Of a stretch of DNA of 33,254 nucleotides, positions 1 to 33,254 are shown one piece after another. The DNA is from Pseudolabrys sp. (GTDB taxonomy: Bacteria; Pseudomonadota; Alphaproteobacteria; Rhizobiales; Xanthobacteraceae). A model generated the notes under the pieces. That model saw nothing but the letters and a program-made list of their open reading frames with translations. It was not told the origin of the DNA and made no database searches. How positions within the stretch are numbered: the stretch's first letter is position 1; the number at the start of each line of letters is the position of its first letter. The stretch is from NCBI GenBank assembly GCA_030651965.1, contig JAUSBQ010000206.1:1-33254 (forward strand), given 5' to 3'. Both the position numbers and the translations under genes were made by a program.

Positions 1-1031
1 TTGCCTTCCTCGGTCGAGGCAAAGCCGCATTGCGGCGACAGGCAAAGCTGGTCGAGCGGCGCGAATTTCGACGCCTCGTCGATGCGGCGCTTCAACTCGT
101 CTTTCGATTCAAGCTTGCCGGATTTCGAGGTGACCAGGCCGAGCACCACCGTCTTGTCCTTCGGCAACAGCCGCAACGGCTCGAAGCTGCCGGCGCGGGC
201 GTCGTCATATTCCATGAAGAAGCCGTGGACATTGATCTTGTTGAACAGGATTTCCTGTACCGCCTCGTAGCCGCCGACGCCCATATAGGTCGATTTGTAG
301 TTCCCGCGGCACATATGCATGGTGATAGTCATGTCGGACGGAATGTCCGACATCGCCACGTTGATGAGATCGGCATAAAGCGTGCCGAGCTTTTCCGGGT
401 CGTCGCCACGCGCCGTCATCTGCTGGCGATATTTCGGATCGCACAGCATGGCGATGAACACTTCGTCGAGTTGCAGATAGCGGCAGCCGGCATCGGCAAA
501 GCCGCGCACGGCTTTCCTGTAGGCCTGGCCGAGGTCCTCGAACATGGCGTCGAGCGTCGGATAAACTCTCGCATCGACCGGCGGCTTGACCGGGCGGCCA
601 TAGAGCGCCGAGGGCGCGGGGATGGTGATCTTCGCCGTCTGCCCGGTGCGCGCGGCGAGAAACTTGAAATGCTCGATCATCGGGTGATGCGCCGAGCCGA
701 GCTTGCCGGTGACCTTGACACCTTCGTTGCGCGTGGTGACCGCGGCAAAGGCGACGCCGGTATCCATGACGTGTTTCTCGGCGCCATCGAGCCCCCAGAG
801 GAAATCGAGATGCCACCAGGAGCGGCGGAATTCACCGTCGGTGATCGACTTTAGGCCCACCTCTTCCTGCTTCTTGATGACGCGCTCGATCTCGCAATCC
901 TCGGCCGCTTTGAGCGCGGCGGCGTCGATCTCGCCCTTGGCGAATTTGGCGCGCGCCTCCTTGAGCGCGGCCGGACGCAGCAGACTGCCGACGTGGTCGG
1001 CACGGAACGGCGGTTTGGTGCGCATGCTCAT
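1..1031 (-). CDS. MetE/YxjG-like core methionine-synthase family protein, copy 4 of 4 (3' end cut by window edge)
   Basis: The frame is open from an ATG at 1031 to the window edge, giving about 343 residues and lacking roughly the last 30 seen in its neighbours. It begins with the family signature FRADHVGSLLR and has TDGEFRRSWWH, LQLDEV, the zinc motif MHMCRGN, the third-ligand segment FFMEYD and the last-ligand motif SPQCGF. These match the His-x-Cys, Glu and Cys zinc ligands of cobalamin-independent methionine synthase, but there is only the C-terminal catalytic barrel, as in Bacillus YxjG/YxjH. Family members move methyl or alkyl groups to thiols; epoxyalkane:CoM transferase is also a relative, so the acceptor here is unknown. 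It lies 5 bases after the stop of copy 3 and is probably co-transcribed and translationally coupled. GLKSITDGEF and LQLDEV group it with copy 3 rather than copies 1 and 2. Confidence 0.9.
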   Translation of the reverse strand, partial: MSMRTKPPFRADHVGSLLRPAALKEARAKFAKGEIDAAALKAAEDCEIERVIKKQEEVGLKSITDGEFRRSWWHLDFLWGLDGAEKHVMDTGVAFAAVTTRNEGVKVTGKLGSAHHPMIEHFKFLAARTGQTAKITIPAPSALYGRPVKPPVDARVYPTLDAMFEDLGQAYRKAVRGFADAGCRYLQLDEVFIAMLCDPKYRQQMTARGDDPEKLGTLYADLINVAMSDIPSDMTITMHMCRGNYKSTYMGVGGYEAVQEILFNKINVHGFFMEYDDARAGSFEPLRLLPKDKTVVLGLVTSKSGKLESKDELKRRIDEASKFAPLDQLCLSPQCGFASTEEG

Positions 1032-1036
1032 TGAAC

Positions 1037-2143
1037 TTACCCCCACACTTCTTCGGACACTTCGACGATCATGCGCAGCTTCGCCCACTGCTCTTCCTCG
1101 GCGAGGATATTGCCTTCCTCGGTCGAGGCAAAGCCGCATTGCGGCGACAGGCAAAGCTGGTCGAGCGGAATGAACTTGGCGGCCTCGTCGATGCGGCGCT
1201 TGAGTTCATCCTTCGATTCAAGCTTGCTCGACTTCGACGTGACCAGGCCGAGCACCACGGTCTTGCCTTTCGGCACGAACCGCAGCGGCTCGAAACCGCC
1301 GGCGCGTTCCGTGTCGTACTCCATGAAGTAGCCATTGACCTTGATCGTGTTGAAGAGGATTTCCGCCACCGGCTCGTAGCCGCCCGAGGCGACGAAGGTG
1401 GACTGGAAATTGCCGCGGCACAGATGCATGGCGATGGTCATGTCGTCGGGAATATCGGAGATCGCCGCGTTGATCATGCCGGCATAGATCATCGGCAGGC
1501 TTGAAGGATCGTCGCCGCGCCGCGCCACTTGCTCGCGCAGCTTCGGATCGCAGAGATACGTGAAATTCACTTCGTCGAGCTGCAGGTAACGGCAACCGGC
1601 ATCGGCGAAGGCGCGCACGGCTTGGGCGTAGGTCCGACCAAGGTCGCGGTAGAAGTCGCCCATGTCCGGATAGATGCTCTCCGGCACGGCGTCGCGGCCG
1701 TAGCGAAAGTGCAGCGACGACGGCGAGGGTAGCGTCATCTTCGGCGTCGCGCGGGTGTGCTCCTTGACGAACTTGAAATGCTCGATCATCGGGTGGCCGG
1801 AGAACGTGCCGAGCTTGCCTACGACGCGCAACATCATCGGCTTGGGATTGACGCCCTCGAACTTGATCTTGCGCTCGCCGAGATAGGCCTCGGCGCCGTC
1901 GAGCTGTCCGAGGAAATCGTAGTTCCAGAATGCGCGGCGGAATTCGCCGTCGGTGATGCTTTTGAGCCCGGCGTCTTCCTGCTTCTTGATGACGGCGATG
2001 ATTTCGCGGTCTTCGATTTCCTTCAGCGCCTCAGGCGTTATCTCGCCGCGCTCGCGTTGCGCCCGCGCCTGCTTCAGCGGCGCGGTGCGGAGAAGACTGC
2101 CGACGTGATCGGCGCGGAAGGGGGGTGACGTGCGGAACGTCAT
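1037..2143 (-). CDS. MetE/YxjG-like core methionine-synthase family protein, copy 3 of 4
   Basis: This encodes 368 residues. The open frame extends upstream to 2260, but the ATG at 2143 is chosen because it starts MTFRTSPPFRADHVG, collinear with the other copies, and because ATGA at 2143-2140 overlaps the stop of copy 2, a translational-coupling arrangement. Predicted zinc ligands are H240, C242, E275 and C336, in MHLCRGN, FMEYD and SPQCGF. The protein corresponds to the C-terminal half of full-length MetE (about 750 residues); the N-terminal folate-binding half is absent, as in YxjG and archaeal core-MetE proteins. Methyl donor and acceptor cannot be read from sequence. Given the O-demethylase and MetF-like genes close by, a role with methyl-THF-derived methyl groups is plausible but inferred. 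A 59-base block near the 3' end is identical to copy 4. Confidence 0.92.
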   Translation of the reverse strand: MTFRTSPPFRADHVGSLLRTAPLKQARAQRERGEITPEALKEIEDREIIAVIKKQEDAGLKSITDGEFRRAFWNYDFLGQLDGAEAYLGERKIKFEGVNPKPMMLRVVGKLGTFSGHPMIEHFKFVKEHTRATPKMTLPSPSSLHFRYGRDAVPESIYPDMGDFYRDLGRTYAQAVRAFADAGCRYLQLDEVNFTYLCDPKLREQVARRGDDPSSLPMIYAGMINAAISDIPDDMTIAMHLCRGNFQSTFVASGGYEPVAEILFNTIKVNGYFMEYDTERAGGFEPLRFVPKGKTVVLGLVTSKSSKLESKDELKRRIDEAAKFIPLDQLCLSPQCGFASTEEGNILAEEEQWAKLRMIVEVSEEVWG

Positions 2144-3246
2144 TGACCCCAGACTTCCTTCGACAATTCCACGATCATGCGCAGCTTGGCCCATTGCTCG
2201 TCCTCGGCCAGCACATTGCCTTCCTCGGTTGAGGAGAAGCCGCATTGCGGCGACAGGCAAAGCTGGTCGAGCGCGACATACTTGGTCGCCTGGTCGATGC
2301 GGCGCTTGATGTCGTCCTTGGATTCGAGCGTGCCGCTCTTCGAGGTGACGAGCCCAAGCACGAGCTGCTTGTTGCCCTTGGGGAAGTGGCGCAGCGGCTC
2401 GAAACCACCGGCGCGGTCGCTGTCATACTCGAGGAAATAGCCGTCGAGATTGGTGTTGCCGAGCAACTGCTCGGCGACGAATTCGTAGCCGCCTTGCGCG
2501 ATCCAGGTCGAGCGGAAATTGCCACGGCAGGAATGCATGGTGACCGCCATGTCGGCGGGTTTGTCCGCAAGGGCCTGATTGGTGATGCGCGCGTAAATCT
2601 CCGGCAGCGCGTCGGGGTTGTCGCCGCGCGCTTTGGAGCCCTCGCGCTCCTTCGGGTCGCAGATCATCGCCCAGGCGGTGTCGTCGAGCTGGAGATAGCG
2701 GCAGCCCGCGTCGTAGAAGGCGCGAATCGCCTTTTGCCAGGTGCGGCCGACATCGTCGAAGAATACGTCGAGATCGGGATAGGCCTCCGTGCTCACCATC
2801 GCCCGGCCCTGCCGGAAGTGAAACGTCGACGGCGCCGGGATCGTCATCTTCGGCGTGACGGCGCAGTTGTCCTTCAGAAACTTGAAGTGCTCGAGATGCG
2901 CGTGGCCGGCGAAGTCGACCTTGCGGTTAATCTTGATCGCCTCGCTCTTGGTGACGACGCCGTGAAACTTGATCGGCGGCGCTTCCACCAGATCGACGCC
3001 TTGCAGCCCGCGAAAGAAATCGAAGTGCCACCAGGAGCGGCGGAATTCGCCGTCGGTCGCAAGTTGCAGGCCGATTTCTTCCTGCTTTTTGACGACCTTG
3101 ATGATTTCCTCGTCTTCGACCTTCTTCAGCGCGGCCGCGTCGATCGCGCCTGAAGAAAATTTTGCGCGCGCATCCTTGAGGACGGCGGGGCGCAACAGAC
3201 TGCCGACATGGTCGGCGCGGAACGGCGGTGATTTGCGTTGCGACAT
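2140..3246 (-). CDS. MetE/YxjG-like core methionine-synthase family protein, copy 2 of 4
   Basis: This encodes 368 residues. The frame is open further upstream to 3363, but that stretch lies in the intergenic palindrome; the ATG at 3246 has a good ribosome binding site (AGGGAG at 3254-3259, minus strand) and gives the conserved start MSQRKSPPFRADHVG. Zinc ligands are H238, C240, E273 and C335. GLQLATDGEF, RRSWWH and DDTAWA pair it with copy 1 and separate it from copies 3 and 4, so the array looks like two pairs. It is separated from copy 1 by a 147-base gap holding a multi-hairpin repeat, and its stop overlaps the start of copy 3. Biochemical activity beyond zinc-dependent methyl or alkyl transfer to a thiol is not determinable. 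Confidence 0.92.
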   Translation of the reverse strand: MSQRKSPPFRADHVGSLLRPAVLKDARAKFSSGAIDAAALKKVEDEEIIKVVKKQEEIGLQLATDGEFRRSWWHFDFFRGLQGVDLVEAPPIKFHGVVTKSEAIKINRKVDFAGHAHLEHFKFLKDNCAVTPKMTIPAPSTFHFRQGRAMVSTEAYPDLDVFFDDVGRTWQKAIRAFYDAGCRYLQLDDTAWAMICDPKEREGSKARGDNPDALPEIYARITNQALADKPADMAVTMHSCRGNFRSTWIAQGGYEFVAEQLLGNTNLDGYFLEYDSDRAGGFEPLRHFPKGNKQLVLGLVTSKSGTLESKDDIKRRIDQATKYVALDQLCLSPQCGFSSTEEGNVLAEDEQWAKLRMIVELSKEVWGQ

Positions 3247-3264
3247 GAAACACTCCCTTTTTTT

Positions 3265-3388
3265 CTTATCCCTCCCCGTCTTCGGGGAGGGTGGACGCGA
3301 GCGTAGCGAGCGGCCGGGTGGGGTCGACGCGCTAACCCCACCCGGCGGCCTTACGGCCGCCACCCTCCCCCTTCGGGGGAGGGATAAG
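3265..3388. repeat. nested multi-hairpin palindromic intergenic element
   Basis: This fills the gap between MetE-like copies 1 and 2. The outer arms CTTATCCCTCCCC (3265-3277) and GGGGAGGGATAAG (3376-3388) are perfect 13-base complements. Inside are a central pair GCCGGGTGGGGT (3313-3324) and ACCCCACCCGGC (3335-3346), a short stem GGCGGCC (3344-3350) with GGCCGCC (3355-3361), and local stems at each end: CCCTCCCC/GGGGAGGG at 3270-3291 and a 9-base stem with a TTC loop at 3363-3383. The whole can fold as one long arm or several hairpins. Elements of this look are widespread between genes in Hyphomicrobiales. It may act as an mRNA-stability element or attenuator inside the operon, or be a non-autonomous mobile palindrome. 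Neither role is shown by sequence alone. Confidence 0.85.
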
Positions 3389-3393
3389 CGAAA

Positions 3394-4497
3394 CTACCTA
3401 CCCCAAACGACCTTGGAAATCTCGACGATCGCCTTGAGCTTGGCCCACTGCTCGTCATAGGCCAGCACGTTGCCTTCTTCGGTCGAGGCGAAGCCGCACT
3501 GCGGCGACAGGCAGAGCTGGTCGAGCGCGACGAACTTCTCGGCTTCCTTGATGCGCTTCTTGATGTCCTCGGTCGGCTCCAGCGTGCCGGACTTCGAGGT
3601 GACGAGGCCGAGCACGACCTGCTTCTTGCCCTTGGGCAGGAAGCGCAGCGGCTCGAAGCCGCCGGCACGGTCGGTGTCGTATTCGAGGAAGTAGCCGTCA
3701 TAATTGCACTTGGCCAGCATGCTTTCGGCCACCGGCTCGTAGCCGCCCGACGAAATGAAGGTCGAGCGGAAATTGCCGCGGCAGACATGCGTGGTGATGA
3801 CCATGTCGGCGGGCTTTGCTTCCAGCGCCTTGTTGATCATTTTTGTGTAGCTGTCCTGGAGATGATCGACGTCGAGGCCGCGGTCGCGCGCCTTCTTCAG
3901 CTCTTCCTGCGAGCACAGATAGGCCCAGGCAGTGTCGTCAAACTGCAGATAGCGGCAGCCGGCGTCGTAGAACGTCTTGACCGCTTTCTGATAGGCGATT
4001 GCCAGATCGTCGAAGATGGCGTCGCGGCTGGCATAGGCGGACTTCTCGACGGCATCCGGCTCCAGGCGAAAATGCATCACCCCCGGCGACGGAATCGTCA
4101 TTTTCGGCGTCACCTTGGTGTTCGCCTTGAGGAACTTGAAGTGCTCGATCATCGGGTGGTTCGAGAAGTCGATCTTGCCCGTGACGTGGATCGACCGGGC
4201 CTTGGTCAGGACGCCCTGGAACTGGATGCCCTTGCCGGCGATGATCTCGACGCCGTCGAGCCCGCCGAAGAAATCGTAGTGCCACCACGAGCGGCGGAAT
4301 TCGCCGTCGGTGGCAAGCTGCAAGCCGATCTCTTCCTGCTGTTTGATGACCTTGACGATCTCGGCGTCTTCGACGGCCTTGAGCTGGGCGTCGGTCATCT
4401 CGCCCTTTTCGTGTTTGGCGCGCGCGTCCTTGATCGGAGCGGTGCGCAGGAAGCTGCCGACATGGTCGGCGCGGAAGGGCGGCGTGGTGCGTTGCAT
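3394..4497 (-). CDS. MetE/YxjG-like core methionine-synthase family protein, copy 1 of 4
   Basis: This encodes 367 residues starting MQRTTPPFRADHVGSFLR at the ATG at 4497. Zinc ligands are predicted at H237, C239, E272 and C334 (THVCRGN, FLEYD, SPQCGF). It is first in the array and lies 38 bases after the stop of the GntR regulator on the same strand, so regulator and array may form one transcript, with the regulator perhaps controlling its own operon. The ribosome binding site is weak (CGAGG at 4504-4508). It shares GLQLATDGEF, RRSWWH and DDTAWA with copy 2. As with the others, only the catalytic MetE barrel is present. The reaction is probably zinc-activated thiol methylation; the thiol and the methyl donor are unknown. 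Confidence 0.92.
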   Translation of the reverse strand: MQRTTPPFRADHVGSFLRTAPIKDARAKHEKGEMTDAQLKAVEDAEIVKVIKQQEEIGLQLATDGEFRRSWWHYDFFGGLDGVEIIAGKGIQFQGVLTKARSIHVTGKIDFSNHPMIEHFKFLKANTKVTPKMTIPSPGVMHFRLEPDAVEKSAYASRDAIFDDLAIAYQKAVKTFYDAGCRYLQFDDTAWAYLCSQEELKKARDRGLDVDHLQDSYTKMINKALEAKPADMVITTHVCRGNFRSTFISSGGYEPVAESMLAKCNYDGYFLEYDTDRAGGFEPLRFLPKGKKQVVLGLVTSKSGTLEPTEDIKKRIKEAEKFVALDQLCLSPQCGFASTEEGNVLAYDEQWAKLKAIVEISKVVWGR

Positions 4498-4535
4498 AAG
4501 TGGCCTCGTTACTGAGTTTGCGTTGGTATCTGACG

Positions 4536-5306
4536 TTAATAGATGCCGGCTGCGACCGGCCGGCGGATGAGGACAGCTCCGGGCACGAGGTCGCGCGTAC
4601 CCTGAGTGCGGAGAGCCAATTGAAGGTTTCGATGCGCCAGCCGCGCGTGTTCGCGCATCAGCGCCTCGGCGCGGGTGCCCTCGCGCGCCTCGATCGCGCG
4701 CGTCACGCAGTGGTGATGATCCTGTGCGATGGTGAGAATCCGGCGCGCTTCCGGCAGCATCGCCTGCACCATGACAAAGCCGCTCGGCGAGGCGAACGGC
4801 AAATTGAGCGCACGCTCGATCTGGCGCGCCAGGACCGGGCTGTCGGCGGCGCTGATCAGCAGGGCGTGGAAATGCGCGTTGATTTCGACATATTCCGAGA
4901 AATCGTCGACGGTCAGGGTCGGCCGGGCGACCAGCGCGTCGAACTGCCGGAGATTGTCTTTCAACTCGGCCAGCACCGAACCCTGCACCCCGCGTTCGGC
5001 GGCGATCCGCGCCGCAAAGCCTTCCAGCGTGCCGCGCAACTCGATGGCATCGTAGATATCGCGCTCGGAAAACGCCTTGATGGCAAAACCGCCGGACGGG
5101 ATCGCTTCCAGAAAGCCCTCTTCCTCGAGGCGGACCAGCGCCATCCGGATCGGCGTGCGCGACATTCCGAGGCGTTCGACGATCGACAGTTCGGAAATGC
5201 GGTCGCCCGGCTTCAATTCGCCAGACAGGATCAGGTCGCGCAAGGAAAGCTGCGCCTTGACGGTCTGCGACGACGAGCGTTCGGTTTCAGCCGCATGGGG
5301 CGACAC
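4536..5306 (-). CDS. GntR-family transcriptional regulator, FadR/FCD subfamily
   Basis: With the GTG start at 5306 this encodes 256 residues. An N-terminal winged helix carries RDLILSGELKPGDRISE and the recognition region LGMSRTPIRMALVRLEEEG. A C-terminal all-helical FCD ligand domain shows ELRGTLEGFAARIAA, the metal-ligand-type NAHFHALL and a late His cluster (REHARLAHRNL). An ATG at 5435 is in frame, but the GTG is preferred. It has a strong Shine-Dalgarno (AAAGGGAGAA, 5311-5320), and the longer version would run through a CTGTATACAG palindrome better explained as an operator. FCD regulators usually sense small carboxylates; an aromatic acid would fit here. It is divergent from the O-demethylase gene and directly upstream of the MetE-like array, so it probably controls both. 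Confidence 0.92.
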   Translation of the reverse strand: MSPHAAETERSSSQTVKAQLSLRDLILSGELKPGDRISELSIVERLGMSRTPIRMALVRLEEEGFLEAIPSGGFAIKAFSERDIYDAIELRGTLEGFAARIAAERGVQGSVLAELKDNLRQFDALVARPTLTVDDFSEYVEINAHFHALLISAADSPVLARQIERALNLPFASPSGFVMVQAMLPEARRILTIAQDHHHCVTRAIEAREGTRAEALMREHARLAHRNLQLALRTQGTRDLVPGAVLIRRPVAAGIY

Positions 5307-5357
5307 CGGCTTCTCCCTTTTTTCGCGCGCGGTCCTTGAGGACCTTTGGAATTCATG

Positions 5358-5367
5358 CTGTATACAG
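5358..5367. promoter_or_regulatory. candidate GntR operator, site 1 (CTGTATACAG)
   Basis: A perfect 10-base palindrome lies in the divergent region between the GntR regulator (start 5306) and the O-demethylase (start 5587). Its core TGTATACA recurs at 5474-5481. GTATAC-centred palindromes are typical of FCD-subfamily GntR operators. Site 1 sits about 50 bases upstream of the regulator start, suiting autoregulation. The assignment to this regulator is inferred from proximity. Confidence 0.55.
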
Positions 5368-5473
5368 TAACCAGATGGGGGACCACCAGCGCAATCATAA
5401 AGTGGGCAGAATCCCGTCTTTTTCGCCGTCTTCAATAAATGAAGCAGATTTTTCGACCCGCTGTTGAAGTTTA

Positions 5474-5481
5474 TGTATACA
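5474..5481. promoter_or_regulatory. candidate GntR operator, site 2 (TGTATACA)
   Basis: This is the second copy of the TGTATACA core, about 105 bases upstream of the O-demethylase start. The two cores are 115 bases apart centre to centre, close to 11 helical turns, which would place both sites on one DNA face. It could serve the plus-strand O-demethylase promoter while site 1 serves the regulator and MetE-like array. Confidence 0.5.
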
Positions 5482-5583
5482 ACCTACCACGGAATTTAGG
5501 CCGGCCCTCTCCGGGCCACATCGAAACCGTAGCCGTGTGGCAAGCCGCCAGGCGGTTCTGTTCTGCCAATCTCTAGGGAGTGA

Positions 5584-6990
<1,407 letters not shown>

Positions 6991-7015
6991 GTCGCCCGCC
7001 GACAGGCAACAATGA

Positions 7016-7050
7016 AACGGCGTGGCACATGGTGCTACGCCGTTTTTCTT
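7016..7050 (+). terminator. rho-independent terminator after the O-demethylase gene
   Basis: The stem AACGGCGTGGCAC (7016-7028) pairs with GTGCTACGCCGTT (7032-7044) through 13 pairs including one G-T wobble. The loop is ATG and a T-rich tract follows (7043-7050). It lies 26 bases after the stop codon at 6990. The stem could also help terminate the convergent MetF-like transcript, though there is no comparable T-run on that strand. Confidence 0.88.
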
Positions 7051-7089
7051 TGCCGGGTCTCTGAAGCGGCTAATGCAATGCAGGCCGCT

Positions 7090-7959
7090 TCACGTCATGG
7101 CATGGCTCGGGGCCATCCGTAGCGCCAGGTCATGCGCGTACCGCGCGGTGTTTTCGAAGCCGCCGAACGAAAAATAATGCGGCGCGATGGCGCCAAGACC
7201 GGCTGCGTTGGCAGCCAGTTCCTCGACGATCTTTTCCGGTCCGACATTGCCGAGCAGCCCGGCCGCGGCGCCGGAAGCCATGCCCCGCATCGACGCATTG
7301 ACGCCGCACAGCTTGGCATAACGCAACAAGGACTTGAAACTGGTTGGTCCGGCCAGGCCAACACGCACCGGCACCGCAATGCCCTGCTCGCGCAGACGCT
7401 TCAGCCAGGCCACGATCGGCGCTGCCTCGAAGGAAAACTGGCTGACGATATGGACGCCGAGACCGGCGTCGGCGGCGGCCTTCAATTTCGCCGGCAATGC
7501 CGCATCGAGCTTGCCTTGGTCGATGCGGGCATGGCCTTCGGGATAACCGCTGATGCCGATTGACTCGAACCCCGCCTCGCGCAGCCCGCCGCCACGAATG
7601 ACGTCCAGCGCGTCGGCATACGGCCCGGCCTGATCGACATCGCCGGCGATCACCAGCAGCGTTTTGACATCCCCCTCGCCGCGCAACCGGGCGAGAAAAT
7701 CGTCAAGCTCGGCCTTCGACGTCATACGCCGCGCCCCGACATGCACGACCGGCTCGAGACCCGCCCGCCGCGTTTCGGCCGCAAGCGCGGCCAGATCGGG
7801 CAGGGCCTGCGTCGGCACCGAGCTGAGATAGAGTTCGCGTCCGCGCCCGACGATAGCGGCAACGGCGGCGATCTCCGCGGGCTTGGGCCGCGTGGCCTCG
7901 ATCGTGTAGCCGCGCGCAAATCTGTCGGCGGGATCGGTGAAAGCTGAACTGTCTGACAT
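7090..7959 (-). CDS. metF: methylenetetrahydrofolate reductase-like protein (MetF family)
   Basis: This encodes 289 residues from the ATG at 7959, with an AGAGG ribosome binding site just upstream; the frame is open to 8022 but that part overlaps the upstream gene. Length and motifs fit the FAD-dependent MetF barrel: an early Glu in YTIEATRPKP (the FEFFPP position), LLVIAGDVDQ at the RGD position, and the family motif GYPEGH. MetF interconverts 5,10-methylene-THF and 5-methyl-THF. Beside an O-demethylase that produces 5-methyl-THF, it would plausibly run in the oxidative direction and return the methyl carbon to the C1 pool, as proposed for metF beside ligM in SYK-6. No formyl-THF synthetase (ligH) lies in the window. 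It is 17 bases downstream of the HTH-methyltransferase gene, probably one operon. Confidence 0.85.
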   Translation of the reverse strand: MSDSSAFTDPADRFARGYTIEATRPKPAEIAAVAAIVGRGRELYLSSVPTQALPDLAALAAETRRAGLEPVVHVGARRMTSKAELDDFLARLRGEGDVKTLLVIAGDVDQAGPYADALDVIRGGGLREAGFESIGISGYPEGHARIDQGKLDAALPAKLKAAADAGLGVHIVSQFSFEAAPIVAWLKRLREQGIAVPVRVGLAGPTSFKSLLRYAKLCGVNASMRGMASGAAAGLLGNVGPEKIVEELAANAAGLGAIAPHYFSFGGFENTARYAHDLALRMAPSHAMT

Positions 7960-7976
7960 ATCGCCTCTTTGGAGCA

Positions 7977-9386
7977 TTATTCGCGTCGCCGCGAAATCAC
8001 GAATGACTCGTCGTAGAACCACAGGCCGCCGTGCTGCTGGAGCACCTCGCGGGTCGCTTCGGCAAACCGACGGTCGCTGTTGACGTCGCTGAGCCGGTCA
8101 TCCTCGACCTGCGCCACGTAGACCGCCGCGTTCCAGGCCGCCATCAGGGTCGAGGTTCCAATCGACGAAGACACCTCCGACGGCAACGTGTGCATCTCGT
8201 AGCGGAACAGCGAACGCTGATCGGAATAGGCGTTGAAGTTAAGGTCGCGCGCCGCCGACCCCAGCTCGTGTTTGGTCTCCTTCAGGAGATCGTGGCGGCT
8301 GTGCGAGAACGGATTGTCCTCGGGCCAGACTTTGTGGACGATCTCCATCGCCGGATCGTGGCCGTAGGACTGGATGGCAATCATGCGGCCGCCGGGCCCG
8401 AGCGCGCGCGCCAGCGGGGCAAGCACGCGCTTGGCCTTGAATTCGAGCGAGGCGCGGGCGCGATAAGGCTGCGAGGCGATGACGAGGTCGTAGTCGGCGC
8501 TGGTGCCGCCCGGCTTCGGGATGACCTGATCGAGCAGGAAGCGGTGGTCGTTGCGGTAGATCACCAGCACGACCGGACGCTCATAGACCGGGTTGCCGCT
8601 CTTCGGCGATACCTTGGCTTTCCAGCTTTCGGCGAGGAACGGCTCAAGCGCGGTGATCTGCTCCTCGAACGTATGGGCGGTGCCGCCGTCCATCGCCAGT
8701 TCTTTCCAGACCATGCTGGTCGCCGCCGACAGCGATTTCGCGGCCAGCCACGGCGCCTCGGCGTAGGCCAGATTGGTCAGCACCAGCACCGTCGACGGAT
8801 GTTCGACAAAGCGGTCGGCCATCTTGTGCAGTGTGAGGCGGACGTCTTCGAGACTGATCTCCTTGCCGACGATGTAGTGCGGCATGGTCGGGAAGCGATC
8901 GTGCATCGAGCGCATCACGCGCGCCAGCACGCTGCCGTCGCCGACGCCGGCGTCGAACACGCGCACGGCCGGCGGCCGCGGATGGATATTGGCAAGCTCC
9001 AGGCTGACGCGCTGGGCGACTTCCCATTTCTCGCTGCAGGTGTTGACGAACAGCAGATATTTCTGACGGTTGTCGAAGAAACGGAAATTGCGCTGCGGAT
9101 CGTCATCCGTCTCATTCGTGGCCATTGGCGGCGCCTGCGGTTTGATGATGGGGAGCGATTGCGCGGACGGCACGTCGAACAGCATGCGGCGCCGCGCAGG
9201 TGCGCCATCGTCGGTTTGCGACATGAAAGCGCGGATGCGCTCAAGCGTGTCGGTGGTGATGCGGCCGCCGTTGCGCAGGCGGCTGGCGAGCTTTCCATCG
9301 TTGACGGCGCGGCGGCCGAAAGTCGATTCGGCCAAACCGCGCTGGCGGCAGAATTCGCTGATCTCCTGGAGAATGACCTCGTTCAT
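7977..9386 (-). CDS. HTH-like domain plus SAM-dependent methyltransferase-like protein
   Basis: This encodes 469 residues from the ATG at 9386 (ribosome binding site GAGGAAAC). Residues about 10-55 look like a small helix-turn-helix: FCRQRGLAESTFGRRAV, then GKLASRLRNGG and ITTDTLERIRAFM. A proline-rich linker (about 60-90) leads to a region with a class I methyltransferase motif I, VFDAGVGDGSV (143-153), followed by an acidic strand end at GKEISLEDV and later LVIASQPYRA and ALGPGGRMIAIQSYG, consistent with a Rossmann-like methyltransferase. The substrate is unknown. A DNA-binding module on a SAM methyltransferase, co-directional with a MetF-like gene, suggests a role linked to methyl status, either as enzyme or as SAM-sensing regulator. 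That is inference; a plain enzyme with a non-DNA-binding N-terminus is possible. Confidence 0.75.
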   Translation of the reverse strand: MNEVILQEISEFCRQRGLAESTFGRRAVNDGKLASRLRNGGRITTDTLERIRAFMSQTDDGAPARRRMLFDVPSAQSLPIIKPQAPPMATNETDDDPQRNFRFFDNRQKYLLFVNTCSEKWEVAQRVSLELANIHPRPPAVRVFDAGVGDGSVLARVMRSMHDRFPTMPHYIVGKEISLEDVRLTLHKMADRFVEHPSTVLVLTNLAYAEAPWLAAKSLSAATSMVWKELAMDGGTAHTFEEQITALEPFLAESWKAKVSPKSGNPVYERPVVLVIYRNDHRFLLDQVIPKPGGTSADYDLVIASQPYRARASLEFKAKRVLAPLARALGPGGRMIAIQSYGHDPAMEIVHKVWPEDNPFSHSRHDLLKETKHELGSAARDLNFNAYSDQRSLFRYEMHTLPSEVSSSIGTSTLMAAWNAAVYVAQVEDDRLSDVNSDRRFAEATREVLQQHGGLWFYDESFVISRRRE

Positions 9387-9490
9387 GACGTTTCCTCGGA
9401 CGCATTTTTGGCGGCTCTAGCGGCCCTTGCGCCCGGCCAGCGAACCAAGCCGGGGATTTTTCGTCAACCACAAAATAGGATAGAAAAAGT

Positions 9491-9627
9491 TGGGCAGAAT
9501 ATGTGGGCATTGCCCACAAGCTAAAATGCTGAATAATAGACAATTCTAAAGTCTCAGAAACCAAACTACGACCGACTGCCGCCGCCGAGTGGGCAAGTTC
9601 GGGCTATTCAGTGGGCAAAATTGGGCA
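9491..9627. repeat. cluster of TGGGCA motifs, including the palindrome GTGGGCATTGCCCAC
   Basis: TGGGCA occurs at 9491-9496, 9504-9509, 9590-9595, 9612-9617 and 9622-9627, and its complement TGCCCA at 9511-9516. The second copy and its complement form the perfect palindrome GTGGGCATTGCCCAC (9503-9517). The last copy overlaps the pca terminator-like stem. A run of one hexamer in an otherwise AT-rich promoter region suggests a binding site array. The HTH-bearing protein encoded next door is one candidate binder. Confidence 0.6.
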
Positions 9628-9651
9628 GCCGGCGTATGCTGCCGGCTGCCC
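9623..9651 (-). terminator. terminator-like hairpin downstream of pcaG
   Basis: GGGCAGCCGGC (9623-9633) and GCCGGCTGCCC (9641-9651) are perfect 11-base complements around a 7-base loop. Read on the minus strand the stem is followed by AATTTT, a short U-tract. It lies about 40 bases after the pcaG stop and would end the five-gene pca transcript before the HTH-methyltransferase promoter. Confidence 0.65.
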
Positions 9652-9689
9652 CCTCCACCGCTTTTTCAGGAAGAACGGCGTCGCGCCGC

Positions 9690-10304
9690 TCAGATGTCGA
9701 AGAACACGGTCTCGTTGCCGCCCTGCACCCGGATATCGAAGCGGTACAGCGCCGGCTCGGTGCCGGCCTGCTTGTGGGCAAGGAGCGTGTCGCGCCGGTC
9801 CGCCGGCACAATCGTCAGGATGGGATCGGTGGCGTTGGCGGCTTCGTCGGCGAAATACAGCCGCGTATAGACCTGCCGCAGCATGCCGCGCGAGAAGATG
9901 CAGAAGACGATGTGCGGCGCCTGCGGTTTGCCGCCCGGTCCCGGCACCGCGCCCGGCTTGATGGTGTCAAAGGCGAAGACGCCGGCCTTGTCGGTGGCGG
10001 AGCGGCCGAAGCCCTTGAACTGCGAGTTCGGCAGCGCGCGGTTGTCGCGCGGACTGGCATACCGGCCCTGGCTGTCGGCCTGCCAGATTTCGATCATACA
10101 GTCGTTGATCGGCTTACCGTCACCGTCGAACACCGTGCCTTCGATGCGAATGCGGGCGCCGGAAGCATCCGGTGTCACCAGATTGGATTCGACGGTGTTC
10201 TTCCAGCTGTAGCTGCCGTTCGGGTCCCATTCGCAGCGGCCCTTGGGCGTGAGGCCATAGGCGAAGAACGGACCGACGGTTTGGGAAGGTGTTATTTCCG
10301 ACAT
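9690..10304 (-). CDS. pcaG: protocatechuate 3,4-dioxygenase alpha subunit
   Basis: This encodes 204 residues, the usual size for PcaG. It opens with TPSQTVGPFFAYGL, the alpha-subunit signature, and contains IEIWQADSQGRY and, near the C-terminus, ALYRFDIRVQGGNETVFFDI, again typical. Together with PcaH it forms the non-haem Fe(III) intradiol dioxygenase that cleaves protocatechuate to 3-carboxy-cis,cis-muconate in the cytoplasm. The alpha subunit lacks the full set of iron ligands, which the beta subunit supplies. It starts 15 bases after the pcaH stop and is last in the operon. Protocatechuate is the expected product of the O-demethylase at 5587-6990. Confidence 0.96.
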   Translation of the reverse strand: MSEITPSQTVGPFFAYGLTPKGRCEWDPNGSYSWKNTVESNLVTPDASGARIRIEGTVFDGDGKPINDCMIEIWQADSQGRYASPRDNRALPNSQFKGFGRSATDKAGVFAFDTIKPGAVPGPGGKPQAPHIVFCIFSRGMLRQVYTRLYFADEAANATDPILTIVPADRRDTLLAHKQAGTEPALYRFDIRVQGGNETVFFDI

Positions 10305-10319
10305 TATTTCGATCCGTTT

Positions 10320-11027
10320 CTAATGTTCGTCGTTGTCGAGCGGGGTCGCTTCGCGGCCGCGCAGCACGATGTCGAAACGGAAGGCGAGCGCCCAGTCGGG
10401 CACCGTGTTTTCCAGATCGAACGTGGAGATCATGCGCTGGCGCGCCTTGTCGTCGGTCACCGAATTGAAGATCGGGTCGAACGGGAACAGATAGTCGCCC
10501 GGGAAATACATCTGGGTGACCAGCCGCGACAGGAACGAGTGGCCGAACACCGAGAAATGGATGTGGTTCGGCCGCCAGGCATTGTGGTGGTTGCCCCACG
10601 GATAGGCGCCCGGCTTCACGGTGATGAATTTGTAATGGCCCTTGTCATCGGTGACGGTGCGGCCGGCGCCGGTAAAGTTCGGATCGAGCGGCGCCGGATG
10701 CTGATCGACGTTATGGACGTAACGGCCGCAGGCATTGGCCTGCCACAACTCGACCAATGCGTTCGGCACCGGACGCTTGTCCTCGTCGAGAACGTGGCCA
10801 TGCACGATGATGCGCTCGCCGAGCGGCTCGCCTTTGTGCTGTTTGGTGAGGTCGTTGTCGTCTTCCTGGATCGCGTCGTGGCCATAGACCGGGCCGGTCA
10901 GCTCCGACAAAGTGTGCGGCACGATCATCAGCGGCTTCGACGGTGAGCGCTTGAGGGTGCTCTTGTAGCCCGGGCTCAAGTGTTTGGGATAAGCCTCGAG
11001 GCTTTGCTTGGGATAGATCAGCGACAT
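10320..11027 (-). CDS. pcaH: protocatechuate 3,4-dioxygenase beta subunit
   Basis: This encodes 235 residues of the catalytic intradiol dioxygenase subunit. The four Fe(III) ligands are recognisable as Y103 (GRYVHN), Y142 (GAYPW), H155 and H157 (PNHIHFS). They sit a constant five positions before the Pseudomonas numbering Y108, Y147, H160 and H162. LVELWQANACGRY and YFPGDYLFPFDPI are standard family segments. It starts at the ATG at 11027 with AAGGA upstream, 15 bases after the pcaF stop, and is followed by pcaG. It catalyses ortho cleavage of protocatechuate. Confidence 0.97.
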   Translation of the reverse strand: MSLIYPKQSLEAYPKHLSPGYKSTLKRSPSKPLMIVPHTLSELTGPVYGHDAIQEDDNDLTKQHKGEPLGERIIVHGHVLDEDKRPVPNALVELWQANACGRYVHNVDQHPAPLDPNFTGAGRTVTDDKGHYKFITVKPGAYPWGNHHNAWRPNHIHFSVFGHSFLSRLVTQMYFPGDYLFPFDPIFNSVTDDKARQRMISTFDLENTVPDWALAFRFDIVLRGREATPLDNDEH

Positions 11028-11042
11028 TCTCGTAAATCCTTA

Positions 11043-12251
<1,209 letters not shown>

Positions 12252-12262
12252 ACTGTTTTCCT

Positions 12263-13033
12263 TTACGCCGCCGCATGAGCGCGGTTGGTGCGCGCGTGCA
12301 GTTCGCGCAGCACTTCTAGTTCCTGGGCCGTCGGCACCGGAGTCTCGTCGACCGTGGCGGCGAATTTGACCGGCCAGCCGGTGTTTTCCTGGATTTGTTC
12401 GCGGGTGACGCCGGGATGTATCGAGACGACCGTCATCTCCCGGGTCTCCGGATCGGGAGCCCAGATCGCGAGATCGGTGATCAACTTGGTCGGGCCCTTG
12501 GTCTTGACGCCCAATTTGGCGCGTGAATCGCCGCCGGAGACGTGGCCGATCGAGGTCACGAAATCGAGTTTGTCGACGAAGGATCGCTTGCCCTGCGCCA
12601 TGATGATAAAGATTTCGCTACAGGAGATGGCGATCTCGGGAGCGCCACCGCCGCCGGGCAGACGCACTTTCGGTTTGTCGTAAGGGCCGACCACCGTGGT
12701 GTTGAGGTTGGCGAATTTGTCGATCTGCGCGCCGCCGAGGAAACCGACCTTAATGCGGCCGCCTTGCAGCCAGTAGCGGAACATTTCCGGCACCGACACG
12801 GTCGTCAGCGCGGTGTCGCATAATTCGCCGTCGCCGATCGACAGCGGCAGCACCGTCGGCTTGGTGGCGAGCGTGCCGGATTCGTATATCAGCGTGATGC
12901 CGGGTGCATGAGTCAGGCGCGCGAGATTGCAGGCGGCGGACGGCTGGCCGATGCCGACGAAACATATGTCGTCGTTCTTGAGCGAGCGCGCCGCGGCGAT
13001 GGTCATCATTTCGGTCGGCTTGTAATCGGCCAT
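12263..13033 (-). CDS. pcaJ: 3-oxoadipate CoA-transferase beta subunit (CatJ/glutaconate CoA-transferase type)
   Basis: This encodes 256 residues from the ATG at 13033 (MADYKPTEMMTIAAARSL); the frame is open upstream but overlaps the alpha gene. It contains FVGIGQPSAACNLA, the active-site-like Glu in LIYESGTL, RYWLQGGRIKVGFLGGAQID and LPGGGGAPEIA. The size and features fit the CatJ/GctB type (about 259 residues) rather than the shorter PcaJ of P. putida (about 213). It transfers CoA from succinyl-CoA to 3-oxoadipate as a heteromer with the upstream gene, whose stop lies 5 bases before. Next to pcaF and pcaHG, 3-oxoadipate is the obvious substrate, though glutaconate-type relatives exist. Confidence 0.9.
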   Translation of the reverse strand: MADYKPTEMMTIAAARSLKNDDICFVGIGQPSAACNLARLTHAPGITLIYESGTLATKPTVLPLSIGDGELCDTALTTVSVPEMFRYWLQGGRIKVGFLGGAQIDKFANLNTTVVGPYDKPKVRLPGGGGAPEIAISCSEIFIIMAQGKRSFVDKLDFVTSIGHVSGGDSRAKLGVKTKGPTKLITDLAIWAPDPETREMTVVSIHPGVTREQIQENTGWPVKFAATVDETPVPTAQELEVLRELHARTNRAHAAA

Positions 13034-13038
13034 CGTCG

Positions 13039-13899
13039 TTACTCCGCCGCCGCTTTGTGTTTGCGCGCATATTGCGCGAAAGCCTCGGGGCCCTTGTCCA
13101 GCACGTTCGTCTTCATCCAGGCGTGGAAGCTGTCGCGGTCCTTCGCGATCTCGTCCCACTGCTTGTAGAAGCTATTACTGCGCGGGTAATAGCCTTGCGC
13201 ATAGGACGGAAAGGCGCCGCCCGGCACCGCGACGACGTTACCCACGGTCCAGTGCGGCAGGACGACGGCGTTGAGGCTGCGCTCGGGGAGTTCATCGACG
13301 ATCTCCTCGACCGTCACCACCGACCGCTTGGACGCCAGCACGGCCTCCTTCTGCACGCCGAGCACGCCTTCGATCATCACATTGCCGGCTCTGTCGGCGC
13401 GTTGGGCATGGATGATGGCGACGTCGGGACGGTGGGCCGGAATCGCGGCCAGTTCCTCGCCGGTGAACGGGCAGGTCACGCGCTTGATCTTGGCGTTCAC
13501 CTTGGGCAGGTCGCCGCCGATATAGCCGCGGAAAATCGCGCAAGGCAGGCCGGCGGCGCCGGCTTCGTAAGCATTGGCCATGGCGGCGTGCGAATGCTCT
13601 TCGATCTCAAGTCTGTGCGGCCAGCCGTTTTCGATCGCATCGCGAAACCGGTGCAGCGAGCCAACGCCCGGATTGCCGCCCCAGGAAAACACCAGTTTGG
13701 CGGCGCAGCCCATGCCGATCATCTGGTCGTAGACCAGGTCGGGCGTCATGCGGATCAGCGTGAGATTCTTGCGGCCCTGCCGGATGATCTCGTGGCAGGC
13801 GGCATGGGGGATGAGATGGGTAAAGCCTTCCAAAGCGATCGTATCGCCGTCTTGGACGGCGCCGGCGATGGCTTCGGAGAGTTTGGTGATACGCGCCAT
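13039..13899 (-). CDS. pcaI: 3-oxoadipate CoA-transferase alpha subunit (CatI/glutaconate CoA-transferase type)
   Basis: This encodes 286 residues starting MARITKLSEAIAGAVQDGD. It matches CoA-transferase alpha subunits of the CatI/GctA group: GDTIALEGFTHLIPHAA, LTLIRMTPDLVYDQMIG, KLVFSWGGNPGVGSLHRFRD and RADRAGNVMIEGVLGVQKEA. The usual P. putida PcaI is about 231 residues, so this is the longer class. It pairs with the beta subunit 5 bases downstream and is first in the operon I-J-F-H-G. The Shine-Dalgarno is unremarkable. The promoter must lie in or beyond the short 56-base divergent gap to the DUF3237 gene. Confidence 0.9.
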   Translation of the reverse strand: MARITKLSEAIAGAVQDGDTIALEGFTHLIPHAACHEIIRQGRKNLTLIRMTPDLVYDQMIGMGCAAKLVFSWGGNPGVGSLHRFRDAIENGWPHRLEIEEHSHAAMANAYEAGAAGLPCAIFRGYIGGDLPKVNAKIKRVTCPFTGEELAAIPAHRPDVAIIHAQRADRAGNVMIEGVLGVQKEAVLASKRSVVTVEEIVDELPERSLNAVVLPHWTVGNVVAVPGGAFPSYAQGYYPRSNSFYKQWDEIAKDRDSFHAWMKTNVLDKGPEAFAQYARKHKAAAE

Positions 13900-13955
13900 A
13901 AAGTTGGGGTCCCGGTTGCGGGTCCGTATTTACGGCGCGTCACGGACAGGGTCAA
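13900..13955. promoter_or_regulatory. short divergent promoter region with CCGTATTTACGG inverted repeat
   Basis: These 56 bases separate the pca operon start (minus) from the DUF3237 gene (plus), so promoters for both directions must be packed here or extend into the genes. CCGTA/TACGG form a perfect inverted repeat around TT at 13924-13935. A longer-range pair GTCCGT (13922-13927) and ACGGAC (13942-13947) overlaps it. An operator is possible, but no LysR or IclR gene lies beside it and no clear -35/-10 is visible. Confidence 0.35.
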
Positions 13956-14456
13956 ATGGCCATCGGCACAGTGCCAAAGTGGGGACTCCAACGAATGGCC
14001 GCCATGCTGGGAACGCAGCCGATCTTCCTGATCCATGCCGAACTGGCGGGCATCGTCAATCTGGGCCGCACACCTTACGGCGAGCGCCGCATCATCGACA
14101 TTCTCGGCGGCACCGTGCGCGGGGAGAGACTGAACGGGCGCGTCCTGCCCGGCGGCGCCGACTGGCAGATCATCCGCACCGACGGCGCGGCCGATATCCA
14201 GGCGCGCTACACCATCGAAACGGACACCGGCGCACGCATCCTGGTGTCCAGCGAGGGTTTGCGTCATGGTCCGGCCGACGTTCTGGAAAAACTGGCGCGG
14301 GGCGACAATGTCGATCCATCGCTTTACTATTTCCGCACTGTGATGCGGTTCGAGACATCCGATCCATCGGTCGACTGGCTCAACCGCATTCTGGCCCTGG
14401 CGCGCGGGCAGCGCGAAGCCCGCGCGGTGCGGCTCGATGTCTACGAGGTGGAATAA
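13956..14456 (+). CDS. DUF3237 domain protein
   Basis: This encodes 166 residues from the ATG at 13956. Two later in-frame ATGs (13995 and 14004) are possible starts, and the conserved domain begins only at QPIFLIHAELAG, so the first dozen residues may not be translated. Family-like features include VNLGRTPYGERRIIDILGG, VLPGGADWQIIRTDG, ARYTIETDTGARI and YYFRTVMRFET. DUF3237 proteins are small beta-barrel-like proteins of unknown function, often found in aromatic and acyl-CoA catabolic clusters. Its TAA overlaps the ATG of the enoyl-CoA hydratase (TAATG at 14454-14458), so the two are translationally coupled and may act on related substrates. No function is assigned. Confidence 0.85.
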   Translation: MAIGTVPKWGLQRMAAMLGTQPIFLIHAELAGIVNLGRTPYGERRIIDILGGTVRGERLNGRVLPGGADWQIIRTDGAADIQARYTIETDTGARILVSSEGLRHGPADVLEKLARGDNVDPSLYYFRTVMRFETSDPSVDWLNRILALARGQREARAVRLDVYEVE

Positions 14457-15256
14457 TGGCGGCGGAACAGCTCGATATGACTTTGCCGGCGTCGCTGCGC
14501 GCCGAACGGCGCGGCAAGGTGGCCATCGTCAGACTGGCGCGGCCGCAGAAGCGCAATGCGCTCGACGACACCACCGTGCTGGGCCTCGAGACCTTCTTCA
14601 CCTCGCTGCCCAGCGATATCGCCGTGGCGCTTATTCATGGCGAGGGAGACCACTTTTCCGCAGGGCTTGATCTGAGCGAATTGCAGGAACGCGACATCCG
14701 GCAGGGCATTTCGCACTCCAGCATGTGGCATAGCGTGTTCGACAAGATCCAGTTCGGCAAGGTGCCGGTGGTCTGCGTGCTGCATGGCGCGGTGGTCGGC
14801 GGCGGGCTGGAACTGGCGGCCGCCACGCATATTCGTGTCGCCGAGCGCTCGACGTATTACGGCCTGCCCGAAGGCAGCCGCGGCATTTATGTCGGCGGCG
14901 GCGGCTCTGTGCGGCTGCCGCGCCTGATCGGCGTTGCGCGCATGATGGACATGATGCTGACCGGCCGCACCTATTCGGCCGAGGATGGGCAGGCGATGGG
15001 GCTCTCGACCTATCTCACCGAACCGGGCGAGGGTTTTGCCAAGGGACTGGCGCTGGCCGAGCGCATTGCCGCCAACACGTCGCTGACCAATTTCGCCATC
15101 ACCCATATCCTGCCGCGCATTGCCGAAGTCGATCCGGCCAGCGGCTATGCGGTGGAAGCGCTGATTTCCTCGATCGCGCAGGCCGACGCCGAGGCGAAAA
15201 ACCGCCTGACCGCCTTCCTGGAGGGCCGCGCGAATAAAGTGACAAGGCCGGAGTAG
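14456..15256 (+). CDS. enoyl-CoA hydratase/crotonase family protein (candidate hydroxycinnamoyl-CoA hydratase)
   Basis: This encodes 266 residues from the ATG at 14456, which overlaps the previous stop. The frame is open upstream but that part lies inside DUF3237. Crotonase motifs: the oxyanion-hole segment HFSAGLDLSEL, then GAVVGGGLELAAATHIR and YYGLPEGSRGI. E119 (GGGLE) and E139 (LPE) are 20 apart, exactly as E144 and E164 of rat enoyl-CoA hydratase, so both acid-base glutamates are kept. Feruloyl-CoA hydratase-lyase (HCHL/Ech) keeps only the second of these (family knowledge, from memory), so a true hydratase feeding beta-oxidation is the better reading. With the CoA ligases, dehydrogenase, thiolase and thioesterase downstream, feruloyl- or coumaroyl-CoA is the likely substrate, by inference. 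Confidence 0.85.
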   Translation: MAAEQLDMTLPASLRAERRGKVAIVRLARPQKRNALDDTTVLGLETFFTSLPSDIAVALIHGEGDHFSAGLDLSELQERDIRQGISHSSMWHSVFDKIQFGKVPVVCVLHGAVVGGGLELAAATHIRVAERSTYYGLPEGSRGIYVGGGGSVRLPRLIGVARMMDMMLTGRTYSAEDGQAMGLSTYLTEPGEGFAKGLALAERIAANTSLTNFAITHILPRIAEVDPASGYAVEALISSIAQADAEAKNRLTAFLEGRANKVTRPE

Positions 15257-15321
15257 CTAACCAGTCATCGCAGATATAGCCGGGGCAACGCTCTCCGGAA
15301 GACTCCTGGCACTCTACCCGG

Positions 15322-16065
15322 TCACTCCCCGACTGGCTGAAACATCATCCCATCGCCGACCTGCTCCAATGTCAGCAATGGCTTGCGCGGCAATTTGCTG
15401 CGCGTCGTCTTGACGGCGTCATTGGAGATGTGGCCGATCTTGCGCACCATCTGCTGCGTCGAATAATTGATGCTGATGTCGCTGGTGACGCCGCTGTTGC
15501 GCGTCACGTCGACGCGGTCATAGCCGATCATCTCGAAGCGGCCGTTCTGGAAGCGAAACGTGTAGGTCATCCGCCCCATATTGCCGCCGAAATAGCCGAG
15601 CGTGACGCGGAGCGTGCCGTTCCTGATCGCAATTTCACCGGCCTGGATGCCGTCGGGATCGATCGGGTCCTGCTGAAATGGATCGTCGGTGCGCGCGATC
15701 AGCGTGTGGTTTTCAAGCGCCAGCGCGTAGCCGCCGTTGTCGCCGGCGAAAGCCACGGCGAGAATGCGGGGATTGGTGTCAAATTTGGGCATGCTCTCGC
15801 GGCGGGTTTCGATGAACTTTTTCGCGTCATTGTCGCGCAGCACCAGGACGGCGTCCGGGCGGCCGTCCCCATTGAGGTCGCCGGACACGGACCTCTCCAG
15901 CCGCCAACCCGGCGGCACGAAACTCTCGAACGACGCGGCCTGTGCCGCGATCTTCGGATAATTTGCCGGCGGCAGGGCCGGATCGTCGGCGGCGGCGGCG
16001 CACGTGCACAGGAGCAGCAGCAAAACCGGGGCAATTCTCAGCATCGGGACTTTCATTTCAGCCAT
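15322..16065 (-). CDS. secreted protein of unknown function with a DLNGDGRPD (FG-GAP/VCBS-like) motif
   Basis: This encodes about 247 residues if started at the ATG at 16065; the ATG at 16056 (MKVPMLRIAP) is nearly as good. A signal peptide is clear: basic start, LLLLLCTC core, then AAAADD as a likely cleavage region. The mature part contains SVSGDLNGDGRPDAVLVLRD, a calcium-binding-like D-x-N-x-D-G repeat unit, and then a beta-rich stretch with GYFGGNMGRMTYTFRFQNGRFE. No enzymatic motif is visible. It lies on the opposite strand between the crotonase and CoA-ligase genes and has no obvious catabolic role. An exported housekeeping or periplasmic protein is as likely as one linked to aromatic use. 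The open frame runs on to 17496 across the antisense of the ligase gene; that extension is rejected. Confidence 0.75.
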   Translation of the reverse strand: MAEMKVPMLRIAPVLLLLLCTCAAAADDPALPPANYPKIAAQAASFESFVPPGWRLERSVSGDLNGDGRPDAVLVLRDNDAKKFIETRRESMPKFDTNPRILAVAFAGDNGGYALALENHTLIARTDDPFQQDPIDPDGIQAGEIAIRNGTLRVTLGYFGGNMGRMTYTFRFQNGRFEMIGYDRVDVTRNSGVTSDISINYSTQQMVRKIGHISNDAVKTTRSKLPRKPLLTLEQVGDGMMFQPVGE

Positions 16066-16099
16066 CGGGCCATTCCCACAATAGCCCGATGAGAATAGC

Positions 16100-16129
16100 T
16101 TGAGACAACCCGCCGTCACAGGGTATTGT
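16100..16129 (+). promoter_or_regulatory. candidate sigma70-type promoter for the CoA-ligase operon
   Basis: TTGAGA at 16100-16105 and TATTGT at 16124-16129 are separated by 18 bases and match the consensus hexamers at 5/6 and 4/6. They lie upstream of the first CoA-ligase start (16165), and the -10 falls inside the perfect inverted repeat at 16124-16146. This is tentative because short hexamers occur by chance. Confidence 0.35.
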
Positions 16130-16146
16130 TGTCCAGGACAACAATA
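16124..16146. promoter_or_regulatory. perfect 11+1+11 inverted repeat, candidate operator of the CoA-ligase operon
   Basis: TATTGTTGTCC (16124-16134) and GGACAACAATA (16136-16146) are exact complements around a single A. It lies 18 bases before the proposed ATG of the first CoA ligase and overlaps a candidate -10. A T-run does not follow, so it is not a terminator. The length and symmetry suit a dimeric MarR or GntR repressor. It does not resemble the TGTATACA sites or the palindrome near the MarR gene, so the cognate regulator may be elsewhere in the genome. Confidence 0.75.
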
Positions 16147-16164
16147 ATAGTACTTTGGGAAGAG

Positions 16165-18042
16165 ATGCCGATTCCGACCCCCATGGCCCGCCCGACCGCC
16201 GCGCCGCTCCGCGCGGTACGGCTCGGCGCGTTCGGCACCGCGCTCGACCGCCGCGCCGACGGCACCCTCTACCTGACCGCGGCGCAAGCGCTGCCGCGCT
16301 ACCACGCCAGAATCAGCGAGCCGCTCGATAGCTGGGCCAAGGCCGCGCCCGACCGCGTGTTCCTGGCGCAGCGCGATGCCCAAAGTACGCCAACGGACAA
16401 ATGGCGCACCTACACCTACGCGCAAACGCTTCATGCGGTGAAGCGCATCGGCGCGGCGCTGTTGCGGCGAGGGCTTTCCGCCGAGCGGCCCATCGTCATC
16501 CTGTCGGGCAACAGCATCGAGCACGCGCTGCTGGCGCTCGCCGCCATGTATGTCAGCATTCCCTATGCGCCGGTGTCGCCGGCCTATTCGCTGATGTCGA
16601 GCGACTTCGGCAAATTGCGCATGATTATCGACCTGCTGACGCCCGGCATGGTGTTCGCCGCCGATGGCGGACCTTTCGCGCGCGCGCTGTATGCCACTGT
16701 GCCGGACGAGATCGAACTGGTGGTCGCGCAAAATCCGCTCGGCGACCGGCCGGCCACATTGTTCGCCGATCTGATCGGCGCGGAAGATGCGGCCGGCGTC
16801 GCCGCCGCGCATGCCCAGGTGACGCCCGACACGATCGCCAAGTTCCTGTTCACGTCCGGTTCGACCGGCACGCCGAAGGCGGTGATCAACACGCACCGTA
16901 TGCTGTGCTCGAACCAGGCGATGATTTCTTCCGGATTTGCTTTCGTTAAGGACGAGCCGCCGGTGGTGGTCGACTGGCTGCCGTGGAGCCACACTTTCGG
17001 CAGCAACCACAACTTCAATCTGGTGCTGATGAACGGCGGTTCGCTCTATATCGACGACGGCAATCCGACGCCGCCGGGCGTGCCGAAAACCGCGCGCAAT
17101 CTGCGCGACATCGCGCCGACGATTTATTTCAATGTGCCGAAAGGCTACGAGGCGCTGGTCGCGCATTTCCGCGCCGACAAACAGTTGCGGACGAACTTCT
17201 TCAGCCGGCTGAAGGTGCTGTTCTATGCCGGCGCCAGCCTGAACCAGACAACCTGGGACGAACTGACCGAACTTTCGGTGGCGACCACCGGCGAGCGCGT
17301 TATCTTTCTGTCGTCGCTCGGCTCGACCGAGACGGCGCCGTCGGCGCTGGCCTGCACCTGGGACGCGGATCGTGCCGGCAATATCGGCGTGCCCTTCCCC
17401 GGCGTTGAACTCAAGCTGGTGCCGAACGAGGGCAAACTGGAAGCGCGCTTGCGCGGCCCGCTGATCACGCCGGGCTACTGGCGTCAGGAGCAACACACGC
17501 GCGATGCTTTCGACGATGAAGGCTTCTACAAGATCGGCGATGCGCTGAAATTCGCCGACGCCGGCGACCCGGGCAAAGGCCTGCTGTTCGACGGCCGCAT
17601 CGCCGAGGACTTCAAGCTGACCTCCGGCACCTGGGTCAGCGTCGGGCCGCTACGCGCCCGCTTCGTCGACTTCTTTGCGCCTTACGTGCGCGACGTGGTG
17701 TTTGCCGGCGCCGACCGGGACGATGTCGCGGCCCTCATTTTTCCGGATATCGAGGCCTGCCGCAAACTGGCGGGGCTTGGCCCCGACGCTCCCGCCGCCG
17801 CGATTGTCGAAGCGCCGGCGGTGCGCGCGAAATTCGCCGAGATGCTGCGCGCATTCGCCGCCGGTCAGGGATCGTCGATGCGCGTGATGCGGGCGATCCT
17901 GATGGCCGAGCCGCCGTCGCTGGACAAAGCCGAGATGACCGACAAAGGCTCGATCAACCAGCGCGCCGTGCTGCAAAGCCGCGCCGATTTCGTCGCGCAG
18001 CTTTACGCCAGCCCCTTGTCCGAAGCAGTGATTGCCATTTGA
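16165..18042 (+). CDS. fcs: feruloyl-CoA synthetase-like acyl-CoA ligase, copy 1
   Basis: This encodes 625 residues from the ATG at 16165; a TTG reading back to 16126 would run through the operator palindrome, and the ATG at 16183 is a second option. It is an ANL adenylate-forming enzyme: P-loop TSGSTGTPK (from residue 230), FLSSLGSTETAPSALA, YKIGDALKF, and the A10-type lysine K594 in TDKGSINQRAVL, the form typical of feruloyl-CoA synthases. It converts a hydroxycinnamate, ATP and CoA to the CoA thioester, AMP and PPi in the cytoplasm. It shows strong family resemblance along its whole length to the gene 2 bases downstream. Exact substrate (ferulate, p-coumarate, caffeate or another aryl acid) is not readable; WLPWSHTFGSNHN versus WAPWHHTAGGNHD in copy 2 hints at different preferences. 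Confidence 0.9.
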   Translation: MPIPTPMARPTAAPLRAVRLGAFGTALDRRADGTLYLTAAQALPRYHARISEPLDSWAKAAPDRVFLAQRDAQSTPTDKWRTYTYAQTLHAVKRIGAALLRRGLSAERPIVILSGNSIEHALLALAAMYVSIPYAPVSPAYSLMSSDFGKLRMIIDLLTPGMVFAADGGPFARALYATVPDEIELVVAQNPLGDRPATLFADLIGAEDAAGVAAAHAQVTPDTIAKFLFTSGSTGTPKAVINTHRMLCSNQAMISSGFAFVKDEPPVVVDWLPWSHTFGSNHNFNLVLMNGGSLYIDDGNPTPPGVPKTARNLRDIAPTIYFNVPKGYEALVAHFRADKQLRTNFFSRLKVLFYAGASLNQTTWDELTELSVATTGERVIFLSSLGSTETAPSALACTWDADRAGNIGVPFPGVELKLVPNEGKLEARLRGPLITPGYWRQEQHTRDAFDDEGFYKIGDALKFADAGDPGKGLLFDGRIAEDFKLTSGTWVSVGPLRARFVDFFAPYVRDVVFAGADRDDVAALIFPDIEACRKLAGLGPDAPAAAIVEAPAVRAKFAEMLRAFAAGQGSSMRVMRAILMAEPPSLDKAEMTDKGSINQRAVLQSRADFVAQLYASPLSEAVIAI

Positions 18043-18044
18043 AC

Positions 18045-19934
18045 ATGAACGCCGAACCCGCCCGCGCCGCCCCGACCGAATCCACGCCGCTGCGTCCGAC
18101 CGCGCTCGGGCCGCAGGATGTCATTGTCGAAAAGCGCGCCGATGGCTGCCTGCTGCTGCGGTCGCCCGAGACGCTCGGACCCTATCCGGCGAAAATCACC
18201 GCACGGCTGGTGCATTGGGCGACGCAGACGCCCGATGCGGTTCTGTTCGCGCAGCGCGATCAATCCGGCGCAAAGACTGGAACTTGGCGCAAGGTCACCT
18301 ATGCACAGGCGCTGCAACAGGCCCGCGCCATCGGCCAGGCCTTGCTGGACCGCAAGCTGTCGCCGGACCGGCCGATCGCGATCCTGTCCGGCAACGATAT
18401 CGAGCATGCACTGCTGGCGCTCGGCGCGCTCTATGCCGGCGTGCCTTATGCGCCGATCTCACCGGCCTATTCGCTGGTCTCCAACGATCTGGCGCGGCTG
18501 CGTTCGATCTTCGAATTGATGACGCCCGGACTGGTATTCGCCGCCGATGGCGACGCCTTCGGCCGTGCGATCCAGGCTGTCGTGCCGGCCGATGTCGACG
18601 TCGTGGTGACGCGCCATCCGCCCGCCGGCCGCGCCGCGACTTTGTTCACGGACCTCGCAGCCGCGCCGGCCGAGGCAATCGACGCCGCTCACGACGCGGT
18701 CGGTCCCGACACCATCGCCAAATTCCTGTTCACCTCCGGTTCGACCGGCGTGCCGAAATGCGTCATCAACACCCAGCGCATGTGGTGCGCCAACCAGGTG
18801 ATGCTGCGCCAGGCGATTGCCTATTTCGCCGACGAACCGCCGGTCATCCTCGACTGGGCGCCGTGGCACCACACCGCCGGCGGCAATCACGATGTCGGGC
18901 TGGTGCTGTTCAACGGCGGCACCTTCTATATCGACGGCGGCAAGCCGATGCCGGGCGCGATCGAGGAAACCGTGCGCAATCTGCGCGAAATCGCGCCGAC
19001 CTGGTATTTCAACGTGCCCAAGGGTTACGAGGCGCTGCTGCCTTTCCTGCGCAGCGACAAGGACTTGCGCGAGAAATTTTTCAGCCGCGTCAAGATGCTG
19101 TGGTTTGCCGGCGCGGCTCTGGCGCAGCATGTGTTCGACGAGGTTCAGGCGCTGGCGGTAGACGCCTGCGGCGAGCGCATTTTATTCTCGACCGGATTCG
19201 GCTCCACCGAGACCGCGCCCTTCGCGCTGGCGCGCACCTGGCCGACCGACAACGCCACCAATATGGGCCTGCCCGCCGCCGGCATGGAGCTGAAGCTGGT
19301 GCCGAACGAAGGCAAGCTGGAGGCGCGCGTGCGTGGGCCCAACATCACGCCGGGCTACTGGCGGCAGCCTGAATATACAGCGCAGGCCTTCGACGACGAA
19401 GGCTTCTACAAGCTCGGCGACGCCTTCAAATTCGCCGACCCGAACGATCCCAAGCAAGGCCTGCTGTTCGACGGCCGTATCGCCGAGAACTTCAAGCTCG
19501 CCACCGGAACCTGGGTGCATGTCGGCCCATTGCGCGCGCAATTCATCGATCATTGCGCGCCTTATGTGCGCGACGTCGTCGTCGCCGGCGAGGGCTGCGA
19601 CGATATCGCGGTGCTGGTGTTCCCGCATATCGACGCCTGCCGCGCGCTCTGCACCGGGCTTGCTCCCGACGCGGGCGCCGAGGCCATCGTCACCGACGCG
19701 AGTTTGCATGCGCATTTCACCGCACTGATGGAAACGATGGCGCGCGGCAGCACCGGCTCGTCGACCAAGATCTGCCGCGCACTGCTGATGGCCGAGCCGC
19801 CATCGCTCGACGGAGCGGAAATGACCGACAAAGGCTCGATCAACCAGCGCGCCGTACTGACCAACCGCGCGGAGTTGGTCGACGAAGTCTACGCCGACGC
19901 GCCCTCGCCGCGCGTGATCCGAATCAAGGAGTGA
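18045..19934 (+). CDS. fcs: feruloyl-CoA synthetase-like acyl-CoA ligase, copy 2
   Basis: This encodes 629 residues from the ATG at 18045, 2 bases after the stop of copy 1, so the pair is translationally coupled. P-loop TSGSTGVPK begins at residue 230, exactly as in copy 1. FSTGFGSTETAPFALA, YKLGDAFKF and K596 in TDKGSINQRAVL complete the ANL signature. The two clearly derive from one duplication but have diverged well beyond recent copies, including the region before the middle of the protein likely to line the acyl pocket. Either each takes a different hydroxycinnamate or aryl acid, or one serves a longer or reduced side chain such as dihydroferulate. Role as in copy 1; the choice of substrate is inference. 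Confidence 0.9.
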   Translation: MNAEPARAAPTESTPLRPTALGPQDVIVEKRADGCLLLRSPETLGPYPAKITARLVHWATQTPDAVLFAQRDQSGAKTGTWRKVTYAQALQQARAIGQALLDRKLSPDRPIAILSGNDIEHALLALGALYAGVPYAPISPAYSLVSNDLARLRSIFELMTPGLVFAADGDAFGRAIQAVVPADVDVVVTRHPPAGRAATLFTDLAAAPAEAIDAAHDAVGPDTIAKFLFTSGSTGVPKCVINTQRMWCANQVMLRQAIAYFADEPPVILDWAPWHHTAGGNHDVGLVLFNGGTFYIDGGKPMPGAIEETVRNLREIAPTWYFNVPKGYEALLPFLRSDKDLREKFFSRVKMLWFAGAALAQHVFDEVQALAVDACGERILFSTGFGSTETAPFALARTWPTDNATNMGLPAAGMELKLVPNEGKLEARVRGPNITPGYWRQPEYTAQAFDDEGFYKLGDAFKFADPNDPKQGLLFDGRIAENFKLATGTWVHVGPLRAQFIDHCAPYVRDVVVAGEGCDDIAVLVFPHIDACRALCTGLAPDAGAEAIVTDASLHAHFTALMETMARGSTGSSTKICRALLMAEPPSLDGAEMTDKGSINQRAVLTNRAELVDEVYADAPSPRVIRIKE

Positions 19935-19938
19935 CGCC

Positions 19939-21189
19939 GTGACCGCAGCAACCCATGGCGGCCTGGCCGCGACCTTCAGCAACGCCTATCTGATCGACGG
20001 CATGCGCACGCCCTTCGTCGATTACAACGGCGCGCTGGCGTCGGTGTCGCCGATCGATCTCGGCATCAAGGCGGCGCGCGCCGTCTTCGCCAAGACCGGC
20101 ATTTCGCCGCAAGACGTCGGCACCGTGGTCGCCGGCAACATGGCGCAGGCGAGCTTCGACGCCTACATGCTGCCGCGCCACATCGGGCTTTACGCGGGCG
20201 TGCCGCAGGAAACGCCGGCCCATCTGGTGCAACGCGTGTGCGGCACCGGCATCGAGGTGCTGGCGCAAGCGTCCGACACCGTATCGCTCGGCCGCGCCGA
20301 GCTGGCGCTGTGCGTCGGCACGGAGAGCATGAGCCGCAATCCGGTCGCGTCCTATACCAGCCGGGGCGGCTTCCGCATGGGTCAGGTCGAGTTCAAGGAT
20401 TTTCTCTGGGAGGCGCTGCTCGATCCGGCCTGCGGCATCGGCATGGGCGACACCGCCGAGAACCTGGCACGGCAATATCAGATCACGCGGCCGGAGGTGG
20501 ACGCATTCGCGGCGCGGTCCTTCGCGCGCGCAGTCAAGGCGCAGCAGAGCGGTTTTCTCACCGGCGAGATCGTGCCGGTTGGGAGCGAGCGCTTCGCCAT
20601 CGACGGGCTGAAGGATCGCGGCATCCGCATCAAGGATGAAGTCTCCGCCGACAGCCACGTTCGCGCCTCGACACAAGAGCAGCTAGCCAAGATCAAGCCC
20701 GCCTTCGGCGGCGTGCAGACCGGCGGCAATTCCTCGGCCATCGTCGATGGCGCGGCGGCGATCCTGGTCGGCAGCGCCGACTACGCCCGCAAGCTCGGCA
20801 AGACGCCATTGGCGCGCATTGTCGCGAGCGCCGCGGTCGGCGTGCGGCCGGACATCATGGGCATCGGCCCGGTTCCGGCGATCAAGGCGGTGCTGGAGCG
20901 CGCCGGCGTGCGGCTTGAAGACATCGGCCGTTTCGAGATCAACGAGGCCTTCGGCGCGCAGGCGATGGCTTGCGCGCGCGAACTCGGCTTCGATGAGGAC
21001 AAACTGAACGTCAATGGCGGAGCGATCGCCATCGGCCATCCGTTAGGGGCCACCGGCATTCGCCTGACGCTGACTTTGGCGCGCGAACTCAAAGCCGCGA
21101 ACCTGCGCTATGGTATCGCCTCCGCCTGTATCGGCGGCGGCCAGGGCATTGCCATGCTGATCGAGAACGTCACTTTCAAAGGAAACTGA
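19939..21189 (+). CDS. thiolase (candidate 3-keto-arylpropionyl-CoA thiolase)
   Basis: This encodes 416 residues from the GTG at 19939, with AAGGAG 8 bases upstream, 4 bases after the previous stop. Thiolase landmarks are C101 in QRVCGTGIEV, INEAFGAQA, GHPLGATG with the catalytic His, and SACIGGGQG. The nucleophile context CGTG differs from the more usual CASG seen in the pcaF product here, so it belongs to another branch. In context it would cleave an aryl-beta-ketopropionyl-CoA (e.g. 4-hydroxy-3-methoxybenzoylacetyl-CoA) to acetyl-CoA and vanilloyl-CoA, closing the beta-oxidative route. The general thiolase call is firm; the aromatic substrate is inferred from flanking ligases, dehydrogenase and thioesterase. 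Confidence 0.9.
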   Translation: MTAATHGGLAATFSNAYLIDGMRTPFVDYNGALASVSPIDLGIKAARAVFAKTGISPQDVGTVVAGNMAQASFDAYMLPRHIGLYAGVPQETPAHLVQRVCGTGIEVLAQASDTVSLGRAELALCVGTESMSRNPVASYTSRGGFRMGQVEFKDFLWEALLDPACGIGMGDTAENLARQYQITRPEVDAFAARSFARAVKAQQSGFLTGEIVPVGSERFAIDGLKDRGIRIKDEVSADSHVRASTQEQLAKIKPAFGGVQTGGNSSAIVDGAAAILVGSADYARKLGKTPLARIVASAAVGVRPDIMGIGPVPAIKAVLERAGVRLEDIGRFEINEAFGAQAMACARELGFDEDKLNVNGGAIAIGHPLGATGIRLTLTLARELKAANLRYGIASACIGGGQGIAMLIENVTFKGN

Positions 21190-21192
21190 GCG

Positions 21193-21954
21193 ATGGAAAT
21201 CAAGGGACAGGCGGCCATCGTCACCGGCGGCGCATCGGGCCTCGGCGCCGCCACCGCGCGCGCGCTGGCCGCGGCCGGCGCCAAAGTCGCGGTGTTCGAT
21301 CTCAACGAAGCCGGCGCGGCGAGCGTTGCCAAGGATATCGGCGGCATCGGGATCGGGTGCGATGTGTCCTCCGCCGATGGCGCGAAAGCCGGAATCGAGA
21401 AGGCCAAGGCGGCCCATGGCGCGGCCCGCGTTCTGGTCAACTGTGCCGGCATCGGTCCGGCCAAGCGCATCGTCGGCCGCGACGGCCCGATGCCGCTGGA
21501 AGATTTCGAGCGTGTCATCCGCGTCAACCTGATCGGCACTTTCAACATGATGCGACTCGCCGCCGCCGACATGCAGGCGGTCGAGCCTTTCGCCGATGGC
21601 GAACGCGGCGTGATCGTATCGACCGCCTCGATCGCCGCTTTCGAAGGCCAAGTCGGCCAGTCGGCTTATGCCTCGTCAAAAGGCGGTGTCGCCGCGCTGA
21701 CCTTGCCGGCGGCGCGCGAATTCGCGCAGTTCGGCATTCGCGTGCTTGCGATCGCGCCCGGCATTTTTGCCACGCCGATGCTGACCGGGCTGCCGCAGGA
21801 AAGCCAGGACTCGCTCGGCGCCTCGGTGCCGTTCCCCAAGCGCCTCGGCCGCCCGAGCGAATACGCCGCGCTGGTGCTGCATTGCGTGCATAACGGCTAT
21901 CTCAACGGCGAGGTGATCCGGGTCGACGGCGCCCTGCGCATGGCGCCGCGCTAG
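21193..21954 (+). CDS. short-chain dehydrogenase/reductase (candidate 3-hydroxyacyl-CoA dehydrogenase)
   Basis: This encodes 253 residues with a classical SDR layout: NAD-binding TGGASGLG near residue 12, an acidic residue after the second strand (VFDLNE, favouring NAD over NADP), NCAG, and the catalytic set S146, Y159 and K163 (STAS, then SAYASSKGG). The length, FNMMRLAAADM and the end region resemble type II 3-hydroxyacyl-CoA dehydrogenases (HSD17B10-like). It starts 3 bases after the thiolase stop with AAAGGAAAC upstream. In context it would oxidise the beta-hydroxy group made by hydration of feruloyl-CoA. The enzymatic class is firm and the substrate is inferred. Confidence 0.92.
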   Translation: MEIKGQAAIVTGGASGLGAATARALAAAGAKVAVFDLNEAGAASVAKDIGGIGIGCDVSSADGAKAGIEKAKAAHGAARVLVNCAGIGPAKRIVGRDGPMPLEDFERVIRVNLIGTFNMMRLAAADMQAVEPFADGERGVIVSTASIAAFEGQVGQSAYASSKGGVAALTLPAAREFAQFGIRVLAIAPGIFATPMLTGLPQESQDSLGASVPFPKRLGRPSEYAALVLHCVHNGYLNGEVIRVDGALRMAPR

Positions 21955-21969
21955 GTCGCGTGGTGCCGC

Positions 21970-22590
21970 ATGGCGAGCGAGTCGGAACAGATCGTCGGCC
22001 TGTATGAGCGCCTCGCGCTCGAATGGGCCGGTGACCGCGGCCGGCCGGGCCGCTTTATTGAGAAAGACTGGCTCGATCGCTTTACCGCGACGATACCGGC
22101 CGGCGGCACAATCCTCGATCTCGGATGCGGCTTCGGCAAGCCGATGGCCGCCTACCTGCTCACCCGGGGCTTCAAGGTTTGCGGCGTCGATTCCTCGCCG
22201 ACGATGATATCGATGTGCCGGCAGGAATTTCCCGCGGGCGAATGGCTGGTCGCGGACATGCGCGCGCTCGACCTACGGCGGCGCTTCGCCGGAATCATGG
22301 CGTGGGACAGCTTCTTTCACCTCAGCTTTGACGACCAACGAAATATGTTTCCGGTCTTTGCCGCGCTCGCCGCGCCGGGCGCGCCGCTGCTGTTCACCAG
22401 CGGACCGCGACATGGCGAAGCCATCGGCGAACTGCGCGGCGAGGCGCTCTATCACGCCAGCCTCGACCCCGAAGAATACAGCGACTTGCTGGCTGCGAAC
22501 GGCTTCGTCGTGGTAGATGAGAAGATGGAAGACCCCGATTGCGGCGGGCATTCCGTTTGGCTGACGCGCCGCGCCGCGACATTGGACTGA
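21970..22590 (+). CDS. class I SAM-dependent methyltransferase
   Basis: This encodes 206 residues. Motif I is TILDLGCGFGKP (about residues 47-58), followed by VCGVDSSPTMISMCRQEFP with the ribose-binding Asp, then MAWDSFFHLSF, LLFTSGPRHGEAIG and a C-terminal strand HSVWLTRR. The substrate is unknown. It lies between the dehydrogenase and thioesterase genes of the hydroxycinnamate operon, 15 bases after one and 6 before the other, so it is almost certainly co-transcribed. A methyltransferase within a pathway that ends in demethylation is unexpected. It may detoxify an intermediate or CoA-related product, or methylate something unrelated. Confidence 0.85.
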   Translation: MASESEQIVGLYERLALEWAGDRGRPGRFIEKDWLDRFTATIPAGGTILDLGCGFGKPMAAYLLTRGFKVCGVDSSPTMISMCRQEFPAGEWLVADMRALDLRRRFAGIMAWDSFFHLSFDDQRNMFPVFAALAAPGAPLLFTSGPRHGEAIGELRGEALYHASLDPEEYSDLLAANGFVVVDEKMEDPDCGGHSVWLTRRAATLD

Positions 22591-22596
22591 GACATT

Positions 22597-23007
22597 ATGC
22601 TGACCAACACCCGCGCTGTCCGTATCGAATGGGGCGACTGCGACCCCGCCGGCATTATTTTTTTTCCGAACTATTTCCGCATTTTTGACCATTCCACCGC
22701 CATGCTGTTCGAGGCGGCGCTCGGCATGACCAAATTCGAGATGTTCAAGCGGCTGGAATTCACCGGCTGGCCGCTGGTGCGCACGCAGGCCAAATTCATC
22801 AAGCCGACCCGCTTCGGCGACGACGTCACCGTGGAGAGCAAGATCAGCTTCGGCCGCTCCAGCTTCGAGGTCGACCACAAACTGAGCCGTAACGGCGACC
22901 TGTGCGCGGAATGCGCGGAAAAGCGCGTCTGGACCGTGCGCGACGCTGACGGGCGTCTCAAGTCACACCCGCTGCCGGAGGCGGTGCTGGAAAAATTTCG
23001 GGCGTAG
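22597..23007 (+). CDS. 4-hydroxybenzoyl-CoA thioesterase family protein (hotdog fold)
   Basis: This encodes 136 residues, the normal length of a single hotdog thioesterase. IEWGDCDPAGIIFFPNYF matches the active-site loop of Pseudomonas CBS3 4-hydroxybenzoyl-CoA thioesterase; the catalytic Asp corresponds to D16 here. KFIKPTRFGDDVTVES and SSFEVDHKL continue the fold. As the last gene of the ligase-thiolase-dehydrogenase operon, it would hydrolyse 4-hydroxybenzoyl-CoA or vanilloyl-CoA to the free acid, giving vanillate for the O-demethylase. That step distinguishes the beta-oxidative CoA route from the aldehyde-forming lyase route. It ends 15 bases from the convergent MarR gene, without a visible terminator. 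Confidence 0.92.
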   Translation: MLTNTRAVRIEWGDCDPAGIIFFPNYFRIFDHSTAMLFEAALGMTKFEMFKRLEFTGWPLVRTQAKFIKPTRFGDDVTVESKISFGRSSFEVDHKLSRNGDLCAECAEKRVWTVRDADGRLKSHPLPEAVLEKFRA

Positions 23008-23021
23008 CCGCGTAGCCCTGC

Positions 23022-23519
23022 CTACTCGAACCCGGTTTGCAACTTCTTCAAAATCTGGAGGAACCGCTTGCGGTCGCGCAGGCCGATGATCTTGTCCAGA
23101 TTGCGCTCGTGCCGGCGGGCGCAGCGCATCATCGTCGACAAGGTCTTCTTGCCGTCGCTGGTCACGTTCAGACAATAGGCGCGTCTGTCATGATTGAGGC
23201 GCTTGCGCTCGACCAACCCGCGCCGCACCAGGTCTTCGACCACCGGGGTGAGGCTTGATTTGTCACGCCCGGCCGCCTGGCTGAGTTCGGTCTGGCTGAT
23301 GCCGGGGTTGCGCGCGATCAGGGTCAGGGTTGCGAACCGGCCGGGGCTCTCGCCGATCTCCAGCGACTGGCGAGAAAACGCCTGGAAGGTCGCCTCCTGC
23401 GCCATGCGCAGATTGAAGCCGATCCAGGTCGCCAACGGCCCGAAATTTATCGATTCCACGCTGGTCGCGCCGTTCTTGCCGCGCCGCACCCGGCTGCCAG
23501 TGCCGCCCCTTACGCCCAC
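23022..23519 (-). CDS. MarR-family transcriptional regulator
   Basis: This encodes 165 residues from the GTG at 23519, supported by GGGAG about 9 bases upstream (23525-23529). The winged helix shows LTLIARNPGISQTELSQAAGRDKSSLTPVVEDLVRRGLVERKR followed by the wing DHDRRAYCLNVT in slightly different form (LNHDRRAYCLNVTSDGKK). N- and C-terminal helices provide the dimer interface. MarR proteins such as FerC and CouR repress hydroxycinnamate genes and respond to the CoA ester. This one sits between the hydroxycinnamate operon (convergent) and the TRAP transporter (divergent), with a palindrome in the divergent gap. Control of the transporter and perhaps of itself is likely; an aromatic or aryl-CoA effector is inference. 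Confidence 0.9.
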   Translation of the reverse strand: MGVRGGTGSRVRRGKNGATSVESINFGPLATWIGFNLRMAQEATFQAFSRQSLEIGESPGRFATLTLIARNPGISQTELSQAAGRDKSSLTPVVEDLVRRGLVERKRLNHDRRAYCLNVTSDGKKTLSTMMRCARRHERNLDKIIGLRDRKRFLQILKKLQTGFE

Positions 23520-23574
23520 TTTTCACTCCCAGCGCTTCGGTTGCTTGATCGCCGCCGCGGCGGTCAAGCTTATA

Positions 23575-23588
23575 GTTTGATATCAAAC
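23575..23588. promoter_or_regulatory. palindrome GTTTGATATCAAAC, candidate MarR operator
   Basis: A perfect 14-base palindrome lies in the divergent gap between the MarR gene (start 23519) and dctP (start 23694). It is set in AT-rich DNA, as expected for overlapping promoters. Length and symmetry suit a MarR dimer. The half-site differs from the 16124-16146 repeat, so the two are unlikely to share a regulator. Confidence 0.65.
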
Positions 23589-23693
23589 CATATACTTCTC
23601 TTTACAAGCGCGACAACATGCGGCTGAATAATAAAAAAGTTGGCGATGCAACCAATCAAGCAAACCAACCAATCAACCGAGGGAGAGAAATCG

Positions 23694-24743
23694 ATGAAAG
23701 CCCGTATCGCTGCCTGCGTTTCCGCGCTCGCCGTTTCTACGCTCGCTTTGGCCGGCCTGATCGGCACGGCGCCGGCCAGTTTCGCCCAGGACAAGACCTT
23801 CGAGCTCAAGCTGTCGCACTGGGTGCCGCCGTCGCATCCGCTGCAGAAGGCGCTGGAACTATGGGGCGCCTCGGTCGAGAAAGATTCCGGCGGCACCATC
23901 AAGTACAACGTTTATCCGGCTCAGCAGCTCGGCAAGGCCTTCGACCATTACGACATGGCGCGCGACGGCATCGCCGATCTCACCTACATCAATCCCGGCT
24001 ATCAGCCCGGCCGCTTCCCGATCATCGGCGCCGGCGAACTGCCGTTCCTGATCGCCAACGGCAAGGCCGGCTCGCAGGCGCTCGACGCCTGGTACCGGAA
24101 ATATGCCGACAAGGAGATGAAGGACGCCAAGTTCTGTCTCGCCTTCGTCCACGATCCGGGCACGTTCCACTCCAAGGCCAAGAAGATCATGGTGCCGGCC
24201 GACATCAAGGGCATGAAGATCAGGCCCGCGCATGCCACCATGGCGACCTTCGTGACCCAGCTCGGCGGCACCAACGTGCAGTCCAGCGCGCCGGAAGTCC
24301 GCGACATTCTCGAGAAGGGCGTCGCCGACGCGGTGACCTTCCCGTGGGGCTCGATCCCGCTGTTCGGAATCGACAAGGTCACCAAATATCACATGGAAGT
24401 GCCGCTCTATGTGACCACCTTCGCCTTTGTCTTCAACAAGGACAAATACAACCAGATGTCGGCGGCGCAGAAGAAGGTGATCGACAATCACTGCACCAAC
24501 GACTGGGCGTTGAAGGTGGCGTCGAACTGGGCCGACTTCGAGCACGCCGGCGTCGGCAAGCTCAAGGCCGACACCGCGCACGAGGTCTACACCATCACGC
24601 CGGCGCAACTGGCCGAGTGGAAGACCGCGGCGCAGCCGTTGGAAAAGACCTGGGCCGACAACGTCAAGAAGGCCGGCGGCGACGGCGAGGCCATCATGAA
24701 AGAGCTCAAGGCCGAACTCGCCAAGTTTAAAGCAGCCTATTGA
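23694..24743 (+). CDS. dctP: TRAP transporter solute-binding protein, DctP family
   Basis: This encodes 349 residues from the ATG at 23694, chosen for its strong ribosome binding site (GAGGGAGAG at 23679-23687) and because it gives a proper signal peptide, MKARIAACVSALAV through ASFA, with cleavage predicted after residue 31. The mature protein has FELKLSHWVPPSHPLQKA, YPAQQLGKAFDHYDMARDG and IKGMKIRPAHA, the last containing the conserved carboxylate-binding Arg region of TRAP receptors. It acts in the periplasm and delivers an organic acid to the DctQM membrane complex. It is first in a likely operon with dctQ and dctM. An aromatic carboxylate ligand fits the surroundings but is inferred. Confidence 0.93.
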   Translation: MKARIAACVSALAVSTLALAGLIGTAPASFAQDKTFELKLSHWVPPSHPLQKALELWGASVEKDSGGTIKYNVYPAQQLGKAFDHYDMARDGIADLTYINPGYQPGRFPIIGAGELPFLIANGKAGSQALDAWYRKYADKEMKDAKFCLAFVHDPGTFHSKAKKIMVPADIKGMKIRPAHATMATFVTQLGGTNVQSSAPEVRDILEKGVADAVTFPWGSIPLFGIDKVTKYHMEVPLYVTTFAFVFNKDKYNQMSAAQKKVIDNHCTNDWALKVASNWADFEHAGVGKLKADTAHEVYTITPAQLAEWKTAAQPLEKTWADNVKKAGGDGEAIMKELKAELAKFKAAY

Positions 24744-25270
24744 TGAATGACGAAGTGGCCGGGCGCAGTCGCATCGATTGGTTCATCGATGCCATCGAGG
24801 TGACGGCGGCGGGGTTTCTCGCCGTCGTCACCGCGCTCACCTTCGTCTCGGTGCTGCTGCGCTACTTCTTTGCCTGGTCGATCCCCGATGCCTACGACTT
24901 CACCCGCCTGCTGCTCGGCATCGTCATCTTCTGGGGCATGGCGGTGGCGAGCTATCGCGGCGACCACATCACCGTCGATCTGCTGTGGGGCGCGCTGCCC
25001 CCGGTCCTGCAACGCGCACTGGACGTGTTCGCCGCGCTGGTGACGCTGGTGGCGATCGCCGCCTTCACCTGGATGTTCGCCGACAAGGTGCTCGGCACCC
25101 GCGCCGACAATGTCGGCACCTTCGATCTTCGCCAGCCGGTCTGGATCTATTATGCCGTCGCCTGGATCGGCCTCGGCTCCGCCGTGCTGCTGCTGGTGCT
25201 GCGTACGTTCCGCCTGGTGTTCCGGCCGGAAACGCTCGCGCGATCGGCCGAGCCGCACGGAGTGGAATAG
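24743..25270 (+). CDS. dctQ: TRAP transporter small permease, DctQ family
   Basis: This encodes 175 residues from the ATG at 24743, which overlaps the dctP stop (TGATG, 24741-24745); a TTG three bases earlier is the alternative. Four hydrophobic segments are visible: around AAGFLAVVTALTFVSVLLRYFF, TRLLLGIVIFWGMAVASY, FAALVTLVAIAAF and YYAVAWIGLGSAVLLLVL. The short charged RGDHITVDLLWG between the second and third is characteristic. It forms the membrane complex with DctM and couples solute uptake to the sodium or proton gradient. Confidence 0.93.
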   Translation: MNDEVAGRSRIDWFIDAIEVTAAGFLAVVTALTFVSVLLRYFFAWSIPDAYDFTRLLLGIVIFWGMAVASYRGDHITVDLLWGALPPVLQRALDVFAALVTLVAIAAFTWMFADKVLGTRADNVGTFDLRQPVWIYYAVAWIGLGSAVLLLVLRTFRLVFRPETLARSAEPHGVE

Positions 25271-25273
25271 ACC

Positions 25274-26575
25274 ATGAGCACCGACGCGACCGCGATTGTC
25301 GGATTCATTACGCTGTTCGTGCTGATGATGCTGCGCGTGCCGGTCGGCATCGCCATGGGCCTCGTTGGCGTGCTCGGCTTCGGCTACCTGATCGGCGATA
25401 TCGGCCCTGCCATGAAGCTTCTGGCGCAGTCGCCGATCCGCACCGCGACAGACGCCGAATTCGCCGTGATTCCGCTGTTCCTGCTGATGGGCGCCTTCGC
25501 CTCGGCCTCCGGCATGAGCCGCGAACTGTTCCGCGCCGCGAATACGTTCCTCGGCCACTTTCGCGGCGGGCTCGGCATCGCCACCATCGCCGCCTGCGGC
25601 GGCTTTGCCGCGATCTGCGGCTCATCGGTCGCTACCGCTGCGACCTTCTCCAAGGTCGCCTATCCGGAGATGCGCGCGCACGGTTATCCGCAGAGCTTCG
25701 CCACCGGCGTGATCGCGGCCGGCGGCTCGCTCGGCATCATGATCCCGCCGTCGACCGTGCTCGCGGTCTACGGGCTGATCACCGAGCAGGACATCGGCAA
25801 GCTGTTCATCGCCGGCATCATTCCCGGCATTCTGGCGGTCGGCATGTACATCGCCACCATCAACATCATCGCCCTCCTGCGCCCGAAATTCCTGCCCTCT
25901 GCGCCGCCTCATTCCTGGTCCGAGCGGCTCGACGCGCTGCGCGGCATCTGGGCGGTGGTGCTGCTGTTCATTTTCATCATCGGCGGACTTTACGGCGGCC
26001 TGTTCACCGCGACCGAAGCCGCCGGCATGGGCGCGGCCGGCGCCTTCATCATCTCGGTGCTGCGCCAGAAACTGTCGCGCGCGGAGTTCTGGAAGGCGCT
26101 GATCGAGTCGCTGCGCACCACCGCCTCGGTGTTCACCATCCTGATCGGCGCGCTTATTTTTGGCTATTTCCTGACCATCACCCAGACACCGCAGAAGATC
26201 ACCGAATTCCTCACCGGCCTTGGGCTCGGCCCGCACGGCGTGCTGACGCTGATCATGCTGATGTATCTCGTGCTCGGCTGCGTCATGGACGCCATGGCGA
26301 TGATCATCCTGACCATCCCCATCGTATTCCCGGTGATCAAGGCGCTCGGCTTCGATCCGATATGGTTCGGCGTCATCATCGTGATGACGGTGGAGCTGGG
26401 CCTGATCCATCCGCCGGTCGGGATGAACGTCTTCGTCATCAAGAGCGTGATCAAGGACGTCAATCTGTCGACGATTTTCTACGGCGTGATGCCGTTCGTG
26501 CTGACCGATATCCTGCGGCTCGCCATCCTGATCGCCTTTCCGATTTTGGCGCTCTGGCTGCCCTCGCATATGTAA
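25274..26575 (+). CDS. dctM: TRAP transporter large permease, DctM family
   Basis: This encodes 433 residues and is strongly hydrophobic along its length, with about a dozen membrane segments as in DctM. Recognisable family stretches include FAVIPLFLLMGAFASASGM, GGFAAICGSSVATAATFSK, IMIPPSTVLAVYG, GLFTATEAAGMGAAGAF and IHPPVGMNVFVIKS. It begins 3 bases after the dctQ stop and is the transport-channel subunit. No terminator is seen in the 47 bases before the next gene, so the downstream ThDP gene may be in the same transcript. Confidence 0.95.
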   Translation: MSTDATAIVGFITLFVLMMLRVPVGIAMGLVGVLGFGYLIGDIGPAMKLLAQSPIRTATDAEFAVIPLFLLMGAFASASGMSRELFRAANTFLGHFRGGLGIATIAACGGFAAICGSSVATAATFSKVAYPEMRAHGYPQSFATGVIAAGGSLGIMIPPSTVLAVYGLITEQDIGKLFIAGIIPGILAVGMYIATINIIALLRPKFLPSAPPHSWSERLDALRGIWAVVLLFIFIIGGLYGGLFTATEAAGMGAAGAFIISVLRQKLSRAEFWKALIESLRTTASVFTILIGALIFGYFLTITQTPQKITEFLTGLGLGPHGVLTLIMLMYLVLGCVMDAMAMIILTIPIVFPVIKALGFDPIWFGVIIVMTVELGLIHPPVGMNVFVIKSVIKDVNLSTIFYGVMPFVLTDILRLAILIAFPILALWLPSHM

Positions 26576-26622
26576 CCTGGTTTCGTTCTATTGTTTCTTG
26601 TCACGGCTCATAGGATTCGCGC

Positions 26623-28335
26623 GTGTACACAGCAGGTACGGCTTTTCTCGAGGCTCTCAAGGAGGCCGGCGTCTCCTATATTTTCGCCAATCTCGGCAGC
26701 GACCATCCGGCCATTGTCGAATCGGTCGCCGAGGGCAAGGCGAGCGGGCGCGGATTCCCGGCCATGCTGACCTGCCCGAACGAAATGGTGGCGCTCTCCG
26801 CGGCGCATGGCTACGCCCAGGTGAGCGGGCAAGCGCAGGCGGTGATCGTCCATGTCGAGTGCGGCACCCAGGCGCTCGGCGGTGCCGTGCATAACGCGCT
26901 GCGCGGCCGCGTGCCGGTACTGATTTTCGCCGGCGCCACGCCCTATACGCAGGAAGGCGAACTCAAAGGGTCGCGCAACGAATGGATTCAATGGATCCAG
27001 GACATCGCCGACCAGCGCGGCATCGTCCGCAATTATGTGAAGTTCGATTACGAATTCCGCACCGGCCGCAACATCAAGCAGGTGACGCACCGGGCGCTGC
27101 AACTGGCCAGGAGCGATCCGAAGGGCCCGGTCTATCTCGTCGGCGCCCGCGAGGTGATGGAAGAGGACGCCACGCCCGTCGCCATCGACATGGCGCAATG
27201 GCCGGCGATCGCGCCCTTGCCGCTGCGCGCGAACGACGCCGGCGAACTGGCGCAGGCGCTCAACGGCGCCAAGCGGCCGCTGGTGGTGACCAGCGCGGTC
27301 GGCCGCAATCCGGCCGCCGTCGGCGAACTTATCAAACTTTGCCAGCGTCTCGGCATCGCCGTGCTGGAGCAATCGCCGGTCTGCATGAACTATCCGGCCG
27401 AAGACGCGCTCTATATGGGCAACCGCTGGAGCGAGCCATACCAGGAGCCGGTCCTGGCCGAGGCCGATGTGGTGCTGGTGCTCGACAGCGACGCGCCCTG
27501 GGTGCCGGCGATCAGCAAGCCCGCAGCCGACGCAAGAATCTTTCATATCGATGTCGATCCGCTCAAGCTCGATATCCCGCTCTGGTACTTCAAGGCGCAG
27601 CGCGTGTTTCAGGCCGATTGCGCCACCGCGCTGGCCCAGGTGAACGCCGCGCTGGACGGCATGACCATCGACGCCGCCAAAGCCGATGAGCGCAAGGCGC
27701 ATTACGGCAAGATGCACGAGGCGCTCGCCGCGCAATGGCTTGAGCGCGAGCAGCCGAACAGCGCGATGATCACGCCGGAATATTTCACCGCCTGCTTGCG
27801 CAAGCATATCGACGACAACACGACCATCCTCTCCGAAACGATCACCAACTACCCGACCATCGCCAACCATCTGCGGCCGTCGCGGCCGGGATCATATTTC
27901 CTCAGCGGCGGCTCCTCGCTCGGCTGGCATGGCGGCGCCGCGATCGGCGCCAAGCTCGCCTGCCCGGACAAGACGGTGATCGCGCTTTCCGGCGACGGCT
28001 CCTACATGTTCTCGGTGCCGTCCTCGGTACATTGGATGGCGCGCCGGTACGAAACGCCTTTCCTCCAGGTCATCTACAACAATGGCGGCTGGCGCTCGCC
28101 GAAGATGTCGACCCTGGCGGTCCATCCCAACGGCTATGCCAGCCGCGCCAACGCGATCGGCGTCGAGTTCGATCCGGCGCCCGACCACGCCGCGATTGCC
28201 GCCGCGGCAGGCGGCGCCTATGCGCGCAGACTGGAGCGGCCGGACGAAGTTGAAGCAGCGATCGCTGAAGCATTGAGAGTGGTGCGCGAGGAGAAGCGTT
28301 GCGCGGTGCTCGACGTTCGCGTACCGCATCTTTAA
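26623..28335 (+). CDS. thiamine-diphosphate-dependent enzyme, benzoylformate-decarboxylase-like, copy 1
   Basis: This encodes 570 residues from a GTG at 26623 (AGGA about 9 bases upstream). It has the usual three-domain layout: a PYR domain with the cofactor-activating E54 (CPNEMVALSAAHGYA), a middle domain, and a PP domain with the ThDP motif GDG at 457-459 to NN at 486-487. By eye S26 (NLGSDHP) and H77 (VHVECGTQ) line up with active-site S26 and H70 of benzoylformate decarboxylase, which favours an aryl alpha-keto-acid decarboxylase or carboligase over acetolactate synthase. It is followed by a vanillin-dehydrogenase-like gene, the decarboxylase-plus-dehydrogenase pairing known from mandelate degradation. 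The substrate is not determinable; automated pipelines would likely call it acetolactate synthase-like. Confidence 0.83.
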   Translation: MYTAGTAFLEALKEAGVSYIFANLGSDHPAIVESVAEGKASGRGFPAMLTCPNEMVALSAAHGYAQVSGQAQAVIVHVECGTQALGGAVHNALRGRVPVLIFAGATPYTQEGELKGSRNEWIQWIQDIADQRGIVRNYVKFDYEFRTGRNIKQVTHRALQLARSDPKGPVYLVGAREVMEEDATPVAIDMAQWPAIAPLPLRANDAGELAQALNGAKRPLVVTSAVGRNPAAVGELIKLCQRLGIAVLEQSPVCMNYPAEDALYMGNRWSEPYQEPVLAEADVVLVLDSDAPWVPAISKPAADARIFHIDVDPLKLDIPLWYFKAQRVFQADCATALAQVNAALDGMTIDAAKADERKAHYGKMHEALAAQWLEREQPNSAMITPEYFTACLRKHIDDNTTILSETITNYPTIANHLRPSRPGSYFLSGGSSLGWHGGAAIGAKLACPDKTVIALSGDGSYMFSVPSSVHWMARRYETPFLQVIYNNGGWRSPKMSTLAVHPNGYASRANAIGVEFDPAPDHAAIAAAAGGAYARRLERPDEVEAAIAEALRVVREEKRCAVLDVRVPHL

Positions 28336-28364
28336 GACCGGATTTGAGACCGGACATGAGACCC
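28334..28364 (+). repeat. short tandem repeat, about 12-base period (GAGACCGGA-type)
   Basis: AAGACCGGATTT, GAGACCGGACAT and then GAGACCC follow directly after the stop of the first ThDP gene. This is 2.6 units of a 12-base imperfect repeat in the 90-base gap before the aldehyde dehydrogenase. The gap otherwise holds the ribosome binding site GAGGGAGGA (about 28413-28421). No role is evident. Confidence 0.5.
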
Positions 28365-28425
28365 TGCGCCGCAGTCCGGCGGCAAGCCAAGCAATATAGA
28401 TTAAACCCAAACGAGGGAGGATGAC

Positions 28426-29868
28426 ATGAACGTATCGCTTCTGATCAATGGCGCCGATGTGACGGCGCTCGACAACACGACCTTCGACCGTCTCGATCCG
28501 TTCACCGGCAGCGTCGCCAGCACATCGCCGGCCGGCAAGGTCGCCGACGTCAACGCCGCCTGCGACGCCGCCGCCGCCGCGTTTCCGGCCTGGTCGGAGA
28601 CCGGCCCGAACGAACGGCGCAAGCTGCTGCTGAAGGCGGCCGACCTGCTGGAAGCCAAAACGCCGGAATTCATCAAGCTGACCATGGAAGAAACCGGCGC
28701 GACCGGGCCGTGGTCCGGTTTCAACGTGATGTTCGCCGCCAAGATCCTGCGCGAAGCCGCGTGCATGACCACGATGATTCACGGCGAGGTCATTCCCTCC
28801 GACAAGCCCGGCTGCTTCTCGATGGGCATCCGCCAGCCGGCCGGCGTCTGTGTCGGCATGGCGCCGTGGAATGCGCCGGTCATTCTCGGCGTGCGCGCGG
28901 TGGCGATGCCGCTGGCCTGCGGCAACACCGTGGTGATGAAGGCATCGGAAACCTGCCCCGCCACGCATATGCTGATCGGCAAGGTGTTGCAGGAAGCCGG
29001 CCTGCCGAAGGGCGTCATCAATATCGTGACGCATGCGCGTGAGGACGCGCCGCAGGTCGTCGAAGCGCTGATCGCGCATCCCGCCGTGCGCCGCATCAAC
29101 TTCACCGGATCGAGCCATGTCGGCCGCATCGTCGCGCAGACGGCGGCAAAATATCTCAAGCCTGTGCTGCTCGAACTCGGCGGCAAGGCGCCGTTGCTGG
29201 TGCTCGACGATGCCCACATCGACGACGCCGTCGATGCAGCGGCGTTCGGCGCCTTCATGCACATGGGTCAGATCTGCATGTCGACCGAGCGCATCATCGT
29301 CGACAACAAGATTGCCGACGCCTTCGTGGATAAGCTCGCCGCCAAGGCGAACGGCCTGCCCTACGGCGATCCGCGCGGCAAGGTCGTGCTCGGCTCGCTG
29401 GTCAGCGCACATTCCGCCGACCGCATGCAGGTATTGCTCGACGACGCGGTCAAGCAGGGCGCCAAGCTGGTCGCCGGCGGCAAGCGCAGCGGCACGGTCT
29501 GGTCCGCCACGCTGCTCGATCACGTCAACCCGCAGATGAAAATCTATCGGGAAGAATCCTTCGGCCCGGTGAAGAGCATCATCCGCGTCGATGGCGACGA
29601 TGAGGCCGTCAGCATCGCCAACGACACCGAGTATGGTCTGTCGTCCGCGGTGTTCAGCCAGAACATCCAGCGCGCGATGGGCATCGCCAAGCGCATCAAG
29701 GCCGGCATCTGTCACATCAACGGACCGACCGTGAACGACGAGCCGCAGATGCCGTTCGGCGGCACCAAGGATTCCGGCTATGGCCGTTTCGGCGGCACCG
29801 CCGCGATCGCCGAGTTCACGGAGCTGCGCTGGATCACCATCGAAAGCCACCAGCACTACCCATTCTGA
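28426..29868 (+). CDS. aldehyde dehydrogenase, vanillin/benzaldehyde-dehydrogenase-like
   Basis: This encodes 480 residues from the ATG at 28426 behind a strong GAGGGAGGA ribosome binding site. ALDH features are N149 in MAPWNAPV, NFTGSSHVGR for NAD binding, E250 in LELGGKAP and the catalytic C284 in GQICMSTER, 34 residues apart as usual. GVCVGMAPWNAPVILGVRA and GYGRFGGTAAIAEFTELRW give it the look of vanillin and salicylaldehyde dehydrogenases. It would oxidise an aromatic aldehyde to the benzoate, for example vanillin to vanillate, with NAD. Two ThDP enzymes flank it, so the aldehyde may come from decarboxylation of an arylglyoxylate. The ALDH class is certain; vanillin as the substrate is likely but unproven. 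Confidence 0.88.
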   Translation: MNVSLLINGADVTALDNTTFDRLDPFTGSVASTSPAGKVADVNAACDAAAAAFPAWSETGPNERRKLLLKAADLLEAKTPEFIKLTMEETGATGPWSGFNVMFAAKILREAACMTTMIHGEVIPSDKPGCFSMGIRQPAGVCVGMAPWNAPVILGVRAVAMPLACGNTVVMKASETCPATHMLIGKVLQEAGLPKGVINIVTHAREDAPQVVEALIAHPAVRRINFTGSSHVGRIVAQTAAKYLKPVLLELGGKAPLLVLDDAHIDDAVDAAAFGAFMHMGQICMSTERIIVDNKIADAFVDKLAAKANGLPYGDPRGKVVLGSLVSAHSADRMQVLLDDAVKQGAKLVAGGKRSGTVWSATLLDHVNPQMKIYREESFGPVKSIIRVDGDDEAVSIANDTEYGLSSAVFSQNIQRAMGIAKRIKAGICHINGPTVNDEPQMPFGGTKDSGYGRFGGTAAIAEFTELRWITIESHQHYPF

Positions 29869-29894
29869 GATACGGGCATTTACCCACGCAGATC

Positions 29895-29927
29895 AGGCTC
29901 GCCGCGCGCGCATAGCGCGGCGAGCCT
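29895..29927 (+). terminator. strong GC-rich hairpin after the aldehyde dehydrogenase gene
   Basis: AGGCTCGCCGCGC (29895-29907) and GCGCGGCGAGCCT (29915-29927) form a perfect 13-base stem around a 7-base loop, 26 bases after the stop. Only TTGCTTGT follows, so intrinsic termination would be weak; it may act as a partial terminator or a 3' stabilising structure between the ALDH and the second ThDP gene. Confidence 0.6.
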
Positions 29928-30014
29928 TGCTTGTAAGGCCTTCTCCCGTCGCGTAAAACACCCGCGAAAATAAGCATCCGCAGCCGATTGCGCGGATTTC
30001 CGGGGATGAAATAA

Positions 30015-31721
30015 ATGGCCGCGACACCGACGACCGGGCCACGGCCGGCTATCGCCGCCGAGGCTTTCCTCCGCGCGCTGGCCGATCACGGCACCGATTA
30101 CTTCTTTGCCAACCCCGGCACCGACTTCCCGCCGATCGTCGAAGCCTTCAGCCGCGCCAAAAAGACAAATGCCAAGGTGCCGATGCCGGTGCTGGTGCCG
30201 CATGAAAATCTCGCGGTCGCCATGGCGCATGGCGCCTATCTGATGAACGGCCGCCCGCAGGCGGTGATGGTGCATGTCAATGTCGGCACCGCCAACACCA
30301 TCAACAACCTCACCAACCTGTCGCGCGACCGCGTACCGCTCATCCTCGCCGCCGGCCGCACGCCGATCACCGAGAAAGGCTCGTTCGGCTCACGGTCGCG
30401 GCCGATCCACTGGGCGCAGGAAATGTTCGACCAGGCCGGCATGGTGCGCGAACTGGTGAAGTGGGATTACGAATTGCGCAACGCCGGTCAGGTCGGTGAC
30501 GTGGTGGCGCGCTCGGTCGAAGTGGCGATGGCGCATCCGCGCGGACCCATTTACCTCGTGCTGCCGCGCGAGCCGTTGTCGGCGCCGGTCGCGGAGCCGA
30601 TAGCGCCGATCAAGCCGCGCAGCGCGGCGCAGCGCGCTTTTCCCGATCCGAAGACTATCGCCACTCTGGCCGAATGGATCGCCGGCGCCGAGCGACCGCT
30701 GATCATCACCTCGGTATTGCCGGCCGACGCGGTGCGGACATTGAGCGCGCTCGCCGAGCGCTGCGCCATTCCCGTCATCACCCACAATCCGCGCAGCGTC
30801 TGCCTGCCGTCCAGCCATGCGATGCATTTCGGCTATGAGCCGGGCACGCTTCTGGCCGACGCCGATCTGGTGATTTCGCTGGAATCCGACGTGCCGTGGA
30901 TTCCGCATCTGCAACAGCCGGCGGCCGGGGCGCGCATCGTCCATATCGGCGAAGACCCCTTCTTCGTGCGCTACCCGATGCGCTCGTTTCCGAGTGATCT
31001 CGCGGTGCAGGCCGGCGTCGTCAACACGCTGGAAGCGCTGGTCGACGCGGTCGAGCCGCGTATGCAGATGGCAGAACCGCGCATTGCCGCGCGCCGCGCG
31101 CGCCTCGCCGAGCGCATGCGCACCCGGCGCGCGCAACTGGTGAAGGATTCGGTCGCGGGCGAGGGCATTTCCCCTGCATACCTGTCGCGTGCCATCTTCG
31201 AGGCGGTCGGCGAGGACGCCGTCATCTTCAACGAATATCCGTTGCGCGCCGACCACTGCCCGCGCGAGAAGCCCGGCACGCTGTTCGCGCTCGGACCGGC
31301 CGGCGGCCTCGGCTGGGGCCTGGGCGCGGCGCTCGGCGCCAAGCTCGCGGCGCCCGACAAGCTCATCGTCGCGACGCTCGGCGACGGCGCCTACATGTTC
31401 TCCAATCCCACGGTCGGCCACTGGGTCGCGCAGAAGCACAACCTGCCGATCCTCACCATTGTCTTCAACAACAGCCGCTATGGCGCCGTGCGCAACTCGA
31501 CTTTGGCCATGTTCAAGGACGGCGTCTCCGGCGAGAACGACGGCCGCGATCTGGCCGACCTCGATCCGGCGCCACCCTATGACGAAATGGCGAAGGCGCA
31601 GGGTGCGCACGCCGAACGTGTGGAAAAGGCCGCCGATCTGCCTGGCGCGCTGGCGCGCGCCCGCGATGCCGTGGTGAACGACAAGCGACAGGCGCTACTC
31701 AACGTCATTACGCCCTATTAG
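30015..31721 (+). CDS. thiamine-diphosphate-dependent enzyme, benzoylformate-decarboxylase-like, copy 2
   Basis: This encodes 568 residues. The PYR domain has E64 (VPHENLAVAMAHGAY), the PP domain the cofactor motif GDG at 456-458 to NN at 485-486. The positions aligned by eye with benzoylformate decarboxylase S26 and H70 hold T36 (NPGTDFP) and H87 (VHVNVGTAN). It is thus related to copy 1 but not a recent duplicate, and the Ser-to-Thr change suggests another substrate or reaction. Copy 1 and copy 2 both differ from true acetolactate synthase in this His. It is separated from the ALDH by a hairpin-bearing 146-base gap and followed 60 bases later by the amidohydrolase. Function beyond the ThDP family is unknown. 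Confidence 0.82.
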   Translation: MAATPTTGPRPAIAAEAFLRALADHGTDYFFANPGTDFPPIVEAFSRAKKTNAKVPMPVLVPHENLAVAMAHGAYLMNGRPQAVMVHVNVGTANTINNLTNLSRDRVPLILAAGRTPITEKGSFGSRSRPIHWAQEMFDQAGMVRELVKWDYELRNAGQVGDVVARSVEVAMAHPRGPIYLVLPREPLSAPVAEPIAPIKPRSAAQRAFPDPKTIATLAEWIAGAERPLIITSVLPADAVRTLSALAERCAIPVITHNPRSVCLPSSHAMHFGYEPGTLLADADLVISLESDVPWIPHLQQPAAGARIVHIGEDPFFVRYPMRSFPSDLAVQAGVVNTLEALVDAVEPRMQMAEPRIAARRARLAERMRTRRAQLVKDSVAGEGISPAYLSRAIFEAVGEDAVIFNEYPLRADHCPREKPGTLFALGPAGGLGWGLGAALGAKLAAPDKLIVATLGDGAYMFSNPTVGHWVAQKHNLPILTIVFNNSRYGAVRNSTLAMFKDGVSGENDGRDLADLDPAPPYDEMAKAQGAHAERVEKAADLPGALARARDAVVNDKRQALLNVITPY

Positions 31722-31781
31722 TCGCTGGCCGCGGCGCATTCAACGCGATAACAAGCCTCGAAGACAGTCACGGAGAGTTTC

Positions 31782-32795
31782 ATGCGCATCGACGCCTATA
31801 CCCATTTCATGCCGAGCCGGATGTTCAAGATTCTGGTCGATAGCGGCTATCCGGACATCGGCAAGCGCATGCGCGAAGTTCCGTGCATCCACGATCTCGA
31901 CATCCGCAAGAAGGTGGTCGACACCTTCCCCGACTACGCGCAGATTCTGTCCTTCGCGATGCCGCCGCTGGAAGTATTCGCAAAAGGCGACGGCGCCAAG
32001 GTCGAGGAATATGCCAGGCTGATCAATGACGAACTGGCGGAAATCATCGCCAAGGACAAAGGCCATTTCCCCGGCTGGGTGGCGCAAGGCGCGCTCGGCG
32101 CTCCTGACGCCGGCGTTGCCGAGGCGCAGCGCGCAATCAAGAACGGCGCGCTCGGCGTGCAGATCTACACCAACGTCGCCGGCAAACCGCTCGACGATCC
32201 CGCGTTCGAGCCGTTCTTCGCCGCGATGGAAAAGCTGGACAAGCCGATCTGGCTGCACCCGGCACGCAACGCCAGCGTCCCCGACTACGCCAGCGAGAAG
32301 ACATCGAAGTATGAGATCTGGTGGACCTTCGGCTGGTCCTATGAGACCGCCGCGGCAATGGCGCGGCTGGTGTTCTCCAAGCTTATGGACAAGTACCCGA
32401 AGCTCAAGATCATCACCCACCACTTCGGCGGCATCGTGCCGATGCTGGAAGGCCGCATCGGCCCCGGCTGGGATCAACTCGGTTCGCGCACGTCCGGTGA
32501 GGACCTCGGCAAGCTGCTCACCGAGCTGAAGAAGCGGCCGCTCGATTACTTCAAGCACTCGTTCTACGCCGACACCGCGACCTTCTCGTCGGAAGCCGGC
32601 ATGACGATGGGTCTGTCGTTCTACGATCACGACAAGATCGTGTTCGCGTCCGACTGCCCGTTCGATCCGGAGAAGGGCACGATGTACACGCGCGACGCGC
32701 TGCGTTTCCTCGAAGCCGCCAATATTTCGAAGGCCGAGCGGGAAGCGATCGCGCACGGCAATCTCGAACGCATCACCGGCACGAAGCTCGTTTAA
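31782..32795 (+). CDS. amidohydrolase-2 family protein (ACMSD/LigW-like decarboxylase or hydrolase)
   Basis: This encodes 337 residues from the ATG at 31782 (ACGGAGAG upstream). The TIM-barrel metal-site pattern is H8 (DAYTHFMP), H159 (WLHPARN), H213/H214 (ITHHFGG) and D291 (FASDCPFD), spaced as in aminocarboxymuconate-semialdehyde decarboxylase. The first motif is Y-T-H where relatives usually have H-x-H, or E-x-H in LigW and gamma-resorcylate decarboxylase, so the first metal ligand is Tyr6. Family members decarboxylate aromatic or muconate acids or hydrate and hydrolyse ring-cleavage products. In context it probably acts on an aromatic acid or ring-fission product, but the exact reaction is unknown. 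It is 13 bases before the FAD monooxygenase gene, probably one operon. Confidence 0.82.
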   Translation: MRIDAYTHFMPSRMFKILVDSGYPDIGKRMREVPCIHDLDIRKKVVDTFPDYAQILSFAMPPLEVFAKGDGAKVEEYARLINDELAEIIAKDKGHFPGWVAQGALGAPDAGVAEAQRAIKNGALGVQIYTNVAGKPLDDPAFEPFFAAMEKLDKPIWLHPARNASVPDYASEKTSKYEIWWTFGWSYETAAAMARLVFSKLMDKYPKLKIITHHFGGIVPMLEGRIGPGWDQLGSRTSGEDLGKLLTELKKRPLDYFKHSFYADTATFSSEAGMTMGLSFYDHDKIVFASDCPFDPEKGTMYTRDALRFLEAANISKAEREAIAHGNLERITGTKLV

Positions 32796-32808
32796 TTAAG
32801 AAGAAGAA

Positions 32809-33254
32809 ATGACCGATCGACGACCTGTCGTTATCGCCGGCGCCGGCCCGACCGGCCTGATGTGCGCGCTCGCCCTGCGCAAACAAGGCATCCCCGTCGT
32901 CCTGTTCGAAGCGGAACCGGCGCTGACGCATGACCTGCGCGCCGGCTCGTTTCATCCGCCGACTTTGGAGATGATGGCGCCCTACGGCATCACCGAGAAG
33001 ATGCACGAGGCCGGCCTCAAGGTGCGGCACTGGCAAATCCGCAACCGGCCCGGCGATCTGGTCGCCGAGTTCGATCTCGGCCTGCTCAAGGACGTGACGC
33101 CATTTCCGTATCGCCTGCATCTCGAGCAGCACCGGCTGACACCGATCCAGCTCGAGATTCTGCGGCGCGACAAGGACGTCGAGATCAATTTCGGCCATAC
33201 GCTGAAAGGCTTCACGCAAAGTAGCGATGGCGTCACGGTGACATTCGGCACCAG
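32809..33254 (+). CDS. FAD-dependent aromatic-ring monooxygenase, N-terminal part (cut by window end)
   Basis: The frame is open from the ATG at 32809 (AAGAAGAA upstream) to the window edge, about 148 residues. It starts with the FAD Rossmann motif VVIAGAGPTGLMCALALRKQG (GAGPTG at residues 11-16) and an acidic strand end VVLFEAEP, then DLRAGSFHPPTLEMM, the segment that in this family leads into the ring-binding domain, and LHLEQHRLTPIQLE. This is the PheA/TfdB/MhpA-type group A flavoprotein hydroxylase family, which uses NAD(P)H and O2 to hydroxylate phenolic substrates. The DG motif and substrate domain lie beyond the window, so the substrate cannot be judged. Confidence 0.85.
   Translation, partial: MTDRRPVVIAGAGPTGLMCALALRKQGIPVVLFEAEPALTHDLRAGSFHPPTLEMMAPYGITEKMHEAGLKVRHWQIRNRPGDLVAEFDLGLLKDVTPFPYRLHLEQHRLTPIQLEILRRDKDVEINFGHTLKGFTQSSDGVTVTFGT

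Follow-up and report, generated by a model that had tools for sequence, protein, structure and literature searches.

A tandem array of four predicted core methionine synthases beside an aryl O-demethylase gene in Pseudolabrys sp.

What would a bacterium do with four methionine synthase-like genes in a row? The question is raised by one end of contig JAUSBQ010000206.1 of Pseudolabrys sp., whose 33,254 nucleotides were analysed in full and are referred to below as the window (Table 1). An earlier note on bases 1-5306, made from the sequence alone, had described four collinear core-MetE genes behind a GntR regulator, divergent from a LigM-type gene that lies just beyond that interval, and all of this was confirmed. 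The complete copies, C1-C3, encode 367-368 residues, while C4 encodes 343 and lacks its C-terminus, cut off by the end of the contig (G000:C334), which the window covers completely. Window bases 1-59 are an exact repeat of bases 1110-1168, which probably broke the assembly at this contig end; contig C294 of the same genome begins with the expected operon tail, MaoC-ACAD-CaiB.

Table 1. Annotated features of the window
Feature	Coordinates	Strand	Evidence
C1, core-MetE (PRK06520), first array gene	3394-4497	-	NF005085 584.5 bits; AlphaFold2 model
C2, core-MetE (PRK06520)	2140-3246	-	NF005085 569.4 bits
C3, core-MetE (PRK06520), 4-base overlap with C2	1037-2143	-	NF005085 528.4 bits
C4, core-MetE (PRK06520), truncated by contig end	3-1031	-	NF005085 472.4 bits
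GntR/FCD regulator	4536-5306	-	GntR PF00392 and FCD PF07729 domains
Putative operator box 1, TGTATACA	5359-5366	.	sequence match
Putative operator box 2, TGTATACA	5474-5481	.	115 bases from box 1
LigM-type vanillate/3-O-methylgallate O-demethylase	5587-6990	+	NF047885 735.8 bits, cut-off 580
MetF-like methylenetetrahydrofolate reductase homologue	7090-7959	-	PF02219 44.1 bits, cut-off 24
unk11, conserved gene	7977-9386	-	no Pfam/NCBIfam match at limits used
pcaG, protocatechuate 3,4-dioxygenase	9690-10304	-	TIGR02423 252 bits, cut-off 126
pcaH, protocatechuate 3,4-dioxygenase	10320-11027	-	TIGR02422 370 bits, cut-off 296
pcaF thiolase	11043-12251	-	TIGR02430 705 bits, cut-off 597
CoA-transferase subunits, pcaJ/pcaI-like	12263-13033, 13039-13899	-	PF01144 149.5, 80.6 bits

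With 472.4-584.5 bits, all four copies score above the 313 bits that NCBIfam sets as the cut-off of NF005085/PRK06520. They are single-barrel proteins, in contrast to the two-barrel architecture of MetE, and C1 falls below the cut-off of the MetE equivalog TIGR01371 (49.3 versus 930 bits), far under that of PRK09121, which we take to be the MesD model (54.2 versus 392), and also under that of NF004875/PRK06233 (401 versus 576), to which YxjG and 1YPX presumably belong. The AlphaFold2 model of C1 (pLDDT 87) found the Listeria YxjG/YxjH-type protein 1YPX as its best solved match (TM 0.80/0.92); the two share fold, length and the zinc and homocysteine residues, with 46% identity in the structural alignment and a phmmer score of 439 bits across query residues 5-366. 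A C-terminal-type barrel with the same zinc and homocysteine residues, and no folate domain, is likewise common to MesD and other folate-independent synthases, as far as these are described in the available part of PMC7857596. MesX (PF08908) was matched in 0 of 27 genomes, and control genomes also gave no match. The array probably comprises diverged folate-independent ('core') methionine synthases, predicted to transfer a methyl group to homocysteine.

To see which parts of these enzymes are constant, we counted residues across relatives. An initial set of 236 clustered copies was reduced to 225 (nine lacked the start motif and two were shorter than 200 residues, 11 in all), and the 223 of these with at least 330 residues were joined by 23 from other loci to give 246 rows. 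The zinc set, His-x-Cys, Glu and Cys, which the earlier note had seen in all four window copies, is indeed present in each; across the rows H237, C239 and E272 are kept in 246/246 and C334 in 244/246. The homocysteine residues S15, E66 and D187, equivalent to Ser433, Glu484 and Asp599, are kept in every row, and both groups of positions are functional residues in MetE and the core synthases (Price et al., PMC7857596, in the text available). The suggestion that the copies serve different thiols is thus disfavoured as the basis of specialisation, since the homocysteine set is unchanged and the divergence sits in the donor pocket.

Sites fixed differently between paralogs were sought in 164 of the 246 rows (C1 41, C2 38, C3 45, C4 40, the C3 group being 21 of the 31 rows in the C3/C3b clade of the tree), with C3b copies and single-copy relatives among the 82 rows outside the test. 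Twelve of the 26 such sites fall within residues 139-145 and 188-203 (Fisher p 4e-9), loops whose boundaries were chosen after the sites had been seen; for this reason we also permuted over pairs of same-size windows, each short window being combined with each of the 15 best long ones, and 0 of 2000 permutations reached the observed clustering. These loops, which in the C1 model carry helices at 138-144 and 190-193, align with the MetE loops holding Trp539 and Glu583, the residues that bind methyl-folate (PMC539065, in the part available). Neither pterin-binding residue is retained at its aligned place in any of the 246 rows: the Glu583 place holds Tyr in 163, Met in 78, Phe in four and Leu in one, and the Trp539 place, whose assignment comes from an alignment with a gap of one residue close by, holds Phe in 180, Gly in 40, Tyr in 24 and Val in two. 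Given the unchanged zinc and homocysteine sites, the diverged donor loops and the absence of Trp539 and Glu583, homocysteine is probably common to all copies, and the methyl donor is what differs between them.

The phylogenetic tree recovers separate, supported clades for C1 (19 rows, SH-aLRT 100), C2 (20 rows, 99), C3/C3b (31 rows, 98) and C4 (25 rows, 100). The earlier note had paired copies 1 with 2 and 3 with 4; by identity both pairs stand (C1/C2 64.0%, C3/C4 63.8%, remaining pairs 57-60%), and the C3/C4 pair is also supported by the tree, which, however, joins C2 to C3/C4 (SH-aLRT 81) and not to C1. Among the soil and water bacteria related to Pseudolabrys, loci carry one to five copies, with three to five in 39 of 78, and the order C1-C2-C3-(C3b)-C4 is seen in 18 of the 38 named multi-copy loci, where labels follow the best tblastn match and not the tree placement of every copy. 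With separate supported clades and an order that is mostly kept, the copies are, on this comparison of sequences, ancient paralogs, which bears out the earlier proposal that they are specialised rather than redundant. A plasmid survey returned 227 records with relatives, all below 60% identity among the matches listed (60 of the 227).

What the paralogs might act on is suggested by their neighbours. Because a single C3 query yielded the 77 named loci, many of them close kin, counts among them are not independent; gene presence was scored by tblastn thresholds, and many loci are truncated by contig ends. A pca, LigM or VanA gene, markers picked after the loci had been seen, occurs in 41 of the 77 as against 0 of 20 control regions, which were arbitrary places and not matched catabolic loci; this upholds the proposed setting of aryl O-demethylation. 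None of these markers was found in the other 36, nor in 14 of another 20 loci of the family (L135-L154). The LigM-type protein of the window matches the LigM structures 5X1I/5TL4 at 702 bits and lies below the cut-off of the syringate DesA model NF047633 (666 versus 800). As to the suggested partnership with LigM, a PRK06520 gene lies within about 3 kb of 14 of the 18 above-cut-off LigM loci in 149 family genomes (in one of the 14, in genome G047, with an in-frame stop), but in the class's other families none of the 13 LigM-like loci has one beside it, in which respect the window differs from them. One of those 13 has a distant MetE-like match (22%). LigM occurs in only five of the 39 multi-copy loci and is absent from G091, a genome of the same genus with the array; with the 0/13 elsewhere in the class, this rules it out as an obligatory partner.

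Other array relatives adjoin VanAB or pca genes, and VanA and VanB homologues occur together with the GntR gene in 11 loci. In Microvirga the VanA_C-domain oxygenase stands in a same-strand row with GntR and array relatives, while the window carries LigM at the corresponding place. Given that VanAB releases formaldehyde and not a methyl carrier, Microvirga has no obvious need of a methyl sink. VanA_C domains were found in 15 of 27 chosen genomes, 11 of the 15 without LigM and four of the 12 with it (Fisher p 0.057), a weak hint that one demethylase type replaces the other; the window's own genome has a VanA_C protein elsewhere, on contig C238. Gene neighbourhoods thus argue strongly that the array is tied to methoxyaromatic catabolism, with LigM as just one partner. 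Sphingomonads have a ligM-metF arrangement, and the window likewise pairs LigM with a MetF homologue, which falls below the cut-off of the equivalog TIGR00676; such a homologue is present in 18 of the 39 multi-copy loci. The gene unk11 is found in 19 of the 39, and its model (mean pLDDT 45) was too poor to give a fold. The names pcaI and pcaJ for the two CoA-transferase subunits are our assumption, the second of the two proteins listed having no NCBIfam match at E 1e-20. In the literature covered, to which most subscription journals do not belong, neither PRK06520 arrays nor a link between them and O-demethylation were found described.

Orthologs of the GntR regulator adjoin LigM, VanAB or pca genes. 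In the window TGTATACA occurs only at boxes 1 and 2, and boxes of the TGTATAC/TGTATACA type were seen in 23/23 loci with a GntR ortholog, 7/75 without one and 2/20 control regions. Four loci outside these 23 have less similar GntR genes: L122 has paired boxes, L130 has several and L133 a single one, and L131, where the contig stops within the GntR gene, has none. Riboswitch control of the array was dropped, as a search of the window at Rfam gathering scores gave no match.

With somewhat less than even confidence, we favour the reading that the copies are specialised core methionine synthases using different donors within a regulated methoxyaromatic gene set. Judging from the fold and the unchanged residues, each would be a TIM-barrel zinc enzyme with homocysteine as its bound substrate and the sulfur of homocysteine as the methyl acceptor, and each orthologous line, having fixed its own donor-loop residues, would probably take a different methyl donor. 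The context suggests that these donors may be aryl methyl groups, received directly or via a carrier and released as vanillate-type compounds are converted to protocatechuate. In the window LigM, whose family we take to make 5-methyl-THF, would supply the methyl in that form, with the MetF homologue adjoining, whereas in relatives the locus shows VanAB or lacks a visible demethylase. GntR, acting on the TGTATACA boxes, would switch LigM and the array jointly.

In the simplest form of the earlier note's proposal, all copies would instead use LigM-made 5-methyl-THF directly as their shared donor and so dispose of aryl methyl groups. The nearness of PRK06520 to most family LigM loci, the recurrent MetF homologue and the operator region common to LigM and array are in keeping with this, but the copies lack both the N-terminal barrel and the folate residues of MetE, LigM is found in few multi-copy loci, MetH is present in kin and the fixed donor-pocket differences are left unexplained, so that we consider it unlikely. 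Slightly more doubtful is that the copies are themselves O-demethylases, in which a zinc-bound homocysteine thiolate takes the methyl straight from aryl methyl ethers, a different methoxyarene for each copy, to give a phenol and methionine in a reaction independent of corrinoid, folate, oxygen and radicals. LigM does transfer an aryl methyl without a metal, the donor pockets do diverge between copies, and in eight loci (L091, L103, L104, L107-L109, L113, L115) PRK06520 lies near pcaI/pcaJ homologues with LigM and VanA unmatched in the fetched stretch, in the slot expected of a demethylase; six of the eight also have a liv-type transporter gene. Against this, we know of no direct methyl transfer from an aryl ether to homocysteine, aryl ethers donate methyl poorly, one methionine per substrate would need recycling, and the demethylase of these eight may lie elsewhere in their genomes; a Lactobacillus relative is, moreover, linked to methionine supply (PMC6004538, in the part available). 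If the copies were such enzymes, lignin methyl would pass straight to methionine, and the paralogs would between them cover a panel of plant methoxyaromatics as substrates.

Tandem copies also suggest substrate diversity of another kind, namely alkyltransferases for other thiols or alkyl groups, comparable to epoxyalkane:coenzyme M transferase, which is of the same superfamily (PMC10418091, in the text available); with the amino-acid binding Ser, Glu and Asp kept in 246/246, this is highly improbable. Least probable of all is plain tandem amplification, in which redundant copies are kept by dosage or chance: it would fit the variable copy number, but the supported clades are common to many genomes, their specific residues are fixed, and the window copies share just 67-71% DNA identity.

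The cell is probably independent of the array for methionine, given that MetH was matched in 30/30 relatives (26 above the cut-off), and the array is unlikely to be its sole methionine synthase; in the window's genome MetH appears as two fragments, each at a contig end. Hints of a link with the methyl cycle are the recurrent MetF homologue, metK and ahcY near a single-copy relative in L137, and the yxjH-luxS pair of Lactobacillus. In Lactobacillus paracasei, as described in the available part of PMC6004538, yxjH is a single gene cotranscribed with luxS under a methionine T-box, whereas the array genes form rows in aromatic clusters.

Having fixed the thiol site while their donor loops diverged, these natural paralogs beside a likely methyl source make the donor question directly testable in a type, PRK06520, for which we know of no methyl donor. 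For MesD, a folate-independent methionine synthase found in aerobes, the methyl donor is given as unknown in the available text of Price et al. (PMC7857596). If aryl methyl groups do reach methionine through the array, lignin breakdown and the methionine cycle would be connected in a new way.

The window is an entire contig from a draft Pseudolabrys genome (468 contigs, 90% complete). The array lies at its left end and comprises four core-MetE genes, C1-C4, of which C1, C2 and C3 are 367-368 codons long. C2 and C3 overlap by 4 bases, C3 and C4 are 5 bases apart, and C1 and C2 are parted by an inverted repeat element. A GntR/FCD gene lies upstream of C1, and divergent from it is a LigM-type gene whose product scores above the equivalog cut-off for LigM (vanillate/3-O-methylgallate O-demethylase) and below that for DesA, the syringate counterpart; its best solved relatives are LigM structures. 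The genes to the right of LigM are at first all minus-strand: a MetF-like gene, a conserved one of no known family, the protocatechuate genes pcaG, pcaH and pcaF, and two CoA-transferase subunits. Plus-strand genes come next and encode two acyl-CoA synthetases (PRK12582), a thiolase and a short-chain dehydrogenase.

Coordinates of the array and of other features in the window
Feature	Position	Strand	Description
C4	3-1031	-	NF005085/PRK06520; truncated by contig end
C3	1037-2143	-	NF005085/PRK06520
C2	2140-3246	-	NF005085/PRK06520
C1	3394-4497	-	NF005085/PRK06520
Contig-end repeat	1-59 and 1110-1168		exact repeat
Palindromic repeat	3260-3393		C1-C2 gap; 18-base arms 98 bases apart plus inner 15-base arms; looks like a mobile intergenic repeat
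Paired box	5359 and 5474		GntR-LigM gap
Conserved gene	7977-9386	-	by eye, helix-turn-helix-like start and methyltransferase-like stretch
Gene run on a single strand	23694-32795	+	DctP-type binding protein, two thiamine-pyrophosphate enzymes, aldehyde dehydrogenase, amidohydrolase; possibly a further catabolic set

The identity of the two contig-end repeat segments indicates that assembly probably halted at a stretch common to two copies. Another contig of this genome, C294, opens inside a MaoC gene followed by acyl-CoA dehydrogenase (ACAD) and CaiB genes, the sort of arrangement seen after C4 in relatives. In the tree, the C4 closest to that of the window comes from locus L040, where the order is C1-C2-C3-C4-MaoC. 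Seven further MetE-like genes of this genome lie outside the window, on contigs C46, C48, C100, C117, C279 and C395, and the protein from C117 is 44% alike to C3.

A search with C3 as query gave 77 named loci, many from metagenome-assembled genomes of Pseudolabrys, Rhodoplanes, Pseudorhodoplanes and other Rhizobiales/Xanthobacteraceae, with Microvirga, Alsobacter, Beijerinckiaceae and a few others also among the hosts. Three to five copies occur in 38 of them, as in the window, ordered C1-C2-C3-C4 in 10 of the 38 and C1-C2-C3-C3b-C4, with an extra C3-like copy, in 8. In a 132-row tree the window copies fall in four clades (SH-aLRT 98 to 100), each with sequences from many loci, which indicates that the duplications predate these lineages and that the lines stayed distinct. 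The deeper branching, which joins C2 to C3 and C4, is weak (support 81), a quick tree method having been used. A distant MetE-like gene ('MesBlike16', ~26-28% to C1) is present in L026, L027, L039, L053, L055, L059, L067, L068 and L073; the L026 version scores 142 bits to Pfam Meth_synt_2, and in several of these loci periplasmic binding proteins lie between copies. Many arrays (e.g. L032, L034, L042 and L178) have SDR, MaoC, ACAD and CaiB-type CoA-transferase genes downstream, which suggests that an acid undergoes side-chain beta-oxidation.

Gene context supports the proposal of the earlier note that the array is tied to aryl methyl groups: a pca, LigM or VanA gene accompanies 41 of the 77 named loci, versus none of 20 arbitrary 20-kb regions of related genomes. 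The co-occurrence with an O-demethylase that it envisaged holds in part. In 149 genomes of the family there are 18 LigM loci above cut-off, and 14 have a PRK06520 gene within ~3 kb, 12 of C1 type (one, in genome G047, with an in-frame stop) and two of a ~52%-alike type beside a different LigM. Of the other four, two lack PRK06520 in 13 kb, one lacks it in the 7.5 kb of upstream sequence present on its contig, and the contig of the last is 4.5 kb long. By contrast, none of 13 LigM-like loci (8 over cut-off) from the other families of this class has such a neighbor; the link is therefore real, yet local to this group. Among the 39 multi-copy loci, window included, LigM is found in only 5, GntR in 4, MetF in 18, pcaG and pcaH in 17 each, ACAD in 25 and CaiB in 23, all lower bounds given how many of the loci are truncated at contig ends. 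In loci L131 (3883-5109) and L133 (8271-9788) a second LigM type (~55% alike) lies near a different PRK06520 protein (52% alike), together with a periplasmic binding protein and GntR, constituting a second pairing of the two families.

Eleven loci, ten single-copy and one array locus (L080), have homologs of VanA and VanB, the alternative vanillate demethylase, instead of LigM (the VanA_C domain was checked in two of them); in Microvirga lupini a single strand carries, in this order, vanA, vanB, GntR, five liv-type transporter genes and PRK06520. VanA_C proteins occur somewhere in the genome in 11 of 15 LigM-less genomes versus 4 of 12 LigM carriers examined (p 0.057). Eight loci (three named Beijerinckiaceae) have the PRK06520 gene near pcaI and pcaJ homologs, with neither LigM nor VanA in the stretch examined. 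Among 20 further family loci (L135-L154, most single-copy), an aromatic marker is present in 6 and a liv-type gene in 14.

The sequence TGTATACA occurs twice in the window, both times in the GntR-LigM gap. Across 98 loci (the window and L020-L116), TGTATAC is found in 23 of 23 with a GntR ortholog (55% or more identity), usually twice, versus 7 of 75 without one and 2 of 20 control regions. It lies ahead of LigM in the window and its kin, directly ahead of vanA in Microvirga and L080, and ahead of pcaH in L097, so that an orthologous regulator seems to govern LigM in one lineage and VanAB in another; a PRK06520 gene accompanies both. From gene content, our guess for the inducer is vanillate.

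Methionine supply as such probably does not require the array, given that MetH was matched in 30 of 30 relatives searched (above cut-off in 26); the window's own genome has two MetH fragments, both ending at contig ends. The single-copy relative in L137 has genes for S-adenosylmethionine synthetase and AdoHcy hydrolase (Pfam) close by, and by eye L138 (both genes) and L139 (the synthetase, 5.6 kb away) look similar. In Lactobacillus paracasei, yxjH and luxS are transcribed together behind a methionine T-box, and yxjH goes up when methionine is lacking (PMC6004538). Both contexts fit homocysteine as the acceptor. The conserved gene at 7977-9386, whose product had no match in Pfam or NCBIfam and gave a structure model too poor to use, sits close to MetF and the array in 19 of 39 multi-copy loci; some single-copy loci have it near metK.

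The earlier note had the copies passing methyl groups to different thiols, and the residues argue against this. All 246 aligned sequences keep the three residues for homocysteine and three of the zinc ligands (244 keep the fourth), positions that Price et al. (PMC7857596) count among the functional residues of MetE and core synthases, and differences between the copies cluster in the putative donor loops. MetE binds methyl-folate through Trp539, on the segment that follows strand 3, and Glu583, which follows strand 4 (PMC539065); none of the 246 has Trp or Glu at the aligned positions. In 164 sequences assigned to C1-C4 (C3b excluded), 151 sites are conserved within all four lines, of which 26 differ between lines; the two folate loops (residues 139-145 and 188-203) contain 12 of these 26 versus 2 of the other 125 (Fisher p 4e-9). 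As the loops were picked after the sites were seen, site labels were permuted and pairs of windows of the same sizes searched, and the observed count was reached in 0 of 2000 permutations. An AlphaFold2 model of C1 (pLDDT 87) has a short helix in each loop, 138-144 following strand 133-136 and 190-193 following strand 183-188, and its nearest solved fold is 1YPX, followed by MetE and 3RPD. The natural reading of these sequence patterns is that the copies would share one methyl acceptor, homocysteine, and differ in their methyl donors. The boldest version, in which aryl methyl ethers would pass their methyl group straight to homocysteine, appears unlikely.

Searches of an open-access library found no prior report of such arrays or of their tie to O-demethylation, which does not prove absence. 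The observation itself holds and goes further than in the earlier note: in one group of Alphaproteobacteria, diverged core-MetE paralogs recur as members of gene clusters for methoxyaromatics and protocatechuate.
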